Below, one piece after another: positions 1 to 64,000 of a stretch of 64,000 bases of DNA. The DNA is taken from positions 62,001 through 126,000 of the forward strand of contig LAPX01000002.1 in NCBI GenBank assembly GCA_001858525.1, given 5' to 3'. A program made the translations under genes and the position numbers. How positions within the stretch are numbered: the first letter of the stretch is position 1; each line of letters begins with the position of its first letter. This DNA comes from Vampirovibrio chlorellavorus. Lineage in GTDB: Bacteria > Cyanobacteriota > Vampirovibrionia > Vampirovibrionales > Vampirovibrionaceae. Under the pieces are notes generated by a model. It was not told the origin of the DNA. It searched no databases and worked only from the letters and a program-made list of their open reading frames with translations.

Positions 1-968
1 TTGGGAGTGGCTTTCAGCAACTCGGCGGCATTTAAACTGGAGTTGCGGGTCTGAATGTCTTTGGCAAAATCAGGAATAGATCCGCCATCGGTGGTGGGCC
101 AAACGTCTTGAACTAATTTCATGTAGACGCTACCGTTCACTTTGCCATCATCCTTCAGATCCAGTTGGCCCCACTTGCGCACCATATCCTTATTGGCGGC
201 AATTTGCTCAGGGGTATCCTTGGACCCTTGGAAAATACCTCGGTTGTGACTGTCATCCGGTGCCAGCAAAGTACGGAAGGCTACGTCTCCGTTAATTTCA
301 CCATCGTAGAGATCGTGCCCCAACATCCGCAAGCCAATGCGGGCAAACTTGGTTAAACCGGAAGGCTCGCTGTTATCCAAAATTTTGGAATCCACAGCCT
401 TGGAGGTTTTGAACAACTCATTCACGAATGGCGTGGTCATATTCCCCTTGGCATCGACGGGAATATCCGATAACTTCAGACTACCCGGCTCAATAGGACC
501 CGTGGGCGTGGGAGTTGGGGTCGGGGTCGGAGTCGGAGTCGGCGTCGGCGTCGGGGTTGGGGTCGGCGTCGGTGTCGGCGTCGGTGTCGGCGTCGGCGTC
601 GGAGTCGGAGTCGGAGTCGGCGTTGGAGTCGGAGTCGGCGTTGGAGTCGGAGTCGGCGTCGGCGTTGGAGTCGGAGTCGGCTTCGGAGTCGGAGTCGGCG
701 TCGGCGTTGGGGTCGGAGTCGGCGTGGGCGTCGGCTTTGCGCTATTCAAAATCTGAATCAACGCTTTCAAAAAAGCCAATATAATTTGAAAAAAAGCAGG
801 GGACGAACCGATGCCCGATGCGCCAGGACGACCGGTTTTCAACTGTGCGGCAAAACTGCTTAATGCATCCTGAGAAGTGGTTTGACCCACACTATTGGCT
901 CGCGCAGGGGCAGCAGTGGGAACAGGCGCTCGATTGAAAGCAGCCAGATTAGGATTAATGTTTACCAT
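1..968 (-). CDS. EF-hand-like protein with Thr-Pro repeat linker (3' end outside window)
   Basis: I do not recognise the family. The frame is open from an ATG at 968 to the window edge (322 codons). A good ribosome binding site (GAGGAT) lies before the ATG. The first 75 residues hold a short hydrophobic stretch ([16 protein letters not shown]). About 78 residues of alternating Thr-Pro follow (501-734). The remaining visible part has two EF-hand-like acidic loops, around [10 protein letters not shown] and [10 protein letters not shown], suggesting calcium binding (inference). There is no clear signal peptide. The layout (proline-rich linker plus acidic loops) resembles the protein at 53493-54551, but I see no direct sequence match. 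The C-terminus is missing. Confidence 0.75.
501..734 (-). repeat. Thr-Pro codon repeat (degenerate hexamer tandem repeat)
   Basis: A run of about 39 hexamers of the form ACN-CCN on the minus strand, coding for alternating Thr-Pro with one Lys-Pro. Third positions vary, so the run is kept at protein level and is not a pure microsatellite. It is likely an extended linker. The plus-strand reading as Val-Gly is a shadow. Confidence 0.9.
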
Positions 969-1190
969 AGCCTATATCCTCAGTTTGGAGACGAAAAAAT
1001 ATACTTAATATAAAAAATAAAAATACTAGTTATTGCCTAAATACCGAGGACTGAACTTTTTTGTTACATTTCATTAAAAACCCAGACACGACCCCATCCG
1101 CATCGCAATCGTGCCACGCACCCCAATGCGTGGCTCGACTGGTTCCGTTCTCCGCCCACCAAGCCTATTTATTCTGTTCGGTGATGCCGT

Positions 1191-2726
1191 TTATTTCCCG
1201 AAGAATCCCGGTGGTAGTTTCATTCCTTTGGGCATCTTGGGCATTTTCATTTTGGATAAATCCGGCATCCCCCCACCACCGGATGGCATCCCAGGCATTC
1301 CCGGAAAGCCGCCCATGCCTTGCATCATCTCCGCCATAGGGTCCTTTTTCTTTTTCTTGATGCTGCGCGGCATTTTCAACCCGGACATCCCCCCGGCCGC
1401 GCTTTCTGGCTCAGCATTCATGCCGCCGGTGAACTGGGTCAACTGCTTCATGACCATGCGCATTTGCTCAAACTGGCGTAAAAAGGCTTCCAGATCCGCA
1501 TCCTTCATGCCACAGCCCTTGGCAATCCGCTGGCGACGGCTTTCATTGATCAATTCGGGCTTACGCCGCTCCGCCAGAGTCATGCTGGAGATCATGGCCT
1601 CCACCTTTTTCATCTGGCCCTCGCCGCTGTGGGAGATCATTTCCCGCATTTCCTTGGTGATACCCGGAATGGGCAGCATGCCCAAAATTTGCTCCATTGA
1701 ACCCAGCATTTTGAAGGATTTCTGAATTTTCAGGAAATCCTCAAACGAGAAGGAGTCCTTGCGCATTTTTTCTTCGAGGCGCTGGGCCTCATCCATATCA
1801 AAAGCTTCCTGAGCCCGCTCCACCAGACTGACCACATCGCCCATGCCCAAAATCCGGGTGGCCATGCGATCGGGGTGAAACACCTCCAGACCGGTCAGCT
1901 TTTCACTGGTTCCAATCAACTTAATGGGCTTGCCGGTCACTTCCACCACCGAAAGCGCCGCCCCGCCCCGGGCGTCCCCATCCAGCTTGGTGACCACAAT
2001 ACCGGTCACTTCCAGTTGGGCGTTAAAAGTTTCCGCCACGGAAACCGCTTCTTGCCCGGTCATGGCATCAATGACCAATAACTTTTCCTGCGGTTGCAAC
2101 ACCCGCTCCACTAGCAACAGTTCAGCCATCATGTCCGTATCCACCTGCAAACGACCGGCGGTGTCAACAATGACCGTATCGTAAGCCTCGGCTTTGGCCT
2201 GTGCCACCCCAGCGCGGGCAATCTCCAACACGTCTTTGGAGCCTTCAATGGTGAAGGTGGGGATATCAATCTGCTTGCCCAGGGTGATTAACTGCTGTAT
2301 AGCTGCTGGACGATACACATCCGCCGCCACCAGCAAGACCTTGCGGCCATCCTTACGCAGCTTCAGGGCCAGTTTGCCACAGGAGGTGGTTTTTCCGGAG
2401 CCTTGCAAGCCGAACAGCACAATAATATTGGGCTGCCCCTCCAGATTGATGGCCTGGGTTTCTCCGCCCATCAAAGCCACCAGCTCATCATGGACAATTT
2501 TAATCAGCTGCTGACCGGGCTCTACGCTTTTTAAAACCGCTTCACCCACAGCCCGGTCTTTCACTCGGGAGATAAAAGCCTTAATCACCCGCAGACTCAC
2601 GTCCGCTTCCAGCAAAGCCCGGCGAACTTCCCGCAGGGCATCCTCCATGTTCTCTTCCGTCAGCTGCCGATCGCCCCTGAAATTGGCGAAGACGTCCTGT
2701 AAACGGTCGGAAAGCTGATCAAACAT
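1191..2726 (-). CDS. ffh: Signal recognition particle protein Ffh
   Basis: GTPase subunit of the bacterial signal recognition particle. It binds signal sequences of nascent membrane proteins together with 4.5S RNA and delivers ribosomes to FtsY. The 511 residues show the N domain, the P-loop GLQGSGKTTS near residue 107, the DTAGRLQ motif, the TKLDGDARGG motif and a C-terminal methionine-rich M domain. The tail is unusually rich in Gly, Met and Pro (GGFPGMPGMPSGGGGMP). Length is at the upper end for the family. An AGGA lies about 10 bases before the ATG. ftsY lies 2.2 kb upstream on the same strand, separated by three plus-strand pilin genes. Confidence 0.97.
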   Translation of the reverse strand: MFDQLSDRLQDVFANFRGDRQLTEENMEDALREVRRALLEADVSLRVIKAFISRVKDRAVGEAVLKSVEPGQQLIKIVHDELVALMGGETQAINLEGQPNIIVLFGLQGSGKTTSCGKLALKLRKDGRKVLLVAADVYRPAAIQQLITLGKQIDIPTFTIEGSKDVLEIARAGVAQAKAEAYDTVIVDTAGRLQVDTDMMAELLLVERVLQPQEKLLVIDAMTGQEAVSVAETFNAQLEVTGIVVTKLDGDARGGAALSVVEVTGKPIKLIGTSEKLTGLEVFHPDRMATRILGMGDVVSLVERAQEAFDMDEAQRLEEKMRKDSFSFEDFLKIQKSFKMLGSMEQILGMLPIPGITKEMREMISHSGEGQMKKVEAMISSMTLAERRKPELINESRRQRIAKGCGMKDADLEAFLRQFEQMRMVMKQLTQFTGGMNAEPESAAGGMSGLKMPRSIKKKKKDPMAEMMQGMGGFPGMPGMPSGGGGMPDLSKMKMPKMPKGMKLPPGFFGK

Positions 2727-2842
2727 ACGTGAGGGTTCCTAAAGGTTAATCGCTGGACTTATGATTTTACCGCAAAAATGCGCTCATTTTTGAAGTGGGT
2801 TCGGTCTGTAACTCGCTATCTTTGGACTTAGACCACTCAAAT

Positions 2843-2869
2843 TAAAGTTTTTCAAGCCGCCGCCGATAA
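2843..2869 (+). promoter_or_regulatory. Sigma-28 (FliA) promoter for pilin-like gene 1
   Basis: TAAAGTTT, 11 bases, then GCCGATAA: an exact match to the enterobacterial FliA consensus. It lies 40 bases before the start of the pilin-like gene at 2910. Confidence 0.85.
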
Positions 2870-2909
2870 GAAATCTACCTTCCAAAAGAAGCCTGTCTGG
2901 AGAATGTTC

Positions 2910-3509
2910 ATGCACCGCTTTACCAAGCTCCGAGCAACCCGGAGGATCTCCCTTGGTTTTACCCTGGCTGAATTGCTGATCAGCTTGGCCATTTTGGGGG
3001 TAATCGCCACTTTTACCATCCCTAAAATCCTAAGCACCCAGCAAGATTCCCGAAATAAAGCCATTGCCAAAGAAGTCGCCGCCATGATTTCAGAGGCGTA
3101 TCAGCAATATTCCGCATCAAACCAAGTAACGGCCAGCACCAAGGTGGGCGATTTAACGCCTTACATGAACTACGTAAGCACTGGTAACACGGCCATGATC
3201 AATGAAAACGGAGCATTACCAGTCGGCGCGAGTGTTTCCTGCTCATTATTCGGTGGGCAGTGTCTCTTGCTCCATAATGGCGCCAGATTATTAGTGGTGC
3301 CAAACATCAGTTTTTCCGGAACGGGCGCTTTAAACGCGCTCTGGTTTCACCTGGACCCTGATGGCACAGCCGATAATACCAACGCCGTTGTTTTCTTCCT
3401 CTATTACAACGGCAGAATCAAGTCCTACAGCACCATAGACCCCAACACCGTCAGTAGTGACTCTGTTCGAAGCGCAGCGGTCGATCCCAGCTGGTTTAGC
3501 TGGAATTAA
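2910..3509 (+). CDS. Type IV pilin/pseudopilin-like protein 1
   Basis: A prepilin-like protein of 199 residues. A short basic leader ends in SLG and is followed by FTLAELLISLAILGVIATF, the hydrophobic N-terminal helix of type IV pilins and type II secretion pseudopilins. Cleavage by a prepilin peptidase is expected after the Gly at residue 16, with Glu at +5. The C-terminal part has a Cys pair (SC..QC), LHNG, DPDG and a final WFSWN. I chose the second ATG: GGAG sits 7 bases before it but only 1 base before the ATG at 2904. It is first of three tandem paralogues, each with its own sigma-28 promoter. Exact role unknown: pilus subunit, pseudopilin or adhesin. Confidence 0.9.
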   Translation: MHRFTKLRATRRISLGFTLAELLISLAILGVIATFTIPKILSTQQDSRNKAIAKEVAAMISEAYQQYSASNQVTASTKVGDLTPYMNYVSTGNTAMINENGALPVGASVSCSLFGGQCLLLHNGARLLVVPNISFSGTGALNALWFHLDPDGTADNTNAVVFFLYYNGRIKSYSTIDPNTVSSDSVRSAAVDPSWFSWN

Positions 3510-3546
3510 AGGCAAACGGTTTTTCAGAAATTTGCCGATTTTGCTC

Positions 3547-3573
3547 TAAAGTTTTTCAAGCCTTCGCCGATAC
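3547..3573 (+). promoter_or_regulatory. Sigma-28 (FliA) promoter for pilin-like gene 2
   Basis: TAAAGTTT, 11 bases, then GCCGATAC. It lies between the first and second pilin-like genes. The leader after it is nearly identical to those of the other two genes. Confidence 0.83.
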
Positions 3574-3613
3574 TTAATCTACCTTCCAAAAGAAGCCTGT
3601 CTGGAGAATGTTC

Positions 3614-4234
3614 ATGCACCGCTTTCCCAAGCTCCGAGCAACCCGAAGGATCTCCCTTGGTTTTACCCTGGCTGAATTGCTGATCAGCCTGGCCATTCTG
3701 GGGGTCATCGCCACCTTCACCATCCCTAAAATATTGATAGCCCAGCAAAACAATGCGAACAACGCCAATGCCAAACAAATGGTGGCCGCGCTTAGTAACG
3801 CCTATCAAGCCTACTTACGGGATGGTGGCAGTAAAACCACCATGCGAACCAGCGATTTAACACCTTACCTCAATTACTTAAGTATAGATAACACCGTGAC
3901 GCTGGACGCACTTCAAACACAGGGAACCTTGGGGTGCCCTTATCAATGCCTCAAATTTCACAATGGCGGTGTTCTTTTCTATTGGTTAGATGGTTTATGC
4001 CCCGGCGCCAATGCTGCGGCGCCTTTCTTCTTCGATCCAGATGGAAAAATTACTGATGGAAGCACCAATGGCCCTGGAAAAACCCTGGCACTTTATCTCT
4101 ACAGCGATGGACGGGTTAAAACCAGTGCCACGATGGATACCGGAACCAACTGGAGCGCGGGCGGAGGCGGTACTTGCAACCTCAGCAGGAATCCCGACGC
4201 CAATTTAGACCCACCCTGGCTCAATTGGAACTAG
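3614..4234 (+). CDS. Type IV pilin/pseudopilin-like protein 2
   Basis: Second of three tandem prepilin-like proteins (206 residues). The leader and first 45 residues are almost identical to gene 1, including GFTLAELLIS. The C-terminal domain diverges but keeps a Cys pair (GCPYQC), HNGG, FDPDG, a glycine-rich stretch, and a Trp-containing end (PPWLNWN). Two further cysteines (LCPG, TCNL) are shared with gene 3 but not gene 1. DPDG resembles the acidic loops that bind calcium in some pseudopilins; that function is inference. The start follows the same logic as gene 1 (GGAG 7 bases upstream). Confidence 0.9.
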   Translation: MHRFPKLRATRRISLGFTLAELLISLAILGVIATFTIPKILIAQQNNANNANAKQMVAALSNAYQAYLRDGGSKTTMRTSDLTPYLNYLSIDNTVTLDALQTQGTLGCPYQCLKFHNGGVLFYWLDGLCPGANAAAPFFFDPDGKITDGSTNGPGKTLALYLYSDGRVKTSATMDTGTNWSAGGGGTCNLSRNPDANLDPPWLNWN

Positions 4235-4271
4235 GAGCAAACGGTTTTAAGAAAATTTGCCGATTCGGCTC

Positions 4272-4298
4272 TAAAGTTTTTCAAGCCTGCGCCGATAA
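4272..4298 (+). promoter_or_regulatory. Sigma-28 (FliA) promoter for pilin-like gene 3
   Basis: TAAAGTTT, 11 bases, then GCCGATAA: an exact consensus match, 40 bases before the gene start at 4339. Confidence 0.85.
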
Positions 4299-4338
4299 AT
4301 AATATACCTTCCCCAAAAAGCCTGCCTGGAGAATGTTC

Positions 4339-4962
4339 ATGCACCGCTTTCCCAAGCCCCATCCACGCCGAAAAATCTTCAGAGGCTTTACCCTGGCCGA
4401 ATTGCTCATCAGCTTAGCCATTCTGGGCGTCATTGCCACTTTTACCATCCCCAAAATCCTCAGCACCCAGCAGAATCAAAAATTTAACGCCGTTGCCAAA
4501 GAAACCGCTGCAATGATCTCCGGAGCTTATCAGGCCTATCAACTATCAGGCGCCAGTACCACCGTTATGAGAACCCAAGACTTAACCGCATATTTTAACT
4601 ATGCCAGCATCGATACCACATCCCAAGTGGATGATGTCCCGGGTGGTACCTCATTCAATTGCAATGGCGGTTTTCCTTGCTATCGCCTGCACAATGGGGG
4701 TGTCCTTTATTATTGGACAGATAATTTTTGTAATGGAACACCCACGGCCATTGCTTACGGATTTGATCCAGACGGTGTTTACAGCGGCACCACCAATGGT
4801 ACGGGAAAGGCAGTCCGATTTTTCCTATACAACAACGGCGGGCTCCGAACAGAAGGCACACTTTTAAGCAATACAGTCTGGAATAATACGGGGACAAGCA
4901 ACTGCAACTATAACCGAAGTGCCATTCCCGCCTCCGATCCCTCATGGTTTAGCTGGAATTAA
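4339..4962 (+). CDS. Type IV pilin/pseudopilin-like protein 3
   Basis: Third tandem prepilin-like protein (207 residues). It has the leader ending RGFTLAELLIS, then LHNGGVLYYW, GFDPDG, the Cys pair FNC..FPC and the same SWFSWN end as gene 1. It is closest to gene 2 in the middle (HNGGVL.YW, FC/LC, then DPDG and a TNG.GKA.. segment). It ends 8 bases before the end of ftsY, which runs in the opposite direction. No terminator is obvious between them. Confidence 0.9.
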   Translation: MHRFPKPHPRRKIFRGFTLAELLISLAILGVIATFTIPKILSTQQNQKFNAVAKETAAMISGAYQAYQLSGASTTVMRTQDLTAYFNYASIDTTSQVDDVPGGTSFNCNGGFPCYRLHNGGVLYYWTDNFCNGTPTAIAYGFDPDGVYSGTTNGTGKAVRFFLYNNGGLRTEGTLLSNTVWNNTGTSNCNYNRSAIPASDPSWFSWN

Positions 4963-4970
4963 AGGCCGAC

Positions 4971-5957
4971 TTACTTCTCAAACAAGGCGTCAATAAATTC
5001 GGTGGCCTGAAAGTCCTTCAAATCCGCAATGCCCTCACCCACGCCCACCATCTTCACCGGCAACTGGTATTCCTGGGCAATGGTCAAAATCACCCCACCC
5101 TTGGCCGAACCATCCAGCTTGGTCAGCACCACCCCGGAGAGATCCACGGTCTCCTTGAACACACTGGCCTGCTTCAAGGCGTTTTGACCGGTGGTGGCAT
5201 CCAGCACCAGCAAGGATTCCAGTATAGCCCCCTCCGGCATGCCCTGATCAATGACCTTGCGGATCTTGCGCAGCTCTTCCATCAGGTTAAACTTATTCTG
5301 CAAGCGACCGGCCGTATCCAGTAAGACCACATCGGCTTGCGCTTCTCGGGCCTGTTTTAAGGCATCATAAATGACCGCCGCCGGATCTTTGGCATTACCG
5401 GCGCCCACAAAGGTAGCGCCAGCCCGCTGAGCCCACACTTCCAGTTGCTCTTCAGCCGCGGCCCGAAAGGTGTCGCCAGCCCCTATGACCACTGTTTTGC
5501 CCTGCTGAATGAATCGATTGGCCAACTTACCAATAAAGGTGGTCTTACCCGCCCCATTAACGCCCACCACCAGATAGACGTTCATCTTGCCCGGCTCAAA
5601 ACGCAACTGGTTGGCCTGCTGGAAGGGGGTCAAAATATCCAGAAATTCCTGCCGCAGAAAGGCCATCATCTGGTCTGAATTGCCCAGCTCATCCTTGCGC
5701 TGACGAATCTTTTCACTGATGCGAGAGGCCGTATCCAGCCCCACATCGGCCCGAATCAGGATCTCCTCAATCTCGTCAATGGTGTCCTGATCAATCTCGG
5801 ACTCTTTCAGCAAGCCAAAGATTTTGCCCACAATGGATTTACCGGTCAGGGAAACGGCATGGCGTAAGCTGGCCAAGCCAGATTCTTCAACGGGAGGCGT
5901 TAAGGTCTCTGTCCCGCCCGCGGATTCCGTCGTTTTTTTACCGAACCAGTTAAACAT
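4971..5957 (-). CDS. ftsY: Signal recognition particle receptor FtsY
   Basis: Membrane-associated GTPase that docks the Ffh-ribosome complex at the translocon. The 328 residues hold the four-helix N domain and the NG GTPase with GVNGAGKTTFIGK, DTAGRLQNK and TKLDGSAKGG. The acidic A domain found in E. coli is absent, as in many bacteria with a short FtsY; a short N-terminal MFNWFGKK segment may help membrane binding. AAGGG lies 7 bases before the ATG. nusB ends 16 bases upstream on the same strand, so the two are probably co-transcribed. Confidence 0.97.
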   Translation of the reverse strand: MFNWFGKKTTESAGGTETLTPPVEESGLASLRHAVSLTGKSIVGKIFGLLKESEIDQDTIDEIEEILIRADVGLDTASRISEKIRQRKDELGNSDQMMAFLRQEFLDILTPFQQANQLRFEPGKMNVYLVVGVNGAGKTTFIGKLANRFIQQGKTVVIGAGDTFRAAAEEQLEVWAQRAGATFVGAGNAKDPAAVIYDALKQAREAQADVVLLDTAGRLQNKFNLMEELRKIRKVIDQGMPEGAILESLLVLDATTGQNALKQASVFKETVDLSGVVLTKLDGSAKGGVILTIAQEYQLPVKMVGVGEGIADLKDFQATEFIDALFEK

Positions 5958-5973
5958 GGGCCATCCCTTTCAG

Positions 5974-6702
5974 CTAGGAGGAAATCGACTGCTCCCGAAT
6001 GCTGCCTCGCAAGGGTTTACCCGTTTCCTCGGAGACTTTTTCGGCCAGAGAAGCCAATATCCCGTGAATCAAGCGGTAGCTTTCCTCGGTGGAAAACTGC
6101 TTGGCCAAATCTACGGCCTCGTTAATGGTCACGCTGAGGTCCACTTTTTCCATAAATTTCATCTCAGCAGCCGCCAGACGCAATATATAAGCGTCCATGC
6201 GCACCAAGCGGTCCATCCGCCAGTCGGTCATGTGCTGATTCAAGGCCTCATCCAAGGCAGAACGATGCTCCGCCACCAGCTTGATCAACTGAAAAGCATA
6301 CTCCTGAACGGACTCAGCGGCCATCAGGGTGGCCAATTCAGGAACCCGCAAGGCTTCAAACAGGTACTCAGCCCCTTGCAGGCATTGTTCAATCTTTTCC
6401 ACCATCTCACGGGTGGTGGGAATTTCCACCGCCTTCACCTGGGCATCCATGGGGGATTCCAGGTTGGTGGGATGCTCCAGCTCATAATCCAGCAGGTAAC
6501 GGCTGACTTCAGCCAGCTGATCGGCCGCGGACTGGATTTGAAATTCCGCCTCGGCAGACAAAGCCCGCACCGCAGATAAGACTTGCTCTTGCATGGTAGA
6601 CTTTTGGGCCACCGCATCAGCATGCAGCTGACCATCCCCCTGTTTATCCAGTTGGAACAGGGTCAGTAAAGCAAGTTCTCGGGAAGCATGGCGAGCGTTC
6701 AT
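5974..6702 (-). CDS. nusB: Transcription antitermination protein NusB
   Basis: RNA-binding antitermination factor acting with NusE on rRNA operons. The N-terminus (NARHASRELALLTLFQLDKQ) and the C-terminus (INEAVDLAKQFSTEESYRLI) match NusB well. At 242 residues it is longer than the usual 130-160; the extra length is in the middle. The frame is open to 6810, but I place the start at 6702, where the NusB-like sequence begins. The ribosome binding site is weak (AGGA 11 bases away). It lies directly upstream of ftsY. Confidence 0.88.
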   Translation of the reverse strand: MNARHASRELALLTLFQLDKQGDGQLHADAVAQKSTMQEQVLSAVRALSAEAEFQIQSAADQLAEVSRYLLDYELEHPTNLESPMDAQVKAVEIPTTREMVEKIEQCLQGAEYLFEALRVPELATLMAAESVQEYAFQLIKLVAEHRSALDEALNQHMTDWRMDRLVRMDAYILRLAAAEMKFMEKVDLSVTINEAVDLAKQFSTEESYRLIHGILASLAEKVSEETGKPLRGSIREQSISS

Positions 6703-6930
6703 AGTAGAATGAATCCTATCATAAAAAGGCGTAGACTGGGGATAAGCGGGCTGATTGACCAGCTTGGCGGTTACACAGTGCGAAGCGGCAGAGAGAATTA
6801 TAGTTTCCAATAAACATATCGCAGGCGCAATTCAAAGCATTGTCTCGATTTTACACGGTTATCCCTGTGGTCCCCCATTGTTGTCCCCACCGCTGTTTTT
6901 TTAACAGCCCATTGAAAGCGTTCAGTTGCG

Positions 6931-8037
6931 ATGCCCATCAGCGCCATCTCCATAGTCCCCGCCAAGCCAAAACGCCAAAATAAGCAAGGGGTTTCATCAC
7001 TTGCCGATACCCCATCCCAAAGCGTATCCTCCCTTTCAACGGTGGATGCACCAAAAAGCATTGCTTCCACCGATTCAACCGAATGGCGCCCTCGACAAAC
7101 CAGCGCCCCCAAAGCACTTTCCAAAAAAATTTCATGGTGGCAGTCACCGGCCTCCCACATCATTCAACGACTCCCCAAACCCCTGATCCAATTCGCCGAG
7201 CGAAAATTGCTTTTTCCCGGGGCCAACGCCAAAGCCAGAAAAGAAGCCCCATCCCTTGGAGCGCTTAAAGCCGCCCTCCTGCAATCGGGCGATGCCTACC
7301 AATTCCACCTGGCGGATCGCATTCAGGAAGTCTCTTTCGTCAGCCAGCACGACTCCCAACAGCTTCAACACCGGGCCTGGTTTATTCCACCGCAAGGGAA
7401 AATGCCCACCATTCTGGTTTCTGGTCCCAATATGGGCCACCTCAATCACATTTTGGATCTGCTGCCATTTACCCTGGTGGGCTATGGGGTTCTCACCTAT
7501 GAATATCCAGGGTACGGAAAAACCGCTGGCAAGCCCACTGAAGCCGGTCTTTACCGCTCCGTGGAAGCGGCCAGTGACTACCTGACCCAGCAACACCACA
7601 TCCCCGCCGAACAGCAAATTGGTTACGGGGTGTCACTCGGTGGGGCTGTCACCGCACACCTGGCCGCCCATCGTCCCCTCAAGGCGGTCATTCTGGAATC
7701 CACCTTTACCAGCCTCCCCGAGACGGCCGACCGCCTGCTGCAAAAACATCTCCACCCCACAATGACTGGCCTGTCAAAAAAGCTTCAAAACCAGTTCGAC
7801 AGCGCCGAGAAAATGGGACACATCCAATGCCCCTTACTCATTCTGCATGCGGACGAGGATCCCCTATTGCCGGTGGACTTCGCTCACTGCCTCTACCAAA
7901 AAGCGGCCAGCGTTCAAAAAAAACTGGCGGTAATTGAGCGGAAACGCCATTTATTGCCTGCGGATGACGTGAATCAACAGTTATGGGAATTTTTTGACAA
8001 CCTGGATCATTACCGCATCCCCAAAAATAGAAACTAG
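6931..8037 (+). CDS. Alpha/beta hydrolase fold protein
   Basis: Serine hydrolase of the alpha/beta fold (368 residues). The nucleophile elbow is GYGVSLGG near residue 234. A core strand precedes it (ILVSGPNMGHLNHILD), then EYPGYGKTAGKP, and the probable catalytic Asp lies in LHADEDPLLP. A His follows near the end (KRHLLP). The first 80 residues are low in structure and Ser/Pro-rich, without a clear signal peptide. The substrate cannot be predicted. The last 4 bases overlap the end of the convergent phosphatase gene. It is divergent from nusB with a 228-base gap. Confidence 0.8.
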   Translation: MPISAISIVPAKPKRQNKQGVSSLADTPSQSVSSLSTVDAPKSIASTDSTEWRPRQTSAPKALSKKISWWQSPASHIIQRLPKPLIQFAERKLLFPGANAKARKEAPSLGALKAALLQSGDAYQFHLADRIQEVSFVSQHDSQQLQHRAWFIPPQGKMPTILVSGPNMGHLNHILDLLPFTLVGYGVLTYEYPGYGKTAGKPTEAGLYRSVEAASDYLTQQHHIPAEQQIGYGVSLGGAVTAHLAAHRPLKAVILESTFTSLPETADRLLQKHLHPTMTGLSKKLQNQFDSAEKMGHIQCPLLILHADEDPLLPVDFAHCLYQKAASVQKKLAVIERKRHLLPADDVNQQLWEFFDNLDHYRIPKNRN

Positions 8038-8639
8038 GAAGCGGTCAACCCGGTTTTATACAAGCCCAGTTCACTCAATATCCCAAGCACCGCTTGCGGC
8101 ATATCATCAAATACATAATCCGGTGGTTCAGGCAGACTTTGGTACTTCCCTTCCAGCACCCGTTGACCATATCCCGTTTTCAAAAGCACACTTTTACAGC
8201 CAGCTTGCTTACCAAAGGCCACATCACTGGCCTTGTCTCCCAACACATAAGAGCTGGATACATCAATCTCCGGGAAACGGCCCAAGGCCTGCTGAATCAT
8301 ACCGGGTTCTGGCTTACGACACTGACAATCCACAGCGAACTCCGCCACAATGCCTTTTCCCAAATGCGGACAGTAGTAAACGGCATCCAGATGCGCCCCG
8401 GCCTCTTGCAGTAATAAGTCCTGCAGCCGCTGGTTCAGCGCATGGATATGCGTCAGATCGTAAAAGCCCCGTGCCGCACCGGTTTGGTTGGTGGTCAAAA
8501 TGGCTAAAATCCCGGCATCATTCAAGCGTCGCACGGCCTGAGCCACCCCGGGAATCAGTTCTAAATCCTGCACGTTGCGGATATAGCCCTTCTCCACGTT
8601 TAAGGTGCCATCCCGGTCCAGAAAAAAAGCAATGGTCAT
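8034..8639 (-). CDS. HAD-family heptose-bisphosphate/histidinol-phosphate phosphatase (GmhB-like)
   Basis: HAD superfamily phosphatase of 201 residues. It starts with AFFLDRDGTLN (the two catalytic Asp), has TTNQTGAARG, a metal-binding-type YYCPH with further Cys (VDCQCRKPEPGM), and GDKASDVAFGKQAG. This set is typical of D-glycero-D-manno-heptose-1,7-bisphosphate 7-phosphatase, a step in making the heptose of lipopolysaccharide, and of histidinol phosphatases of the same family. No other heptose or histidine genes are nearby to decide. I used the ATG at 8639; a TTG start 6 codons earlier is possible. Confidence 0.85.
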   Translation of the reverse strand: MTIAFFLDRDGTLNVEKGYIRNVQDLELIPGVAQAVRRLNDAGILAILTTNQTGAARGFYDLTHIHALNQRLQDLLLQEAGAHLDAVYYCPHLGKGIVAEFAVDCQCRKPEPGMIQQALGRFPEIDVSSSYVLGDKASDVAFGKQAGCKSVLLKTGYGQRVLEGKYQSLPEPPDYVFDDMPQAVLGILSELGLYKTGLTAS

Positions 8640-8678
8640 GGTGATACGATCGTCCAAAAGGCAATAGTAACGGGGACT

Positions 8679-9425
8679 TCAGTCACTGGACTGGACGCTG
8701 GCCTTTTGAATCTGGCTGACATGCTCATCGGCGCAGGCCTTCAGCTGCTTCATGCTGGTAATCACAATGCGCTGATTTTGCCACTCCAGAGCGCCCATTT
8801 CTTTCAGCCGCTCCATGCTGTTCAGGAAAGCGTCCACACTAGTGTAGCAAAAAAGCGCCCATTCCTTCAGGGAAAGGGGGGGCAGTAAAACCGCTCCCTC
8901 TTTGGAGAACTGCTTGCCCTTGGTGGCCAGCAAAACCAGAGTATGGGCCACTTTGTGCAAATCATCCGGCAAACGATCGGTAATCATGCGCTCGTTCATG
9001 GTGCGCAACCGCTGCCCCAGGTTGCGGGACAGGTTAATGCTGAGCTGGGGGCATTCGTACAAAACCTTCAAAAAATCTTTTTTGTGGATGGTCAGCACTT
9101 CGACTTCACTGACGGCCAAAACCGTGCCGGTCCGAATGGCATTTTCCTCTAACAGGGACAGCTCCCCAAAAAAGTCTCCCGGCCGAAACAGGGTGACGTT
9201 GATGACTTCGCCTTCCGTGTTGTGGAGCACCAACTTGGCCAGCCCCTGCAACAGAAAAAAGAAGGTTTCCCCAAAATCGTTGTTAGAAACCAGCGAAGCA
9301 CCTGCCTGATAGCGAATGTTAAACCCCATGGATATAAACTTGCGCACTGTAGGCTCTTCCACCCGATCGAACAAAAGGGAGTCGTGCCAGGCAAATTCAG
9401 CCAAATTTAAAAGTTTATCGTCCAT
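8679..9425 (-). CDS. Crp/Fnr-family transcriptional regulator
   Basis: A cyclic-nucleotide-binding-domain regulator of 248 residues. The N-terminal beta-roll is visible (GASLVSNNDFGETFFFLLQG, RPGDFFGELSLLEE). A dimer helix follows (LSINLSRNLGQRLRTMNERM) and then a winged-helix region (LSLKEWALFCYTSVDAFLNSMERLKEMGAL). No cysteine cluster of FNR type is seen. RPGDFFGELSLL resembles the cAMP-binding cassette, but key phosphate-binding residues are not certain. A class III cyclase at 51421 could be one source of ligand (inference). A longer GTG start at 9530 is possible but lacks support. Confidence 0.85.
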   Translation of the reverse strand: MDDKLLNLAEFAWHDSLLFDRVEEPTVRKFISMGFNIRYQAGASLVSNNDFGETFFFLLQGLAKLVLHNTEGEVINVTLFRPGDFFGELSLLEENAIRTGTVLAVSEVEVLTIHKKDFLKVLYECPQLSINLSRNLGQRLRTMNERMITDRLPDDLHKVAHTLVLLATKGKQFSKEGAVLLPPLSLKEWALFCYTSVDAFLNSMERLKEMGALEWQNQRIVITSMKQLKACADEHVSQIQKASVQSSD

Positions 9426-9559
9426 ACTCACACACGGGTCCAGGTTGCCTCTACTGTCATTATAAGCTGCCAAGCCAATCTCGGGAGCAATCCATCTTTT
9501 AAATTCCAGCAAACAAGGGAAAAATACCACCGACTGCTCAATTTCGGTTGCCAGACATC

Positions 9560-9590
9560 AAAAAGCCCAGAAAATTGCTTCTCTGGGCTT
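9560..9590 (-). terminator. Rho-independent terminator of hup
   Basis: On the minus strand AGCCCAGA pairs with TCTGGGCT, followed by TTTT. It lies 27 bases after the HU stop codon. Confidence 0.85.
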
Positions 9591-9616
9591 CTTGGAAATT
9601 CTGGTTCTCGGCCCCA

Positions 9617-9895
9617 CTACTTCTTGGCGACGAGTTCCTTGAATTTTTTGCCAGCGGAAAAAGCGGGAACCGTTTTAGCAGCGATTTTCAGCTCTTTGCC
9701 GGTTTGAGGGTTACGGCCGGTGCGGGCAGCGCGTTTGCGAGGCTCGAACGTACCGAAACCAACCAAGGTCACTTTCTTACCTTTCGCAACGGTCTTTTCG
9801 ATAGTAGCGATGGTGTGGGTGAGAATCTCAGCGACTTGCTTCTGAGAAGTCTTGGTCTTTTTGGATACCTCTTGTACTAATTCTTCTTTGTTCAT
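9617..9895 (-). CDS. hup: DNA-binding protein HU
   Basis: Histone-like nucleoid protein (92 residues) that bends DNA as a dimer. It shows the N-terminal helices (MNKEELVQEVSKKTKTSQKQ), the GFGTFEPRKRAARTGRNPQTG arm with the conserved RNPQTG, and the IAAKTVPAFSAGKKFKE end. The ribosome binding site is ideal (AAAGGAGGT). It has its own promoter, with an overlapping inverted repeat, and its own terminator. Confidence 0.97.
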   Translation of the reverse strand: MNKEELVQEVSKKTKTSQKQVAEILTHTIATIEKTVAKGKKVTLVGFGTFEPRKRAARTGRNPQTGKELKIAAKTVPAFSAGKKFKELVAKK

Positions 9896-9916
9896 TGTTT
9901 ACACCTCCTTTCAACT

Positions 9917-9957
9917 TGTGACTACGAAGATTATATCAGTAGTCACAGGATGTGCAA
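9917..9957 (-). promoter_or_regulatory. hup sigma-70 promoter with overlapping inverted repeat
   Basis: The minus strand reads TTGCAC (9952-9957), 16 bases, then TATAAT (9930-9935), an excellent housekeeping promoter. A perfect 9-base inverted repeat, TGTGACTAC-N13-GTAGTCACA (9917-9947), straddles the -10 box and could be an operator. Confidence 0.8.
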
Positions 9958-10258
9958 TATAAAATTCCCCCGAACAGCCTACTTTTTTCCTTTTCAATCA
10001 GAGGAAAGCGACGATCGGTTTTGGGCTTCAGAGTATCAAAACATTGGTGAGACAGCCCCTTTGAGGATTTCTTTAATTGAAATCCTGTATATTTTGTAAG
10101 GGCAATCCTACCCCGAATTTGAAGTTCAAAAAAGCCAGTGGAACCAAGGTTTTTCAACTTTTAAAACAAATAATAATTTAAATAAAATTAAACAATCAAA
10201 GCACCGTTGCCAGTTTCGGGGATGAACATTTTACAGGGCGAGACGTCTGAGCTAGACT
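9958..10258. other. Intergenic region upstream of hup and nadA
   Basis: AT-rich, especially 10160-10200. I see no convincing gene. A minus-strand open frame at 9936-10157 starts with TTG, has no ribosome binding site and runs into the hup promoter. Confidence 0.6.
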
Positions 10259-10306
10259 AGCGCCATCATAAATTTTTGATAGCGCTCCTTTTGTTTGTTT
10301 TTATCT
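10259..10306 (+). terminator. Terminator-like hairpin in the nadA upstream region
   Basis: AGCGC-C-ATCA pairs with TGAT-A-GCGCT around an 8-base loop, followed by CCTTTTGTTTGTTTTTA. It lies 94 bases before nadA and has no plus-strand gene upstream. It may be an attenuator in the nadA leader or the end of a small RNA. Confidence 0.6.
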
Positions 10307-10399
10307 TCCTATATATAAGGAGGAAAAAACAAAATCGTAGAACCACCTTCCCTCCTGAATTTTTTAAATTCCCGTTGTCTGTTTAAAGAGAGCATCCCC

Positions 10400-11419
10400 A
10401 TGAGCACAGCCCAGCCGTCCGTAAGCCCTCCCGCCAACCTGCTGTCTCCGGCTGAACGAAAACAGCAGCTGATTCGGGATATCAAAGCGCTCAAAAAAGA
10501 ACGCAATGCGGTCATTCTGGCCCACTTGTACGAACGCATTGAAGTGCAGGATGTGGCCGATTACCACGGAGACTCTCTGGGTCTAAGCCAGTTGGCCGCA
10601 TCCACCGACGCGGAAGTTATCGTCTTTTGCGGTGTTCACTTTATGGCCGAAACCGCCAAGCTGTTGAGCCCCGCCAAAACTGTGTATCTGGCTAACCCCA
10701 ACGCCGGTTGCCCCATGGCCGATATGATTACCCGTGAAGAGCTGGTGCAATTCAAGGCGGAAAACCCGGGCCTGCCGGTGGTGGCGTATGTTAACACCGC
10801 CGCCGATGTTAAAGCCGAGGCCGATTACTGCTGTACCAGCGCCAATGCCGTGGAAGTGGTGGCCTTCGCCGCCAAGGAAACTGGTAGCAACCGGATTTTA
10901 TTCGTGCCAGACAAGCACCTGGGGGCCTACGTGCAATCGCAACTCCCACAGGTGGAGCTGATTTGCTGGGAAGGGTTCTGCCCCACCCACCTGCGCATGA
11001 ACCCGGACGATGTGATCAAACTGAAAAAAGAATATCCGGACGCTGAAATTCTGGTCCACCCTGAATGTGATCAGCCAATGAAAGACATGGCTGATTTTAT
11101 CGGCAGTACCACGGCCATCGTCAAACGGGCCAAAGAAAGCAAGGCACGTACCTTTATTGTCTGTACCGAAGACGGGGTCAGCCAGCGTTTGTCTCAGGAT
11201 TGCCCGGAAAAACTGTTTTTCACCCCCACGCGGGCTTCCGCCGTGTGCCCCAACATGAAGCTGACCCGACTGGAGAATATCTACAAGTCCCTGCTGGGGC
11301 AAAACGAAGAAATTACCATCCCCGAAGAAGTGGCCGAAAAAGCCCGTCACTGCATCGATTCCATGATGCGGGTGGCTGGCAGCAAAGGCGGGCCGGTTAT
11401 GGCCGGGAAGCACGGCTAG
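10400..11419 (+). CDS. nadA: Quinolinate synthase NadA
   Basis: Makes quinolinate from iminoaspartate and dihydroxyacetone phosphate in NAD synthesis, using a [4Fe-4S] cluster. The 339 residues show AHLYERIEVQDVADYHGDSLGLSQ, CGVHFMAETAKLL and the cysteines of PNAGCPMADM, GFCPTHLR and AVCPNMKLTRLENIY, the pattern of the cluster ligands in the family. HPECDQPMKDMADFIGSTT is also typical. nadB and nadC are not in the window. The gene stands alone on the plus strand behind a terminator-like hairpin. Confidence 0.97.
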   Translation: MSTAQPSVSPPANLLSPAERKQQLIRDIKALKKERNAVILAHLYERIEVQDVADYHGDSLGLSQLAASTDAEVIVFCGVHFMAETAKLLSPAKTVYLANPNAGCPMADMITREELVQFKAENPGLPVVAYVNTAADVKAEADYCCTSANAVEVVAFAAKETGSNRILFVPDKHLGAYVQSQLPQVELICWEGFCPTHLRMNPDDVIKLKKEYPDAEILVHPECDQPMKDMADFIGSTTAIVKRAKESKARTFIVCTEDGVSQRLSQDCPEKLFFTPTRASAVCPNMKLTRLENIYKSLLGQNEEITIPEEVAEKARHCIDSMMRVAGSKGGPVMAGKHG

Positions 11420-11458
11420 TAGTCTCAATAGAAGAATCAAATTCGGGGAATTCTGCAT

Positions 11459-12220
11459 TCAACGGAATTGCACGTTCAAGCCAAGAAGGATGGCGTGGTT
11501 CATGCGATCCGATACTGGATCTCGGGTATTGATCCACTGATTCATATAGCCCAGCTCCGCATTCACGGCCTCACTGAGCTTGCGGTTAATGCCCACAAAC
11601 AGGCGGTTTTGATCAAAACCAGCCGCAGGCCCATTACTCACCCCCTTTAAGGTCACAAAAGCCTCTTCGGACAATACTATAAACCAGCGCTGCTTTGCGT
11701 CCAGAGGGACCATACCCCGAACCAGATGTCGCAGCCGAATGGAAACCTTCCCGTCATTATTTTCAATCCACCGTTCTTCCAGCCGGGTACGGTTGGTGAG
11801 TTGAAGACGACGGATTGTCCCCTGAATATTCAACTGCTGGTAAATCCGATGCTCGTTAACGTTAATCGGCTCAAAAACTGGGGTCCAGGCATAGCCTTGC
11901 CACACCGAAACCCGGTTGCTCAACTGCCAGCCCACCGCAGTGCGCAAAATGAGCTGGGTGAAGTCCCCACTGCTACCCCGGTCCTGTAAATTCCCCACCC
12001 GAGGCTGCACTTCCCCGTACCATAGCGCCCGCTTCCCCGGAGAGACTGGCAGGGTCAGAGTAACCACATCCCACTGTTGCAAATCGTTTCGCAAAGCCTC
12101 ATCGGCAACGGCCAAGTTAGGCCACCCCAGCGCTGCCAGTATAACCAGCAGGCCCATCCACCAGCCATGGCCGCTCAAAGACTTTCTTAACATACAGCAC
12201 CGAGGTTTGACAGTGACCAT
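11459..12220 (-). CDS. DUF2490-like secreted/outer-membrane protein
   Basis: A predicted exported protein of 253 residues, or 244 if the second in-frame ATG at 12193 is the start. The N-terminus has an Arg/Lys region, then WWMGLLVILAALGWPNLAVADEA, a signal peptide with likely cleavage after AVA or ADA. The mature part alternates polar and hydrophobic residues in strands (WYGEVQPRVGN, LILRTAVGWQLSNRVSVWQGYAW, RTRLEERW) and ends in QFR, as in beta-barrel proteins. The pattern fits the DUF2490 family, whose function is unknown. Neither start has a strong ribosome binding site. Confidence 0.75.
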   Translation of the reverse strand: MVTVKPRCCMLRKSLSGHGWWMGLLVILAALGWPNLAVADEALRNDLQQWDVVTLTLPVSPGKRALWYGEVQPRVGNLQDRGSSGDFTQLILRTAVGWQLSNRVSVWQGYAWTPVFEPINVNEHRIYQQLNIQGTIRRLQLTNRTRLEERWIENNDGKVSIRLRHLVRGMVPLDAKQRWFIVLSEEAFVTLKGVSNGPAAGFDQNRLFVGINRKLSEAVNAELGYMNQWINTRDPVSDRMNHAILLGLNVQFR

Positions 12221-12368
12221 CCTGTTCTAATGGCATTATACGTGCTCGGCACAAACCGCATTAAGAGAAATCCCATTGACTTTGGTCAATTAAAATCACA
12301 ACATTAGTAAATTCTAATATTTTAAAATTTTAATTTTATTTATAGAACGCTTTACTTACAATACCAGC

Positions 12369-13220
12369 ATGTCCAAAATCCAAATCATGGCCATTTTAAA
12401 CGTCACCCCGGATTCCTTCTCCGATGGAGGGACGCTGGGCTCGCTGGATGCACTGGTGCAAGCAGCGCAAGAGGCGCTGGAAGCCGGGGCTGACATCCTG
12501 GACATTGGGGGAGAATCCACCCGGCCCAAGGCGGTCACCATCACTCCCGAGGAAGAGCTGAACAGGGTACTTCCAGCCATACAAGCCATACGAAGCACCT
12601 TTCCCGATGCCTGCATCAGCATCGATACCCGAAAGGCCTTGGTGGCTCAAAAATCGATTGAAGCAGGCGCCCGCATGGTCAACGATGTCTCCAGCTTTCA
12701 GTACGATCCTGCCATGGCCGAAACCTGCGCACATGCAGGGTGTCCCGTGGTGCTCATGCACAGTCAGGGTCCCCCGGAAACCATGCAAGACAACCCGACA
12801 TACCCGCACGGCGTTGTTCAGGAGGTCCTTCAGTTTTTTGAACAGCAAATTGATCGAGCCCAGCAAGCAGGCGTTTCCGCACAAAATATCATTCTGGATC
12901 CCGGCTTTGGCTTTGGCAAAACACTGGCCCATAACCTGACCCTGCTCCATCAACTGGACGCCCTACAAACGCTGGGCCTGCCCATTTTGGCCGGAACCTC
13001 CCGCAAGTCCTTCCTGACTTTGGGAAATCAAAACATCCCGCCTCTGGATAGAGATTCTCTCACAGCGGCCAGCTTGGCCTTGGCCATCGAACGGGGGGCA
13101 ACGTATGTGCGTGTGCACAACCCCGCCATGCAAGTACCTGTGGTTCGCCTCATTGAAGCTACCCGGGAAGCCACCCGAGCCGCAACCAGAGAAGCCGCAC
13201 TCCCAAGCGCCCCTTGCTAA
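12369..13220 (+). CDS. folP: Dihydropteroate synthase
   Basis: Joins p-aminobenzoate to the pterin pyrophosphate in folate synthesis. The 283 residues carry both family signatures: ILNVTPDSFSDGG near the start and DILDIGGESTRP near residue 42. They also carry SIDTRKA, NDVSSF, DPGFGFGKT and AGTSRKSFL. The C-terminus adds an Ala/Arg/Thr-rich tail (EATREATRAATREAA). No ribosome binding site is clear; the region before it (12300-12350) is very AT-rich. Confidence 0.96.
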   Translation: MSKIQIMAILNVTPDSFSDGGTLGSLDALVQAAQEALEAGADILDIGGESTRPKAVTITPEEELNRVLPAIQAIRSTFPDACISIDTRKALVAQKSIEAGARMVNDVSSFQYDPAMAETCAHAGCPVVLMHSQGPPETMQDNPTYPHGVVQEVLQFFEQQIDRAQQAGVSAQNIILDPGFGFGKTLAHNLTLLHQLDALQTLGLPILAGTSRKSFLTLGNQNIPPLDRDSLTAASLALAIERGATYVRVHNPAMQVPVVRLIEATREATRAATREAALPSAPC

Positions 13221-13273
13221 CACCGGGCTGTGCTATGATAGGCCATATTTTAATCAGAATTCTGGTTTTTGGT

Positions 13274-13609
13274 ATGCCTTACTCCTTGAAAAAGCCCCAA
13301 TCACGCATTGCCATTGGCATAATGGGTATCGTTTGTATGCTGTTATTCCACTTGCCCGCCATGGCCGATTGCAAAACCCATTACGATCAATCGGTGCAGT
13401 TGCTGGATGCCAACCTGCAAAAGAGCAAAGACGCCACTTCCAAAACGGATGCCGATGCCTTTGAACTCAGCTTCAAGGAGGCGGTTAAACAGCTGCAAAC
13501 CGAAAAGTGCATGCCGGAACTAATGAACCTGATTCAGCACATTCAAACCGAACAGCAAAAACACCCCCGTACCACGCAAAGCAACAAACCTGCCCCCATT
13601 GTCGACTAA
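13274..13609 (+). CDS. Small secreted protein of unknown function
   Basis: Not recognised. I place the start at 13274 (MPYSLKKPQSR), giving 111 residues; the frame is open further upstream. A signal peptide is clear: a basic start, IAIGIMGIVCMLLFHLP, then AMA before DCK. The mature part is about 80 residues, mostly helical and charged, with two cysteines (DCKTHYDQ and KCMPELM) that could form a disulfide. It starts 53 bases after folP and may be co-transcribed. It converges on the flagellin cluster. Confidence 0.65.
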   Translation: MPYSLKKPQSRIAIGIMGIVCMLLFHLPAMADCKTHYDQSVQLLDANLQKSKDATSKTDADAFELSFKEAVKQLQTEKCMPELMNLIQHIQTEQQKHPRTTQSNKPAPIVD

Positions 13610-13680
13610 TCTCCTTTCACCCGACTCTGCCGCCCACCTTGCCTCTGACAAAACAGACCATTGATACGGGACATACCCGC

Positions 13681-13717
13681 CAAAGACAAACGACCCGGTT
13701 TGCACCGGATCGTCTGC
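13681..13717 (-). terminator. Terminator of flagellin gene 1
   Basis: On the minus strand a stem of GACGATCCGG with CCGGGTCGTTTGTC, followed by TTTG, 52 bases after the flagellin stop. Confidence 0.75.
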
Positions 13718-13768
13718 CTGAAGGAATCGAGTGCCTGATTACAGGGCTCGATGGTCTTATGTCATGGC

Positions 13769-14608
13769 CTAGCCTCGGAGTAACTGCAAGGCCAGCTGTG
13801 GCGCCTGGTTGGCCTGGGCCAACATAGCCTGAGAAGCCTGCTGGAGAATCTGGTTTCGGGCCAGGTTGGCACTCTCCATAGCCACGTCCACGTTGCGCAC
13901 CCTCGATTCGGAGGCCGAGGTATTTTCCACGTTGGTGGCCAGGTTCTGAGCCGTGTACTCCAGTCGATTGGTAAAGGCACCCAACTGCCCTCGGGCGGTG
14001 TTGATGGTATCGATGGCGGTATCTAGCAACGAAATGGCACTTTGAGCCGCACTGTGATTATCCAGAGAGGCCACAGTAATCCCCAAGGTACTGGCGGTCA
14101 CATCCGTCAAGGCACTGGTAATGTCCAAATCATCGGCATTGCCACCCTGGTTGGCTGTAATTTGTAATGTTAGGTTGGTCGGGCTGCTGGCATCCAGCAA
14201 GTGAATGCCGTTGAACTGAGCGGCCTGAGCCATCTGGGTGATACCGGAAGCAAGGGAATCATATTCAATCTGCATGGCCGAACGCTGAGCTGTACTATAG
14301 GTATCGTTGGCTGCCTGCACGGCCAGTTCCCGCATCCGCTGTACGGCATCGGTAATAGACTGGTAAGTACCATCGGCGATGTTCAGCATGTTGATACCAT
14401 CCTGAACGTTATCCAGTGCTTTTTGAGAACCCCGGATTTGCGCCCGCAATTTCTCGGAAACCTGCAAACCAGCAGCGTCATCCCCGGCCCGGTTAATGCG
14501 GTAACCGGAAGCCAGCTTTTCCATGGTTTTACCCAGGGCGCCGGTGTTGTTGCTTAAATAACGCTGAGCGTTCAGCGATGAAACGTTGGTGTTTACAACT
14601 AAAGGCAT
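13769..14608 (-). CDS. fliC: Flagellin 1
   Basis: Filament subunit of the flagellum (279 residues). It has the D0/D1 N-terminus (MPLVVNTNVSSLNAQRYL, SGYRINRAGDDAAGL, DGINMLNIADG, RMRELAVQAANDTYS) and the matching C-terminal helix ending QAPQLALQLLRG. Only a short central part lies between, so outer domains D2/D3 are lacking. I chose the ATG at 14608 (GGAG 8 bases upstream) over a longer frame. The central segment (TSALTDVTASTLGITVASLD) is almost the same as in flagellin 6, although the ends belong to a different group. It has its own sigma-28 promoter, a GGA-loop leader hairpin and a terminator. Confidence 0.96.
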   Translation of the reverse strand: MPLVVNTNVSSLNAQRYLSNNTGALGKTMEKLASGYRINRAGDDAAGLQVSEKLRAQIRGSQKALDNVQDGINMLNIADGTYQSITDAVQRMRELAVQAANDTYSTAQRSAMQIEYDSLASGITQMAQAAQFNGIHLLDASSPTNLTLQITANQGGNADDLDITSALTDVTASTLGITVASLDNHSAAQSAISLLDTAIDTINTARGQLGAFTNRLEYTAQNLATNVENTSASESRVRNVDVAMESANLARNQILQQASQAMLAQANQAPQLALQLLRG

Positions 14609-14668
14609 CGAAGTAACTCCTCTTTTTTTATACACTCACCAAAGCCAGCTCTGAAACAGCAGGCTTCG

Positions 14669-14703
14669 CTTTGCCTCCGGCCCGATCCTTGGCCAAGGCA
14701 AAG
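14669..14703 (-). promoter_or_regulatory. Leader hairpin with GGA loop (possible CsrA site), flagellin 1
   Basis: On the minus strand CTTTGCCT pairs with AGGCAAAG and an inner GGCC with GGCC, leaving the loop AAGGATCG. It lies 60 bases before the start codon. Confidence 0.6.
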
Positions 14704-14792
14704 TTAAATGAACAACCTTATTTCGTGTGACAGTAATCAACGGAATTCAAACCGTGCTCCATTGAATAGCCCAGCTTGAGTTCTGTTTCTCC

Positions 14793-14819
14793 TATCGGAA
14801 GCCTAGTCTGAAAACTTTA
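14793..14819 (-). promoter_or_regulatory. Sigma-28 promoter of flagellin 1
   Basis: The minus strand reads TAAAGTTT, 13 bases, CCGATA. The leader would be about 180 bases. Confidence 0.82.
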
Positions 14820-15023
14820 AAGAACCTGCCAAATCTCCATTGTACGGTGGAGACAAAAGTATCCATCTGACAACTGTTTTGAGCCGCTCCCCCTTGAAGG
14901 GAAAGCCTTTTGCCCCAAATACCGGTATTCCTGCAAAAACACTATCCAGAGGAGGCCCGATCCCATTCCGTCCTCCAGTGACTGTAGACCAAACCAATGA
15001 GCTCTTACTTTTATGCTCTCCCT

Positions 15024-15054
15024 TCAAAAGCGAAGACCCGGCCGAAGCCGGGTC
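15024..15054 (-). terminator. Terminator of flagellin gene 2
   Basis: GACCCGGC pairs with GCCGGGTC around a TTCG tetraloop on the minus strand, followed by TTCGCTTTT. Confidence 0.85.
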
Positions 15055-15093
15055 CTCTGAGCGTTATGAACAGACCTATCCCAGTCTGCCTGG

Positions 15094-15924
15094 CTATCCT
15101 CGCAGTAACTGCAAGGCCAGCTGTGGCGCCTGGTTGGCCTGAGCCAACATGGCCTGAGAGGCCTGCTGGAGGATCTGGTTTCGGGCCAGATTGGAACTCT
15201 CCATAGCCACGTCCACGTTTCGCACCCTCGATTCGGAAGCAGACGTGTTTTCCACGTTGGTGGCCAGGTTCTGAGCCGTGTACTCCAGTCGGTTGGTAAA
15301 GGCACCCAAGCGACCTCGGGCCGCGTTAATGGCATCCAGTGCGGAATCCAGCGTAGAAATGGCAGATTGCGCACTGGCGTGAGACAGCATTGAGCCAGTC
15401 AGCACCACACTGGTAATATCGATCAATGAACTGACGATATCCAGTTCATCAGCCGTGCCCCCTTGATTGGCTGTAATCTGCAATTCCAAAGTCGCAGGGG
15501 TGGAGGCATCCAGCAGGTGAATCCCGTTAAACTGAGCGGCCTGAGCCATCTGGCTAATACCAGATGACAAAGAATCATACTCAATTTGCATGGCGGATCG
15601 CTGGGCAGAACTGTAGGTATCGTTGGCTGCTTGCACGGCCAATTCCCGCATCCGCTGTACGGCATCGGTAATGGACTGGTAAGCACCATCGGCGATGTTC
15701 AGCATGTTGATACCATCCTGAACGTTATCCAGTGCTTTTTGAGAACCCCGGATTTGCGCCCGCAATTTCTCGGAGACCTGCAAACCAGCCGCGTCATCCC
15801 CGGCCCGGTTAATACGATACCCGGAAGCCAGCTTTTCCATGGTTTTACCAAGACCAGTGGTATTATTCGTTAAGTAACGCTGGGCATTCAGCGATGAAAC
15901 GTTGGTGTTTACAACTAAAGGCAT
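15094..15924 (-). CDS. fliC: Flagellin 2
   Basis: Flagellin of 276 residues with the same ends as flagellins 1, 3 and 4 (start MPLVVNTNVSS, end QAPQLALQLLRG). The central part differs: GGTADELDIVSSLIDITSVVLTGSM, then LSHASAQSAI and INAARGRLGAF. It shares the SMLSHASAQ.AI..LD.ALDAIN signature with flagellin 7, whose ends are of the other group. GGAG lies 8 bases before the ATG. It is a separate transcription unit with its own promoter, leader hairpin and terminator. Confidence 0.96.
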   Translation of the reverse strand: MPLVVNTNVSSLNAQRYLTNNTTGLGKTMEKLASGYRINRAGDDAAGLQVSEKLRAQIRGSQKALDNVQDGINMLNIADGAYQSITDAVQRMRELAVQAANDTYSSAQRSAMQIEYDSLSSGISQMAQAAQFNGIHLLDASTPATLELQITANQGGTADELDIVSSLIDITSVVLTGSMLSHASAQSAISTLDSALDAINAARGRLGAFTNRLEYTAQNLATNVENTSASESRVRNVDVAMESSNLARNQILQQASQAMLAQANQAPQLALQLLRG

Positions 15925-15985
15925 CGAAGTGACTCCTCTTCATTTTAATTGACGTCACATGCCGAATAGAAGCAAGCAACGCGCT

Positions 15986-16011
15986 CCCCCCAAATCATCC
16001 TGTTTGAGAGA
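15986..16011 (-). promoter_or_regulatory. Leader hairpin with GGA loop (possible CsrA site), flagellin 2
   Basis: CAAA pairs with TTTG, extended by several G-U and C-G pairs (CTCT with GGGG), with the loop CAGGATGA. It is weaker than the other leader hairpins. Confidence 0.45.
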
Positions 16012-16109
16012 GAAGCAACTGTGATTTGTCTCGTGTGACTTGGGAATGGTTAGTGACCCACGTCAATAGTCATCTCCTATTCAAGATGGATATTCACGCT
16101 TGTTTGTCC

Positions 16110-16136
16110 TATCGGCGAAGTACACCAAATACTTTA
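16110..16136 (-). promoter_or_regulatory. Sigma-28 promoter of flagellin 2
   Basis: The minus strand reads TAAAGTAT, 13 bases, CCGATA (preceded by G). Confidence 0.8.
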
Positions 16137-16321
16137 AACAAACCGGAAATTCTCCCACGTTTGGAGGAGAGAGGGGTGATTAATAATTGTGTTCATGAGC
16201 CAAAAACGCCTTTACCCAAAAGCTTTCCAGTCAATCAAACCATTAAAACACCCCACTCCTTTTACCAGAGGAGAGACGATTGATTTCTTCTGATAAAAAT
16301 TTCCCCTGCTGGTTCGCGCAT

Positions 16322-16350
16322 AAAAAAAGACCTGGCCGAAGCCAGGTCTT
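16322..16350 (-). terminator. Terminator of flagellin gene 3
   Basis: AGACCTGGC pairs with GCCAGGTCT around a TTCG loop on the minus strand, followed by TTTTTT. Confidence 0.93.
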
Positions 16351-16431
16351 CCAGTCGAGGAGTGAGTGTTCGCCAGAAGCCGTTCCAGCGGAATCCTCGG
16401 TCCTTTAGTGAATTGAATAAATGGTAACCAA

Positions 16432-17274
16432 TTATCCTCGCAGCAACTGCAAGGCCAGCTGTGGTGCCTGGTTGGCCTGGGCCAACATAGCCTGAGAAGC
16501 CTGCTGGAGTATCTGGTTTCGGGCCAGGTTGGAACTCTCCGCGGCCACGTCCACGTTTCGCACCCTCGATTCGGAAGCCGAGGTGTTTTCCACGTTGGTG
16601 GCCAGGTTTTGTGCAGTGTACTCTAACCGGTTGGTATAAGCGCCCAATTGGCCTCGCGCCGCGTTCAAGTCATCGATTGCTGTATCCAGGAGAGCAATGG
16701 CACTTTGAGCCGCACTATGACCACTCAGCAATCCAGCGCCAATGGTACTGGCAATACCAGTCACATCGATCAAGGCACTGGCCACATCCAGATCATCGGC
16801 GTTGCCACCCTGGTTGGCCGTAATTTGTAAATTGATACCGCTGGTGGCATCGGTACCGTTCAACAAATTGAGGCCGTTGAACTGAGTCGCCTCTGCCATC
16901 TGGGTGATACCAGAAGCCAGAGAGTTGTACTCAATTTGCATCGCGGATCGCTGAGCGCTGCTGTAAGTATCGTTGGCTGCCTGCACGGCCAGTTCCCGCA
17001 TCCGTTGCACGGCATCGGTAATGGACTGGTAAGCACCATCGGCAATGTTCAGCATGTTGATGCCATCCTGAACGTTATCCAGCGCTTTTTGAGAACCCCG
17101 GATTTGCGCCCGCAATTTCTCGGAGACCTGCAAACCGGCGGCGTCATCACCGGCCCGGTTAATACGGTAACCGGAAGCCAGCTTTTCCATGGTTTTACCC
17201 AGGGCACCGGTGTTATTGGTCAAATACCGCTGAGCATTAATGGATGAAACGTTGGTATTAACAACTAAAGGCAT
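16432..17274 (-). CDS. fliC: Flagellin 3
   Basis: Flagellin of 280 residues with the same type of ends as flagellins 1, 2 and 4. The central segment is of another type: LLNGTDATSGINLQITANQGG, then ASALIDVTGIASTIGAGLLSG. It closely matches flagellin 5, which belongs to the other end group. The ATG at 17274 is preceded by GGAG with 5 bases between; an upstream GTG at 17280 is less likely. Own promoter, leader hairpin and terminator. Confidence 0.96.
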   Translation of the reverse strand: MPLVVNTNVSSINAQRYLTNNTGALGKTMEKLASGYRINRAGDDAAGLQVSEKLRAQIRGSQKALDNVQDGINMLNIADGAYQSITDAVQRMRELAVQAANDTYSSAQRSAMQIEYNSLASGITQMAEATQFNGLNLLNGTDATSGINLQITANQGGNADDLDVASALIDVTGIASTIGAGLLSGHSAAQSAIALLDTAIDDLNAARGQLGAYTNRLEYTAQNLATNVENTSASESRVRNVDVAAESSNLARNQILQQASQAMLAQANQAPQLALQLLRG

Positions 17275-17350
17275 AAGCACTCCTTTGATTGGTCAAACAA
17301 GCAAAAACCACCGTGACACACCCCCATTTGGCTGCATAACACGTTGCGCC

Positions 17351-17373
17351 CCAGAATAAATCCATTATTCCGA
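17351..17373 (-). promoter_or_regulatory. Leader hairpin with GGA loop (possible CsrA site), flagellin 3
   Basis: GAATAA pairs with TTATTC around the 5-base loop TGGAT, with further wobble pairs outside. The sequence GGCGTTCG just 5' of the stem is shared with flagellin 4. Confidence 0.65.
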
Positions 17374-17478
17374 ACGCCGGGTTTTTGATAGTGTCATTCG
17401 TGTGATTCATACATTGAGCATTGCTAACCTTGATACCGAACAGGTGCTCATGGAACCTGAGACTGTATCTGTATCTCC

Positions 17479-17505
17479 TATCGGCAATCTACATTAAAAC
17501 CTTGA
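17479..17505 (-). promoter_or_regulatory. Sigma-28 promoter of flagellin 3 (weak -35)
   Basis: The minus strand reads TCAAGGTT, 12 bases, GCCGATAG. The -10 box is perfect and the -35 is degenerate. Confidence 0.65.
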
Positions 17506-17701
17506 ATCTTTTTTCAAAAACTCCTCTGAACGGTGGACCCCTAAAATTCACTATTCCACGCCAAAAAAGTTTAGAAGCCTGCAGCATCAGTATTTCCCAT
17601 TTTTTTCAATGTTAAACCGCCAATAAAATTTTCCAGCGAACAGGGGATGACTCACAGAGGCATCTCCGTCCCCTCACCTAGACTGACTAAAGGAGCTTAA
17701 A

Positions 17702-17736
17702 CGCCTCAAGACCCAGCATCTTGCTGGGCCTTGAGA
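17702..17736 (-). terminator. Terminator of flagellin gene 4
   Basis: CTCAAG-G-CCCAGCA pairs with TGCTGGG-T-CTTGAG on the minus strand. The following T tract is short (GGCGTTTAAG). Confidence 0.75.
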
Positions 17737-17803
17737 GGGAGTTAATCATCGTGGAATTGGGAAGCCGTTCCCGTTTCCACGACGGTTTCCTTGAGTGAGA
17801 GAC

Positions 17804-18640
17804 CTATCCGCGCAGCAGCTGAAGGGCCAACTGCGGGGCCTGATTGGCTTGAGCCAACATGGCCTGGGAAGCTTGCTGGAGAATCTGATTTCGGGCCAGG
17901 TTGGAACTCTCCATGGCCACATCCACGTTGCGCACCCTCGATTCGGAGGCCGAGGTGTTCTCGATATTGGTGGCCAAATTCTGAGCCGCGTATTCCAAGC
18001 GATTAACAAAGGCTCCCAATTTTCCACGGGCCTCATTGACCGTATCCAGAGCGGCATCCATCACGGCAATGGCACTTTGAGCCGTCAAGTGACTACTCAA
18101 GTCACCGGCTACGGTCAGGGTAGCAGAAGTCATGTCATTGAGGGCGCTGGTAATATCCAGTTGATCGGCATTGCTGCCCTGATTGGCTGTAATTTGCAAA
18201 TTCAAACTGGTGGGGCTGCTGGCATCCAGCAAATGAATACCGTTGAACTGGGCCGCCTGAGCCATCTGGCTAATCCCAGAAGCCAAGGAGTTGTACTCAA
18301 TCTGCAAAGCTGATCGCTGAGCCGTGCTGTAGGTATCGTTGGCCGCCTGCACGGCCAGTTCCCGCATGCGTTGCAGAGAGTCGGTGATGGCCTGATAGGT
18401 ACCGTCGGCAATGTTCAGCATGTTCAAGCCATCCTGAACGTTATCCAGCGCTTTTTGAGAACCCCGAATTTGCGCCCGTAATTTTTCGGACACCTGCAAC
18501 CCGGCGGCGTCATCTCCGGCCCGGTTAATGCGATAACCGGAGGCCAGTTTCTCCATGGTCTTGCCCAGGGAACCGGTGTTGTTACTTAAATACCGCTGAG
18601 CGTTCAGCGATGAGACGTTGGTATTAATCACTAAAGGCAT
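17804..18640 (-). CDS. fliC: Flagellin 4
   Basis: Flagellin of 278 residues (start MPLVINTNVSSLNAQRYLSNN, end QAPQLALQLLRG). The central segment is unlike the other three types: GSNADQLDITSALNDMTSATLTVAGDLSSHLTAQ. It also has VNEARGKLGAFVNRLEYAAQN where the others have TARGQLGAFTNRLEYTAQN. GGAG is 12 bases from the ATG, longer than in its neighbours, which may lower translation. It is the last gene of the first end group. Confidence 0.96.
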   Translation of the reverse strand: MPLVINTNVSSLNAQRYLSNNTGSLGKTMEKLASGYRINRAGDDAAGLQVSEKLRAQIRGSQKALDNVQDGLNMLNIADGTYQAITDSLQRMRELAVQAANDTYSTAQRSALQIEYNSLASGISQMAQAAQFNGIHLLDASSPTSLNLQITANQGSNADQLDITSALNDMTSATLTVAGDLSSHLTAQSAIAVMDAALDTVNEARGKLGAFVNRLEYAAQNLATNIENTSASESRVRNVDVAMESSNLARNQILQQASQAMLAQANQAPQLALQLLRG

Positions 18641-18715
18641 GGGTTCAATTAACTCCTCTTATATCATCAGAAATCGACGCAATGGAAGAGACCCTTCCAG
18701 ACTGCGCTGCGTCCT

Positions 18716-18732
18716 GAGCAAATCCGTTGCCC
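18716..18732 (-). promoter_or_regulatory. Leader hairpin with GGA loop (possible CsrA site), flagellin 4
   Basis: GGGCAA pairs with TTGCTC (one G-U) around the loop CGGAT. It is preceded by GGCGTTCG, as in flagellin 3. Confidence 0.6.
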
Positions 18733-18826
18733 GAACGCCAATTTCTCGGCTTGATGTTTTCCTATCAATAGCTAGATGATAGACCCAGTGTCTCACTCAA
18801 ACACTGTAGTATCGTCTACAAATCTG

Positions 18827-18854
18827 CTTTCGACAGACTAGACCAAAAACTTTA
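18827..18854 (-). promoter_or_regulatory. Sigma-28 promoter of flagellin 4 (weak -10)
   Basis: The minus strand reads TAAAGTTT, 12 bases, GTCGAAAG. The -35 is perfect and the -10 is degenerate. Confidence 0.55.
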
Positions 18855-19057
18855 AAACCCTCTCCAAAACTCCTCCACCCAGCGGAGTGAGCTACTCCTG
18901 CATTCGGAGGAACAAGCACCTAAAACCCTTTAGCCATCAGGGTTTCAAAAAACAGTGCAAACAACCCTACCGCAACACATGAAGGACCCGCATAACACGG
19001 GGAGTCCTACAAACGCTTTAGACCATGAAACGCACCCGAACATGCCAACCAATAAAG

Positions 19058-19131
19058 CCGATACACAAAGGCCCTTGGCAACGCCAGGTAATTAAGCTGA
19101 TACACAAAGGCCCCTGGCAATGCCAGGAGCC
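19058..19131 (-). terminator. Duplicated terminator after flagellin gene 5
   Basis: Two copies of a 31-base unit (19058-19088 and 19097-19127) differ at a few places. The copy nearer the gene forms GGCTCCTGG with CCAGGGGCC, then TTTGTGTA on the minus strand. The second copy is a decayed duplicate. Confidence 0.65.
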
Positions 19132-19172
19132 TCTGATCCCAGATGAAACGACCACGGTGTCCGCTTAAAGAC

Positions 19173-20012
19173 TTACCTTAACAAACTCAAGGCGATCTGC
19201 GGACTTTGATTGGCCTGGGCCAACATTGCTGAGGCCGCCTGCTGAAGTATTTGATTTCGGGCCAGGTTGGAACTCTCTGCAGCCACATCCACATTTCGTA
19301 CCCTCGATTCAGAGGCCGAGGTGTTCTCAATGTTGGTGGCCAGGTTTTGGGCTGTGTATTCCAATCGGTTGGTAAACGCCCCCAACTGACCTCGGGCTGC
19401 ATTAATGTCATCCAGTGCCGTATCCAGCAGGCCAATGGCACTTTGGGCCGCACTATGACCATTCAGCAAACCAGCGGAGATAGTACTGGCAATGCCAGTC
19501 ACATCAATCAAAGCGCTGGATACATCCAAATCATCGGCATTGCCCCCTTGATTGGCTGTAATTTGTAAATTGATACCACTGGCCGCATCGGTGCCATCCA
19601 GCAAATTAATGCCGTTAAACTGGGCAGCCTCTGCCATCTGGGTAATACCCGACACCAGTGAGTCATATTCTGTTTGCATGGCCGATCGCTGAGCACTGCT
19701 GTAGGTATCGTTGGATGCCTGCACGGCCAGTTCCCGCATCCGCTGCACGGCATCGGTAATGCTCTGCAAAGCCCCATCGGCGATGTTCAGCATGTTCACA
19801 CCATCCTGAACGTTATCCAGTGCTTTTTGAGAACCCCGAATTTGCGCACGCAATTTCTCGGAGACCTGCAAACCAGCCGCGTCATCCCCGGCCCGGTTAA
19901 TGCGATACCCGGAAGCCAGCTTTTCCATGGTTTTGCTAAGCCCGTTGGTATTATTCGTCAAGTAACGCTGGGCATTCATTGCCGCCACGTTCGTGTTCAC
20001 AATTAATGGCAT
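19173..20012 (-). CDS. fliC: Flagellin 5
   Basis: Flagellin of 279 residues from the second end group (start MPLIVNTNVAAMNAQRYL, end NQSPQIALSLLR without the last Gly). Its central segment (GTDAASGINLQITANQGG, ALIDVTGIASTISAGLLNG) nearly repeats that of flagellin 3. GGAG lies 9 bases before the ATG. I find no sigma-28 promoter in the 186 bases upstream, so it may be read from the promoter of flagellin 7. It does have a GGA-loop hairpin before it and a terminator after it. Confidence 0.96.
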   Translation of the reverse strand: MPLIVNTNVAAMNAQRYLTNNTNGLSKTMEKLASGYRINRAGDDAAGLQVSEKLRAQIRGSQKALDNVQDGVNMLNIADGALQSITDAVQRMRELAVQASNDTYSSAQRSAMQTEYDSLVSGITQMAEAAQFNGINLLDGTDAASGINLQITANQGGNADDLDVSSALIDVTGIASTISAGLLNGHSAAQSAIGLLDTALDDINAARGQLGAFTNRLEYTAQNLATNIENTSASESRVRNVDVAAESSNLARNQILQQAASAMLAQANQSPQIALSLLR

Positions 20013-20061
20013 ATAGTGATTCTCCTATTCCGTTTGATTGAATAAAGCTCGGTTCCGGTGA

Positions 20062-20084
20062 GGCAAGGCATCCATTGCCTTGCC
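20062..20084 (-). promoter_or_regulatory. Leader hairpin with GGA loop (possible CsrA site), flagellin 5
   Basis: GGCAAGGC pairs perfectly with GCCTTGCC around the 7-base loop AATGGAT. It is the strongest of the set and lacks a T tract, so it is not a simple terminator. Confidence 0.65.
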
Positions 20085-20198
20085 CTGACCACCAGGTCAC
20101 TGACCTTGAGCGTACCCACCTATCAGGCACACCCAAGACCAGATGCTTTTACTCAAAACTACCTACTTATCGACTTACTGTTTAACTGACTTCTCGCG

Positions 20199-21035
20199 CT
20201 ACCTTAACAGGCTAAGGGCAATCTGTGGGCTTTGATTGGCCTGGGCTAACATTGCTGAGGCCGCCTGCTGAAGGATTTGGTTTCGGGCCAGATTGGAACT
20301 CTCTGCAGCCACATCCACATTTCGTACCCTCGATTCAGAGGCCGAGGTGTTCTCAATGTTGGTGGCCAGGTTTTGGGCCGTGTATTCCAGTCGGTTGGTA
20401 AACGCCCCCAACTGACCTCGAGCCGTGTTGATGGTATCAATGGCGGTATCCAGCAAGGAAATGGCACTTTGCGCCGCACTATGTGAATCCAGTGAGGCCA
20501 CTGTGATTCCCAAAGTACTGGCCGTCACATCTGTCAAGGCACTGGTCAAATCCAAATCATCAGCATTACCACCTTGATTGGCCGTAATCTGGATATTGAT
20601 ATTGGCAGGACTACTGGCATCCAATAGGTGAATGCCGTTAAACTGAGCAGCCTGAGCAATCTGGGTGATGCCAGAAGCCAGTGAATCAAATTCCGTCTGC
20701 ATGGCCGATCGCTGAGCGGTACTATAAGTATCGTTGGCTGCTTGCACGGCCAATTCCCGCATCCGCTGCACGGCATCGGTGATGGATTGCATGGCCCCAT
20801 CAGCAATGTTCAGCATGTTCACGCCATCCTGAACGTTATCTAATGCCTTTTGAGAACCTTTGATCTGCGCTCGCAATTTTTCGGAGACCTGCAAACCCGC
20901 GGCGTCATCTCCGGCCCGGTTAATACGATACCCCGAAGCCAGTTTTTCCATGGTCCGGCCAAGACCATTGGTGTTATTGGTTAAGTAACGCTGGGCATTC
21001 ATTGCCGCCACGTTCGTGTTCACAATTAATGGCAT
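20199..21035 (-). CDS. fliC: Flagellin 6
   Basis: Flagellin of 278 residues from the second end group (MPLIVNTNVAAMNAQRYL, NQSPQIALSLLR). The central segment, LTSALTDVTASTLGITVASLD with ISLLDTAIDTINTARGQ, is almost identical to flagellin 1 of the first group. The gene starts 53 bases after flagellin 7 with no promoter or terminator between, so the two form one transcript. Its start region has two GGA motifs close together (AAGGATAGGAG), one of them the ribosome binding site. Confidence 0.96.
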   Translation of the reverse strand: MPLIVNTNVAAMNAQRYLTNNTNGLGRTMEKLASGYRINRAGDDAAGLQVSEKLRAQIKGSQKALDNVQDGVNMLNIADGAMQSITDAVQRMRELAVQAANDTYSTAQRSAMQTEFDSLASGITQIAQAAQFNGIHLLDASSPANINIQITANQGGNADDLDLTSALTDVTASTLGITVASLDSHSAAQSAISLLDTAIDTINTARGQLGAFTNRLEYTAQNLATNIENTSASESRVRNVDVAAESSNLARNQILQQAASAMLAQANQSPQIALSLLR

Positions 21036-21088
21036 ATAGTGATTCTCCTATCCTTGGGTTGTGTGAGGTTGATGGGTAAAACTATTGG

Positions 21089-21916
21089 TTAACGCAGTAA
21101 ACTGAGGGCAATTTGAGGACTCTGATTGGCTTGGGCCAACATGGCCGAAGCCGCCTGCTGCAGGATCTGGTTTCGGGCCAGGTTGGAACTTTCTCGGGCC
21201 ACATCCACGTTTCGCAACCTGGATTCCGAAGCAGAGGTGTTCTCAAAGTTGGTGGCCAGATTTTGGCCAATGTAGTCCAGCCGGTTGGTGAATGCCCCCA
21301 ATCGACTTCGGGTTGAGTTAATGGCGTCTAGTGCCGTATCCAGCGTCTGGATGGCTGTTTGGGCACTGGCATGAGACAACATGGAGGCCGTAAAGGTAAT
21401 GCTGGTAATATCCATCAGACCGCTGATCACATCAAAATCGTCTGACGTTCCGCCTTGGTTGGCCGTAATCTGCAAATTCAAATTGGCGGGCGCCGAGGCA
21501 TCGAGTAAATGAATGCCGTTAAACTGGGCAGCCTGAGCCATTTGTGTAATGCCGGAAGACAAGGAATCATATTCGGTTTGCATGGCCGAGCGTTGCGCAC
21601 TACTGTAGGTGTCGTTGGAGGCCTGCACGGCCAATTCCCGCATCCGCTGTACGGCATCGGTGATGGATTGCATAGCCCCATCTGCGATGTTCAGCATGTT
21701 GATGCCATCCTGAACGTTATCCAGCGCCTTTTGAGAACCTCGAATCTGAGCCCGCATTTTTTCAGACATTTGCAAACCAGCGGCATCATCTCCGGATCGG
21801 TTGATGCGATACCCGGAAGACAATTTTTCCATGGTTTTACTGAGGTTATTGGTATTGCTGGTTAAATAACGCTGGGCATTCATGGCCCCCACGTTCGTAT
21901 TCACAATCAAAGGCAT
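21089..21916 (-). CDS. fliC: Flagellin 7
   Basis: Flagellin of 275 residues, second end group (MPLIVNTNVGAMNAQRYLTSN, NQSPQIALSLLR). It is the most divergent of that group in D1: RINRSGDDAAGLQMSEKMRAQ and RLDYIGQNLATNFENTSASESRLRNVDVARES. The central segment (GGTSDDFDVISGLMDITSITFTASM, LSHASAQTAI) is related to flagellin 2. I chose the ATG at 21916 (GGAG 7 bases upstream); the frame is open to 22003. It is first gene of the 7-6-(5) transcript, with a sigma-28 promoter upstream. Confidence 0.96.
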   Translation of the reverse strand: MPLIVNTNVGAMNAQRYLTSNTNNLSKTMEKLSSGYRINRSGDDAAGLQMSEKMRAQIRGSQKALDNVQDGINMLNIADGAMQSITDAVQRMRELAVQASNDTYSSAQRSAMQTEYDSLSSGITQMAQAAQFNGIHLLDASAPANLNLQITANQGGTSDDFDVISGLMDITSITFTASMLSHASAQTAIQTLDTALDAINSTRSRLGAFTNRLDYIGQNLATNFENTSASESRLRNVDVARESSNLARNQILQQAASAMLAQANQSPQIALSLLR

Positions 21917-21971
21917 TAATTTTCTCCTGTCCGTGCGCGATTGCAGCCCATTCCAATCCCCGTACAGCAAA

Positions 21972-21986
21972 AGCAAATCCATTGCC
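21972..21986 (-). promoter_or_regulatory. Leader hairpin with GGA loop (possible CsrA site), flagellin 7
   Basis: GGCAA pairs with TTGCT (one G-U) around the loop TGGAT, 56 bases before the ATG. The stem is short. Confidence 0.5.
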
Positions 21987-22127
21987 GTTGCCTGCCCAAG
22001 CATCCGGGCGACCGAGGCGGAAAGTTATCCTCATTTCGTGTGTGGTGAATAAATTACTACGTGCTTGAAGTGTGATCCGACAGACATAAATCTCCATCCA
22101 ATGGTGGAAATATATGCTTGTGCCTCC

Positions 22128-22154
22128 TATCGGTAGAGGAGATCTAAAACTTTA
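22128..22154 (-). promoter_or_regulatory. Sigma-28 promoter of the flagellin 7-6-(5) unit
   Basis: The minus strand reads TAAAGTTT, 13 bases, CCGATA. Confidence 0.83.
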
Positions 22155-22467
22155 GGGTTTAAAAAAATCCATCGGCATCCAATCCCCTGAAACCCTGTCC
22201 CTGCCTGATAAAAAAGACATTAATATATATTAACAAAATAAAAAGAAGATACCCAGCACCCCTCAATAATGATCGGGGAAGCACTCTTCAACCCAAACCG
22301 CAGTAACGCTCCAAACGGGTTCCGGCGCAACTTAAAGTCACTATCCCGCCATGGCCAATAGTGGCAAAAGACTGGCTGGGTGGCCGGATCGATCACGGTT
22401 CCCTAAAAACACTCAAAACTCAAAAACACTCGGTGATGAAAGCGGTGATGTCTCAGGCTCATTCTCG
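22155..22467. other. Intergenic region, nothing recognised
   Basis: AT-rich at 22200-22250. There is no convincing ORF, promoter or terminator. The 3' end of the 22468 gene has no clear terminator here. Confidence 0.5.
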
Positions 22468-23961
22468 TTAAATTCTCCATTGTCCATACCCATACGGATT
22501 GGTGGACAGCCGCGCACCTTGAAAGGGAGCCTGCACCTTGGGCGCGGCAATGGCAGCAGCTGAGGCTGGATCTTCCAGCGGTTTCCCCTGAGCGGCAAAT
22601 CCGCCATAAGACTGAAACACGGTTCGCCCCTGCGCTGGTTGGACCGGTTGCAAGGCCACCATTTTTTTCTGTTTTTCCACTTCTTGCTTTTGATGCCGCT
22701 TGTTGGTCTGGCGATAGGCAACCAAATTGATACCCACCCCGCAAACCGCAGCCCCTAAAGCCAAAGAACTCCAATAAAGCCCTTTACTTTGTGCCATCTT
22801 GATTTTGTCTGCAACCTTTTGAGTAATGGCACCAGAAGTGACGAGCTTTTCAACCTCGCTTTTAAACTGACTGGCCTCCTTTCCCAAATCAAGCTTCAAA
22901 ATGGTTTCAGGCGTAGTGCCTTTATTCCACATGGCGCCCCATAATGATTGTCCTTTGGGGACATCCAGCAGCGTTAAATTCAAGTCCTTAAGGCTTTGAA
23001 ACTTGCCCTGGGCGTCTTTAAAAAATGCCAGTTTTTCCAACCCTTTGGCCAAAAAGTTTCCGGCCAAAGCTTGCCCAAAAAGCAAATAAGGAATAACAAC
23101 CGATAAACGAGTGGCCTGCTCTTTAAATTCTAGTTTGTCGCGGGAGGCATCGAGATAACTGGCCAGACCCACGAGTGTTAGCAAGCCCTGAAACCCTTTG
23201 TGAGTATCGAATTGAGATTTACCGGAACTACCAAAATTCAGGTATCTCAGCAGCTTGGGAATACGCTGGGATTCCTCTTTTACAAAACGCTTGAAAACCC
23301 ATGGCATAGCCAAAGCAGTACCCATAGTCCCCAACCATAAGGCGCCCACTTGCTTTTGGCGCTTAGTGGCCTTGGCCACCGGGTCCGATTCCCCTTGGGC
23401 AATATGAACTCTGGAATGCTCTAAACCCGCCACACCGGTAAAATTAGTGGTATGAAATTTTTTAGCCGTAATGACATTTTTCCAGTGCTGGATCATATAC
23501 TCAAAGGCAAAGGCACTGCCCAAGGCACCTAAAATGGCCCCGGATTTTGCAGCAAGCAGCTTGGTAGGCACTGTTTTAGAGAAATCCTTAACGCCATATT
23601 GCGCCCAGCTTTGACCAATTTGCTTATAATCCAGACCACCTTGCATCTTGGCGATTAAAGCACCAACCGCAGTACCCACGACTGGCACCGTGAAATAAAA
23701 AGCCCCATCTTCCACAAATTCAAGAAATGTATCTTCAAAAAATTGAATTTTGTTCACACGCTGGGCAGTCGGATCGTCTTTACCCAACTGTGCATTACGC
23801 AACAAGCTAACCGGTGCCTTTGGCAACCAGACACCTGCCGTATCTTGAGCAAACTGCTTCACAGCTTCGGGAGTAATCACGCTGGAAACCACGTTAACCA
23901 CACCACCAAATTTTGGCTCCTGACTACTTTGAATGAATTTTTGCGGTGTTGGTTGGGACAT
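22468..23961 (-). CDS. Membrane protein of unknown function within the flagellin locus
   Basis: Not recognised (497 residues). The N-terminal 90 residues are polar. Several hydrophobic or Gly/Ala-rich helices follow: FYFTVPVVGTAVGALIAKM, SGAILGALGSAFAFEYMI, LWLGTMGTALAMPWVF, LSVVIPYLLFGQALAGNFLA, LYWSSLALGAAVCGVGINLVA. The end is a polar tail rich in Gln, Pro and Ala finishing NPYGYGQWRI. It has no signal peptide. It has neither a sigma-28 promoter nor homology to flagellins that I can see, yet sits between flagellins 7 and 8 on the same strand. The style (polar Pro/Ser start, weak transmembrane helices) resembles the proteins at 60013 and 63051. Confidence 0.75.
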   Translation of the reverse strand: MSQPTPQKFIQSSQEPKFGGVVNVVSSVITPEAVKQFAQDTAGVWLPKAPVSLLRNAQLGKDDPTAQRVNKIQFFEDTFLEFVEDGAFYFTVPVVGTAVGALIAKMQGGLDYKQIGQSWAQYGVKDFSKTVPTKLLAAKSGAILGALGSAFAFEYMIQHWKNVITAKKFHTTNFTGVAGLEHSRVHIAQGESDPVAKATKRQKQVGALWLGTMGTALAMPWVFKRFVKEESQRIPKLLRYLNFGSSGKSQFDTHKGFQGLLTLVGLASYLDASRDKLEFKEQATRLSVVIPYLLFGQALAGNFLAKGLEKLAFFKDAQGKFQSLKDLNLTLLDVPKGQSLWGAMWNKGTTPETILKLDLGKEASQFKSEVEKLVTSGAITQKVADKIKMAQSKGLYWSSLALGAAVCGVGINLVAYRQTNKRHQKQEVEKQKKMVALQPVQPAQGRTVFQSYGGFAAQGKPLEDPASAAAIAAPKVQAPFQGARLSTNPYGYGQWRI

Positions 23962-24007
23962 TTTAAACCCTCTGGGTCAATGGATGCTTTTATAAAACCG
24001 GTGAAAG

Positions 24008-24048
24008 TAAAAAACCGCCGACCTGTTTAGGAGGGAGGTCGGCGGTTT
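24008..24048 (-). terminator. Strong terminator after the 29-codon ORF
   Basis: AAACCGCCGACCT pairs perfectly with AGGTCGGCGGTTT (13 bp), then TTTTTAC on the minus strand. It lies between the small ORF at 24074 and the gene starting at 23961. Confidence 0.92.
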
Positions 24049-24073
24049 GGCTGTATCTGGTTAAAACTGGGGT

Positions 24074-24163
24074 TTAGATTTCTTCACAGCGCATTGGCCC
24101 ACACTCCCGAAGGATAATGGGACACATAATCATCACAATGGCAAAAATAGTGAAGAATTCCAT
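24074..24163 (-). CDS. Possible 29-residue membrane peptide
   Basis: An ATG-started frame of 29 codons that begins with a hydrophobic helix (MEFFTIFAIVMIMCPIIL) and ends with a charged, Cys-containing tail (RECGPMRCEEI). A GGA lies 7 bases before the ATG. A TTGACA box is present upstream near 24250 (on the minus strand), with a less convincing TACTCT 16 bases later. A very strong terminator follows the stop by 26 bases. The arrangement of promoter, small ORF and terminator is what a small membrane protein gene would show; the coding call itself is inference. Confidence 0.45.
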   Translation of the reverse strand: MEFFTIFAIVMIMCPIILRECGPMRCEEI

Positions 24164-24299
24164 GATGCTTTCCAAAAGAGACTTTCCTAAAGATATACTC
24201 AGAATGAGTAAACTTTTTAACTTCCCAATAGAGTACTGTTTCAAGAAAATCTGTCAATCCCAAAAGTTGCACGCATACAGCCATAAAGTTACAACCATG

Positions 24300-24329
24300 A
24301 AAAAAAGGGGCCCGGATGAACCGAGCCCC
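24300..24329 (-). terminator. Terminator of flagellin gene 8
   Basis: GGGGCTCGG pairs with CCGGGCCCC (one G-U) around TTCAT, followed by TTTTTT on the minus strand. Confidence 0.92.
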
Positions 24330-24385
24330 ATATCGTTTGTTGGAAAAACGAAACCGGTGTGAATCGTTTCGCCAACCACCCGGGC

Positions 24386-25243
24386 TTACTGTTGCAACAA
24401 TCGCAACGCCAGCTGGGGTGTTTGGTTAGCCTGTGACAACATCGCCTGCGAGGCCTGCTGAAGTATCTGGTTTCGAGAAAGGTTAGAGCTTTCCATCGCC
24501 ACATCCACGTTTCGAATCCGTGACTCTGAGGCACTCAAGTTCTCAATCCCTATGGAGAGGTTATTGGCGGCTCCTTCCAGACGGTTGACCACCGCACCCA
24601 GCACACCGCGCTTGGTATTCACCGAATCAATGGCGGCATCCACCTGAGTCAGCAGGTTACGGGCTGCTAAACCGTTGACCAGACTTGAGGTCAACGCTAG
24701 CCCATCCCAGCCAGTGATCCCCAGCGTGGAGGCCTTGGAGTCGCCCAAGGCACTGGCGATATCGATCTGATCGGTGGTGGCGTTATTGGGGCCTACTTGC
24801 AGCGTAAACTGGGTAGGGCTGGCACTGGACAACAGATAAACCCCGTTGAACTGGCTGGCAAACGAGATACGGTCAATGTCGGTCAGCAATTGAACAATCT
24901 CTACCTGCATGGCCGAACGCTGAGCGGTGTTGTAGGTATCGTTGGACCCCTGTACTGCCAGCTCGCGAATCCGCTGTAAGCTGTCGGTAATGGTTTGCAG
25001 AGAGCCATCCGCGATGTTTAATACGTTGATCCCATCCTGGGTGTTATCGAAGGCTTTTTGAGAACCCCGGATTTGGGCCCGCAACTTCTCGGATAACTGC
25101 AAACCGGCCGCATCGTCCCCGGCCCGGTTAATGCGGTACCCGGAGGACAGCTTTTCCATCGTTTTACCCAGCATGCTGGTGTTCATACCCAAACTGCGCT
25201 GAGCGTTTAATGAGGAAACGTTGGTGTTAATGACTAGAGGCAT
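24386..25243 (-). CDS. fliC: Flagellin 8 (divergent)
   Basis: Flagellin of 285 residues, clearly set apart from the other seven. It keeps MPLVINTNVSSLNAQRSL, SSGYRINRAGDDAAGLQLSEK, RELAVQGSNDTYN and ends NQTPQLALRLLQQ. The centre is its own: ASPTQFTLQVGPNNATTDQID and GITGWDGLALTSSLVNGLAARN, and it lacks the ITANQGG motif of the others. GGAG lies 7 bases before the ATG at 25243. It has a sigma-28-like promoter, a leader hairpin and a terminator. It could be a minor or cell-proximal filament subunit (inference). Confidence 0.96.
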   Translation of the reverse strand: MPLVINTNVSSLNAQRSLGMNTSMLGKTMEKLSSGYRINRAGDDAAGLQLSEKLRAQIRGSQKAFDNTQDGINVLNIADGSLQTITDSLQRIRELAVQGSNDTYNTAQRSAMQVEIVQLLTDIDRISFASQFNGVYLLSSASPTQFTLQVGPNNATTDQIDIASALGDSKASTLGITGWDGLALTSSLVNGLAARNLLTQVDAAIDSVNTKRGVLGAVVNRLEGAANNLSIGIENLSASESRIRNVDVAMESSNLSRNQILQQASQAMLSQANQTPQLALRLLQQ

Positions 25244-25285
25244 TCGAAATCTCCTTTTTCCTAAATCCCTCAAACAGGTTACGGA

Positions 25286-25303
25286 CCTGGAATCCCTTCC
25301 AGG
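25286..25303 (-). promoter_or_regulatory. Leader hairpin with GGA loop (possible CsrA site), flagellin 8
   Basis: CCTGGA pairs with TCCAGG, leaving AGGGAT in the loop. It lies 42 bases before the ATG. Confidence 0.6.
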
Positions 25304-25454
25304 CACCGCACACTAACCCGGTGATGACAGCGAGCCATCCAAGGTCAGATGAGGGGGCGTTTGTGCGTAACTAAGTTTTTCCAACAAGACACCGTTGAAA
25401 GCATTGCTGAATTCATTGGTGTCACCAACACGTTCTGTTGGCTTACATAAGGCT

Positions 25455-25481
25455 TATCGGGTCAGAGTCGCTCAAACTGAA
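25455..25481 (-). promoter_or_regulatory. Sigma-28-like promoter of flagellin 8
   Basis: The minus strand reads TTCAGTTT (6 of 8 matches), 13 bases, CCGATAAG. Confidence 0.6.
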
Positions 25482-25717
25482 GACCTGACGCCAAAAACTC
25501 CACCGTTTATCGGAAGGCTCCCATCCTGAGAAAAGCTGTAAAACCCAGGCTAAATCTGAGTTTTCAGGGTGCTTAAAAAAACGCCCAAAAACCTGTTCGT
25601 CTCCCCCATGCAGAGGAGCCAAGCCTATTCTCAGCGCCGCTTTTTTCTCAAAATAAATACTATAATGAGGAAGTGGGAAGTTTTTGAAAGAGTGAGCAAT
25701 AAACAAAATGGTCCCTC

Positions 25718-26794
25718 ATGACGTTTTCTGAAGATCGGGCTGAAGATCAGACTGAGGTGCGAGCTGAGGCACAAGGAAGCACGACTCACAGCCCTCCCAA
25801 ACGCAGAAATGCCTGGGAAATCCTGGGACATGCCATGGCCCTTTACGGGGCACATTGGAAAGCCTTTACCTGCGTTTTAATCTGGCCGGTCGGGCAAATG
25901 GTTCTGGGCACCTACGGAAGCCAAGTCATCAACCTGTGGCTGCTTGAATACAACCAGGGTCTGGCCATGCAATACCCTTCAGTGGCAATTGTACTGGCTA
26001 TTTTCATTAGCCTGTTGTTTATGGGGTTAATTTTACGCGGCGGATGGCAATTCATGCTGTATTGGTCCAGCCTATGTCTCAATGCCTGGGAAGCGGAAAA
26101 CGGCCAACCCCTGGACTTTAAAAAAGCCTACCAAAGCCTCAGTGAAGAGAAAAAAGCGCCCTACGCCATTTTGGCCTGTACCTACTTCAGCTTGCCTGCC
26201 CTGACATTCTTGCCCGTGATTCTTCTGACTCTGTTGGGTGCTTTTTTAGGCCCCAATATGCTGGAACTCCTACTGATTGCGGGCTTGTTGCAAAGTATGT
26301 TTCTGGGGGCTATTTGGATATTCAGTTTAATTCCCCTCACCTTTATCTTCCAGATTGCCGCCTTTGAAAAAGGTCTACCGTCCAACCCCACTCATACCTT
26401 CCTGCTCAGTTGCAAACTCAGCCTGAAACAATTCTGGAAAACCACTTTCCTGCAAATAGCCATCTTTCTTCTGACCAACATCCTCATTCCCCAGCCCTTG
26501 GTATGGGCATTGCGGCTCTCCAAACTGAGCGCCCCACTAGACCAGCTGCACACCTGGCTGATTCAGCAATCCATGATAGGCACTGAGGCCACCTTGAACA
26601 GCCTACCCATGATGGGAAATATACTGGGCGAGGACTTCTCCTGGGTTCAATTCTTATCCCAATCCATGACCGATCTCTGCCTGTCCTGCACCCTGACCTT
26701 ACTATTGCTTCCCTTGGGGACCTTTGTATTCACCCTCCTTTATAAAGATATTCTGAAATGCGATCGGTCTAAAAAAACCTGGCTGGGCGTTTAG
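25718..26794 (+). CDS. Multi-pass membrane protein of unknown function
   Basis: Not recognised (358 residues). A polar N-terminal 30 residues (acidic, then PPKRRN) precede about six to seven hydrophobic segments: AFTCVLIWPVGQMVLGTY, VAIVLAIFISLLFMGLIL, LPALTFLPVILLTLLGAFL, LLLIAGLLQSMFLGAIWIF, FLQIAIFLLTNILI and CTLTLLLLPLGTFVFTLL. The polar loop NAWEAENGQPLDFKKAYQSL between helices resembles loops of glycerophosphoryl-diester-phosphodiesterase-type or DUF975-like membrane domains, but I cannot assign it. It is divergent from flagellin 8. Confidence 0.75.
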   Translation: MTFSEDRAEDQTEVRAEAQGSTTHSPPKRRNAWEILGHAMALYGAHWKAFTCVLIWPVGQMVLGTYGSQVINLWLLEYNQGLAMQYPSVAIVLAIFISLLFMGLILRGGWQFMLYWSSLCLNAWEAENGQPLDFKKAYQSLSEEKKAPYAILACTYFSLPALTFLPVILLTLLGAFLGPNMLELLLIAGLLQSMFLGAIWIFSLIPLTFIFQIAAFEKGLPSNPTHTFLLSCKLSLKQFWKTTFLQIAIFLLTNILIPQPLVWALRLSKLSAPLDQLHTWLIQQSMIGTEATLNSLPMMGNILGEDFSWVQFLSQSMTDLCLSCTLTLLLLPLGTFVFTLLYKDILKCDRSKKTWLGV

Positions 26795-26816
26795 AAACCA
26801 ACCAAAGAGAGGGCGC

Positions 26817-26954
26817 ATGCCAGTCGCTTACCATTGCGTTTGTAAGCAAATGTTTCAATTTATACGGTTCACCCTTCAGAATAATGCTTGGGCGTCCGAA
26901 GAGGAGAGCAGTGGAAATTACATTTTCAATGTCTCTCCCCTAAAAATCTCGTAA
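26817..26954 (+). CDS. Possible 45-residue ORF before a terminator
   Basis: An ATG-started frame (MPVAYHCVCKQMFQF...) with GAGAGG 4 bases before it. A strong terminator begins one base after the stop codon. It starts 22 bases after the membrane protein gene. The sequence has no recognisable feature, and a GCTTAC/GTAAGC hairpin inside it could mean this is untranslated RNA. Confidence 0.25.
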   Translation: MPVAYHCVCKQMFQFIRFTLQNNAWASEEESSGNYIFNVSPLKIS

Positions 26955-26986
26955 CGGCGCCTTTCTCTCGGGCGCCATTTTTATTG
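26955..26986 (+). terminator. Terminator downstream of the 25718 gene
   Basis: GGCGCC pairs with GGCGCC around a 9-base loop, then ATTTTTATT. Confidence 0.85.
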
Positions 26987-27089
26987 GCCCACCGGTTTAA
27001 TTATCAATATGATGAATAGCCAGCCCAGCGCTAGGCAAGCCCTTCAAAAAGTCTTATAGTTTGAATCAGTAAATCGATTGGTACGGATC

Positions 27090-28784
27090 ATGCGCCCTAC
27101 ACTTCTTAGTATCCATCCTGTTATGGCCCTAATGTTGGCCCTGTGCTGCCAATGGGGCGGCCCCATCGGCTGGGCGGACACTCATCTGGATGCCTTAGAG
27201 CAGAGCTTGTTTTCCACCACCTACCCCCAGGAAAACAACACCCAGCGACTGGATCGCCTGGATCAGCGGGTATTCGGAGACGTGCAAACCGGTACGGACA
27301 GCACCCGAAGCGCCCGCCTGCAAGGCGTCTTGAAAAATCTGCTAACGCCGCCCAAAGCGGCCACCACACCCCAAACCAACGGCGGCCAGAGCCAGCCGGG
27401 GTTATCCGACCCTAATTCACAGTCCAATAACGGCTACGCTGAGGCCCCCACTAACACCATTCCGGATGCCACGGACTACCCCACCGTCACCGCCCTGGAG
27501 CGGCAAGTCTTTGGCCGTGATTTCATTCGGGAAGATGTGCCCTTACGCCTGAACCGGCTGGAGAAAAAAGTTTTTGGCCAAGCCAACCCCAACCGCCCCA
27601 TGGCCGATCGGGTGGACAGCCTGCTCTCCCGCTACCCCAACGTGGTGGCCAACGCCAGCACCGCCCCGGATGTGGTCAATGTTGCCCCTGCCAAGGTCAA
27701 CCCCATCCTGCAAAGCCTGCCTGATGATTCCAGTCAGTTTAGCAGCAGCCAGCGAGACATTTACAGCAAACTGGACGCCCTGGAGCAGCATCACTTTAAC
27801 GGCCAAGGCAATCCCAAAGCCCTGATTACGGAACGACTGGATCGACTGGAATTAAAGGCCTACGGGCAAACTTTCAACGGACAATCGGTGGACTACCGGG
27901 TAGCCCGCCTGCTGAGTCCTTACCAAAGTAACCGCAACGCCAACCGAAATACACTGAGCAGCCAAAGTAGCGTCAATCGTCCGGGCTTCCAGCCACGCCC
28001 CGGCTATCAGAGTTCATCGTCCAACTGGCAATCCAGCAGCAGCAGTAGCAGCAGTACCAATGCAAGGCCGCCCCAGAATATTCAAATTGGCGGCGGCTTT
28101 AGTAGCAACAGCAGCTACAGTTTCAGCCCGGAAATGATGTCCATGCTGCCCCCCAATGTCCGTTCCCAGGTGGATGGCACCAGTGCCAATAGCACCGGAA
28201 CCGTGATCGGCGCTCCCGGTACGGTGGTTATTGAGCGGCAAAACATGGGCAATGGCGGAGCAAACACCGGTTTTCAAACCTACGGCAACGCCCCCATCCA
28301 GAATTACAACTATTACAGCAGCCCAAACGGCACGGTGACCCAAAGCCAATCCACCACGGTCATTCAACCCAACGGTCAACAAGCCGTCTTTCAGTATTCC
28401 GAAAGCAACCCAACCCCCTACCCCATGGCGAACCCGGCTTATGTGGGCGACCCTGCTTTTTTACAAAGCCTGAACCAACTGGAAATCAATGTGTTCAAAC
28501 AAGTCAATACCGTGGAACCGGTTCCTGTCCGTATCGGACGACTGGAAGCCTCTCTGCTGGGCCAAATGTACCCCGCCTTACCCGAGCAACAGCGTCTGGC
28601 CAATCTGGAAAAAACCTACCGCCTGCAAGCGGTCAGTAAATTACTGGGCCAAAGCAAGGGAGCCAACCTCGGACGAGGGGTGGGCAGCATGTTCATCGGG
28701 GTGCCTTTAAACGGCCCCAACCCCATCAATCCCATGGGAATGCCCCAGCCCTTGCCAGTGAACCCCAGCGTTTTTGGACGCTAA
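27090..28784 (+). CDS. Secreted protein with four LE-F-RL-LE repeats
   Basis: Function unknown (564 residues). I use the ATG at 27090 rather than a TTG at 27078. A signal peptide is visible (LLSIHPVMALMLALCCQW...GWA before DTHLDA). Four repeats have the shape L..LE..(V/L)F.......(V/P).RL.RLE..(V/A)(F/Y)G: DALEQSLF...RLDRLDQRVFG, TALERQVFG...RLNRLEKKVFG, DALEQHHF...RLDRLELKAYG and NQLEINVF...RIGRLEASLLG. Between the third and fourth lies about 200 residues of low-complexity Ser/Asn/Gln-rich sequence (SSSNWQSSSSSSSSTN). This suggests an exported structural or surface protein. Confidence 0.8.
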   Translation: MRPTLLSIHPVMALMLALCCQWGGPIGWADTHLDALEQSLFSTTYPQENNTQRLDRLDQRVFGDVQTGTDSTRSARLQGVLKNLLTPPKAATTPQTNGGQSQPGLSDPNSQSNNGYAEAPTNTIPDATDYPTVTALERQVFGRDFIREDVPLRLNRLEKKVFGQANPNRPMADRVDSLLSRYPNVVANASTAPDVVNVAPAKVNPILQSLPDDSSQFSSSQRDIYSKLDALEQHHFNGQGNPKALITERLDRLELKAYGQTFNGQSVDYRVARLLSPYQSNRNANRNTLSSQSSVNRPGFQPRPGYQSSSSNWQSSSSSSSSTNARPPQNIQIGGGFSSNSSYSFSPEMMSMLPPNVRSQVDGTSANSTGTVIGAPGTVVIERQNMGNGGANTGFQTYGNAPIQNYNYYSSPNGTVTQSQSTTVIQPNGQQAVFQYSESNPTPYPMANPAYVGDPAFLQSLNQLEINVFKQVNTVEPVPVRIGRLEASLLGQMYPALPEQQRLANLEKTYRLQAVSKLLGQSKGANLGRGVGSMFIGVPLNGPNPINPMGMPQPLPVNPSVFGR

Positions 28785-28827
28785 ACCAGCGGCAGCAGAG
28801 CGTTATTTCAACACAACAGAGCGACCA

Positions 28828-28980
28828 CGCTTGGGAACTTCCGCGGTTGTTTTCAAGGGGGTGAACCCAAAGAGAATGCAAAGTATAAAAAGGGTGCGAG
28901 TGGCGTTTCGCCATCAGCACCTTCCTTAGGTTGCTGAAACAACCACGAGTTTGAAAACAACCGCGGAAGTTCCCCAAGCG
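28828..28980. repeat. Long inverted repeat with nested hairpin
   Basis: Arms 28828-28856 and 28951-28980 are complementary over 29 bases with a single extra C (core TTGAAAACAACCGCGGAAG). The spacer contains a second hairpin, GGTGC-GAG-TGGCG-TTT-CGCCA-TCA-GCACC (28895-28923 approximately). There is no long T tract. It could be a structured RNA, a palindromic mobile unit or a convergent terminator between the 27090 and 29051 genes. Confidence 0.8.
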
Positions 28981-29050
28981 CGGGGCTTTCTTAAACGAAC
29001 GCAGGGGCTCACTGCCAACTGGGTTGTCAGCACAGCAACATGTGAGGTTA

Positions 29051-30265
29051 TCAGCCAAAAGAGCGCAATAAAGTCACTAAAGCAACGCACAGGGCCTCAA
29101 TCTGGGCGTCCGTGTGGGCAGCGGATAAGGCAATGCGCAAGCGAGCCGTCTTGGGTGGCACGGTGGGGGGACGAATGCCCTGCACAAAATAGCCTGCTGC
29201 CAATAGGGCTTCACTAATGGCCACGGTTTGAGCACTGTCGCCAATCAGCACGGGCACAATGGGGCTTTTGAGGGGGAGGGGAATCCATTCTTGCAGACCG
29301 TGGGTCATCACGGCTCGCTCCAAAGTACGCACGTTCTGCCATAAGCGCTCCCGCCACACCGACTCATCCAGAACCAAGTCCAGCGCCGCCAGAGAAGCCC
29401 CCAACACCGCCGGAGACTGAGCCGTGGAATAAATAAACCCTCGGGCCTGATTGACCAACCAGTCCATCAATACCTTGGGACCAGCCACGTAAGCACCCGA
29501 CCCGCCCAAGGCCTTGCTGAAAGTACCCATTTGCAGGGCCACCCGATCACTGACCCCAAACTGCTGGCACAACCCCGCCCCGCCATGGCCAAACAGGCCG
29601 GTGGCATGGGCCTCATCCACCATCACCAAGGCCCCGTAATGCTCGGCAATCGCCACCAGCGCCTTTAAATCAGGGTAATCCCCGTCCATGGAGAAAACGC
29701 TGTCGGTAATAATCCATTTGCGAGCCTCTGCCGGGGCCTGAGCCAGCTTTTCAGCCAGATGGCCCAAATCCAGATGTCGATAGCGAGTCCAACGGGCCTT
29801 GGACAGCAGGCAACCATCGATCAGGCTGGCATGATTAAGGCGATCACTGAACACAAAATCATCCGGCCCCAAAATGGCCTGTAAAATCGCCACATTGGCC
29901 TGATAACCGGAGTTAAAGACCAGGGCGGCCTCCGCATGCTTAAAGGCAGCCACCTTGGCTTCCAGTTCCAGCACCAAGGGATTGGTGCCCCCAATCAACC
30001 GAGAGGCGGTGCTGCCAGTCCCATAATTCTGCACCGCTAGCATGGCCCCGCCCTGCAAACGGGGATGACGGGCCAACCCAAGATAATCGTTGCTACTAAA
30101 ATTAATGGCAGGCCGTCCTTCCACCTGAACGGCCATGGGGCCAGCCTCAGGGGTCCAGACCAGCTCTCGACAACGCCGCAACTGACCCACTTGAGCCTTT
30201 TGCGCCAACTCGGCCTGATAGCCTGCGAGCAAGGAAGAATCGATACCAGCCATGGCCTGAAGCAT
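29051..30265 (-). CDS. bioF: 8-amino-7-oxononanoate synthase-like enzyme (BioF/KBL family)
   Basis: A PLP-dependent alpha-oxoamine synthase (404 residues). It shows NFSSNDYLGLARHP, GTGSTASRLIGG, FNSGYQANVA, SDRLNHASLIDG, DEAHATGLFGHGG and the PLP lysine in GTFSKALGG. BioF joins pimeloyl-CoA or -ACP with alanine in biotin synthesis; the same family contains KBL (glycine C-acetyltransferase) and other acyl-CoA:amino-acid synthases. No bioA, bioB or bioD is near, so the pathway is not proven. I chose the ATG at 30265 (GGA 6 bases upstream); 30253 is an alternative. A terminator for the upstream nfu gene separates them. Confidence 0.85.
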   Translation of the reverse strand: MLQAMAGIDSSLLAGYQAELAQKAQVGQLRRCRELVWTPEAGPMAVQVEGRPAINFSSNDYLGLARHPRLQGGAMLAVQNYGTGSTASRLIGGTNPLVLELEAKVAAFKHAEAALVFNSGYQANVAILQAILGPDDFVFSDRLNHASLIDGCLLSKARWTRYRHLDLGHLAEKLAQAPAEARKWIITDSVFSMDGDYPDLKALVAIAEHYGALVMVDEAHATGLFGHGGAGLCQQFGVSDRVALQMGTFSKALGGSGAYVAGPKVLMDWLVNQARGFIYSTAQSPAVLGASLAALDLVLDESVWRERLWQNVRTLERAVMTHGLQEWIPLPLKSPIVPVLIGDSAQTVAISEALLAAGYFVQGIRPPTVPPKTARLRIALSAAHTDAQIEALCVALVTLLRSFG

Positions 30266-30320
30266 AACAAATCCGTAAGCATTTGGCACCGGGCAAAGCC
30301 AGTTTACAAAAACGCACATC

Positions 30321-30353
30321 AAAAAACCCCGACTCGATTCAAGCCGGGGTTTT
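30321..30353 (-). terminator. Terminator of the nfu gene
   Basis: AAACCCCG pairs with CGGGGTTT on the minus strand, followed by TTTGATG. It lies 22 bases after the nfu stop. Confidence 0.9.
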
Positions 30354-30375
30354 CAAAGTCTAGTGAGTAAGTGGT

Positions 30376-30642
30376 CTACACAGAAACCACTTCGGTCACG
30401 CCGGGGACATACTGCTTGAGTTGCTCCTCAATGCCCATTTTCAGGGTGTAGGTAGAGCTGGGGCAAGTACCGCAGGCACCTTGCAGGCGAACCTGAACCA
30501 CGCCTTCGCTGGTCACATCAATCAGTTCCACATCGCCGCCATCGGCTTGCAGGTAAGGACGCAACATGTTCAGCACTTCCTGAACCTTGTCACGATCCAC
30601 TACAACGGCCTCAGCAGCCGGGGTTTGCAGAGTCTCTTCCAT
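30376..30642 (-). CDS. NifU-like Fe-S scaffold (Nfu C-terminal domain)
   Basis: A small Fe-S cluster carrier (88 residues). It consists of one Nfu domain: [43 protein letters not shown] with the CxxC that holds a [4Fe-4S] cluster between two subunits, and a final [10 protein letters not shown]. This short form is typical of cyanobacterial and related Nfu proteins. AAGGAG lies 7 bases before the ATG at 30642. An IscA-like gene lies 54 bases upstream on the same strand, so the two probably form an Fe-S assembly operon. Confidence 0.92.
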
Positions 30643-30696
30643 GGACGTTCTCCTTGTCATCAGTTGAGTGTGGGGAAATGGAAACTCAATCCCGGT

Positions 30697-31059
30697 CTAG
30701 ATACCGAAAGAGGTGCCGCAGCCGCAAGAGCTGGTGGCGTTGGGATTGATAAATTTAAAGCCGCCATCCATCAGGGCGTTGGAAAAATCGATGCGTGTCC
30801 CCTTGATGTAGGGAACCACCATGGGATTCACAAAGAAGGGCACCCCATCGAAGTTGAGCACCATATCGCCTTCGGCGGCTTGCTCAGCGGGTTGCAGGTC
30901 GTACTGCAGTCCAGCGCAACCGCCACCGACCACCGCCACCCGAATACCGGTATTGGCAGTGTCTTTCAGCACTTCTCGTGCCTTGGTGACTGCTGCGGGC
31001 GTTACTTCAATAATGGAATTCTGAGCTTGTTCAGGGGCTTGCTCGGCGATTTCAGCCAT
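30697..31059 (-). CDS. A-type Fe-S carrier (IscA/ErpA/HesB family)
   Basis: Carries Fe-S clusters to target enzymes (120 residues). It has a variable N-terminus, then IIEVTPAAVTKAREVL, GIRVAVVGGGCAGLQYDLQ with the first Cys, and SSCGCGTSFGI with the other two cysteines at the C-terminus. I used the ATG at 31059 with AGGAG 6 bases upstream; the ATG at 31065 would touch the binding site. It is paired with nfu. Confidence 0.93.
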   Translation of the reverse strand: MAEIAEQAPEQAQNSIIEVTPAAVTKAREVLKDTANTGIRVAVVGGGCAGLQYDLQPAEQAAEGDMVLNFDGVPFFVNPMVVPYIKGTRIDFSNALMDGGFKFINPNATSSCGCGTSFGI

Positions 31060-31139
31060 AACCATCTCCTTCGCATTTAGGGGAATCTTGCCTAAGCATA
31101 ACGTAAGCGTCAACGTTTTTCAACGCTTCCCATCTGTGC

Positions 31140-31889
31140 TTAAACCACGCTGCCCCCGTCAATGGTAATAATTTCGCCGGTCATGTAGGTATTTCGGTCA
31201 GACACCATGAAAGCGGCAAACTCGGCCAGCTCTTCCGGGCGGCCCATGCGGCCCTTGGTGCACCACATCTCATACACTTCCTTAAACTTGTCCGGCAGAG
31301 AATGCCCCAGATCCGTATCAAAAATACCGGCGGCAATCCCGTTCACATTCACGTTAAAGGTGCCAGCCTCTTTGGCCAGACACTTGGTGAAGCCAATAAC
31401 GGCCGCTTTGCTGGTGGCATAATGCACCGAGGTGGGCAAAGCCCGAATGGCCCCGATAGAAGTCAGGTTCAGGATGCTACCACCCCGTTGACGAAGCATT
31501 TGTTTAAAGAAGGGCTTGGTAATGTAGTACAAACCATTCACGTTGGTGTTAATCACGTTTAACCAGGCAGTTTCTGTGGTGGTTGCAAAGCTGTCGGCCT
31601 TGTTAATGGCCGCGTTGTTTACCAATGCGTCAATCCGGCCAAACTCGGCCAGAATATCAGTCACCATCTGTTTGATGGCGGGTTTATCCACCACGGAGAC
31701 CTTGAAGGCTAAGGCCTTACGACCGTGCTGCTCAATACGGCGAACGGTGTCTTGGGCTTCCGCATCGTTAGAGTTGTAGTTAAAGGCAACATCAGCGCCT
31801 TCTCTGGCAAATACTTCGCACAGTGCCTTGCCCAAGCCACGAGAACCACCGGAAATAAAGGCCTTCTTGCCTTCTAACAATCCACTCAT
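31140..31889 (-). CDS. Short-chain dehydrogenase/reductase (FabG-like)
   Basis: An NAD(P)-dependent oxidoreductase of 249 residues with a classical Rossmann fold. The cofactor motif is SGGSRGLGKAL, then NNAAINKADSF. Catalytic Ser is in NLTSIGAIRA, and Tyr and Lys in HYATSKAA. The end TGEIITIDGGSVV is typical. It resembles 3-oxoacyl-ACP reductases, but no other fatty-acid genes are adjacent, so the substrate is open. It lies between the Fe-S genes and the glycosyltransferase on the same strand. Confidence 0.92.
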   Translation of the reverse strand: MSGLLEGKKAFISGGSRGLGKALCEVFAREGADVAFNYNSNDAEAQDTVRRIEQHGRKALAFKVSVVDKPAIKQMVTDILAEFGRIDALVNNAAINKADSFATTTETAWLNVINTNVNGLYYITKPFFKQMLRQRGGSILNLTSIGAIRALPTSVHYATSKAAVIGFTKCLAKEAGTFNVNVNGIAAGIFDTDLGHSLPDKFKEVYEMWCTKGRMGRPEELAEFAAFMVSDRNTYMTGEIITIDGGSVV

Positions 31890-31974
31890 TAATTTACCGC
31901 AAACCTTTCTACTCAGAATACAGAGGAGACGAGTATCGAAAATATATCAAAAAAAACAGGGAAGCCCCAAATTA

Positions 31975-33159
31975 TTATGCCAGTACAGGCTGATCCAGAA
32001 ACACGGGTTCTTCTATGAAGCGCAGCACGTCTTGAGCGATATGGTCCGAAGCGCCTGGACGCCCATGCAACCCGGCGGCCTCTCTCAATGAAGCGTAACG
32101 ACTTGGAGATTCTAGCAAAGATTCTATCATAGGCACAATTTGCTCGGGCTGTTTTAACATTAAAGCAGCACCGGTACTGGCCAGAAACGCGGCAGTCTGG
32201 GTTTCTTGGGGCATGGGCGGGGTCACCGCATCAGCTATCAGGGGCAAGCGGCAACTCAAGGCTTCAAACGTGGTCAGTCCACCCATTTTGGTGACCATAA
32301 TATCTGAGGCCATCATCAGGCTCTCAATTTCATGGGTATAGCTTAATACCTTAACCGGCACCACGGCCTGAGCGGCAATGGCTCGGGATTCCTGCAGCAG
32401 GCCCTCGTTACGCCCGGCCAGAAACACCACCTGAATGGGGGCCTGTGCTAAACGGGAGCTAGTAACCAGCGACTGATAAATACTCAGGATATTACCCCCG
32501 CCCGCCCAGCCAGCGTTCATGAAAATAGTAAAGCGCTCCGGGGCCAGCCCCAGTTGACTACGAATCAGCCGCTTTTCCATATCCGTCACCGGATGAAACT
32601 TGGAATGCACCGGCATGCCCATTACCTGGATCTTGTAAGCATCCACCCCAAAATCCATCAGCTGCTTTTTGGCAAATTCGCTGGCCACATAGTACTGGCG
32701 AACATCCTCACAGGCCCAGCCCCGCCAGAAACCGTGATAAGGGTCTGTGACCACGGTCAGCAAGGGAATCTGATCCTGGAGCTTCATCCGCCGCAAAACG
32801 TAGGCAAAAAAGTGCTGGGTCATGGGATGCACCGAGACAATGACATCCGGCATCATTTTACTGAAGATGCGCTGAGCATAGCCCATGGCACTCTTGAAGA
32901 TTAGACGGGACTCGTTAGGCCTGAACTTGTTGACGGCATTAAAGTAGTAATGCATCAAATCCTGATGATCGCGGAGCAAAAAATTATAGAAATCCGCGGC
33001 CTTACGGCTAAGATAATGGGCTTCTTCCAGCACCTGGGTGACGGTCACCGCCGTTTGTCCGCCCGAAACTTTAAGCAAGCTGCTTTGAAGCGCATTGGCG
33101 GCGCTTCGGTGGCCACCACCGGTATCGGATGAAAGAATCAGGACGTTTTGCGATGCCAT
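31975..33159 (-). CDS. MGDG-synthase/UgtP-type glycolipid glycosyltransferase
   Basis: A GT28-fold glycosyltransferase of 394 residues. The N-terminal MGDG_synth-type signature is NVLILSSDTGGGHRSAANALQSSL. Then come DVIVSVHPMTQHFF, LLTVVTDPYHGFWRGWACEDVRQYYVASE, FMNAGWAGGGNIL and the donor-binding GGLTTFEALSCRLPLIADAV...PQETQTAAFL. Relatives add galactose or glucose to diacylglycerol, or act as MurG in peptidoglycan synthesis. The TGGGHRSAA and the VTDPYH motifs favour the diacylglycerol group. The product would be a membrane glycolipid (inference). Confidence 0.88.
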   Translation of the reverse strand: MASQNVLILSSDTGGGHRSAANALQSSLLKVSGGQTAVTVTQVLEEAHYLSRKAADFYNFLLRDHQDLMHYYFNAVNKFRPNESRLIFKSAMGYAQRIFSKMMPDVIVSVHPMTQHFFAYVLRRMKLQDQIPLLTVVTDPYHGFWRGWACEDVRQYYVASEFAKKQLMDFGVDAYKIQVMGMPVHSKFHPVTDMEKRLIRSQLGLAPERFTIFMNAGWAGGGNILSIYQSLVTSSRLAQAPIQVVFLAGRNEGLLQESRAIAAQAVVPVKVLSYTHEIESLMMASDIMVTKMGGLTTFEALSCRLPLIADAVTPPMPQETQTAAFLASTGAALMLKQPEQIVPMIESLLESPSRYASLREAAGLHGRPGASDHIAQDVLRFIEEPVFLDQPVLA

Positions 33160-33543
33160 GCCGGGTAACCGTTACTCTATTGATTAAGGGACGGTCTACT
33201 GATGGGGGTTTAGAGCCAAATAATTGGATTTCAAGACAGGAGCATTGTCGTTCGTTTTGAGCCCGGAGTCAAGGAAAAGGCCACCAGAATCCAAGCGCTT
33301 GGACACTGTCGAGACGCTCGCATTGCGCTGCATACTAAAGACGATCAACGTCATTGAAAGTATTGACTCAACTCAGCCTGATGCAATAAAGAATTCTCCC
33401 GATCTCTAGTGAACAGATTACCACCTTTTTAATTAAAAAACATTTAATAAGTCGTAATCATCCAATCTCTGCGTTGGTTACTGTAGCGAAGCCCGGTGTT
33501 TCAATAAAACATGACCCAAACAGGGGATTATCCCAATCAGCGG
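33160..33543. other. Intergenic region, nothing recognised
   Basis: A plus-strand TTG-started frame at 33224-33409 lacks a ribosome binding site and is not convincing. 33420-33460 is AT-rich. No hairpins or promoters are clear. Confidence 0.5.
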
Positions 33544-34581
33544 TTAAGGCTCCCAAGCTCGACAGTTAATGGCCGGGGTGGGGCGGCCGGAAAACAGCAA
33601 AATCGGCGACTGCAAGCGGCTTCCCTTATCCTCAATGGGAATCCAGTAATCCTTCAACAGCACCTCGGCAATCCCCAGCCGCTGAAAGCCAAACTGCTCC
33701 AAAGCTTCTAGGCCAGCCTTGCAGAACTCGTAGCACTCCACATAAACAGTGGCCCCCGTGGTGGTCAGCAGCACCTGTTGTACGGCATACGTCACCATAT
33801 CCCGGTAGGCGCTTTCCCAGCCCGGATTGGCCAGCACACTGAGTGTGAAGTCTTTATAATCGCGAGTCACCAACTCCACGGAGCCAATGAAGCAATCCCG
33901 GGCCAGATCCTGAAAAACCCAACGCCGCTTGAAGGCCCCCTGCGTCTTTTCAATCAGTCTGACCGGCATAGGCTGATAAAAATCTCGCCAGCCCTTGCTG
34001 AGACAAATCCGGGCATCCACTGGCAAAATATCGTTATATAAGGTGGCCAATTTGGCACAATCCCCATTGTTGCCATCCCGCAGGCCTTCCAGAGTAACCG
34101 GCGGCAATTTGAGATTGGCCGGATTGCGGTGTACAAAGTAGTGTTGCCGGGTGCAACGCCGAAACCCACAAGACTTGAGCAAGGCTAGGCCCGTTTCGTA
34201 ATGCTGATCCACATAAGCCAAAAAGGTTTGAACCCCATCGCCCCCGTAACGGTTGATCACGTAATTGACCAATTGCGTACCCACATCATAAGAAAAGGAA
34301 TCGGGATCCAGGATCAAATGATCAATTTTCCAGCGCCGGGAATGACTCCCGTCCCGGCTCAGCCAAATCATGCCCAAGACCTTGTCATCGGCCACCGCCA
34401 CGAAAATGGCGGGCATAAACTGCAAATTCAGTGGCAATAACTGGCTAACCCGGTGCAAGGGGATGTATAACTGTTGCATGGTCTTCAACAGAGAGTATTC
34501 CGACTCCCGATCGCTATAGCGATTCAGTAAGGTCAGCACCTGTCGAAGTTCGCCGGGGCGCAGCGCCCTGATTTTAATCAT
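33544..34581 (-). CDS. GNAT-type N-acetyltransferase-like protein
   Basis: A protein of 345 residues that starts MIKIRALRPGELRQVLTLLNRYSD. It has features of the GNAT fold: IFVAVADDKVLGMIWLSRD, the acceptor-side VGTQLVNYVINRYGGDGVQTFLAYVDQHYETGLALLKSCGFRRC, then a second half ending AGLEALEQFGFQRLGIAEVLLKDYW. Two GNAT-like units in tandem are likely. The substrate is unknown. The frame is open up to 34914, but the start at 34581 fits the GNAT beginning. It is divergent from smpB with an 87-base gap. Confidence 0.75.
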   Translation of the reverse strand: MIKIRALRPGELRQVLTLLNRYSDRESEYSLLKTMQQLYIPLHRVSQLLPLNLQFMPAIFVAVADDKVLGMIWLSRDGSHSRRWKIDHLILDPDSFSYDVGTQLVNYVINRYGGDGVQTFLAYVDQHYETGLALLKSCGFRRCTRQHYFVHRNPANLKLPPVTLEGLRDGNNGDCAKLATLYNDILPVDARICLSKGWRDFYQPMPVRLIEKTQGAFKRRWVFQDLARDCFIGSVELVTRDYKDFTLSVLANPGWESAYRDMVTYAVQQVLLTTTGATVYVECYEFCKAGLEALEQFGFQRLGIAEVLLKDYWIPIEDKGSRLQSPILLFSGRPTPAINCRAWEP

Positions 34582-34613
34582 TGTGCTATGATTCTCAGAT
34601 AGTACACCCCTAT

Positions 34614-34619
34614 TATAAT
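34614..34619 (+). promoter_or_regulatory. -10 box of smpB
   Basis: A consensus TATAAT 50 bases before the smpB start. The -35 is poor. An upstream in-frame ATG at 34618 overlaps it, which argues for the start at 34669. Confidence 0.6.
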
Positions 34620-34668
34620 GTCCCTTCTTCATCTTGGCAGATGCCTGTTTGAATTGAAACCCAAGCCC

Positions 34669-35151
34669 ATGACCACCAAAGACAAAGCAAGCAAACGGCA
34701 AAACAGCCTGATTGTGAACAACAAGAAGGCCTACCACGAATACCATGTCCTGGAGACCTACAAGACAGGCATTGTCCTCACAGGAACCGAGATTAAGTCC
34801 CTGCGGGCCGGTAAAGTCTCCATGAACGACAGTCACGCTCGCATTCAAAACAGTGAAGTCTTCCTGTACGGCCTGCAAATCAGCGCCTATGATCAAGGCT
34901 CCTACAACAACCATCAGCCAGATCGGGTTCGCAAACTGCTCTTAACCCGTTCGGAAATCAAAAAGCTGATCGGCAAAACCAAGGAATCCGGCCTAACCCT
35001 GATTCCCCTGAAACTATTTTTTGAACGTTGCTGGGTCAAAGTGGAGTTGGGCTTGTGCAAAGGCAAAAAACTGCACGACAAGCGGGACGCCATTTCCGAG
35101 CGAGACAGCAAGCGGGAAATCAGCCGGGCCTTAAAACTGGGCAACCGCTAA
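34669..35151 (+). CDS. smpB: SsrA-binding protein SmpB
   Basis: Binds tmRNA and brings it to stalled ribosomes for trans-translation. The 160 residues match the family: NKKAYHEYHVLETYKTGIVLTGTEIKSLR, GKVSMNDSHARI, LLLTRSEIKKLIGKTKESGLTLIPLKLFF, VKVELGLCKGKKLHDKRD and the basic tail SERDSKREISRALK. The start at 34669 gives the normal length. The ssrA gene is not visible next to it. Confidence 0.97.
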   Translation: MTTKDKASKRQNSLIVNNKKAYHEYHVLETYKTGIVLTGTEIKSLRAGKVSMNDSHARIQNSEVFLYGLQISAYDQGSYNNHQPDRVRKLLLTRSEIKKLIGKTKESGLTLIPLKLFFERCWVKVELGLCKGKKLHDKRDAISERDSKREISRALKLGNR

Positions 35152-35375
35152 AAATCCTCCACCCGCTGTAGGGAAGGGATGAGGCGCTTTTACTGAAAAG
35201 CGGCTAAAATCAAAATACGTAGGAAAGTTCGGTTCAGACAAAGTCTGTCATAAAAAGTATGGTTGCGGAGGAAAGCCCCGGTGGCAAGGGAGCTGCCTGA
35301 TTCCTGAAAACTGGCCAGACTTTAGAACGCCTTTCCTGTTGTTTTCACCTGAGCATTTGAGCCAAAGGAGACGCC

Positions 35376-36491
35376 ATGCCTCCCAGAATTAAGCAAGGGG
35401 AAGTGCCCAAGCCCATCCTCAAAAAAGGCACGTTGGGTGGCCTTCCCTTTAACGCCCTGACCACTGCTTGTTTACAGGCCGGGCATACCGATTGCATTAT
35501 CGATTTCGGGCAACCCGAATCGCTGCCCACGCTCCGGGCCGCCAGCAGTGTACAAATCGGCAAAGGGCGCCAAAAGTTTACGGTGGACCTGAATGGCCGT
35601 TTTTACAACAGCTACAGCGATGCCCTGTACCGGGGCCAGCTACCGGAAGTAATCCTAACCGCCCCGTCGGCAGAGCGTTTTCCGGACTATATTCTGGCTT
35701 TTACCGGCTACATTGAGCAATTGGCCAAACTGGGCTTTTTCTTGCCCCGCAAGCAAATCATTCAAAGAGACCCGGTTACCGAATTGATCCCCTGTACCAT
35801 TTTGACCGGGGAGGGCTTGCTGTTCAGCCGCTTTATTACAGAGTTGATGATCAACCTGAAAACCTTACAGTACGAACACCCCAGCCTAAGCGATGACATT
35901 CGAATGCGCATTATCGGGCGTTTTGTACGGGGCTTTTGGGATTCATCCCACGGCCCAAGCGAGCTTGACCTTGGCCCCATTACCGCCAAACTGAACGCCT
36001 TACCCATAGTTCCCACACAAGTCTCTATTGCCGGGGGAGACTTGTGGACCCAGGGCACCATTCAGACTGTCCTGAACAGCCACGGGCTGCAAGTCAAAAT
36101 CCCTCTGCAAAACGACAACGCCCCGGAGCGGTTGGAATTTCAGAACGCCCTGACCCGAGTATCCACGGTCATTCTCCCCGCCCTGATCACCCTGGATGTC
36201 CTGAGCGAAAGTGAGGTAGCCAGCCTGGCGCCCAAAATTCAGGAAGGCATCTGGACCATTGGCATCAAGCGGGAGGCCTTGAGTGAAAGCGAAAAGCCCG
36301 CCAAATCCGGCAAAGGCAGTAAGAGTAAATCCCAACCGGCCAGCAAACCCGCCAATCCTCGACTGGGATGGAGTGATGTGGCCATTATGGCTGGCTTGAA
36401 TCATTACGCCCAAACCCTGCATCTCTCTGAGGAGAGCCAGTTATTTGGGCAACTGACCCAAAAACTGTTCAGCTATTGCCAGCAACAATAA
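35376..36491 (+). CDS. Protein of unknown function
   Basis: Not recognised (371 residues). A good ribosome binding site (AAAGGAG) lies 5 bases before the ATG. The protein looks soluble, with no signal peptide or membrane helix. Parts look like a structured alpha/beta protein (FPDYILAFTGYIEQLAKLGFFLPRKQII, MRIIGRFVRGFWDSSHG, TRVSTVILPALITLDVLSESEVASL). A low-complexity Lys/Ser/Pro linker (KPAKSGKGSKSKSQPASKPANP) near residue 315 separates a final short helical segment. The gene stands alone between smpB and a convergent radical SAM gene. Confidence 0.7.
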   Translation: MPPRIKQGEVPKPILKKGTLGGLPFNALTTACLQAGHTDCIIDFGQPESLPTLRAASSVQIGKGRQKFTVDLNGRFYNSYSDALYRGQLPEVILTAPSAERFPDYILAFTGYIEQLAKLGFFLPRKQIIQRDPVTELIPCTILTGEGLLFSRFITELMINLKTLQYEHPSLSDDIRMRIIGRFVRGFWDSSHGPSELDLGPITAKLNALPIVPTQVSIAGGDLWTQGTIQTVLNSHGLQVKIPLQNDNAPERLEFQNALTRVSTVILPALITLDVLSESEVASLAPKIQEGIWTIGIKREALSESEKPAKSGKGSKSKSQPASKPANPRLGWSDVAIMAGLNHYAQTLHLSEESQLFGQLTQKLFSYCQQQ

Positions 36492-36595
36492 ATATCCGCC
36501 CCAAAACAGATTAAAAGATTGCCCCTGCTACTTCTGGGGAGCGCGTTGGCACGACAATTCCGAAAGACCGCCTAAGTAAAGCCCAGTATTCTCTC

Positions 36596-37936
36596 CTAGC
36601 GGATTTGCCCAGCCAACTGCTTGGCCTTAATCAGGGTGTTAAAGGACACCAGAATGGAGGGGTAATTCCGCTGGCTTTCCAGGGTGCATCCACGGCATTC
36701 TCTGGACTTGCCGACCTGTTCGCGGTGTGTTCTGGCCTTTTCGCCCTGCCATAGGCTTTGGAAGTTAAAGTCGGCCTGCCGCAAATTGCCAAACGACTTG
36801 TTTTCAATCGGGTTATGGGCAAACTCTTCACAGCCACTGACTTCGCCTTCGCTACTGATGTAGGCACCCAAACTACCGGCTTTGCAGCAAAACATGGGTT
36901 TGTCTTCCACCACCGTACGGCGATTTTCCTCTTGGCTAATCAGGTCTACAGCCGACTTCAACGCCCCATCTTCCGGGGTGCTTGTATGGTACAGGAACTT
37001 CAGGCGGCCAGATAGGACATCCTCTTTGACCCGCTGGGTAATTTCAAGGTACTTGGCCTCAAAAGGCTCCAAATCCCGCTTGGCCCGACGCTCCTGAAAA
37101 GAGGGTAAGTCATGGCCGGTCATCTGCACACTACGGCGCATCAGGTTCAGGTTCCACTTGTCCGGCTTTAAAATATCCCGAACCATCAGGTACCAATCAT
37201 CCATTACCTCGACATTACTGGGCGAGCAGACCGTGCAGAGCTGAATATCCAGATGATCGTAGTCGTAGCGCTCCCGAATGGTTTTCAGGGCTTCCAGTGC
37301 ATCAACGCTGTTCTGCCACGCATCCCAGGAACTGGACTTGGTATAACGAATGGCGTTATTGGCCTCTTTGGGGCCTTCAATGCTCAAACTCCAGGTCAAG
37401 TGCAGGTCGGGACAGGTCTGCATAATGCGGTGGGTAATCTCCAGAAGCAATTCAGGCTTCCAGGCATTGGAAATAATGTAGACCGACTGCACCGGGGTGA
37501 GGCGGTAAGCCGCTTCAATAATTTCGGGCAAATGACGGTTTAAGGTCGTCTCTCCACCAGAGTAGACAATGACGTTAAGGTTTTTACCCACCGAAGCGTA
37601 GGTCTTTTCAATCTCGGCCAGACTCATCTCGTTGGTTTTGGCGTTCAGGGTGTCGGCAAAGGAGCAAAACCCGCAGCTGTAATTACAACGGGTGGTCACA
37701 ATATGGGTTAGCATGACCGGGTCCGGCACCTGATAAAGCATCTGGGCGGCAAAGCCACGCATAATCGGGCCAAACAGGGTGCGATCGGTGCGGGAATGAA
37801 TGGGCTCATACACCTCACGATGGTAGACGGAAGGATACTTGCTTAAATCGACCCCCAACAAAGCCAAGCGTTTGGCGTTCTCCTGTTCGGGACGCAATTT
37901 AACTTTCCGTTGATTGTCTGAAAGCAAGGTTGCCAT
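36596..37936 (-). CDS. Radical SAM protein with SPASM-like C-terminus
   Basis: An S-adenosylmethionine radical enzyme of 446 residues. The cluster motif is TTRCNYSCGFCSFAD (CxxxCxxC), followed by VIVYSGGETTLNRHLPEI (the GGE SAM motif). The C-terminus has more cysteines in a SPASM/twitch-like arrangement: MFCCKAGSLGAYISSEGEVSGCEEF, and CRGCTLESQ near the end. Such enzymes often modify peptides or act as maturases, but no precursor peptide or partner is obvious next to it. A GNAT gene and a kinase flank the region at a distance. The substrate is unknown. Confidence 0.88.
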   Translation of the reverse strand: MATLLSDNQRKVKLRPEQENAKRLALLGVDLSKYPSVYHREVYEPIHSRTDRTLFGPIMRGFAAQMLYQVPDPVMLTHIVTTRCNYSCGFCSFADTLNAKTNEMSLAEIEKTYASVGKNLNVIVYSGGETTLNRHLPEIIEAAYRLTPVQSVYIISNAWKPELLLEITHRIMQTCPDLHLTWSLSIEGPKEANNAIRYTKSSSWDAWQNSVDALEALKTIRERYDYDHLDIQLCTVCSPSNVEVMDDWYLMVRDILKPDKWNLNLMRRSVQMTGHDLPSFQERRAKRDLEPFEAKYLEITQRVKEDVLSGRLKFLYHTSTPEDGALKSAVDLISQEENRRTVVEDKPMFCCKAGSLGAYISSEGEVSGCEEFAHNPIENKSFGNLRQADFNFQSLWQGEKARTHREQVGKSRECRGCTLESQRNYPSILVSFNTLIKAKQLAGQIR

Positions 37937-38271
37937 TATGATTCAAAATCCTTTTTCAAGGCCTTTGACAGGGTTAAATGTAAGAAAAATGCCTTCACAA
38001 GTGTGCCTTTACACGAAATTCCGTCTGAAGTAGCTATCAAGTTGAGAGTAAGGGGGTCAGGAAAGTTCTTTAACAGACATAACGGGTAAAACGATTGAAA
38101 ATCTTCTCAAAACGTCAACCACAACAATCCGATGAACCCGATTTGCCTGAAACAAGGTCTCCTTAACTTTGTCCATTCGAACATGCCTGCAACTAATAAA
38201 ATAAAACCGAATTTAAGGCTCAGGTTGATACTTTGTATAGTTTACTCCAACTCCTGAACAGGATAAAGGTT
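37937..38271. other. Intergenic region, nothing recognised
   Basis: 335 bases between the radical SAM gene and gmk, both on the minus strand. No ORF, terminator or promoter is clear; it presumably holds the radical SAM promoter. Confidence 0.5.
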
Positions 38272-38883
38272 TTAGCGCAAGGAGTGCCCAAAACCGGTTC
38301 GGGCAATGATCTCCCGGATGGCATTCATGCACGCTTCCAGACGCTGATTGACCAGCACATAATCAAACTGATCCTGCAAGGTCAACTCATGCCGGGAAAT
38401 CTCCAAACGTCTGGCGATATCGGCTTCTGCTTCCGTGCCTCGGGTGCGCAGGCGATACTCCAGCTCTTCCAGGCTGGGCGGGGCCACAAAAATCAGGTGG
38501 GCCTTGGGGAATTTTCGCTTGACCTGAAGGGCGCCCTGCGTTTCAATCTCTAGCAACACGTTCTTTCCCCCATTGAGGGAATCCTGCACCACGGAGCGAG
38601 GAGTTCCGTAGTAATTGCCGTTGTATTCGGCCCACTCCAGCAAATGATGGCGCTCAGCATTGGGCTGGGCCTGATCCTGGGCGATCAATGCCTCAAACTC
38701 GGCCCGGGTCTTGAAGTGATAGCTGACCCCGTCCGTCTCCCCAGCACGAATGCCCCGACTGGTGGCGGAAACCGAAAGGGTCATATTGGCCTCAACGGCC
38801 AGCAACATCTTGCACAACGACCCTTTGCCCACGCCGGATGGGCCGGTAATGATGTAAATATGGCCGGGGACGGGTTGGTTCAT
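38272..38883 (-). CDS. gmk: Guanylate kinase
   Basis: Converts GMP to GDP (203 residues). The P-loop is IITGPSGVGKGSLCK, then SVSATSRGIRAGETDGVSYHF, the GMP-binding LEWAEYNGNYYGTPRSVV, VLLEIETQGALQVK and IFVAPPSLEELEYRLRTRGTE. I use the ATG at 38883; a TTG at 38898 is possible. It is divergent from the sensor kinase gene. Confidence 0.95.
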   Translation of the reverse strand: MNQPVPGHIYIITGPSGVGKGSLCKMLLAVEANMTLSVSATSRGIRAGETDGVSYHFKTRAEFEALIAQDQAQPNAERHHLLEWAEYNGNYYGTPRSVVQDSLNGGKNVLLEIETQGALQVKRKFPKAHLIFVAPPSLEELEYRLRTRGTEAEADIARRLEISRHELTLQDQFDYVLVNQRLEACMNAIREIIARTGFGHSLR

Positions 38884-39019
38884 GATGGCAATCAACAATC
38901 CAGATTATTCAAAAATTACGGAATCCGCACCAGGCAGGAGACCACAGGACAGACGCCGAATGGCACACTCCACGGTTGGGGCTTATAATAATAACGTAAG
39001 CCCCAGTCCACAGGAAACC

Positions 39020-40636
39020 ATGAATCAGCAAGCTCAAACCGCATCCACGGATGCGCCCTCTGTTTTGGCTGGCCGAACCGGCGTCATTTTCATTGTTGAT
39101 GATGAAATGATGGTCACCGTCAGCCTGCAAACCATGCTCAGCCTGGAAACCCCACACCAGGTGCACTGTTTTAACAACCCGCTGGAAGCCCTTGAGCAAG
39201 TGAGCGCCCTACGGCCCGATGTGGTCATTTCGGACTTCTCCATGCCGGGACTGGACGGGATTCAGTTTCTGCGAAAAGTCAAAGCCCTGCTTCCTGAAAG
39301 CACCCTGATTCTACTGACCGGATACGCGGACAAGAAAAATGCCATTGAGGCCATCAATACCGTGGGCATTTATCGCTACATCGAGAAGCCCTGGGACAAC
39401 GAAGACCTTAAAATCAGCATTGAAAACGGCCTGGAACGCAGCCGACTGGTGGGGGATCTCAAAACCTCCGTCTCCGAACTCAGCGAAGCCCGTCGCTCAC
39501 TGGAACAGCACAATGTGCATCTGGAAAGCCTGGTGGCAGAGCGCACCCGCGATTTGCAAGAAACCTACCAAAAGCTGCAATCCATCGTTAACAACACGGC
39601 TGATGGCATTTTAACCCTGAACGCCCAGCTGGCCATTACTTCTGTCAACCCGGCAGCCAGTCAATGGCTGGAACAAAAGCTGAACCTTAGCGCCACGCAA
39701 GCGCAAGGCAAGCCCATTCAGAGTGTGCTGACCCTCCCTCCTTCAAATGGCCAGCCTCGCCCGCTTGAGGGCCTGTTTCAGACCTCACCCGGCCCTAAAA
39801 CAGAAGAAGTCTTGTTGGGGGAGCTGCCCCTGGAGGCCAACGTCTCGCCCTTGCAAAGCCACCCCGATGGCACCGCCCCGGGTTTTGTACTGGTGCTGCG
39901 GGACATTACCCAACGCAAGGATATTGAGCGCCTACGGGATGACTTTATGTCCACCCTGACCCACGATTTGCGCACCCCGTTATTGGCGGCCATCCAAACC
40001 CTGGGCTTTTTCGCCGATGGCACCCTGGGAGAACTATCCGAGAAGCAATTAGAACTGATTCATATGCTGACCCAAAGCAACCGGGAACTGCTGGGACTGG
40101 TCAACGTGCTGTTGGAAGTCTACAAGTACGAATCCGGACGGCAAAACCTGATTTTAGACACTGTCAGCGTGGGCGATTTGCTGGGACAAATTACCCAAGA
40201 GCTGGACGCATTGGCCAAACACCGGGAACAAGTTCTGACACTGGAACCCCTGGATGGGCTTCCCTTGTCCGATTACCGAGTCCATGGGGACAAACAGGAA
40301 CTCAAGCGAGTCTTCGTCAATCTCATCGGCAATGCCATCAACTTTACCCCCAAAAGTGGTCGCATTCAGGTCTTTCTACAGCAAGAAAACGACTCTCCCA
40401 AGACCGTGCCTCGCTTGCGGATTCAGGTGGTGGACAACGGCCGGGGCATTCCCAGTCAGGATATTCCCGTGCTTTTTCAACGGTTTTCCCAAGGAACCAG
40501 CAAGCAGCGCTCCTCTGGATCTGGACTGGGCTTGTACCTCAGTCGGCAAATCGTGGAAGCCCATCAAGGGCAAATCGGGGTGGAAAGCGAAGAGGGAAAG
40601 GGCAGCCGCTTTTTTGTGGTACTGCCAGCCCTGTAA
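39020..40636 (+). CDS. Hybrid sensor histidine kinase (REC-PAS-HisKA-HATPase)
   Basis: A soluble signalling protein of 538 residues. The receiver domain comes first (IFIVDDEMM, phospho-acceptor Asp in VVISDFSMPGLDG, LLTGYAD, YIEKPWD). A coiled-coil follows, then a PAS domain (SIVNNTADGILTLNAQLAITSVNPAA), HisKA with the phospho-His in FMSTLTHDLRTPL, and an ATPase with NLIGNAINFTP, VVDNGRGIP and SGSGLGLYLSRQIVEAHQGQI. No membrane helix is present. The input is likely another kinase through the receiver. I used the ATG at 39020 with AGGA upstream; the frame is open to 38882. Confidence 0.92.
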   Translation: MNQQAQTASTDAPSVLAGRTGVIFIVDDEMMVTVSLQTMLSLETPHQVHCFNNPLEALEQVSALRPDVVISDFSMPGLDGIQFLRKVKALLPESTLILLTGYADKKNAIEAINTVGIYRYIEKPWDNEDLKISIENGLERSRLVGDLKTSVSELSEARRSLEQHNVHLESLVAERTRDLQETYQKLQSIVNNTADGILTLNAQLAITSVNPAASQWLEQKLNLSATQAQGKPIQSVLTLPPSNGQPRPLEGLFQTSPGPKTEEVLLGELPLEANVSPLQSHPDGTAPGFVLVLRDITQRKDIERLRDDFMSTLTHDLRTPLLAAIQTLGFFADGTLGELSEKQLELIHMLTQSNRELLGLVNVLLEVYKYESGRQNLILDTVSVGDLLGQITQELDALAKHREQVLTLEPLDGLPLSDYRVHGDKQELKRVFVNLIGNAINFTPKSGRIQVFLQQENDSPKTVPRLRIQVVDNGRGIPSQDIPVLFQRFSQGTSKQRSSGSGLGLYLSRQIVEAHQGQIGVESEEGKGSRFFVVLPAL

Positions 40637-40647
40637 TTACGATTCAA

Positions 40648-40827
40648 TTACTCTTCGATTTTGATCACACTGACCGGGCAGACCTTGGCCGCTTCCCGGC
40701 ACTCGGATTCGTTGCCGGGCACCTGCGTGTTGTCCGCTTCCGCCGAATCGTACACCGTAAACACAGACGGGCAAATGGACTCACAAGCCCCACAGGCAAT
40801 ACAACCCGGTACAATTTTAACTTGCAT
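40648..40827 (-). CDS. Short ferredoxin (59 residues)
   Basis: A small Fe-S electron carrier, MQVKIVPGCIACGACESICP..., with the cluster motif CxxCxxCxxxCP and a remote CPV pair near the end (REAAKVCPVSVIKIEE), the layout of a single-cluster [4Fe-4S] (or [3Fe-4S]/[4Fe-4S]) ferredoxin. It is acidic, like most ferredoxins. It starts 54 bases after the end of mrp on the same strand and may share its transcript, which would suit a role in Fe-S biogenesis (inference). It converges with the sensor kinase gene. Confidence 0.92.
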   Translation of the reverse strand: MQVKIVPGCIACGACESICPSVFTVYDSAEADNTQVPGNESECREAAKVCPVSVIKIEE

Positions 40828-40881
40828 GGCGTTTAATGGGCATAGCGCAGATTCTCCGGACGTTAGGCTACCAAAGAGCGC

Positions 40882-41994
40882 CTAAACGTGGGCCATCGCC
40901 TTTTCCTGAGTATGCACCCGGCGCAGATTCTCCACCATGTTATCGGCAATCTGCCGGAAAATGGCAGCTTGTTTGCCATCGGGCTCATACACCACCACTG
41001 GCTGACCGGCATCGGCTTTGGCCCGTTGTTCAATCACAATGGGCACTTCGCCCAGGAAGGGCACGTTTAGTTGGGCAGCCGCATTGCGTCCGCCGCCATG
41101 GCCGAAGATCTCGTAGCGCTTGCCGTCATCGCCTTCAAAGTAGCTCATGTTCTCTACAATACCCAGGCAAGGGATGTTTTGCCCCACGAACATGGCCAAG
41201 CCCTTGCGGCTGTCGTGCAAAGCCACCTCTTGTGGGGTGGTCACGATAATAGCACCAGACAGTGAGGCCGCTTGCATGATGGTCAACTGGGCGTCACCGG
41301 TACCGGGCGGCAGATCAACCAGCAGGAAATCCAGCTCGCCCCATTCAAAATCACTTAAAAACTGACGAATAATGCGATCCAGCATAGGACCGCGCCAAAC
41401 CACCGGTTGCTCTTCCTTGATCATGAAAGCCACGCTGATCACTTTCACATCGTGCATCATGGGGGGCAAGGGCTTGCCGCTCTCGGACTGTTCGGTAATC
41501 TTGGCGTGACGCAAGCCCATCATCAGGGGCACGTTGGGGCCGTAAATATCGGCATCCACAATACCCACCTTGTACCCCAGCTGGCTGAGAGCGCAGGCCA
41601 GGTTAACGGAAACAGAGGTTTTGCCCACCCCGCCTTTGCCACTGGAAATGGCAATGACATTTTTGATATTGGGCAGCAACTGCTTGGGGGCCACCGGGGC
41701 CAGCGGTTTATCGGCAGGACGCTGGAAGGGTTTCACGGAGGCTGGGGTTTTCAGGGAGATGCCCACGGTCACCAGCTTAACATCCGCTAATTCTTGCAAC
41801 ACCTGACGGGTGGTTTGCAGCAGGGCATCCCGCTCCGGGTAGTTGGTGGCAGGCAGGATCAGCTCCACTTTAACGCTGTTATCGCATACGGAGGCAAAGT
41901 CGATCATGCCCAGTTCCACGATGTTTTTTTGTTTTTCAGGATCAACCACACGGGTCAGCGCCTGCATTACCATTTCTTGGGTCAGTTCAGTCAT
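40882..41994 (-). CDS. mrp: Mrp/ApbC-type Fe-S cluster carrier ATPase
   Basis: A P-loop ATPase of 370 residues that carries Fe-S clusters to apoproteins. The N-terminal DUF59 (MIP18-type) domain spans about residues 1-90. The deviant Walker A is ISSGKGGVGKTS. Further motifs are IVDADIYGPNVPLMMG, LLVDLPPGTGDAQLT, TTPQEVALHDSRKG and GIVENMSYFEGDDGKRYEIFGHGGG. In many Mrp proteins the last stretch has a CxxC cluster motif; here it is absent, so cluster binding may use other residues. It is followed by the ferredoxin and preceded by a rhodanese gene. Confidence 0.95.
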   Translation of the reverse strand: MTELTQEMVMQALTRVVDPEKQKNIVELGMIDFASVCDNSVKVELILPATNYPERDALLQTTRQVLQELADVKLVTVGISLKTPASVKPFQRPADKPLAPVAPKQLLPNIKNVIAISSGKGGVGKTSVSVNLACALSQLGYKVGIVDADIYGPNVPLMMGLRHAKITEQSESGKPLPPMMHDVKVISVAFMIKEEQPVVWRGPMLDRIIRQFLSDFEWGELDFLLVDLPPGTGDAQLTIMQAASLSGAIIVTTPQEVALHDSRKGLAMFVGQNIPCLGIVENMSYFEGDDGKRYEIFGHGGGRNAAAQLNVPFLGEVPIVIEQRAKADAGQPVVVYEPDGKQAAIFRQIADNMVENLRRVHTQEKAMAHV

Positions 41995-42051
41995 GGAGTC
42001 CTGCCTTTTTGATTCAAGTGAGTGGGTAAAATTGGAAAAAATAAAACCGGT

Positions 42052-42402
42052 TTAGTCCGCCGTCGTGGACGGCGCAGACGAAGAATTCGATTCAAACGCA
42101 CGAGGGCCATCCCATTCCGCCATCCCGGCGGTTAAATTAAAAACAGACTGAAAGCCATGATGCGCTAAAAAATGACTGGCGTTAAAACTGCGCACCCCGT
42201 GCTCACAAATAACCACCGTGGTCTGCGCAGCATCCAGCGTGGCCAGATGCTCGGGCAATTCATGAATGGGCAACAAATGGGCGCCCGGAATATGCCCCAA
42301 GCCGTAAAACTCCTGAGGGGTCCGCACGTCCAGCAACAGCAAATCGGGCTGTTGAGCCATCATGGTTTGAAGTTGCTGATTGGTTAAGGGGGTGACGGAC
42401 AT
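42052..42402 (-). CDS. Rhodanese-like domain protein
   Basis: A single-domain sulfurtransferase-like protein of 116 residues: LLLLDVRTPQEFYGLGHIPGAHLLPI, then VVICEHGVRSFNASHFLAHHGF with the active-site Cys in CEHGVRS, and the final GMAEWDGP. It ends in a Ser/Ala-rich tail. It is 57 bases upstream of mrp on the same strand, so the set rhodanese-mrp-ferredoxin could serve sulfur or Fe-S handling (inference). Confidence 0.92.
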   Translation of the reverse strand: MSVTPLTNQQLQTMMAQQPDLLLLDVRTPQEFYGLGHIPGAHLLPIHELPEHLATLDAAQTTVVICEHGVRSFNASHFLAHHGFQSVFNLTAGMAEWDGPRAFESNSSSAPSTTAD

Positions 42403-42463
42403 GGGCGTTTGGTGACTTTTAATTTTAGTGTGATACGTAGTGAGAGTAACACAAAGGCGGGTG

Positions 42464-43843
42464 TCAAATCATCTCTTTTAACAGCATGGTCACCACAGAC
42501 AGGTAAATCAGGAAGGTCAAAATATCGCTCAGAGTGGTGATAAAAGGCCCGCCCATTCCCGCTGGGTCCACCTGAAACAAGCGTTTGAACCCATACGGAA
42601 TCATCATGCCCAGCGTAGCGGAGATGCACAGGGAAACCGTAATCCACGAAAACAGCAATGCGCTGAGCTGCCAGCGATGGTAAATGAGGAGGGACAAAAT
42701 GCCCACGGAGACCGCGAAAAACAAGCCGGTCAACAAGGCAACTTTAATCTCCCGGCGTAACTTTTCCCAGATATTGTCATCGGTAATCAGGCCCTGACTA
42801 AGGCCTCGTACCGTGATGGTGTCGGTTTGGGTACCCATATTGCCGGACAGCCCCGTGAGCAAGGGCATAAACGAAATGGCCACCACCGCAGCGGACACCG
42901 TGTGGCTAAAGTGGGCAATAATAGTGGCCGCCAGAAACTGACCGCCCATGGTAATCGAGAGCCAGGGGAAACGGGCCTTGAAAGCGCCAAAGACCGGCCC
43001 AATCAGCAAGCCTCGCTCGTCCACCTCTTCCAGGTTAATCCCGGAGGCCCGGTAAATATCCTCAGACGTTTCCTCGTCGATCACGTCAATAATGTCGTCC
43101 AGGGTGATGACCCCGCGCAAGGTGTTGTCCGGATCGGTGACGGGCATGGCCAGAAGGTTGTAATACTTCCGAAACACACTAGCCACCAGCTCCTGATCAA
43201 AACTGACTAGCAAGGACTTCACGTCAAACTGGGCAATTCGGCTGAGTGGAACGGAGGCATCGTGCAGAATCAGCTGCTTCAGGCTGACCACCCCCACCAA
43301 GGCATCCTCGGCGTCCACCAAATACATATAGTAAATGAAATCCTTCTCCTCAGCCCGGCGCACCATATCCATGGCCTCGCCCACCGTGGCTTCCACCGAA
43401 ATGCTCATAAAATCTGTGGACATAATCCCGGCGGCAGAATCTGGCTGTTCCATCATCAGATGGTGCAGGGTACGGGTTTCCGTATCGAACGGCATCTCTT
43501 CCAGGATGCGCTGGCTTTCCACCGTGTCCATTTCCTGCAAAATATCCACGGCGTCATCGGTTGGCATCATACGGAGGATTTGACTGCCCATCACCGTGGG
43601 CAAAGAAGCCAGACAGGCATGTTGTAAATTATCATTCACACTGGTTAGAACCTGTGCGGCCTGCCCCACATTCAGGTACTGAAAGCATCCCACCGCCTCT
43701 TCCCGGCTCAAAACACTCTCCATCACTTCAGCCACATCGGCAAAATTCTGTCGGGCCAGTAAGCGACGCAAGGCCGAGGTGTTTTTCTGAGTCAGGTAGC
43801 GCCGAATCTTTTCAGCCAGACTGGTAACGGTCACGGAATTCAT
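42464..43843 (-). CDS. mgtE: Magnesium transporter MgtE
   Basis: A Mg2+ channel of 459 residues. The N domain covers about residues 1-130 (helical repeats with LPTVMGSQILRMMPTDDAVDILQEM). A CBS pair follows (GIMSTDFMSISVEATVGEAMDMVRR, MPVTDPDNTLRGVITLDDIIDVIDEE). The C-terminal five-helix channel includes MPLLTGLSGNMGTQTDTITVRGL and DPAGMGGPFITTLSDILTFLIYL. In this family the cytosolic domain senses Mg2+ and gates the pore. It lies upstream of the rhodanese gene on the same strand. Confidence 0.95.
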   Translation of the reverse strand: MNSVTVTSLAEKIRRYLTQKNTSALRRLLARQNFADVAEVMESVLSREEAVGCFQYLNVGQAAQVLTSVNDNLQHACLASLPTVMGSQILRMMPTDDAVDILQEMDTVESQRILEEMPFDTETRTLHHLMMEQPDSAAGIMSTDFMSISVEATVGEAMDMVRRAEEKDFIYYMYLVDAEDALVGVVSLKQLILHDASVPLSRIAQFDVKSLLVSFDQELVASVFRKYYNLLAMPVTDPDNTLRGVITLDDIIDVIDEETSEDIYRASGINLEEVDERGLLIGPVFGAFKARFPWLSITMGGQFLAATIIAHFSHTVSAAVVAISFMPLLTGLSGNMGTQTDTITVRGLSQGLITDDNIWEKLRREIKVALLTGLFFAVSVGILSLLIYHRWQLSALLFSWITVSLCISATLGMMIPYGFKRLFQVDPAGMGGPFITTLSDILTFLIYLSVVTMLLKEMI

Positions 43844-43992
43844 AGAGAACAGGGCCTAAAACTTGGGAAGGATATCTACTCATTGTATCAACTCAAAGCG
43901 GGTTGCAAGTGATTGTTGCAATAAAGCCACAGGCCCGTTCAAAACTTATAAAAAATTACACGACGTCTCCCCTTAATCAAAAAGCGAAGTCG

Positions 43993-44526
43993 TCAAAGAT
44001 TTTTTTGACTCACAATGCGACCCGCATCCAGGTTTGCCTTTTGCAGCAAACACTGTTCCAGTATTTCCTGACTGCGCTGCACCACGAAACTCCGGGCATA
44101 TTGCTGCCCCCCACTTAAATAACGCTCCCGAATTTCTCCCACATCCACCTGCTTTTGAGGCATTGGTACCTCTTCGGCAAAACCAAGGTAGTACTCTACC
44201 AAACTGGCCACATCCAGCAATTTGGTGGCGATCAAGGCCCGTTCATCTTCTTGCAATAACCGCAAATAATTAATAGATTGATGAATCTCCGGCACTTGAT
44301 CATATGTTCTTAATTTATTTTTAGAACGATATAACGGCAGAACCACCTCTGCGCCGAGGGATCGCAAATGCTGAATTCGCCCCTCAATATCGTAATCCCG
44401 AACGGCCAGAGAGCACAATGCCTTGGCCACCACCCCTTGTAAATCCTTGGGGAATTGATTTAAAACATCCACACTCGTTTTGATTAATTGGTTTTTGTCA
44501 TAAAAACGCCTGTTCAATTCAAGCAT
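43993..44526 (-). CDS. Protein of unknown function
   Basis: Not recognised (177 residues). It is soluble, largely helical and has no signal peptide. Recognisable stretches are VDVLNQFPKDLQGVVAKALCSLAVRDYD, LRSLGAEVVLPLYRSKNKL and EDERALIATKLLDVASLVEYYLGFAEEVP. I chose the ATG at 44526 (GGA 8 bases upstream); an ATG at 44535 is also in frame. The gene has a 234-base AT-rich gap before the divergent CDF gene. Confidence 0.6.
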   Translation of the reverse strand: MLELNRRFYDKNQLIKTSVDVLNQFPKDLQGVVAKALCSLAVRDYDIEGRIQHLRSLGAEVVLPLYRSKNKLRTYDQVPEIHQSINYLRLLQEDERALIATKLLDVASLVEYYLGFAEEVPMPQKQVDVGEIRERYLSGGQQYARSFVVQRSQEILEQCLLQKANLDAGRIVSQKNL

Positions 44527-44778
44527 CACTACCATCCAACAAACGAAAAAATAGAATGAGTGGGTATAAAAAAATAACCCTAAAAGAACAGCCCACGCAC
44601 TTTACACTTTAATCAAGAATATACGATATTACTGGTTTTGACAATAAAACCGGCCCTTACATTAATTAATGACCCTCAAACCATTGTGGTCAAAGCATTT
44701 TCACGATATAGGCTTGTTAATCTCTGTTTTTGCTAAACTAGCATTAAAGTATTAAAAACCGAGCTTTTATTGCCTGAC

Positions 44779-45699
44779 ATGCAAACCACTCCCGCAGAAA
44801 GCCTTTATTCCAAAATCCTACACACCCCCCAAGGTGTGTTCGGGATCACCTTGTTCTTCAACCTGCTGGTCTCCCTGAGCAAACTGTTTTGGGGATACCA
44901 CACGCACACCCTCAGCATTACCGCCGATGGTTTCCACTCCCTACTAGATGCTGTAGCTAACATTGTGGGCATTGTTGGCCTGAATATCTCCATGAAGCCC
45001 GCCGATCACAATCATCCTTACGGACACCGCAAGTTTGAAGCCATCGCTTCTATGGTCATCTCCTTTTTTATTTTTCTGACCTGCTTTGAAATTGCCGGTG
45101 AAGGCTTTTCACGATTTTTCTCTCCCCAACACAGCCACCCCCAAATTTCGCCCATCAGCTATTGGATTATTGGCGTGACCCTGATGATTAACCTGTGGGT
45201 GACTTGGTACGAGAACAAAAAAGGAAAAGAATTAAAAAGTGATTTGCTGATAGCGGACGCCAAGCACACCATGTCCGACTGCCTGGTTTCCATTTCGGTA
45301 TTGTTCTCCATGGCCGCGGTGCAACTGGGCTTTTTATGGGCCGATACGGTGCTGGCCCTGGTGGTGGCCCTTATCATCCTGAAAGTGGGTTTTGAACTGA
45401 TTATGATCCACTTTAGCGCCCTGACCGATGAAGCAGCCCTGGACCCCAAAGACATTAGCGCGGTGGTATTGACTGTGCCCGGTGTGCTGGACTGCCATAA
45501 AATCCGGAGCCGTGGTATGCGGGATCACGTCTTTATCGATTTACACATTCAGGTCGATCCCCAACTCACCGTGAAAGAAGCCCACGGAATTTCCTACCGG
45601 GTGGAGGCCAAACTGGCCGAGGCCTTTGACGGGCAAGTTCGGGAAGTCCTGGTCCACGTTGAGGAATACGAAGGCACCAACGAGGGTGTTCACGCCTAA
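44779..45699 (+). CDS. Cation diffusion facilitator (CDF) transporter
   Basis: A metal-cation/proton antiporter of 306 residues with six membrane helices. The metal-site pattern is visible: LSITADGFHSLLDAVANIVG (HxxxD) in helix 2, HPYGHRKFEA after it, and DAKHTMSDCLVSISVLFS (HxxxD) in helix 5. The C-terminal cytosolic domain is present (VLTVPGVLDCHKIRSRGMRDHVFIDLHIQVDPQLTV). The metal is not certain; Zn, Fe or Mn are usual. I used the ATG at 44779 instead of a TTG 9 bases upstream. Confidence 0.93.
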   Translation: MQTTPAESLYSKILHTPQGVFGITLFFNLLVSLSKLFWGYHTHTLSITADGFHSLLDAVANIVGIVGLNISMKPADHNHPYGHRKFEAIASMVISFFIFLTCFEIAGEGFSRFFSPQHSHPQISPISYWIIGVTLMINLWVTWYENKKGKELKSDLLIADAKHTMSDCLVSISVLFSMAAVQLGFLWADTVLALVVALIILKVGFELIMIHFSALTDEAALDPKDISAVVLTVPGVLDCHKIRSRGMRDHVFIDLHIQVDPQLTVKEAHGISYRVEAKLAEAFDGQVREVLVHVEEYEGTNEGVHA

Positions 45700-45763
45700 A
45701 TCCTCCAAAAACACTCAGAAGTGTTCCTCAGATCAGAGATTGCAGCGCCAAAAGTGCTAAAAA

Positions 45764-45812
45764 TGCACCGACACCCACGACAATGATTGATCATCGTGGG
45801 TGCTACGGTGCA
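45764..45812 (-). terminator. Two-stem terminator of the csbD-like gene
   Basis: TGCACCG pairs with CGGTGCA and, inside, ACCCACGA with TCGTGGGT. On the minus strand it is followed by TTTTTAG. It may also slow plus-strand reading from the CDF gene. Confidence 0.85.
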
Positions 45813-45832
45813 AAGGGTAACTGTTCGTATCT

Positions 45833-46039
45833 TTAGCGGGATTTAAGAGGCAACAGGGTTTCAATTTCCCGCTCAATTTCACGACGAGTTCGACCCGTGC
45901 GTTGCTGAATACGGCCCAACAACTCTTCTTCCTTGCCTTCGACGTACAGCAAATCGTTATCGGTCAACTGGGCATACTTTTCCTTGAGTTTGCCCTTCAA
46001 AACGTTCCAGTTTCCTTTGATTTCAGTTTTATTCAACAT
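45833..46039 (-). CDS. CsbD-like stress-response protein
   Basis: A small, charged protein of 68 residues (MLNKTEIKGNWNVLKGKLKEKYAQLTDNDLLYVEGKEEELLGRIQQRTG). It matches the CsbD-like family, whose members are induced by general stress in many bacteria; the biochemical role is unknown. I used the ATG at 46039 with GGAG 11 bases upstream; a GTG three codons earlier has closer spacing and is an alternative. Confidence 0.9.
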   Translation of the reverse strand: MLNKTEIKGNWNVLKGKLKEKYAQLTDNDLLYVEGKEEELLGRIQQRTGRTRREIEREIETLLPLKSR

Positions 46040-46323
46040 AGCAATCACATCTCCTATCCTGTAATACGGGGCGATTGTCTAACCAGAATCCTCTCCCTCG
46101 GTAAAAAGTCACCGCCCAATCCAACCAAACCCATTTGTGACTGTGATGTTCACAAGCTGGGTTACCGGAGAAAGTCTGGTTATTATAGCGCCCGGCATTT
46201 TTGGTTAAATTACCTGTTCGTCTAGTGAGATGTTCGCTAATGGTTTCAGGCGGATTAGCAAGGCGGCTATTTCGGATTTTGCGAAAAAACCTCAGAAATG
46301 CTTCCCAAATTACAAAGCCAGCC

Positions 46324-46350
46324 TAAAGTTCTTAAAAATGCGGCCGATAA
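46324..46350 (+). promoter_or_regulatory. Sigma-28 (FliA) promoter of a predicted small RNA
   Basis: TAAAGTTC, 11 bases, GCCGATAA: one mismatch from the consensus in a region without a downstream plus-strand gene. Confidence 0.8.
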
Positions 46351-46356
46351 TTATCT

Positions 46357-46540
46357 TGTCAGTCAAATAACCGGTGCCAATGTAATATTGTCGTCGTTGG
46401 TACCACTCACAACAGTGTAGATAGGTAGGTAATCACAAACTTCCTCGGAGCGAGAAACGGCCACCAAACTGCTGTTACACGCTCCGGGAAACGAAACCGA
46501 CCCGGTCAGAAGTCTGTCTCTGGCCGGGTCACTACTTTTT
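46357..46540 (+). ncRNA. Predicted sigma-28-dependent small RNA
   Basis: From the expected start after the sigma-28 promoter to the terminator is about 180 bases. Hairpin 1 is GGTGCCAA with TTGGTACC (46373-46404). A middle part follows. Hairpin 2 is GGAGCG with CGCTCC (46447-46485). Then comes a 12-bp terminator. No plus-strand ORF with a start and ribosome binding site is seen: the first ATG (46380) is followed directly by TAA. The RNA stays clear of the convergent debranching-enzyme gene. Confidence 0.55.
46499..46540 (+). terminator. Terminator of the predicted small RNA
   Basis: GACCCGGTCAGA pairs with TCTGGCCGGGTC (one G-U), followed by ACTACTTTTTG. It could also serve the minus-strand gene that ends at 46551. 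Confidence 0.85.
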
Positions 46541-46550
46541 GCCCACCCCC

Positions 46551-48743
46551 CTAAACCTGCACAATAATATCCAATTCGCCCTTACGATTTCGCACATCCA
46601 CCGTCACGCTCTGGTGGTTGCGCCGAAATTCCAGATCCACCATAGCATTGCCCACACGCATATTATTAATTTGCAGGTATGACATGTAATGGGGCAAGCT
46701 GGGCGAATGGATAGACAGCGTCTTGCGAGGCGCATCGGCCCGCATATTGAGCATGGACTGAATGATGGAATACATGGCCGCTGCCGCCCAGGCTTGGGGA
46801 ATACAGGAAACCGCATAACGCACCGGCGGATCACCCTCTTTGCCGTCCTCCTTGCGGAATCCGCAAAACAGTTCCGGCAAACGCCGATAATGCATGTGCC
46901 GGGCCGCCTCAAATAACCCGGTAAAAAGGCGCTCTACCAAGTCTGGCCGGTTCAGCCGGGCAAACCCCCGGGCGATTAAAGCATTGTCATGCGGCCAAAT
47001 AGAGCCGTTGTGATAGCTCATGGGGTTATACGCCACCGTGTTGGAACTGAGCGTGCGGATGCCCCAGCCATTGAACAAATCCGCGGACATAAGCCGGTTG
47101 ATGGCCTGATCGGCGTGATTCTCATAAAACAGTCCGGTTTCCAGACAATGACCCGGATTGGAAGCGATGACCCGAAAGGGCTTGCCCGCCTCATCCAGGG
47201 CCAGCGCGCAGTACTCTAAATCATCCATCCAGAAATGGATGTTAAAACGCTTGCGAAAGTCAACGCACTCCTGCCTCAATCGCTGCCGCAACTCTTTATC
47301 ATCCATATAATCGGCCAAACGGGCCATATGCGTTTTGGCCATGTACACATACCCCTGCACTTCAGACAGGGCAATGGGGGGCTGACCGATCACCCCAAAC
47401 TCATCCATCACACTGTCGTGAGAATCCTTCCAGCCCTGCTGCAAAATACCCCGAGCGCACATGGTGCGGTAGGTGCTAAACCCCAGCGAGTGCTTGCGCA
47501 GGTTCTCATCAATCCAATTCAGGGCAGCCAGTGCGTTGGGCCATAAGGCGCACAGCAACTCCCGGTCGTTGGTCCAGCGAAAGTACTCGTACAAGGTAAT
47601 GATAAACAAGGGGGTAGAATCCACGCTGCCGTAATAGGGCGTATGCGGAATTTCGCCCAGACGGGCCAGCTCCCCCACCCGCAATTCGTGCAAAATCTTG
47701 CCGGGCTCCTCATCCCGATGGGCGTTGTTTTCCTGCCCCTGGTACTTGGCCAGAATTTTCAGGGATTCCCGAGCCACTGTGGGATTGTACAACAAGGCAA
47801 ACCGGGACGTAATCAGGGAGTCTCGTCCAAATAAAGCCACATACCAGGGAATCCCAGCGGCCACGTAACTGCCCTCATCGGTATGGGTCATCAACATCTG
47901 CATGTCTTTCTGATTCCGGGACATCATTTCGTTAAAATCCTCGTTGTCAGAAACAAAGACCGCGGTATCCTGAATGTTTTTACGCGCCCTGAAATTCAGG
48001 TGAACCAGGGCTTCATCCATGGTTTGCACGCTGGCCTCAATGGTCCCGGCATTCATCATGCGATCGTTAATAATGGTTCGAATTTCGTAGTTAAAGTTCA
48101 AGGGATGTCGGGGCTTCAGCAAGGTACGATAAATGACGGTGGGCAAGTCCTGGGCAGGCATTTCCTCCGGCGCCAGATCCACAAAACGAATCCCCGTTTG
48201 CAAATTACGCCCGCTACGATCCTTGCAGCCAAAAATCAGTACCGGATTTTGCCCGCTGGTATCCATAATGGGCGGCCGCTTTTGCAATGGGGGCATCTCC
48301 ACAATGCCACGAATGTCAAACATATCCCGAAAATCCGCGTCAAACGTCAGGCTCAGCTCGATGTAAACGGGCTTGCAATAGTAGCTGACCAACCAAAAGC
48401 GTTCAAACTGGTGCCCATATAACACCGTTTCCCGCTTCAGCTGAATACTCTCCGGGGGAAGCGTCACCGGGGTGCCGTCCTCCGTGGCCGTCTCAATCGG
48501 CCCGTTGGTAAACACAATGGTGGACATATACCCCATTTCCGTGGAAGAGAGCAACGGAATGGGATCGGTGCCATGCAGCTTGATTTCAAAACAGCTTAAA
48601 AAACGGGTATCCAAATGGTACATGCCCAGCCCGGACATATCCCCGCGCGGGATATTTCCCTGCAAATCATCCACCAGGTACAAGTGGTTGTGCTTGATGG
48701 TGCGATTTCTGGATAAAAAATCCTCGGGCTGTTTAATCTGCAT
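46551..48743 (-). CDS. Glycogen debranching enzyme-like protein (amylo-alpha-1,6-glucosidase family)
   Basis: A large enzyme of 730 residues. The N-terminal domain (about 1-230) begins KHNHLYLVDDLQGNIPRGDMSGLGMYHLDTRFLS, the start of the N-terminal glycogen-debranching domain. The C-terminal (alpha/alpha)6 barrel contains AGIPWYVALFGRDSLITSR, YYGSVDSTPLFI, GWKDSHDSVMDEFG, SNPGHCLETGLF and YHNGSIWPHDNALIARGF, as in the bacterial amylo-alpha-1,6-glucosidase group. It likely trims branched glucans or related sugars. I chose the ATG at 48743 with GAGAG upstream. A glycosyltransferase lies just upstream, so they may form an operon. Confidence 0.85.
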   Translation of the reverse strand: MQIKQPEDFLSRNRTIKHNHLYLVDDLQGNIPRGDMSGLGMYHLDTRFLSCFEIKLHGTDPIPLLSSTEMGYMSTIVFTNGPIETATEDGTPVTLPPESIQLKRETVLYGHQFERFWLVSYYCKPVYIELSLTFDADFRDMFDIRGIVEMPPLQKRPPIMDTSGQNPVLIFGCKDRSGRNLQTGIRFVDLAPEEMPAQDLPTVIYRTLLKPRHPLNFNYEIRTIINDRMMNAGTIEASVQTMDEALVHLNFRARKNIQDTAVFVSDNEDFNEMMSRNQKDMQMLMTHTDEGSYVAAGIPWYVALFGRDSLITSRFALLYNPTVARESLKILAKYQGQENNAHRDEEPGKILHELRVGELARLGEIPHTPYYGSVDSTPLFIITLYEYFRWTNDRELLCALWPNALAALNWIDENLRKHSLGFSTYRTMCARGILQQGWKDSHDSVMDEFGVIGQPPIALSEVQGYVYMAKTHMARLADYMDDKELRQRLRQECVDFRKRFNIHFWMDDLEYCALALDEAGKPFRVIASNPGHCLETGLFYENHADQAINRLMSADLFNGWGIRTLSSNTVAYNPMSYHNGSIWPHDNALIARGFARLNRPDLVERLFTGLFEAARHMHYRRLPELFCGFRKEDGKEGDPPVRYAVSCIPQAWAAAAMYSIIQSMLNMRADAPRKTLSIHSPSLPHYMSYLQINNMRVGNAMVDLEFRRNHQSVTVDVRNRKGELDIIVQV

Positions 48744-48825
48744 GGCGCTCTCTTTCGGGAACAAGTTGGGCACAAGGCGGTATGGACCATACTGGATTCA
48801 CCGCCAACGGGTCAAAAGCCCCCAA

Positions 48826-50019
48826 TTACCAATCCAGCGGATACGGGGCGGAACGTCCAGGATGCCCGTATTGGCTCACCGGGCGATCCGGTGCCAAATG
48901 CAACGGCAAAGGCGACTTGGCAGCGATACTCCGACTGGAACGATACCGCAGATTCCCGCCCCGTCGGTGGGTATTCACCAAGCGTTGATACAGGCGCTCA
49001 TGTTCAACCACCATGCGCTGGGCGGAAAATCGTTCCTCGGCCTTTTGGCGCACCAATCGGCGATCAAAATGAGCGTAGTTTCGAACGGCACTGATCAATT
49101 CTTCCAAGCCATCGGCCACATAGCCGCTCACCCCGTGGTCGATCACCTCCGGCACCGAGCCGTTGCGCAAGGCAAACACCGGGGTACCGCAAGCCATGGC
49201 TTCAATCATGACCAGACCGAAGGGTTCAGCCCACTGCACCGGAAACATGCAGGCCACCGCGTTTCTCAGAAACTCCACCTTGGCGGTGTGCCCAAGCTCT
49301 CCAATATAGGCGATTTGCGTACCATCAATCTGGCTGGCCAAAACCGACTCATAAAAAGTCCGGTCAACCCGATCGATTTTTCCGGCCAAAAGCAGTTTCA
49401 TACCCAAGGCCTGAGCCACCTGAATGGCTTGCAAAGGCCCTTTCTCAGGAGACAATCGCCCCAAAAAAGCCAGATAAGGTTCGCCCGAAAGCGCAAACTT
49501 CGGGGCAAAACGGGTCAAATCAATCCCATGGTAAATAGTGGCCGCATACTGCAATTCCGGCCACAACTGCTGCTGGTAACGGCTGATTGAAATATAGTGC
49601 TGATGGGCGTTTTTGAAGAACAATTCCCGCACAGGTTCCGGCGAGAGGGCATTGTGCAGCGTGGTCACCACCGGGGTGTCCACAAAATTGACAAACGGCA
49701 AGGCTTGAAAACCCATATGATTGTGGATGACGTCATAGCGCTCGGCCTCCAGAAATACATCGCCCAGCATATTCAGCTCGGAGGCCATAACCGTGCAATG
49801 AGTCTTATCTTTGATAATGGTCTCTTCCAGCTCTCGCAAAGGTTGAGGCGCATAAGCCCGCAGCGTCCCGGAAGTCTGCGATCCCGCCACCGCAAACAGG
49901 GTCACCTCATGACCTCGCTGAACCAGCCCCTCGGTGAGCAGGTGAGCCACCAGTTCGGTTCCACCGTAAGCACGGGGGGGCACTAGCTCCCATAGTGGGG
50001 CAATTTGGGCAATGCGCAT
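48826..50019 (-). CDS. Glycosyltransferase family 4 protein
   Basis: A GT-B glycosyltransferase of 397 residues. The N-terminal domain has RIAQIAPLWELVPPRAYGGTELVAHLLTEGLVQRGHEVTLFA, the C-terminal YLAFLGRLSPEKGPLQAIQVAQALGMKLLLAGK, and the nucleotide-sugar motif PVQWAEPFGLVMIEAMACGTPVFALRNGSVPEVIDHGVSG. A basic Arg/Ser-rich tail follows. GT4 enzymes use nucleotide sugars to make polysaccharides, glycolipids, sucrose or similar. Pairing with the debranching-like gene 82 bases downstream suggests glucan or compatible-solute metabolism (inference). Confidence 0.9.
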   Translation of the reverse strand: MRIAQIAPLWELVPPRAYGGTELVAHLLTEGLVQRGHEVTLFAVAGSQTSGTLRAYAPQPLRELEETIIKDKTHCTVMASELNMLGDVFLEAERYDVIHNHMGFQALPFVNFVDTPVVTTLHNALSPEPVRELFFKNAHQHYISISRYQQQLWPELQYAATIYHGIDLTRFAPKFALSGEPYLAFLGRLSPEKGPLQAIQVAQALGMKLLLAGKIDRVDRTFYESVLASQIDGTQIAYIGELGHTAKVEFLRNAVACMFPVQWAEPFGLVMIEAMACGTPVFALRNGSVPEVIDHGVSGYVADGLEELISAVRNYAHFDRRLVRQKAEERFSAQRMVVEHERLYQRLVNTHRRGGNLRYRSSRSIAAKSPLPLHLAPDRPVSQYGHPGRSAPYPLDW

Positions 50020-50273
50020 AACAATCCCTCCCGAAGAGCGGCCAAATCAAAGACTAAAACTGAACAATGCCCTCCTCAAAAGCACGGGTAAGCTTACCGT
50101 TCTTATTGTAAAAAAAGTGAGCGCTGGCTAAAATTCGTCCATTGGCTAAACCTGCGCAAATGGGGAAAACTCATTGGTAAATGAAGCGAAACGCTGTAGG
50201 ATAAGGCAGTAAAATACAATTGCCCAATGTCCCACTGAATAATGCCTCCCAAAAAATCCCTTTCACAGCGCTT

Positions 50274-51176
50274 ATGAAACGATCCAACAACCCCTTGAAA
50301 TATCGATACCACGTCTTTCGTGGCAAATTAGTCCAGCCATTCTTCTGGGCCTTGTGCTTCCTTAGCCCGGCTCTGGACATTTTCAGGGTGGATATGATTC
50401 ATCAGCATCTGGTGTTTCTGGGGAAACCGTGGCCTTTTGTCTTTGAGCACCTCAAGTGGTTGCCCATCGGCTTTTACGGAGCCGTTATCCTGATCGGTAT
50501 TATTTCTTTTATCTGGGGACGCCTATTTTGCGGCTGGGCTTGTCCGCACAATACCCTGACCGAATGGACACAGCCACTTCGAGCCATGGTGGGCCTGGCC
50601 CCCAAACCCCGCTGGATGAAGCTAATCCTCCGGGATCGGCCCTACTTTCAGCCAATATTCATGAGCCTGTCCCCCCTGCTGGCCATAGGACTGACCTTTG
50701 GCCTCAGTTTGCTACTCAGTTTTTATGTGGTGCCACCTAAGTGGGTCATTCAGCAGTACGCCAGCGGCCATCCTCACATTGCGCTGGTCTTTGGCAATGG
50801 GTTGTTTGTACTCATTGGCCTGTTTCTGCTGTTTGTGGGCAATGACTTCTGCCGGACCTGCTGCCCCTACGGGCTGGCCCAGTCTATTTCCGCCTATCAT
50901 GAAGACACCCCCTGGCGTCCCCTGGAAATCCAGTTTCAGAGTAGCAAAACAGAGGACTGCAAAACCTGCACCGCCTGCCAGATTGCCTGCCCGGTTGACA
51001 TTGATCCACGGGATACCGGCGCTTTAAAGGTAGGGCAATTCGATGGCTGCTTTAACTGCGGTGAATGCATTGATGCCTGTAAATATATTCACGATTTCAA
51101 ATCGCAACCCGGCCTGCTTTCCTTTAAAAATCCGGGTGTTAAAGCTTCAAAGGTGAAAACCACCGAGTCCGTTTAA
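50274..51176 (+). CDS. NapH/CcoG-like membrane ferredoxin
   Basis: A 300-residue membrane protein with about four to five helices and Fe-S motifs. The start region is KRSNNPLKYRYHVFRG. The motif GRLFCGWACPHNTLTEW is that of the CcoG/FixG/NapH group. Later come NDFCRTCCPYGLAQSI and two clusters, CKTCTACQIACPVD and CFNCGECIDACKY. Related proteins assemble cbb3 oxidase copper sites or pass electrons to periplasmic reductases; no oxidase or nitrate reductase genes are near, so the role here is open. The ATG at 50274 has no strong ribosome binding site; the frame opens at 50220. Confidence 0.85.
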   Translation: MKRSNNPLKYRYHVFRGKLVQPFFWALCFLSPALDIFRVDMIHQHLVFLGKPWPFVFEHLKWLPIGFYGAVILIGIISFIWGRLFCGWACPHNTLTEWTQPLRAMVGLAPKPRWMKLILRDRPYFQPIFMSLSPLLAIGLTFGLSLLLSFYVVPPKWVIQQYASGHPHIALVFGNGLFVLIGLFLLFVGNDFCRTCCPYGLAQSISAYHEDTPWRPLEIQFQSSKTEDCKTCTACQIACPVDIDPRDTGALKVGQFDGCFNCGECIDACKYIHDFKSQPGLLSFKNPGVKASKVKTTESV

Positions 51177-51420
51177 TAAAACCCCGCTTTGCAATCCCAA
51201 TACTGAAGCCCTGAAAGGGAAGTCCCTAACGGTTTCCCCGAAGTCGTTGAGGGCATTGGAACAGAAAGCTCGTAAAGTAACTTGGAACTTTTTGTAAAAA
51301 AAATTCAAGAATTCCCGGGACCGGTCGATAGAGCAATTAGGAGTCAAACCAGAACCCAGAGACAACGGTTTTGGATAACTCTTCAGCAGGACAAGTAAAA
51401 TAGGCAGCCATAAACACCAT

Positions 51421-52803
51421 ATGAGAACGTCCGAACGTCAGCAGCACAAAATGAAAACCGCAAAAATTTTCATGTTCAACGGGCTGGTAATGTCCTGTAT
51501 TACTGTCGCTATGGGCTTTCCTTTTGGCATCCAATTGATGAATCTGGAATTTCCGTCATCGCTATTGTTTTTAAAAGTCCTTGGGTATGGTTTGTGTAGC
51601 CCGTTGACCAGTTTATACAAATTCCTGCTGGCACCCTTGTTACCCGGACAATGGCAGAGCCTTTTTCCTGTTACGGCAGTCCCACTTTTTTTAAGTGGGA
51701 TTACCGGAAAGCCCGCAGCTGTTTTCAGCCAGTATAGCGGCCATATTGATTGGATTCCGCTGCTTAGCATCCTGTTTTGGCAATGCTTTCTATTGATTGC
51801 TTACTATTGCCTATCCCTCCTTAAAAGTGGATTTTCCATTCAGGAAGTACAGAAAGCCATGGTCGAATACTCAGAACATCAGACAACCTCAGCGCCGAAA
51901 AGATCCATTCAGGCCAAACAGTCCTATCAGGAAAACCAGTTTAGTGTGGCCACTCAAACCCAGCCCATCGATCAGCAAAAGATCAAGGATCGCTTGCAGG
52001 ACTCTAAAAATCTGCAACAAAAAGCGCCCCGCATTCAAAAATTTACCCAACAGGACTGGGAACGTTACAAGCAGCAGGAAGGCAACCTGGTGGTCAGGTC
52101 AATGATCCAGCAGTTAAGACAGGAGAACCTGACCTTACAAACCGAGAAAAACGACCTCAAATCAACCTTCTCTCAATACTTTTCCCCGGAAGTATTGAAG
52201 TATTTGAATCAGAATAAAAGCGCTTTTGAAGGCATCCAGAACCAGCATTACAATATGAGCGTTCTTTTCTGCGATTTGAGAGGCTTTTCCTCTTTCAGTC
52301 AAACGGCCTCCTCGGATGAAGTGGTGGCCTATCTGGGAGAATATTTCGAAATTGCCAGCTACTGCGTGCTGCATAAGCACAACGGAGTTATCAGTAAACT
52401 GATGGGCGATGGCTTTATGGCATACTGGGGCTTCCCGTTGGCCGATAAAGAACATGCCTATACCGCCACTCTGGCCGCCCAAAACATTATTCAGGAAGTC
52501 CGCTTGCGAAACGAAATCAAGCCCCATGAAAAACCGATACAAGTGGGCATTGGCATTGCCACCGGGACCGTCATGGTGGGTAATATCGGCTCCATGGATT
52601 TTAAAGACTTCACCCTCATTGGGGTGCCGGTGAATCTGGCAGCCCGACTGCAGGAAACCACCAAACAACTGGGCTGTGATATCGTAATTTCCGAAAACAC
52701 ATACCAGGACTTAAATGGACGCATCCACTGCCGGGACTGGGGGGCCACCGAAATTCGGGGCTGGCAAAACGCGGAGCGGGTTTATACCCCTATGCAAGAC
52801 TAA
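51421..52803 (+). CDS. Membrane-bound class III adenylate/guanylate cyclase
   Basis: A predicted nucleotide cyclase of 460 residues. The N-terminal 140 residues hold about three hydrophobic segments (IFMFNGLVMSCITVAMGFPFG, SILFWQCFLLIAYYCLSLL). A polar Gln-rich linker and coiled coil lead to a catalytic domain from about residue 275: MSVLFCDLRGFSSFS (metal Asp), ISKLMGDGFMAYWG (second metal Asp) and DFTLIGVPVNLAARLQETTK (transition-state Asn and Arg). The product would be cAMP or cGMP. A Crp-family protein at 8679 is a possible receiver. No strong ribosome binding site is seen at 51421; the ATG at 51451 is an alternative. Confidence 0.88.
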   Translation: MRTSERQQHKMKTAKIFMFNGLVMSCITVAMGFPFGIQLMNLEFPSSLLFLKVLGYGLCSPLTSLYKFLLAPLLPGQWQSLFPVTAVPLFLSGITGKPAAVFSQYSGHIDWIPLLSILFWQCFLLIAYYCLSLLKSGFSIQEVQKAMVEYSEHQTTSAPKRSIQAKQSYQENQFSVATQTQPIDQQKIKDRLQDSKNLQQKAPRIQKFTQQDWERYKQQEGNLVVRSMIQQLRQENLTLQTEKNDLKSTFSQYFSPEVLKYLNQNKSAFEGIQNQHYNMSVLFCDLRGFSSFSQTASSDEVVAYLGEYFEIASYCVLHKHNGVISKLMGDGFMAYWGFPLADKEHAYTATLAAQNIIQEVRLRNEIKPHEKPIQVGIGIATGTVMVGNIGSMDFKDFTLIGVPVNLAARLQETTKQLGCDIVISENTYQDLNGRIHCRDWGATEIRGWQNAERVYTPMQD

Positions 52804-52827
52804 GCAATCAAGGCCAATGCAAAAATA

Positions 52828-52962
52828 ATGATAAAGAGCCCAGGATTATTCCACGAATTAGATCAACTGGGTCGTGATGGCAAATTGTATACAAACAATC
52901 AGGACGGTTGGTTCAATCCCCTGTATGTAAGCACCCCGCTTCATACGCCGGTTTATATGTAG
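52828..52962 (+). CDS. Possible 44-residue ORF downstream of the cyclase
   Basis: An ATG-started frame 24 bases after the cyclase stop: MIKSPGLFHELDQLGRDGKLYTNN, then QDGWFNPLYVSTPLHTPVYM. The composition looks protein-like, with an acidic-loop-like GRDGKL. An AAGG lies about 12 bases before the ATG. No known family is recognised. It could also be chance. Confidence 0.3.
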   Translation: MIKSPGLFHELDQLGRDGKLYTNNQDGWFNPLYVSTPLHTPVYM

Positions 52963-53492
52963 CAATTGTCCTGCTTTATAAAATGCCGATTATTGCGGAG
53001 AATCGACGCCTGAATTGGCCAGAGACCCGCACAAATTCACCAGAATATCCGCAGAACTTACGACGGCTATTTTACTGAGCAACACACGGAAATACCGACA
53101 TCAACCTGGCAAAACTCAGGCTTAATGTCCTTAAAAAAAGACGACTAAACACGCTTCTCTACTGAAACATATTGGTGAGTGAGCAGCCTAAAGTAATGAC
53201 TGAGACACTAAAATTAACAACCCTTGGATATATAACAGCATGTAAAAAAATAACGTTTATCCAGCAATCAGTTAATAAAAATTGTTTTTATATTTAAAAG
53301 AGTACAGTTGTAATCCCAGCCTTTATCCCTTTATACACGTATGTGGGTTAAAACCAGCTCCAGTGTGGTGAACGGTTTATCTCCTTAAAGAGAGCCGCCT
53401 TGAACACTAACAAATTGATACTCCCCCAGCGCGAATCCAGCCAGATCGAGCGCAAACAACACGTCAATTAAAAGAGAGAGGAAAGAAAGCCT
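52963..53492. other. Intergenic region with the promoter region of the 53493 gene
   Basis: 530 bases, AT-rich at 53200-53310. A GAGAGAGGAAAG ribosome binding site precedes 53493. No gene or clear hairpin. A GCCGATTA at 52985 lacks a sigma-28 -35 box. Confidence 0.5.
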
Positions 53493-54551
53493 ATGAGTAG
53501 TCTTTGGTCGTTATTATTTCCAAGCATGGGTGCACCCACAATAGCACCACCGGCTCCCGGAGGTGGACGCAGAGCGCCAGAGGCTGACCAGGGAGGCGTT
53601 CCTTGGTGGGCTCAGGGACCCGCTCCAGGGGATGCTTACACGCCAAGTCCAGAAGCTCAGCTAGGAATCCTGGAATTGCAGACTGGTCAAGATTTGAACG
53701 GAGATGGAGCCATAGGAACTGCTCCTCCCGATGAAGCCGGTGATCCACCGCCTGCAGACGAGACCGGTGATCCGCCGCCTGCAGACGAGACCGGTGATCC
53801 ACCGCCTGCAGACGAGACCGGTGATCCGCCTCCTGCCGATGAGACCGGTGATCCACCGCCTGCCGATGAGACCGGTGATCCACCGCCTGCCGGCGACGCG
53901 GAAGAATTAACGCCTGAAGAGTACCTAGCCAGCCTGAAAGATAATACGGATGAGCTTGACGCAGCTGATGGAACCTCTGATGACAGTATCACCCAAGCTG
54001 GACTCTGGGCGTACGGAGATCAAGACGGCGTTAGTGCAGAAGATCAGGCTGCAGCAAACTATTTTGGAGATAACTTTGACACGTTGGATCCAGATGGTGA
54101 CGGCTCCGTCAACACAGCAGGCTTCCTCAATGGCGATCTGGCCGATCAACTTGAAGAAGCGAAGCCAACCAGCAGTGAGGCAATTAATAGCGATCAAGAA
54201 GCACTATACCATCTCAGTACAGTTGAGGATCTGAGCTCAGCTCAGGACGAAAATGGTGACCCACTTTTCTCTGCAGACGACTTAGATGCGCTCTCAAGGG
54301 GTCAGGGCCGATTCGAAGACGCAACTGAACAACAACAAGCTGCAGCGACCTATGTTCAGGAAAACGATGATCTCGAAGCCTCTTTGGATGCTACGAACAC
54401 TGATGGAGCAATGGATCCGGACGAAGCAGATCGTGAGGATGATTGGTACTCCACGGGAGCCTTGAAACAGCCCAAGGCGGTTGCGGAGAACAAGGAAACC
54501 CTTGCTGAGCCAAAGGAAGATCCTCCCGCAGGTGGTGACGAGGAAAAATAA
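53493..54551 (+). CDS. Acidic EF-hand-like protein with nine-residue repeats
   Basis: Not recognised as a family (352 residues), extremely rich in Asp and Glu. After a short N-terminus come TGQDLNGDGAIGT (EF-hand-like loop), then five copies of GDPPPADET plus a sixth partial one. The C-terminal half has more acidic loops: DPDGDGSVNTAGF, DENGDPLFSADDLDAL and DATNTDGAMDPDEAD. It ends in a Glu/Pro tail. Calcium binding is likely but not shown. No signal peptide is seen, so export would need another route. A strong ribosome binding site precedes the ATG, and a terminator follows. Confidence 0.85.
   Translation: MSSLWSLLFPSMGAPTIAPPAPGGGRRAPEADQGGVPWWAQGPAPGDAYTPSPEAQLGILELQTGQDLNGDGAIGTAPPDEAGDPPPADETGDPPPADETGDPPPADETGDPPPADETGDPPPADETGDPPPAGDAEELTPEEYLASLKDNTDELDAADGTSDDSITQAGLWAYGDQDGVSAEDQAAANYFGDNFDTLDPDGDGSVNTAGFLNGDLADQLEEAKPTSSEAINSDQEALYHLSTVEDLSSAQDENGDPLFSADDLDALSRGQGRFEDATEQQQAAATYVQENDDLEASLDATNTDGAMDPDEADREDDWYSTGALKQPKAVAENKETLAEPKEDPPAGGDEEK
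53739..53891 (+). repeat. 27-base tandem repeat (five full units)
   Basis: Units start at 53739, 53766, 53793, 53820 and 53847, followed by a partial one. Each codes for GDPPPADET. The units are nearly identical in DNA, so copy number could change without shifting the frame. Confidence 0.93.
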
Positions 54552-54619
54552 GAGCACTCAATCGGTGTAACCTTCAAATAGTTGTTTGTAGAGAACATCC
54601 ACGGAAGGCAAAGAAAACA

Positions 54620-54658
54620 ATAAAACCTGGCCTTAGCAAGTCTTCGGCCAGGTTTTAT
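54620..54658. terminator. Bidirectional terminator between the 53493 and RND genes
   Basis: AAAACCTGGCC pairs perfectly with GGCCAGGTTTT (11 bp), with T-rich flanks on both strands. Confidence 0.9.
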
Positions 54659-54699
54659 ATTGGCAAAAAATAAAGGTCAGGCGCCTCATACAAATTCCC

Positions 54700-57600
54700 C
54701 TACTGAAATCCTGTTTTCCTTGTCAGAGAAGTCTTAAAGGCATCCAAGTAAATATACAGCACCGGGGTAATATACAGGGTCAACAACTGAGACACCAACA
54801 GCCCGCCAAACACGGCCAAGCCCAATGTCCGCCGGGATTCCGAACCCGCGCCCAACCCGATGGCCAAAGGCAACGCCCCCATTAACGCGGCCAACGTGGT
54901 CATCATAATAGGTCTAAACCGCACCAGACAGGCCTCATAAATGGCCTCTTCTGCGGGCTTGTGGCCCTTGCGCTGGGCGTCCAGGGCAAAGTCAATCATC
55001 ATAATGGCGTTCTTTTTCACAATGCCAATCAGCAAAATCAGGCCCAAAAAGCCATAAATATCCAAATCCCGGTGGAACAAATACAAAGTGAGCAAAGCCC
55101 CCAAACCCGCTGGCGGCAAGCCAGACAAAATGGTAATAGGGTGAATAAAACTCTCATACAAAATGCCCAGCACCAGATAAATAACCAGCACAGCGATAAT
55201 CAGCAAAAACCCCATCCCAGTGAGGGAGGATTGAAACTCCTGCGCGCTACCCTGAAAGCTGCTGCGCACGGCAGAGGGCAAAGTCTCTCGGGCCATTTTT
55301 TCGATGTCAGATACCTTTTGCCCCAAGGACACGCCGGGCCGTAAGTTGAAAGAAATGGTGGTCGACGGGAACTGCCCCAAATGGCTCACACTGAGCGGAC
55401 CAACCGAGCGCTTCATGGTGGCCAGGGCGTTCATGGGCACCAGGCTGCCATTGGCCGATCGCACGTAAATGGTGGAGAGATCCTCCAAACTTTGCTGGTA
55501 CTCTGGCAGCAATTCCAGAATGACCTGATAATCGTTATTAGCCGCATATATGGTGGAAACTTGCCGAGTGCCGTAGGCATTGCTCAAGGCCAGTTCAATT
55601 TGCTCGGCGGTAATGCCCAAACTGGACGCCTTATTGCGATCAATATCCACCGTCAACTGCGGACTGGTCATCTGTAAGTCCGTGGTGACATCCTGCAAGT
55701 CATCCAGTTTTTTAATCTTCTCCAGCATGGTGTCGGTGGATTGATACAAAGCCGGTAAATCCGGACTTTGCAAAGTGAACTGGTACAGGCTTTTGCTCAA
55801 CTGCCCGCCAAGGCGAATGGTCGGCGGGGCCTGCATAAAGGCCCGAATCCCCGGCACCTGAGCCAGTTGGGGGCGCAGGGTCTGGATGATTTGGGTGACA
55901 GTTTCCTTGCGTTCTTCCAGCGGCTTTAAGGTGGCGAAAATACGCCCGGTGTTGCCATTGTCCACGCTGGACATCACGCTTTGCACGTTGGGATTTTTTC
56001 GAATGATAGCCACCAACTGCTGCTGATGGGCCACCATCTGGGGGAAAGCAATGCCTTGGGGGCCTTCGGTGGAAGTAAACAACTGGTTGGTATCCTCGGT
56101 AGGGATAAAGCCTTTGGACACCATGCCAAACATCAGGACGGTTAATGCCAACAAAACCGCAAATACGGCCATGGTGGTTTTCCGAAAGCGCAGACAGGCT
56201 TTCAGCGTCCAGTGGTAGGCCTCATACAGGTAATTAAATCCAACCTCAAAGGCAGCCAGCAAGCCATTTTTTTCATCGGCATGAATGTTCTGAACGCGTA
56301 ATAATCGGCTGCACAACATGGGGGTTAAGGACAAGGAAATAAAACCGGAAATGAGAATGGAAACGGCCATGGTCATGGCGAACTCGTTGAACAATCGGCC
56401 CACCACACCGCCCATAAACAAAATGGGAATAAACACGGCCACCAACGATAAGGTCATAGACAACACGGTAAAGGCAATTTCCCGAGAGCCCACCACAGCG
56501 GCTTCTAACGGCCCTTTGCCCATTTCCATGTGCCGAATGATATTCTCCAGCACCACGATGGCATCATCCACCACAAAGCCAACCGCCAGCGTCAAGGCCA
56601 TCAGGGACAGGTTATCCAGATTGAAATTGAGCAGCGACATGGCCGCAAAGGTTCCCACAATAGACATGGGCAAGGCCAGACTGGCAATGAGGGTGGCAAA
56701 CACATTTCGCAAAAACAGAAAGATCACCGCAATGACCAGCACAATGGTGATGATCAGCGTCAATTGCACATCTTCTACCGATTTACGAATGGTCTGGGAG
56801 CGATCAAACACCACCTCCAGCTTGACCGAAGGGGGAATAATGGCCTGAAAACTGGGGAATAAATCCTTGACCTTATCAATGACGGCGATGGTGTTGGTGC
56901 CCGGTTGTCGCTGTACTGCCAACACGATGCCACGGGTGCCATTGAACCAACTGGCAATTTTGTTGTTTTCCACACTGTCCATCACCCGGCCCAATTCACT
57001 GAGATAAACGGGCGAACCGTTGCGATAAGCCACAATCAGCGGACGGTAATCGCTGGCGTTCATGAGCTGACCATTGGCCTTAACCGTGTAGTTTTTATAA
57101 TCCCCGTACAAAACGCCCGTGGGTAAATTCACGTTTCCTTTTTGAATGGCGGTGGCAACTTCATCAATACCCAAATTACGGCTGGCCAGCGCTTTTGGGT
57201 CCACCTGAATGCGAACGGCGTACTTTTGCGATCCAAACACCGAAACCTGTGCCACCCCGTTGATCATGGAAATGCGCTGAGCCACCACCTTTTGGGCATA
57301 CTCATCCACATCGGACAAAGGCAAGGTGGGCGAGGTCAGGGCCAGGTAAATAATGGGAGAATCAGCCGGATTGACCTTACGCAGCGAAGGCGGAGAGGGC
57401 ATGTCATTGGGCAGTTTTCTCAAGGCTGATGAGATGGCCGCCTGCACGTCCTGAGCGGCCGCATCAATATTGCGACTCAAATTGAATTGCAGGGTAATGG
57501 AGGTAGAACCCAAGCTACTGGTGGAGTTCATGGAATCCAGACCGGCGATGGTGGAAAATTGCTGCTCCAGCGGGGTAGCCACAGAAGCGGCCATGGTGTC

Positions 57601-57771
57601 GGGGTTGGCACCGGGCAAACTGGCACTAACCTGTATAGTGGGAAAATCCACGTTGGGCAAGTCGCTGACCGGCAACTGGCGATAGGCCAAAATGCCGAAC
57701 AACAGAATCCCCAGCATGACCAGGGTGGTCATAATGGGCCTGTCGATAAACAGTTTGGTGAAATTGTTCAC
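54700..57771 (-). CDS. RND efflux transporter permease (MdtB/MdtC-like)
   Basis: An inner-membrane proton-driven efflux pump of 1023 residues. It starts NNFTKLFIDRPIMTTLVMLGILLFG and has the RND signatures LPVSDLPNVDFPTIQVSASLPGANPDTM, GFVVDDAIVVLENIIRHME and FMGGVVGRLFNEFAMT. A second repeat is visible (PAGLGALLTLYLFHRDLDIYGFLGLILLIGIVKKNAIMMIDFA, PLAIGLGAGSESRRTLG). The sequence is of the multidrug (MdtB/MdtC, MuxB) type rather than metal type. The start codon is GTG. The adaptor gene ends 27 bases upstream. No outer-membrane channel gene is in the operon. Confidence 0.96.
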   Translation of the reverse strand: MNNFTKLFIDRPIMTTLVMLGILLFGILAYRQLPVSDLPNVDFPTIQVSASLPGANPDTMAASVATPLEQQFSTIAGLDSMNSTSSLGSTSITLQFNLSRNIDAAAQDVQAAISSALRKLPNDMPSPPSLRKVNPADSPIIYLALTSPTLPLSDVDEYAQKVVAQRISMINGVAQVSVFGSQKYAVRIQVDPKALASRNLGIDEVATAIQKGNVNLPTGVLYGDYKNYTVKANGQLMNASDYRPLIVAYRNGSPVYLSELGRVMDSVENNKIASWFNGTRGIVLAVQRQPGTNTIAVIDKVKDLFPSFQAIIPPSVKLEVVFDRSQTIRKSVEDVQLTLIITIVLVIAVIFLFLRNVFATLIASLALPMSIVGTFAAMSLLNFNLDNLSLMALTLAVGFVVDDAIVVLENIIRHMEMGKGPLEAAVVGSREIAFTVLSMTLSLVAVFIPILFMGGVVGRLFNEFAMTMAVSILISGFISLSLTPMLCSRLLRVQNIHADEKNGLLAAFEVGFNYLYEAYHWTLKACLRFRKTTMAVFAVLLALTVLMFGMVSKGFIPTEDTNQLFTSTEGPQGIAFPQMVAHQQQLVAIIRKNPNVQSVMSSVDNGNTGRIFATLKPLEERKETVTQIIQTLRPQLAQVPGIRAFMQAPPTIRLGGQLSKSLYQFTLQSPDLPALYQSTDTMLEKIKKLDDLQDVTTDLQMTSPQLTVDIDRNKASSLGITAEQIELALSNAYGTRQVSTIYAANNDYQVILELLPEYQQSLEDLSTIYVRSANGSLVPMNALATMKRSVGPLSVSHLGQFPSTTISFNLRPGVSLGQKVSDIEKMARETLPSAVRSSFQGSAQEFQSSLTGMGFLLIIAVLVIYLVLGILYESFIHPITILSGLPPAGLGALLTLYLFHRDLDIYGFLGLILLIGIVKKNAIMMIDFALDAQRKGHKPAEEAIYEACLVRFRPIMMTTLAALMGALPLAIGLGAGSESRRTLGLAVFGGLLVSQLLTLYITPVLYIYLDAFKTSLTRKTGFQ

Positions 57772-57798
57772 GTCATCAGACTTTCATGCGTTCAATAT

Positions 57799-59151
57799 TT
57801 ACTGACCGGGCGCCGGTTTTATTTCAGATAAACCGGATTTCACCTGAAGTTTGGACCCATCGGAGAGCTGGAATTGTCCATCTGTGACCACTTGCTGGCC
57901 AGCAGCCAGACCGCTACGAATGACCACCTGATTGCCCACAATGCGATCCACCACCACCGGGCGCATTTTAGCCAACCCGCCCTGGGCCACAAAAACGTAA
58001 TCGCCTTGTTGTCCACTTTGCAGGGCCGGTAAGGGGATGACCACCGCATTGGCTTGCTCGGCCAGTTTCAATACCACATCTACAAATTGGCCCGGCCACA
58101 GTTTGCGGGTTTCGTTGGCAAAACGGGCCTTCATCCGAATGGTGCCGGTATTGGTGTCCACGGTGTTGTCCAAAAAATCCACCAGCCCGGTTAACTGGGT
58201 GGGTGGGGTTTCCCGGGTTTCCACAGCCACCGGGAATCGGCGGGCTTTGGCCAGGGTGCGCACGGACTTCAACTCCTGTTCCGGCACAGAAAACCCCACA
58301 TTAATGGGGTTCAGGCGATCCAGTTGCACCAGCTCGGTATCCCCCAGCTTGACCGTATCGCCCACATGTATTTTCAGACTGCCAGTTCGACCAGAAAACG
58401 GGGCCCTGATAGTACCGTAAGCCAACTTGATGCGGTTGCTATTCACCACCGCTTGATCGGCTCGCACATTGGCCCGGGCGCTTTCAATACTGGAACGATC
58501 CGCATCCACAATGGCCTTGGCGTTATCCAGCGCCGAGCGGTCAGAAATGACCGTAGCCTCAGCAGCCCGACGCGAGGTGACTGCCTGCTCATATTGATCC
58601 TGACTAATAAATTCATCTTTGAGCAAAGAGGCAAAGCGCTTTTCCTGGGCCAGGGCGTACTCCAACTGAGCCACATCCCGATCAATATTGGCCTGAGCCT
58701 GTTTGACCGCGCTCTGATCACGAACCAGATTGGCCTGCGCTTGGGCCACCATGGACTGATCCTTGCTGACCACCGCCTGAGACTGAGCCAGAGAAGCCTC
58801 AACGGGCTGGGTATCGATGCTGAACAACAACTGCCCTTGCTCCACAAAGGCCCCCTCCTGAAAATGAATCCCGGTTAAGCGGCCTTCAATTTGAGGTTTA
58901 AGAATCACCGTGGAAATGGGTTCCACCGTGCCAATGGTTTGAATTTGCACGGGCACAGTTTGCAGGGTGACCGGGGCTAATGTCACCGGCACAGGGGTAT
59001 TTTTCAAATCCCGCATGCCTTTTTTTTCGCCAGCGGATTGCTCTTGCTGCCGTGTCCAGACAAAGCCCCCCACCAATAGAAGCACCAGAACCAAAGCCCC
59101 CCACAAACGGGGCATTTTAAGGCGATTGGGGCTGGTACTGACCGAACTCAT
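57799..59151 (-). CDS. RND periplasmic adaptor (MdtA-like membrane fusion protein)
   Basis: Links the RND pump to an outer-membrane channel (450 residues). A hydrophobic N-terminal anchor (LWGALVLVLLLVGGFVW) is followed by a lipoyl half (VEPISTVILKPQIEGRLTGIHFQEGAFVEQGQLLFSID), a long alpha-hairpin full of Ala and Gln (about residues 115-210), the second lipoyl half (GTIRAPFSGRTGSLKIHVGDTVKLG), a beta-barrel and a membrane-proximal domain. The ATG overlaps the stop of the tetR gene by 4 bases (translational coupling), with GGAG 7 bases upstream. Confidence 0.96.
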   Translation of the reverse strand: MSSVSTSPNRLKMPRLWGALVLVLLLVGGFVWTRQQEQSAGEKKGMRDLKNTPVPVTLAPVTLQTVPVQIQTIGTVEPISTVILKPQIEGRLTGIHFQEGAFVEQGQLLFSIDTQPVEASLAQSQAVVSKDQSMVAQAQANLVRDQSAVKQAQANIDRDVAQLEYALAQEKRFASLLKDEFISQDQYEQAVTSRRAAEATVISDRSALDNAKAIVDADRSSIESARANVRADQAVVNSNRIKLAYGTIRAPFSGRTGSLKIHVGDTVKLGDTELVQLDRLNPINVGFSVPEQELKSVRTLAKARRFPVAVETRETPPTQLTGLVDFLDNTVDTNTGTIRMKARFANETRKLWPGQFVDVVLKLAEQANAVVIPLPALQSGQQGDYVFVAQGGLAKMRPVVVDRIVGNQVVIRSGLAAGQQVVTDGQFQLSDGSKLQVKSGLSEIKPAPGQ

Positions 59152-59762
59152 GAGGGCACTCCTTTGGATTGGACCCGTAATCCGCTAAATAACAGCTCCA
59201 GCAATTCAGCGGCCTGATGCTGCAACTTCACACGGGTAGCCGAAGCCTCGTAAGGCGGCAAGACTCCCCGCAAAGCCAGTAAAATCAACTGGGCAAAGTG
59301 GGCTGAATCCACAAGCGGCTCAATCTCGCCCTGAGCCTGCGCCCGCTGCAACAAGCTTTCCACCAATCCTTGACGGGCTTGAAAAAAGGGGGTTAGCAAA
59401 AGCCGAACCCGCTCCCGGCTGGCGGCCATTTCCTCTGGACTTCGGCGGTTGCTGCGTACCGAGGCAAAGACCTCTCCCACGTTCTGTACCAGCATAATTT
59501 TTAACAATTCCAAGGCCGATTTATCCACTCTGGCTGCCACTTGGCGCATGCGCTCAATCTCAGCACGCTTATTGTCCAGAATGAGGGCAAACAAAATAGC
59601 CTCTTTGCTTTCAAATTCAAGATAGACACTCCCCTTGCCGATGCCAGCCCGCAGAGCAATGTCATCCAGGGTGGTTTTCTGGTAGCCAAACTGGTCAAAC
59701 AGAGCGGATGCCGCTGTCAAAATCAGCTCAGAGCGATTTTGCTGAATCTTTTTTCGTCCCAT
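59148..59762 (-). CDS. TetR-family regulator of the efflux operon
   Basis: A DNA-binding repressor of 204 residues. The N-terminal helix-turn-helix is RSELILTAASALFDQFGYQKTTLDDIALRAGIGKGSVYLEFESKEAIL. The rest is a helical ligand-binding and dimer domain. It is first gene of a tetR-MFP-RND operon, so it most likely controls the pump, responding to a drug or metabolite. No clear operator could be read upstream. Confidence 0.95.
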   Translation of the reverse strand: MGRKKIQQNRSELILTAASALFDQFGYQKTTLDDIALRAGIGKGSVYLEFESKEAILFALILDNKRAEIERMRQVAARVDKSALELLKIMLVQNVGEVFASVRSNRRSPEEMAASRERVRLLLTPFFQARQGLVESLLQRAQAQGEIEPLVDSAHFAQLILLALRGVLPPYEASATRVKLQHQAAELLELLFSGLRVQSKGVPS

Positions 59763-60012
59763 TAGGCTAGCCCTTTTCTCAAAAGAAAGCGGTGAACACT
59801 CATCCTTTAATTTTGACTGATTTTACAGTTTGGTCAAGAAAATCAAAAAATAGCCGCCCATAAAACAAACGTATGATCCCGTTACGTGGCTAGAGGGCCA
59901 AAAGTTTCAAGTTGCGAAAGCTCACATTCAAACAACTGCTTATCTTCAGGGCCTGTTTGCGGTATGGTGTGCCAGTCTCCTGTTTGATGGAAACTACTGC
60001 AGGCGCGTCTTT

Positions 60013-60855
60013 ATGTCTACCTTGTCTACCCCGCCTCACATCGCTAACCCGTGGATGCAGCCCTATCCATCTGTTCTCCCGTTTGCCCCGGCGAACACCG
60101 CTGCTCCCAGCAGCGCCAAGGCAAACCCTGCAGGACAAGCCTCCATCAGCAAGACACCGACGGAGAGCAAACACAGTCCCCGATGGTCCAATCTGGCCTG
60201 GGCCGGACTTTTATTCTCGCTGGGCCTGGCCACCCACCATTTACCGGGAAAAGCGATCAGCCCAAACACAGGCAAATTCTTACTCTCACCCGACTGGAAA
60301 AGCTGGGCCCGAGTAGGATTGGGGGTGGCTACAGTGGGACAACTCAACAAGGGCTTTCAGTGGAAGCCCCCCGCATGGCTCACCGGTCTTGAATCGGCGG
60401 CGGTGATTACCCCCATGGCCCTCCGCCTCAACAAAACAGCCGGGGTGACCTTACTGTTGGTAGCCCCTTTGGTGGCGGCAGCCGTTCAGACCAACCAATG
60501 GGCCCAACAGTTTTTCGTGAAAGATTTAAAAGAGCTTTGCAATCTGCCGGAATCAGTCTCCCGCCTTGGGGTCTCCCTATCCGTAGGCGGCCTGGGTGTT
60601 TTGGCATCGCTGATGGCTCACCGTCAGTTGCGCAATTTGCCCATTGAAAAACTCCCCCTGAAAAACTTTCCCTGGCTGCAACGCAAAGCCCAAGACCTGA
60701 AGAAAAACCTGACCGAAATTTTAGGAACCGGGGCACTCATCCAGACCTGCCCCCGTGGCTGTAGCCCCAGTATCATCTGCATGAGTGAAATCGGCGAGAT
60801 GATTGGGGGCCTGTGGCAAGGACATCAACAGCAAACACCAGACAAGCATAAATAA
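60013..60855 (+). CDS. Membrane-associated protein of unknown function
   Basis: Not recognised (280 residues). The first 70 residues are Pro/Ala/Ser-rich and polar. Weak hydrophobic helices follow (WAGLLFSLGLATHHLPG, VGLGVATVGQLN, SAAVITPMALRLN, VTLLLVAPLVAAAVQTN, LGVSLSVGGLGVLASLMAH). The C-terminus has three cysteines (TCPRGCSPSIICMSEIGE). Its style resembles the proteins at 22468 and 63051, though I see no direct match. No clear ribosome binding site precedes the ATG; the small peptide gene at 60882 starts 26 bases after its stop. Confidence 0.7.
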   Translation: MSTLSTPPHIANPWMQPYPSVLPFAPANTAAPSSAKANPAGQASISKTPTESKHSPRWSNLAWAGLLFSLGLATHHLPGKAISPNTGKFLLSPDWKSWARVGLGVATVGQLNKGFQWKPPAWLTGLESAAVITPMALRLNKTAGVTLLLVAPLVAAAVQTNQWAQQFFVKDLKELCNLPESVSRLGVSLSVGGLGVLASLMAHRQLRNLPIEKLPLKNFPWLQRKAQDLKKNLTEILGTGALIQTCPRGCSPSIICMSEIGEMIGGLWQGHQQQTPDKHK

Positions 60856-60881
60856 TCCCAATAAAAGGAGGTGAACACACA

Positions 60882-61046
60882 ATGAACGTACAATTCAAAG
60901 GCAACAACCCGTTGTTGTTACTGCAACAAAAAAAAGTGGCTCAGCAACAACAAGAAGCACAACAGCAAGCCAAATTGCTGAACGCCCTGCAAGCGGATAC
61001 CTTCGAAAAAAAGGGTCCTCAATTCGGCGGAAGCTGCTGCCATTAG
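60882..61046 (+). CDS. 54-residue Gln-rich peptide with C-terminal SCCH
   Basis: Not recognised. The ribosome binding site is perfect (AAAGGAGGTGA) 7 bases before the ATG, so translation is likely. The peptide begins MNVQFKGNNPLLLL, has a Gln-rich helical middle (QQKKVAQQQQEAQQQAKLL) and ends KKGPQFGGSCCH. The FKG near the start and GSCC at the end recur in the small protein encoded at 61166. A strong hairpin follows at 61081. It could be a small structural protein or a peptide precursor; I have no evidence for either. Confidence 0.72.
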   Translation: MNVQFKGNNPLLLLQQKKVAQQQQEAQQQAKLLNALQADTFEKKGPQFGGSCCH

Positions 61047-61080
61047 TTGATGAAACCCATTCGGGTCATCATGCCAATTT

Positions 61081-61115
61081 GCGTCGGTTCCGTTATTTTC
61101 AAACGGCGCCGACGC
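61081..61115 (+). terminator. Strong hairpin after the 54-residue peptide gene
   Basis: GCGTCGG pairs with CCGACGC and, inside, CCGTT with AACGG. The following tract is C/T-rich (ATTTCCCCTC), so termination is plausible but not certain. Confidence 0.55.
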
Positions 61116-61165
61116 ATTTCCCCTCTCCCAATCAAAGCCCCTAATCTCCTCTGAACCCCAACCCA

Positions 61166-61450
61166 ATGCTGACCATTTCCAACCCACCGAATGCCATCTA
61201 TTTTAAGGGAAGCTGCTGCGCACAAAAAATTACGCAGCCCAAGCCCGCCCCCACACCTCCTAACAGCGACTCCCAACCCGCTAAGTCCCCCACCGCCTCC
61301 CCAAAAGCAGACCCAGCGAGCAGCGGAATCATAGCGTCGCTCAAACAGCAGGTAAAACAGTGGGTTCAAGAATTCTGGCGAATTTTAACCACCGATTTTC
61401 TGGCCCTGTTTCAGGGTAATCCCCAAAAATCAGAAACAAAATCCAGTTAG
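61166..61450 (+). CDS. Small Pro-rich protein with FKGSCC motif
   Basis: Not recognised (94 residues). It begins MLTISNPPNAIYFKGSCCAQ, then a Pro/Ser/Lys-rich disordered stretch (KPAPTPPNSDSQPAKSPTASP) and a final amphipathic helix (IIASLKQQVKQWVQEFWRILTTDFLALF). FKG and GSCC are both shared with the neighbouring 54-residue peptide. No ribosome binding site is seen before the ATG, so the start is less certain. Confidence 0.55.
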   Translation: MLTISNPPNAIYFKGSCCAQKITQPKPAPTPPNSDSQPAKSPTASPKADPASSGIIASLKQQVKQWVQEFWRILTTDFLALFQGNPQKSETKSS

Positions 61451-61518
61451 CTGCTCCATTACAGGCCATTGAAAGTGACGTGCTCAGTCAGGGTATAGCA
61501 AGCGGGATACCCCGATTA

Positions 61519-62382
61519 CTAACGCGCCGAATCGCTAAACAGAAATCGCTTTTCAAACAGCGGCGTTTTGTACAGACTGTCGACGGTGACTGTTTGCACC
61601 GTGCCGGGGGGATTCAGTTCGTCCCAATTCACGTCCGGTTTTCGTTTTAACACCAACCGCACCAAAAAGCGGGGACGCAAGGGCTTGACCGCATACTCCT
61701 GACGCATGCGCTCGATCAGGGCAGGCACATCCTCAGAATTTTCCCGAGCGGCAAACAGATTCAGCACCACCCACTTGGTACAGTTAAAACTCAAGGGCGA
61801 TTCCAAGGGGGCTACCAGATTGTAATGGTGATTGACCGGCAGCAAGGATTGAAAGGGGTTGGCCTGCAAACGCTGTAACAAACGCTCCTGCAAGTCCATG
61901 GGGGGTAACAGCAGCAAGGCCTCCTTGCGATCGTTGATTTGCCCGTAGAAGAAATCCTTGATATTCTGCCGCCACAACAGTGCCGTCTTACGGTTATTGG
62001 CCGGATCCGAATACAAACTGTACGTGATCCACTCGCCGGTCACAGGCTCCTGAAATACAAAGCCCGAATGGGTCATACCCGTGGGATCAAAAAGGCGGGT
62101 AAATACCGATCCTTGCCGAGCCAGCACCCCCACCTTGGCGTTCTGCCGCTGAAGGGTCTCCACCACCCAATTGCTGAGGGTTTCGGCCAAAGCCAACTTT
62201 TTGCTGTTACTCCAAACATAGGGTTTCACAGGCAAACTGGCATAAGAGGACGTGAGGACAGAATCGCTGACCGCAGGCGAATGAGGTTCAGCCCAGGCCG
62301 GTGTCATCATCAGTGCCAGTGTCAAAAAAAACAGACTAACGAACCGCATGCCTTTTTGAGTGGAATGATCTAAATGCTTCAT
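61519..62382 (-). CDS. Secreted DUF2145-like protein
   Basis: An exported protein of 287 residues with signal peptide MKHLDHSTQKGMRFVSLFFLTLALMMTPAWA. The mature part has VGVLARQGSVFTRLFDPTGMTHSGFVFQEP, then DFFYGQINDRKEALLLLPPMDLQERLL, YNLVAPLESPLSFNCTKWVVLNLFAAR and a basic end. The order His (THSGF) then Cys (NCTKW) is that of the DUF2145 family, which resembles circularly permuted papain-fold proteins. The function is unknown. The assignment to DUF2145 is by memory of pattern and needs checking. Confidence 0.65.
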   Translation of the reverse strand: MKHLDHSTQKGMRFVSLFFLTLALMMTPAWAEPHSPAVSDSVLTSSYASLPVKPYVWSNSKKLALAETLSNWVVETLQRQNAKVGVLARQGSVFTRLFDPTGMTHSGFVFQEPVTGEWITYSLYSDPANNRKTALLWRQNIKDFFYGQINDRKEALLLLPPMDLQERLLQRLQANPFQSLLPVNHHYNLVAPLESPLSFNCTKWVVLNLFAARENSEDVPALIERMRQEYAVKPLRPRFLVRLVLKRKPDVNWDELNPPGTVQTVTVDSLYKTPLFEKRFLFSDSAR

Positions 62383-62648
62383 GAAAATCCTACTTTAAGA
62401 CCCAGCTTCACAACTTGCCCAAAAAGCGCTGCCATAATCATTCCAAAGAAATGGACGACCTCCAAGACTGCGCCTTCCAATACTGTAGCACAAGGCAACA
62501 CCCAACCTCATGCGTAACAGCTAATGCAGACGCACGGCAACTCAAAAAGAATGCCAAGCATCAACCGCACAACATTAGACAATGTGGGAATAGCCAGTCG
62601 ATAAAATCACCTTCAAAATAATCAGAATATGATCGACTGTTTCACAAA
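62383..62648. other. Intergenic region, nothing recognised
   Basis: Divergent region between the 61519 and 62709 genes. A plus-strand TTG-started frame (62415-62621) is not convincing. Confidence 0.5.
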
Positions 62649-62683
62649 ATTGATTTCACAAAAATTGATCTCAATTGATTTCA
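62649..62683 (+). repeat. Three direct repeats of ATTGATTTCA before the 62709 gene
   Basis: Copies start at 62649, 62664 (one base different) and 62674, spaced 15 and 10 bases. They lie 26 bases before the start codon and could be protein-binding sites or chance in AT-rich DNA. Confidence 0.4.
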
Positions 62684-62708
62684 AAGGATTGAAAGGGAGC
62701 GCCTTTCC

Positions 62709-63044
62709 ATGACCCAAAAAGACAAACCCAAGAAAAAAACGGGAGCTAGCAAACCTCAAAAAGCGGAAGCTGGCCTTTCGGAATCATTTAGTCAAGAGTC
62801 CCATTCCAGTCTGGAACTGGATGAAGCTGTCAGCCGAAAAGGGTATGACATGAACCTGGGCGGCAAACGCATGGGTGGGCCCACCGGGGGAGATTTTGCC
62901 GGCGGTGGTAGCGGACCAGCCATAGGGGCCAAACACCCGGCCGATGACAGTACTGCCGACCACTATGGCTCTCGGGAAGAAACCAATGCTGCCCTGGAGG
63001 ATAAAATTGCCATCCAGAATACCCTGAAACTGCACGAATATTAA
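62709..63044 (+). CDS. Small Lys/Gly-rich protein of unknown function
   Basis: Not recognised (111 residues). GGGAG lies 9 bases before the ATG. The first 25 residues are Lys-rich (MTQKDKPKKKTGASKPQKAE). The middle is Gly-rich and probably disordered (NLGGKRMGGPTGGDFAGGGSGPA). The end is polar (TADHYGSREETNAALEDK). No membrane helix or signal peptide. It converges with the 63051 gene, ending 6 bases from its stop. Confidence 0.65.
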   Translation: MTQKDKPKKKTGASKPQKAEAGLSESFSQESHSSLELDEAVSRKGYDMNLGGKRMGGPTGGDFAGGGSGPAIGAKHPADDSTADHYGSREETNAALEDKIAIQNTLKLHEY

Positions 63045-63050
63045 AAACGC

Positions 63051-64000
63051 TTACGAGGTCTTGCCGATCCCGTTGGCCCGATCAATTTTTTGCTGCATCA
63101 GGGCGGCAATGGCGGTTTGGGTAGCCCCGGCAAAGCTGGCCATTCCCAGTGACCACAGGTAAATCAACGGATAATTGGGGCGCGCAGCGCCACCTTTATT
63201 GAAACGCTTGAGGAAGTGACTCATTCGAGTGAGGACTTTGCCCAAGCCTCCCTCTTGCTTGGCCCAGTGGCTAAATTTATCAATAAGCCCCTGCCTGGAG
63301 GATTCCACAAAGGCCATCCCCTTAAGCTGCTTACCCAGAATGGCCTTTTTCAGCCCAAAACGACTGTGCTGCATCTCATCCAGAATGGCTTTTTTTCGGG
63401 CCTCAAAACTTTTTTTCTGATAGCCGGTAGATTCCTTGAACACATGGTTTAAAAAGGCTTCGGATAAGCCAAAGGCACCACAAATCCCGGCCCAAACCGG
63501 CACCATGGACCATTCCTTGCCTGCGGGGGTCAAATCATTTTCCCGGCCCATGACCTTCCGGGTGAAAGTCATCAGCTTCTGGGTAAAGGGGGTATCTTCC
63601 TTATGAATTTTAAGCGCCGCAAAGGCTTGAGCCCCAGCCACGGCAGCGGCAATCCCCGAGGAAACATAAATGGGCACCCCAAAGAAAAAAGCATTCACCG
63701 CCCCGGTCACCACCAGCGCGGAGGTAATTTTAAAAGCCCCAATCAGCTTGGAACCATTTATTTTGGACGACTCCTGCTGCTGAGTACCGTCCTTTGCCTT
63801 GCCGGAGGGCTTTCCCGAAACGCGGCCCTGTTGGGCCCTCGGGGAATCTTTCACAGAGCTGCCAGACGGGAGCGCTTCCGGTTTAGCAGGCGTCGCTTGG
63901 ACCGGCTCACAGAGGGGTGGGTCCGGAGGAGCGGACTTGCGACAAAGCCAGGATTTGGGTTGACTGCTCTGGGCAGATTCCGGTGAGGAATTCCCCCAGT
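63051..64000 (-). CDS. Membrane-associated protein of unknown function (5' end outside window)
   Basis: Not recognised. The frame is open from the stop at 63051 to the window edge. A GTG at 63854 is only an internal codon or an alternative start, because the sequence upstream stays open and codes for a Pro/Ser-rich stretch. Hydrophobic helices follow (IGAFKITSALVVTGAVNAFFFGVPIYV, GIAAAVAGAQAFAAL, VWAGICGAFGLSEAFLNHVF). A basic helical region and a last hydrophobic segment (LIYLWSLGMASFAGATQTAIAALM) complete it. The layout (Pro-rich start, weak membrane helices) is like 60013 and 22468. Confidence 0.72.
   Translation of the reverse strand, partial: WGNSSPESAQSSQPKSWLCRKSAPPDPPLCEPVQATPAKPEALPSGSSVKDSPRAQQGRVSGKPSGKAKDGTQQQESSKINGSKLIGAFKITSALVVTGAVNAFFFGVPIYVSSGIAAAVAGAQAFAALKIHKEDTPFTQKLMTFTRKVMGRENDLTPAGKEWSMVPVWAGICGAFGLSEAFLNHVFKESTGYQKKSFEARKKAILDEMQHSRFGLKKAILGKQLKGMAFVESSRQGLIDKFSHWAKQEGGLGKVLTRMSHFLKRFNKGGAARPNYPLIYLWSLGMASFAGATQTAIAALMQQKIDRANGIGKTS

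Follow-up and report, generated by a model that had tools for sequence, protein, structure and literature searches.

Three tandem prepilin genes and their promoters

The window, which is the whole 64,000-nt stretch of DNA analysed (G000:C14:62001-126000, in a genome of 3.03 Mb), contains three tandem genes encoding prepilin-like proteins on the plus strand. Gene 1 (2904-3509) encodes a 201 aa protein that runs from GFTLAELLISLAILGVIATFTIPK to DPSWFSWN, and genes 2 (3608-4234) and 3 (4333-4962) encode proteins of 208 and 209 aa, respectively. All three exceed the Pfam cut-off for N_methyl (E 1.4e-5, 1.6e-5 and 1.4e-6) and carry a methylation motif of the GFTLxE type (G-F-T-L-x-E) with a hydrophobic helix. 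Each gene is preceded by an exact match to a sigma-28-type promoter, TAAAGTTT-N11-GCCGATA (2843-2868, 3547-3572 and 4272-4297, all plus strand), and in each case the ATG is found 35 nt after the end of the site. This agrees with the first-pass annotation, which had reported the same motif with equal spacing and an almost identical leader before the three genes. The tandem period is 704/725 bp. Identity among the copies is 79-96% over the promoter, leader and first 45 codons and falls to 42-51% in the remainder. On this comparison the genes are tandem copies in which the 5' cassette has stayed constant and the 3' part has diverged. Because they are tandem duplicates, the three promoters were treated as one event and not as independent examples.

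No further exact copy of the promoter pattern was found in the whole window. When up to three mismatches were allowed, there were 7 matches, compared with 1.22 +/- 1.06 in shuffled sequence, and none of 100 shuffles reached 7. An AlphaFold model of a window prepilin includes a helix at residues 21-71, with an overall pLDDT of only 65.7, and a Foldseek search using this poor model returned zero significant matches, with the minor pilin FimU among the weak ones. From the flanking ORFs, we read the cluster as lying between ffh and ftsY, an identification that for FtsY rests on relatives; the protein is 79% identical to the FtsY of a metagenome-assembled Vampirovibrio chlorellavorus genome, which places the genome with the window in the Vampirovibrionales. 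In a search that had no positive control, none of 80 named loci in relatives had prepilins beside ftsY. A long run of GTCGGC/GGAGTC-type repeats is also found in the window, at about 490-740, and on the minus strand it encodes a Pro-Thr-like repeat in an ORF that apparently starts near 969.

Flagellin genes and other genes downstream of similar sites

Five of the flagellin genes in the window, all on the minus strand, have a similar site. Four were identified by Pfam Flagellin_N/C matches (13769-14635, 15094-15924, 16432-17280 and 17804-18640) and the fifth (21089-22003) by a PF00669 match at G000:C14:83494-83904; the first is presumed to belong to the same regulon as the prepilin genes. The site scan placed a promoter upstream of each, namely TAAAGTTT-N12-TCCGATA (14793-14819), TAAAGTAT-N12-GCCGATA (16110-16136), TCAAGGTT-N12-GCCGATA (17479-17505), TAAAGTTT-N12-GTCGAAA (18828-18854) and TAAAGTTT-N12-ACCGATA (22128-22154), all on the minus strand. 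These five are of the sigma-28 type and have one to a few mismatches and a 12-nt spacer. The suggestion that the flagellin genes use the promoter type of the prepilins therefore holds for the type of promoter but not for its spacing, which is 12 nt at the flagellins and 11 nt at the prepilins.

In the remainder of the genome, a sigma-28-like site with an 11-nt spacer precedes the gene for FliS. Genes for TadE, a Flp-like pilin, an OmpA-domain protein and several unknown proteins are also downstream of such sites, as is a minor-pilin operon at C3:70048. The OmpA-domain protein resembles MotB, and the OmpA domain is the only domain detected in it. Lone sites with two mismatches may be due to chance, as the control rate predicts about 12 of them genome-wide.

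One site in the window with a single mismatch, TAAAGTTC-N11-GCCGATA at 46324-46349 on the plus strand, has no ORF of at least 60 aa starting on the same strand within 320 nt downstream, and faces the end of a minus-strand ORF (46551-48773). Elsewhere in the genome, a gene that follows a sigma-28-like site (L100:1342-2661, G000:C26:40841-42160) lies 5' of two minor-prepilin genes (C26:43954 and 44885). Its product includes a partial arabinofuranosidase-type domain (E 2e-11) and is possibly a pilus-associated protein that acts on or binds sugars.

Genome-wide association of the sites with prepilin genes

The genome-wide work was done on stretches around matches. In the genome that includes the window, the promoter pattern was found 72 times at up to two mismatches, compared with 12 times for a reversed control pattern, and 15 of the 23 sites with at most one mismatch are directly upstream of prepilin genes. 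The 300 bp upstream of each N_methyl match were then scored for a site with at least 12 of 15 positions matching, with 200 permuted motifs as the control. Of 48 prepilins, 36 had a site at this threshold and 28 at a threshold of at least 13, whereas the permuted motifs gave means of 0.88 (maximum 6) and 0.06, respectively. When the genes were collapsed to separate loci, 25 of 30 had a site. The spacer is 11 nt in nearly all cases, with 12 nt in one prepilin. The two boxes have mean conservation of 1.65 and 1.53 bits per position and the spacer and flanks 0.23-0.33; the values for the boxes are inflated, since sites were picked by their similarity to the consensus, but the contrast with decoys is not. 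A chance origin of the sites was ruled out by the shuffles and permuted motifs.

A single paralogous family, with proteins that contain GFTLAELLISLAILGVIATFTIPK and mostly end near DPSWFSWN, makes up 39 of the 48 prepilins. The site is present in 33 of these 39, against 3 of the 9 other prepilins (p 0.004). No sigma-28-like site was found upstream of the classical PilA-like gene (C23:263160, 141 aa). Some prepilin genes with no site are close downstream of one that has a site, for example C3:68935 after C3:69874, which suggests that they may be operon members.

Prepilin promoters in related genomes

The Vampirovibrionales are non-photosynthetic relatives of the Cyanobacteria. The best-known Vampirovibrio relative preys on algae, and Vampirovibrio was formerly classified in Bdellovibrio.

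A pattern combining the site with GFTLAE was used to search 146 genomes of the class, and matches were found in four genomes of the genus only, with none for the control. This combined pattern is too strict for other families, and upstream regions were therefore scored instead. In the V. chlorellavorus Umea1 genome (G037), 21 of 43 prepilins had a site (decoys, 0.64), and in a genome from another family of the order (G020) the figure was 26 of 33 (decoys, 0.67), with both the 11-nt and the 12-nt spacer in use. Genomes with few prepilins gave 6 of 25. The pattern of sigma-28-like promoters ahead of prepilin genes is supported as both genome-wide and order-wide.

Flagellins were detected in only four families (f1, f2, f3 and f5) among the class genomes searched. 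Family f6, which we infer to be a gut lineage resembling the Gastranaerophilales, encodes a FliA/WhiG protein over the cut-off, yet no flagellin was found, and FliA therefore survives there without detected flagellins. In two f6 genomes with 55 and 70 prepilins, none of the 36 prepilins scored had a sigma-28-like site.

In these two genomes (G004 and G022; L334-L360 and L424-L439), TATAAT was found upstream of 23 of the 36 prepilins (6.4 in shuffled sequence), and a tract of at least 8 G or C (about ten), roughly 45-105 nt before GFTL, was also present in 23 of the 36. These upstream regions look like phase-variable promoters of the sigma-70 type. At other f6 loci (L266-L269, L279, L280, L288, L291, L292 and L297), FliA/WhiG is retained, and several genomes have a sigma-28-like site before a conserved 90-aa protein (MLRDTLEMNIKR... 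or similar).

Repeat tracts and reading frame

In many prepilin genes a non-triplet tract adjoins the start codon, in the interval from the promoter to the GFTL motif. Among genes with a site, tracts are found in 9 of 36 in the genome that includes the window (C9 to C26, and tetranucleotides) and in 18 of 26 in G020 (heptamers and one octamer); those in G037 are poly-C. In G020 (L324, L397, L398, L400-L404, L408-L418, L420 and L423), 4-13 copies of the heptamer (or, in one gene, octamer) are found just after the start codon. As background, only 4 of 426 segments of 150 nt from the window contained any such tract, and all four were A8 or T8.

An in-frame start ahead of the tract was missing in 22 of the 34 site-bearing genes with a tract, compared with 1 of the 49 with no tract (p 1.5e-10); random frames would place two thirds out of frame. 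For G020 taken separately, the out-of-frame count is 14 among the 18 genes with both a site and repeats. Tract lengths are taken from single, mostly metagenomic assemblies, in which poly-C lengths can be wrong. The bias in frame has the appearance of a signature of phase variation, and the repeat-bearing prepilins are probably phase-variable. As none of the three window genes includes a tract, this applies to the family and not to those three genes. Our literature search, which had incomplete coverage, yielded no account of phase variation for the class.

Sigma factors and a candidate anti-sigma factor

Four candidates close to the sigma-28 groups are encoded in the genome (L063, L064, L065 and L068). 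L064 is the only one over the cut-offs for both FliA_WhiG (246.7 bits against 189.6) and FliA. It matches Escherichia coli FliA (6PMI) with an E value of 2.7e-51 (178 bits), and its best match among solved structures is the WhiG of the WhiG-RsiG structures (6PFV, 213 bits). In the alignment with 6PMI, 20 of 35 residues are retained across region 2.4 (TYAV.RIRG...D.LR..DW.PR.VRR) and 17 of 30 in region 4.2 (ESR..QLH.QA..RLR). Judged by these matches, L064 is a true FliA/WhiG sigma factor with conserved promoter-reading regions. There are thus at least two further, divergent sigma-28-like proteins (L065 and L068), and L063 is closest to the cyanobacterial SigF. A candidate for FlgM only just passes its cut-off of 25, with a score of 25.2, and lacks a sigma-28-like site of its own. 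What marks a sigma-28 regulon at the sequence level was found here, namely a promoter resembling TAAAGTTT-N11-GCCGATAA, a cognate FliA, and late flagellar genes (five flagellins and FliS) that share the promoter.

Discussion

The explanation we favour, with a probability of roughly 0.8, is that the three window genes belong to a large family of prepilins under the control of sigma-28 promoters read by a FliA/WhiG-type sigma factor, together with the flagellins, FliS and probably Tad/Flp pilus genes, and that slippage would move many of the paralogs into and out of frame. Once released at a late stage of flagellar assembly, FliA would transcribe the flagellin genes and the prepilin family jointly; by analogy with other bacteria, its release may occur through export of FlgM. 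The prepilins would then be made once FliA is active, in motile swarmer or attack cells, and, after processing by prepilin peptidase, would presumably be incorporated in filaments resembling type IV pili or attached to them. Strand slippage at the start-codon repeats would shift many members of the family in or out of frame; the three in the window are not among them. Since the repeats should have this effect, FliA may set the timing for the family while slippage picks its members in each cell. The first-pass annotation had proposed that the surface proteins are made together with the late flagellar genes, and joint expression does appear to be the best reading because the sites are found at prepilins throughout the genome and the order. 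The literature search found no transcriptome, start-site or fliA-mutant data for Vampirovibrio.

The prepilin promoters might instead be read by another group-3 sigma factor, either the SigF-like L063 or L065/L068, and so be uncoupled from flagellar assembly. L063 is nearest to the cyanobacterial SigF, which drives pilA in Synechocystis and Nostoc (PMC2758279, PMC6495340), L065 and L068 could share work with L064 along with it, and the spacer in the window differs between flagellins (12 nt) and prepilins (11 nt). Against this, the FliS site has an 11-nt spacer, one prepilin has 12 nt and the prepilins of G020 use both. Only L064 passes the cut-offs and retains the region 2.4 and 4.2 residues, and the core promoter of SigF, TAGGC/GGTAA (PMC2758279), is unlike TAAAGTTT/GCCGATA. 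We consider this reading unlikely. SigF control of the kind known for pilA in photosynthetic cyanobacteria was rejected, as the TAGGC/GGTAA promoter is absent at the window sites. A further explanation, already disfavoured and in our estimate very improbable, is that the sites are passengers of duplication from one ancestral prepilin gene and its upstream region, in which case their similarity would be uninformative on function. The window copies are indeed tandem duplicates with 5' regions 79-96% identical, but elsewhere the boxes are kept (about 1.6 bits) in spite of divergence in the spacer and flanks (0.2-0.3 bits). The site is found at 25 of 30 loci, the pattern also occurs in another family, and unrelated genes (FliS, the flagellins, TadE and the minor-pilin operon at C3:70048) share it.

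It is close to an even question whether the FliA-driven proteins are not attachment pili at all and instead take the role of pseudopilins or minor pilins in the motile phase, where they would function in secretion, DNA uptake or the sensing of prey. Proteins of about 200 aa with a conserved 25-residue N-terminus and a divergent C-terminal domain would suit such roles, the classical PilA-like gene (C23:263160, 141 aa) has no site, and the FliA-driven flp pilins of Bdellovibrio are required for predation and not for adhesion (PMC5430801). Nothing counts directly against this possibility, which the data do not separate from adhesion, and the favoured explanation could hold alongside it as far as regulation is concerned. 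Use of the prepilins in contact with prey or a host is the least certain element of that explanation, and we propose it tentatively. We put at slightly better than even the broader picture in which the flagellar sigma factor sets the timing and slipping repeats randomise a repertoire of about 40 prepilins, giving every swimming predator a pilin combination of its own, while in cousin genomes with no detected flagellins a family of the same kind has G10 tracts and TATAAT boxes instead of sigma-28 sites.

If the favoured explanation is true, the FliA regulon extends from flagella to a large repertoire of surface proteins in the flagellated sister group of the photosynthetic Cyanobacteria, in parallel with the role of FliA in the attack phase of Bdellovibrio. 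It would also tie swimming to prey contact through pili in a way that can be tested, and would add a likely example of pilin phase variation beyond the well-studied pathogens. Cells of V. chlorellavorus bear a single polar flagellum, and thick bundles of pili are found close to it (PMC4451040).

Comparison with known systems

The first-pass annotation had also stated that pilins normally stand outside the FliA regulon, which is too strong in view of the precedents in Bdellovibrio (Tad/flp; PMC5430801) and in Rubrobacter and Actinoplanes (type IV pili; PMC8325347). In Bdellovibrio, FliA controls a Tad/flp (type IVb) operon whose pilins are required for predation and dispensable for adhesion (PMC5430801). 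The likeness to the arrangement proposed here is that a flagellar sigma factor drives both pilins and flagellins in a predator, with the canonical PilA outside the FliA set in both cases (PMC5430801). However, the pilins in Bdellovibrio are few and come from one Tad operon, whereas here there are dozens of scattered N_methyl genes with their own promoters, many with repeats, in the cyanobacterial phylum. The type IV pili of Actinoplanes zoospores and the WhiG-RsiG pilus switch of Rubrobacter are both controlled by sigma factors of the flagellar clade (PMC8325347), and share with the present case such a sigma factor and a TAAA/GCCGATAA promoter on type IV pilus genes; in Actinoplanes the targets also include flagella. 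The Rubrobacter promoters serve operons of the pil cluster (PMC8325347), while the genome examined here has a marginal FlgM candidate.

The SigF-pilA system of cyanobacteria is similar in that a group-3 sigma factor drives pilin genes in the same phylum, but it belongs to the SigB/SigF branch, uses the TAGGC/GGTAA promoter and is found in organisms with no flagella (PMC2758279, PMC6495340). The tetranucleotide loci of Haemophilus and those of Neisseria also have non-triplet repeats at the 5' end of genes for surface proteins (PMC2651432, PMC5084427). Here, the family consists of prepilins probably under a flagellar sigma factor, about two thirds of the repeat genes are out of frame, and switching is a prediction from the repeats. 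Control of pili by FliA-type sigma factors was already known, and what we judge to be new is the scale, with dozens of scattered genes that have their own promoters, together with the clade in which they are found and the repeats.

Follow-up and report, generated by a model that had tools for sequence, protein, structure and literature searches.

Seven of the eight flagellin genes that stand in tandem on the minus strand (positions 13772-25243) of a 64-kb stretch of Vampirovibrio chlorellavorus DNA, hereafter the window, carry a leader hairpin with GGA in its apical loop, and csrA lies directly beside fliW in the same genome. Given these GGA-loop hairpins and the csrA-fliW neighborhood, it is very probable that this bacterium limits flagellin production by the switch known from Bacillus. 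We put the probability that the hairpins are high-affinity CsrA sites, through which CsrA represses flagellin translation and FliW relieves the repression, at roughly 0.87. A CsrA-FliW-like flagellin switch had been predicted from the window's letters, and it is now supported by the adjoining csrA and fliW genes, by shuffled controls and by a comparative test. CsrA binding and repression, FliW antagonism and feedback by flagellin are what we infer from B. subtilis and Campylobacter jejuni (PMC7652899, PMC6529632, PMC4894983).

All eight open reading frames match Flagellin_N, with Flagellin_C also matched in fl2. They are fl1 (13772-14608), fl2 (15094-15924), fl3 (16432-17274), fl4 (17804-18640), fl5 (19173-20012), fl6 (20199-21035), fl7 (21089-21916) and fl8 (24386-25243), the higher coordinate being the first base of the ATG in each case. 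Promoter-like sequences of the sigma-28 type, identified as consensus matches with fixed spacing, are located on the same strand 211-238 nt 5' of the ATG in six of the eight, namely fl1 (14792-14819, TAAAGTTT..CCGATAG), fl2 (16109-16136), fl3 (17478-17505), fl4 (18827-18854), fl7 (22127-22154) and fl8 (25454-25481), and FlgM is present in the genome. With transcription start sites inferred from these distances, leaders of about 180-205 nt would be expected. The spacers are 54 nt from fl7 to fl6 and 186 nt from fl6 to fl5; fl6 may share one transcript with the promoter-bearing fl7, and fl5 is perhaps also co-transcribed from the fl7 promoter. At least one further flagellin lies outside the window (contig C23, 504898), likewise preceded by a GGA-loop hairpin, at -39.

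The original prediction placed a GGA-loop hairpin 40-100 bases before every flagellin but fl6, and the hairpins were indeed seen there, with the GGA 52-89 nt 5' of the ATG. On the minus strand, the fl1 hairpin (14669-14703, -20.7 kcal/mol) has the loop AAGGAUCG (AAGGAU) with its GGA (14686-14688) at -80, and the fl2 hairpin (15983-16016), which is weaker (-12.2 kcal/mol) and has competing folds, has the loop CAGGAUGA (CAGGAU) with its GGA (15998-16000) at -76. The loop reads UGGAU or AUGGAU in fl3 (17346-17377, -13.5 kcal/mol; GGA 17361-17363 at -89), CGGAU or ACGGAU in fl4 (18709-18738, -15.3 kcal/mol; GGA 18723-18725 at -85), AUGGA(U) in fl5 (20060-20085, -20.8 kcal/mol; GGA 20071-20073 at -61), UGGAU or AUGGAU in fl7 (21964-21995, -12.0 kcal/mol, also with competing folds; GGA 21978-21980 at -64) and (A)GGGA(U), or AGGGAU, in fl8 (25281-25309, -19.4 kcal/mol; GGA 25293-25295 at -52). 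The 54-nt spacer before fl6 (21036-21089, minus strand) contains no hairpin, and a linear AAGGAUAGGAG (AAGGAU) sits right at the start site. The stems are unequal in length and bulged, with only about five loop letters in common. Contrary to the earlier claim, they are not completely different, because an outer GCGTTCGG arm is common to the fl3 and fl4 hairpins and a GGCAA arm to those of fl5 and fl7; yet no pair of the window's leaders aligned with each other in blastn (E <= 1e-3).

The consensus for CsrA/RsmE binding is ANGGA in a hairpin loop, and ANGGAN is the hexaloop of RsmE structures (PMC7652899). With the loops read as AAGGAU, CAGGAU, AUGGAU, ACGGAU, AUGGAU, AUGGAU and AGGGAU, six of the seven fit this hexaloop, so that the proposed ANGGA motif stands for six leaders and fails for fl2 (CAGGAU). 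In several loops the first A is able to pair with the loop-closing U. A U follows the GGA in all seven, and the consensus selected for CsrA by SELEX is RUACARGGAUGU (PMC7652899). When 60 nt of coding sequence were included in folding, the hairpins of fl1, fl3, fl4, fl5 and fl8 were dominant, with a probability of 0.95-1.0 that the GGA is unpaired (0.98-1.0 for fl1). The expectation of an unpaired GGA thus held for these five leaders but not for fl2 and fl7, whose hairpins became minority folds under the same conditions (0.27-0.87 and 0.26-0.87 for the individual GGA bases). The further proposal that the start sites supply a second GGA was borne out in that a Shine-Dalgarno GGA occurs at -9 to -16 in all seven hairpin-bearing leaders, often in a context other than ANGGA; that of fl1 (14618-14620, minus strand, at -12) is a candidate second CsrA contact. 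The distance from loop GGA to Shine-Dalgarno GGA ranges from 41 to 80 nt. In genomes G005 and G008, a perfect hairpin, CAACAAA-AGGAG-TTTGTTG, has the start site itself in its loop, an arrangement that fits a second CsrA site.

Such hairpins are rarely reached by chance. For six of the leaders, the native hairpin was matched by 0-2 of 60 dinucleotide shuffles each (none for fl1, fl3, fl4, fl5 and fl8, two for fl7), while the loop limit of this test misses fl2; shuffled leaders, named beforehand as a possible refutation, therefore produce GGA-loop hairpins less often than real ones. Of the ANGGA hairpins on the two strands of the window, 14 have an energy of -12 kcal/mol or lower, and six of these fall in flagellin leaders, which make up about 1% of the sequence. 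For a wider background, parts of contigs C23 (400 kb) and C26 (16 kb) were read in addition to the window, giving about 480 kb with 304 genes that have a non-coding leader of at least 60 nt when gene starts are assigned by a simple rule. An ANGGA hairpin of -12 kcal/mol or lower was present in 7/8 flagellins and in 0/296 other genes of this set (Fisher p 1.8e-13), and the seven strongest ANGGA hairpins among the 304 leaders all belong to flagellin genes. We also scored, without assuming a motif, each of the 64 triplets by the best local hairpin exposing it. Across 71 flagellin leaders of the same order GGA ranked first of 64 in hairpin loops, with a z of -10.9 that is not to be read as a probability because related sequences are not independent. 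A GGA hairpin below -8 kcal/mol was found in 41 of these 71 leaders, where dinucleotide shuffling gave 11.2 (and at most 19 across 60 shuffles); upstream of 41 non-flagellin relatives (FlgL and others) there was no GGA excess (7 vs 6.5 expected). As a positive control we used 63 flagellin leaders, nearly all from Bacillota, for which control of hag by CsrA is established; these leaders came from a contig scan with a flagellin and were not used as relatives. Of the 63, 39 fell below -8 kcal/mol against 5.9 expected, and GGA tied for top rank with GCC owing to other G+C-rich hairpins. An Rfam scan of the region gave no family above its cut-off in the leaders.

Comparison with a sister species (G004), which has an orthologue for each hairpin-bearing leader, is in line with the earlier view that structure is under selection, as the GGA is kept in 7/7 orthologues and their stability exceeds neutral expectation. 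When the window's hairpins were mutated in simulation with the same difference count and the observed substitution spectrum, the simulated hairpins were much weaker than those actually present in G004 (Fisher p 3.8e-5 for the leaders combined; single-leader p 0.0125-0.055 for six leaders and 0.31 for fl7). The fl2 orthologue is even stronger than its counterpart in the window (-16.4 vs -12.2 kcal/mol). The comparative test that had been asked for thus came out in favor by hairpin stability in G004. Strict two-sided compensation was seen in few pairs, such as a C-G to U-A change of fl8 in two sister species, with the fl2 and fl5 rows left out of the two-sequence pair count. By family, the proportion of leaders scoring in the top 5% against their own shuffles was 26/42 in f1 (a strong signal), 5/15 in f2 (signal present), 1/11 in f3 (weak, despite the presence of fliW-csrA) and 2/10 in f5 (not significant), which has flagellins and csrA and no fliW.

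A csrA homologue, whose presence in the genome had been left to be checked, was found on another contig than the window (C26:172284-172439, E 2.9e-23), right after fliW (C26:171835-172197, E 1.8e-40). The csrA Shine-Dalgarno sequence AAGGAG lies within the last fliW codons and csrA starts five bases past the fliW stop codon, an overlap from which translational coupling of csrA to fliW is probable, as in the translationally coupled pair of B. subtilis (PMC6529632). Further along, the operon encodes a TPR protein and a glycosyltransferase, both named from sequence; it does not adjoin flagellar genes. The encoded CsrA (86 aa) retains the RNA-binding residues L4 and R44, and also R6, with conserved MLVLTR... 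and YREEI stretches. It has a C-terminal extension past the core, with an alignment reaching residue 71 on the CsrA of complex 5dmb, and this extension is a candidate FliW contact; FliW itself aligns with the FliW of the same FliW-CsrA complex (E 3e-21). Of 18 genomes of the order, 17, the window's included, carry fliW and csrA in tandem, and the exception (78% complete) lacks both; elsewhere in the class, most genomes are without either gene. A search of the own genome with the CsrB covariance model gave no match at E <= 1.

Stems this long and stable, in front of abundant flagellin mRNAs, might instead be generic 5' mRNA stabilizers or ribosome stand-by structures in which the loop GGA is incidental, and Bacillota leaders do contain other stable, GCC/GGC-rich hairpins. 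We regard this as very improbable, given that GGA is the top loop triplet of 64, that it is kept in every orthologue, that such hairpins are absent from the 296 other leaders, and that the hairpin GGAs have ANGGA and GGAU flanks more often than the other GGAs in these leaders do (p 0.003 and 0.002, respectively). The tandem arrangement of the genes and the length and G+C-richness of several hairpins could also suggest transcription terminators or attenuators between flagellin genes; however, no U run follows the stems and the hairpins are found within leaders, downstream of the sigma-28 promoters and in mostly long intergenic regions, leaving this explanation almost no credit. Recognition of the GGAU loops by a different RNA-binding protein or a small RNA is likewise hard to credit: the binder cannot be read from the sequence by itself, and the (T)CACACGA box described below shows that another input may exist, but a hairpin loop with ANGGA is what the published CsrA/RsmE consensus describes (PMC7652899) and csrA co-occurs with fliW across the order.

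A further explanation is compatible with direct control. The flagellin leaders could serve mainly as CsrA sponges, several of them being co-expressed and together drawing CsrA off the remaining flagellar mRNAs; the flaA leader of C. jejuni has this role in part (PMC4894983). Such a role would suit the presence of several strong sites in one genome and the lack of a CsrB-type RNA match in the own genome. Against it, no other strong ANGGA-hairpin targets appeared in about 480 kb and the start-site GGA fits direct repression, so that we consider sponging unlikely to be the main function.

Under direct CsrA control, a sigma-28 promoter would give rise to most of these flagellin mRNAs with their leaders of about 180-205 nt, and a CsrA dimer would dock on the ANGGA hairpin loop 52-89 nt 5' of the start codon. 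CsrA, either alone or by bridging, possibly with the dimer's second subunit, the 41-80 nt to the Shine-Dalgarno GGA, would then exclude ribosomes. FliW, encoded immediately before CsrA in one operon, would inactivate CsrA, while cytoplasmic, unexported flagellin would tie up FliW. As the filament grows and flagellin exits the cell, FliW would be freed to inactivate CsrA, and all hairpin-bearing flagellins would be translated together. Several observations speak against reading the hairpins as CsrA sites. The leader stems are long, and selected CsrA ligands mostly have four or fewer contiguous pairs (PMC7652899); an intersite distance of 41-80 nt is also long for one dimer. To these can be added the non-dominant folds of fl2 and fl7 with coding sequence included, the weak signal in family f3 in spite of its fliW-csrA, and the small number of strictly compensated pairs.

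The leaders contain a second conserved element, the box TCACACGA on the minus strand of fl1 (14723-14730), fl2 (16031-16038) and fl3 (17398-17405), present as CACACGA in fl7 (22036-22042). CACACGA is the most enriched 7-mer in the flagellin leaders of the genus (9/27 vs 0.09 expected), and its four copies in the window are all in these flagellin leaders, with 11 occurrences on both strands of the 400 kb of C23. The (T)CACACGA box stands at -113 to -132, and in the window's four copies it is 37-62 nt upstream of the hairpin; a check by eye for pairing with other leader parts gave nothing consistent. It is conceivable, if doubtful, that the leader is a two-input RNA in which the genus-specific box is read by a further factor beside the CsrA hairpin, and in which hairpins of graded strength release the paralogous flagellins in order during the inactivation of CsrA by FliW and so set filament composition.

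All the sequence-level features of a flagellin-FliW-CsrA module that were tested were found, as would be expected if the leaders belong to one. Like the Hag-FliW-CsrA module of B. subtilis, the present system has a fliW-csrA tandem in which the end of fliW overlaps the start site of csrA, a leader GGA site plus a Shine-Dalgarno GGA, and a sigma-28-type promoter. Unlike B. subtilis with its single flagellin, hag, there are eight tandem flagellins and at least one elsewhere, with diverged stems, and fliW-csrA lies on another contig and is followed by TPR and glycosyltransferase genes. The C. jejuni CsrA-FliW-flaA system shares the GGA in a leader stem-loop, the FliW gene, the lack of a CsrB-type RNA and the sigma-28-type promoter. 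Its flaA leader, for which CsrA binding has been measured (Kd about 50 nM; PMC4894983), holds two stem-loops, whereas one strong hairpin per leader is predicted here from sequence. Spirochaete flaB control (Treponema denticola, Borrelia burgdorferi) resembles the present case in the number of flagellins, which is several, and in having CsrA sites close to the Shine-Dalgarno sequence (predicted here), and T. denticola has fliW-csrA in a flagellar cluster (PMC9481697); the distal loop hairpins of each hairpin-bearing leader differ from the flaB sites described near the Shine-Dalgarno sequence. CsrB/RsmZ regulatory RNAs likewise expose GGA in hairpin loops, but they are non-coding CsrA sponges.

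The switch itself is already known, and what is new is the lineage and the many-flagellin arrangement; no earlier report for this lineage was found in the open-licence literature. The annotation-free comparison of GGA with all triplets in leader loops can be used on any flagellated lineage. The flagellin checkpoint formed by CsrA and FliW has been measured in Bacillota and Campylobacterota and proposed in spirochaetes. It would extend to the V. chlorellavorus lineage, where it would apply to a whole flagellin gene family whose leaders can no longer be aligned with one another and have kept the GGA loop, in support of an ancient function of CsrA in flagellin homeostasis.

Enrichment analysis of the flagellin leaders of the genus returned the box (T)CACACGA as the top-enriched 7-mer/8-mer, a sequence that is almost missing elsewhere. 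The box occurs on the minus strand in flagellin leaders at window positions 14723-14730, 16031-16038, 17398-17405 and 22036-22042, and it is also carried by leaders of the sister species (G004) and of G001. In two further compared genomes, G005 and G008, the flagellin genes (loci L092 and L106) possess a perfect CAACAAA-AGGAG-TTTGTTG hairpin whose loop exposes the Shine-Dalgarno AGGAG. A gene for a 497-aa protein (22468-23961, minus strand) lies between flagellins 8 and 7, and comparison of this protein with Pfam gave no match.

Two CsrA domains within a single open reading frame were found in G048 (locus L025), G043, G046 and G050, and fliW is absent from these four genomes; flagellin is likewise absent from G046 and G050. 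Of the two domains of L025, the second is mostly intact and the first has no REEI motif.

Three tandem genes on the plus strand (2904-3509, 3608-4234 and 4333-4962) carry a type IV pilin-like N-methylation motif, with strong sigma-28-type promoters (2843-2869 and 4272-4298, plus strand) immediately 5' of two of them. Judging from these promoters, the pilin-like proteins encoded at 2904-4962 are possibly co-regulated with flagella.

Follow-up and report, generated by a model that had tools for sequence, protein, structure and literature searches.

Does the gap between the genes for a CsbD-like protein and a glycogen debranching enzyme in Vampirovibrio chlorellavorus specify a small RNA of its own and, if so, with which genes would that RNA be made and how would it act? 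The gap lies in a stretch of 64,000 nucleotides, here called the window, of a genome of 3.03 Mb that is 99.6% complete. On its left is the divergent gene for the CsbD-like protein (45833-46048, minus strand; Pfam CsbD), and on its right the convergent gene for a glycogen debranching enzyme family protein (46551-48773, minus strand; Pfam GDE_N_bis and GDE_C), which has relatives in Vampirovibrio genomes, the nearest at 96% protein identity. At the far left of the window, an ORF at 337-756 consists largely of a (GV)n repeat and is probably a simple-sequence array, not a gene.

Promoter, terminator and predicted fold

A FliA (sigma-28) type promoter, TAAAGTTCTTAAAAATGCGGCCGATAA, occupies positions 46324-46350 of the forward strand. 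The preliminary description had called it near-perfect; in fact it matches the pattern TAAAG-N14-GCCGATAA without a single mismatch, its spacing is 15 bases, and both boxes and spacing are kept in two sister species, G002 and G004. The sequence GCCGATAA is the classical -10 of FliA promoters. Five perfect matches to the pattern are present genome-wide, against about 0.1 sites expected by chance in a simple estimate (13 fixed bases, both strands, 3.03 Mb); of the other four, two are in the window (2843 and 4272), one precedes an epimerase-like gene and one is inside an ORF of the opposite strand. A FliA-type promoter directly upstream is one of the features expected of a sigma-28-dependent sRNA, and such a promoter is found here. 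The region 45740-45790 also resembles the promoter region weakly, a likeness that we ascribed to chance because it is not kept in G002.

Behind the promoter, some 180 bases free of genes, with two hairpins and a 12-bp terminator, had been proposed. We find about 183 non-coding bases (46358-46540, forward strand), the 5' end of this predicted small RNA being placed from the promoter and its 3' end from the terminator. The whole has a folding energy of -68.7 kcal/mol (z = -5.8 relative to dinucleotide shuffles), and the linker-to-terminator part reaches z = -6.0. It begins with a 5' tail, GTCAGTCAAA (46358-46372), which is unpaired in the fold and invariant in three species, followed by stem-loop 1 (SL1) of 10 bp, which coincides exactly with the first hairpin proposed (46373-46404). 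A linker, ATCACAAAC (46432-46440), likewise unpaired and invariant, precedes stem-loop 2 (SL2), which spans 46441-46490 and is therefore larger than the 46447-46485 first given to it. The intrinsic terminator (46499-46540), kept in G002 and G004, was recovered as described by a separate terminator scan, with its 12-bp stem at 46499-46530 followed by the T tract ACTACTTTTT; a non-coding RNA with a defined 3' end of this kind is again what is expected of a sigma-28-dependent sRNA.

Conservation, covariation and distribution

Of four other species of the genus that were compared by Blast, two have the interval, at 77-78% identity and flanked by the same pair of genes, for the CsbD-like protein and the debranching enzyme. 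These sister species retain the promoter spacing, the terminator and both hairpins. The SL2, linker and terminator segments are 83-90% identical across species, against 66-72% for third codon positions in the adjacent gene, and the identity of SL1 to the copy in the studied genome (G000) is only 56%. Half of the SL1 bases differ in G002 and G004, yet 10 of the 10 pairs are kept, and a 10-bp hairpin appears at the same place in all three species when each sequence is folded separately. Changes on both sides with pairing retained affect four pairs of SL1 and one of SL2 in an alignment with one loop gap placed by hand; the covariation in SL1 depends on moving that gap, of which the separate folds are independent, and a plain MAFFT alignment shows the compensatory change in SL2 (C-G to U-A) only. 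As G002 and G004 are identical in SL1, they count there as one observation, not two. A weak stem that follows SL1 has two further pairs with changes on both sides, which we regard as doubtful, since the pairs next to them in that stem are disrupted in G000. SL2, which carries the conserved loop CRCCAAACT, folded with z of about -5 whichever of the three species was taken. The consensus fold (SCI 0.92) beat 300 of 300 column shuffles (z = -9.7) and, without the terminator, 500 of 500 (z = -7.1), so that the comparison with related genomes that had been suggested as a check turned out in favour of a structure both conserved and covarying in the two sister species.

The divergence is not evenly spread along the RNA. 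When 46358-46430 was compared with L009 and L010, SL1 and the linker that follows it were identical in G002 and G004 and very different in G000; SL2, unlike this 5' part, is about equally diverged in all three species pairs. Local recombination or replacement of the 5' part of the RNA is a possible source of this pattern.

It could be argued that there is no independent sRNA here, and that a bidirectional terminator and a conserved 3'-UTR of the debranching gene imitate one, the promoter match being incidental. The convergent gene does have its stop codon just short of the terminator stem, so that its mRNA may end there, and the flanking intergenic sequence is conserved too among these close species. 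However, the promoter boxes and their spacing, a rare combination in this genome, recur in three species, the T tract belongs to the forward strand, and SL1 and SL2, which on the minus strand would come after the terminator, are nevertheless structurally constrained; we consider this explanation very unlikely.

Beyond the genus, a covariance model of SL2 and the terminator was run on 382 genomes of the class and recovered the three copies at E of about 1e-36, while the remaining 379 gave no convincing hit, under strict filters that weak relatives could escape. Its remaining hits (best E 0.0008) were dismissed, being about as weak as wrong-strand hits to the terminator in G002 and G004 (E 0.002-0.004). 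Rfam 15, with 6S and other families, gave no match in the window at the gathering score and, when the threshold was relaxed, nothing but an irrelevant hit to a microRNA on the opposite strand. No paralogues of the RNA were found within its own genome and no match to it in phage records; 12 hits of a 16-base pattern in viral contigs were ascribed to chance. In G001, a FliA-type site, TAAAGGTTTTGAAAAACCTGCCGATAA (L011:1490-1540, minus strand), faces away from purC and towards a gap in which neither a gene nor a terminator is evident; we considered this site upstream of purC as a moved copy and rejected it, as neither a terminator-like site nor a homologous RNA comes after it. The element in V. 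chlorellavorus is very probably a real, genus-restricted structured RNA, which would be new as a sequence family and known in kind, namely as a sigma-28-dependent sRNA.

Coding potential

We then asked whether the transcript could be translated. The first ATG after the promoter, at 46380, stands directly before TAA, as had been noted, and a search of the three species for a conserved open frame found none that keeps a start codon. In the 3' half, the three species do share one similar frame, as a short protein-coding gene would require; however, this frame lacks an ATG, GTG or TTG start there and comes after a stop in G000, the reading frame is displaced by indels from one species to another, and the base changes follow the pairing. 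A coding function is, in our opinion, extremely improbable.

The regulon of the promoter

Three promoters of the same class were found by pattern match at 2843-4298 (sites 2843, 3547 and 4272, forward strand), each 35 bases before a prepilin gene; the sites at 2843 and 4272 are perfect and the one at 3547 has one mismatch. One prepilin-like protein with the signature GFTLAELLISLAILGVIATFTIPKIL has 42 matches genome-wide, which in the window fall at 2904-4962. At the loci of the best 30 of these 42 matches, a FliA-type site scoring at least 11 of 15 lies upstream of 28 of the 31 prepilin ORFs, 27 times with a 15-base spacing, and a score of 12 is reached by 26 of the 31, against 4 of 620 shuffled upstream regions. 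Most of the ORFs examined share the form TMAAGTTTTT-N9-GYCGATAH. The same score was attained by four of six prepilins examined in G001 and by none in three relatives of the f6 family. As for the flagellins, eight genes form a cluster at 14186-25231 (minus strand) and three more are elsewhere in the genome. A FliA-type site is recognisable for four of the eight in the window, in each case with a 16-base spacing and CCGATAG at its end. These promoters are located far upstream of the start, and their spacing is one base longer than that of the prepilin promoters. Because of its 15-base spacing, against the 16 of the flagellins, the promoter of the small RNA belongs to the prepilin class. The RNA had been described as co-expressed with flagellins; the prepilins should be named first. 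Dozens of prepilin genes, together with several flagellins, seem to belong to the regulon, and it is unusual for prepilins to dominate one of the FliA type.

A FliA/WhiG-family sigma factor, above the curated cut-off, is encoded in the genome. Among 58 genomes of the class, such factors were found above the cut-off in 48, and they were absent from the sampled genomes of f4 and f9. The small RNA might be real and nonetheless depend not on FliA but on a SigF-like sigma factor, in the way that photosynthetic cyanobacteria read their pilin genes. A SigF-like gene sits directly before a prepilin peptidase gene (L125:1811-3898, G000:C26), and the promoter of the RNA has the spacing of the prepilins, not that of the flagellins; on the other hand, its -10 sequence is the classical one of FliA. 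Since the SigF promoter of Synechocystis is reportedly unlike those of the FliA/SigD type (PMC2758279), we prefer FliA as the reader of the 15-base class and regard reading by the SigF-like factor as rather unlikely.

Possible mode of action

RNA polymerase with a FliA-family sigma factor would start near 46358 and stop at the terminator ending near 46540, and the RNA, starting from a FliA-family promoter, would for that reason be made with the FliA-type regulon. It would most likely act in trans and without Hfq, through short and imperfect duplexes between mRNAs and its unpaired, conserved stretches, the candidates being the 5' tail GUCAGUCAAA, the linker AUCACAAAC or the loop CRCCAAACU, and so adjust appendage or attachment genes. 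Hfq-dependent sRNAs presuppose Hfq in the organism, and a search with PF17209, which in a control found the Hfq of E. coli and B. subtilis, gave no match in this 99.6% complete genome.

An action on the translation of motility genes had been suggested, along with target prediction against flagellin, pilin and regulator leaders. A duplex scan of 76 leaders (27 prepilin, 8 flagellin, 41 other), of low power, revealed no convincing enrichment of prepilins or flagellins and no convincing partner, the predicted pairing with the leaders of these two groups being not convincingly better than with those of other genes. The prepilins gave p = 0.007, uncorrected, against the loop of SL1, a loop that is not conserved. 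As the scan gave no convincing preference, we infer pairing in trans because sRNAs of such a kind usually work in this way.

A structured RNA of the same regulon could also act by binding a protein instead of by base pairing. The structure is kept better than the sequence of SL1, no Hfq gene was detected and the target enrichment was not convincing, all of which would suit protein binding. However, several unpaired stretches are conserved, as pairing needs, neither 6S nor another protein-binding family was matched in Rfam, and the RNA does not resemble a CsrA sponge. For the latter, a single GGA motif had been counted; there are two, one within CGGAGCG and the other within CGGGAAA, which both belong to the SL2 stem and to no loop, whereas sponges like CsrB and RsmY have many in loops, so that the earlier exclusion of a CsrB-type sponge stands on a corrected count. 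We hold protein binding to be unlikely, albeit with an appreciable probability.

Weighing these explanations, we lean towards a free-standing, non-coding sRNA of about 183 nt that would be made with the FliA-type regulon and act in trans without Hfq; an Hfq-independent sRNA of the FliA regulon is the most likely identity of this RNA, and it is probably a regulatory one, made when the cell builds its surface appendages. A bolder version seems to us quite improbable: that the RNA founds a new, Hfq-independent family which ties the 42 prepilin paralogues to the flagella in a relative of a predatory cyanobacterium that does not photosynthesise, with SL1 as an exchangeable targeting module, its sequence being swapped from species to species and the rest of the RNA preserved.

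Comparison with known systems

V. chlorellavorus is described as having the genes for a flagellum and for type IV pili, with which it finds Chlorella and attaches to it (PMC4451040), and since it has genes for both, a shared regulator of flagella and pili is plausible. Our literature search found no small RNA described in Vampirovibrio or Melainabacteria. If the RNA is controlled by FliA, it would be a case of RNA regulation added, without Hfq, to an appendage programme in bacteria distant from Escherichia and Campylobacter, and it would offer a handle on how this alga-hunting lineage moves between swimming and attachment.

In photosynthetic cyanobacteria, the alternative sigma factor SigF drives pilA (PMC2758279, PMC6495340). 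The SigF-like gene beside the prepilin peptidase gene of Vampirovibrio recalls this control; unlike the SigF promoter of Synechocystis, which reportedly does not resemble promoters of the FliA/SigD type (PMC2758279), those of the small RNA and the prepilins do.

Among sRNAs, CJnc170 (FlmR) of Campylobacter jejuni, of 47 nt, has its own FliA-dependent promoter, and its overexpression leads to shorter flagella and less motility (PMC11187230). The Vampirovibrio RNA is also a non-coding small RNA behind a FliA-type promoter of its own, recognised here from sequence alone; unlike CJnc170, it would measure about 183 nt, with two hairpins and a terminator, and its best-matched co-regulated genes are prepilins. 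In E. coli, UhpU, MotR, FliX and FlgO are four UTR-derived sRNAs under sigma-28 control, in a study whose keywords include Hfq (PMC10578931). They share with the Vampirovibrio RNA a control of the sigma-28 type, which here is read from the promoter sequence, whereas the latter would be an intergenic unit provided with a promoter and a terminator of its own, in a genome without detected Hfq. The likeness to CJnc170 and to the E. coli sRNAs would be one of promoter control, and the RNA matches no Rfam family.
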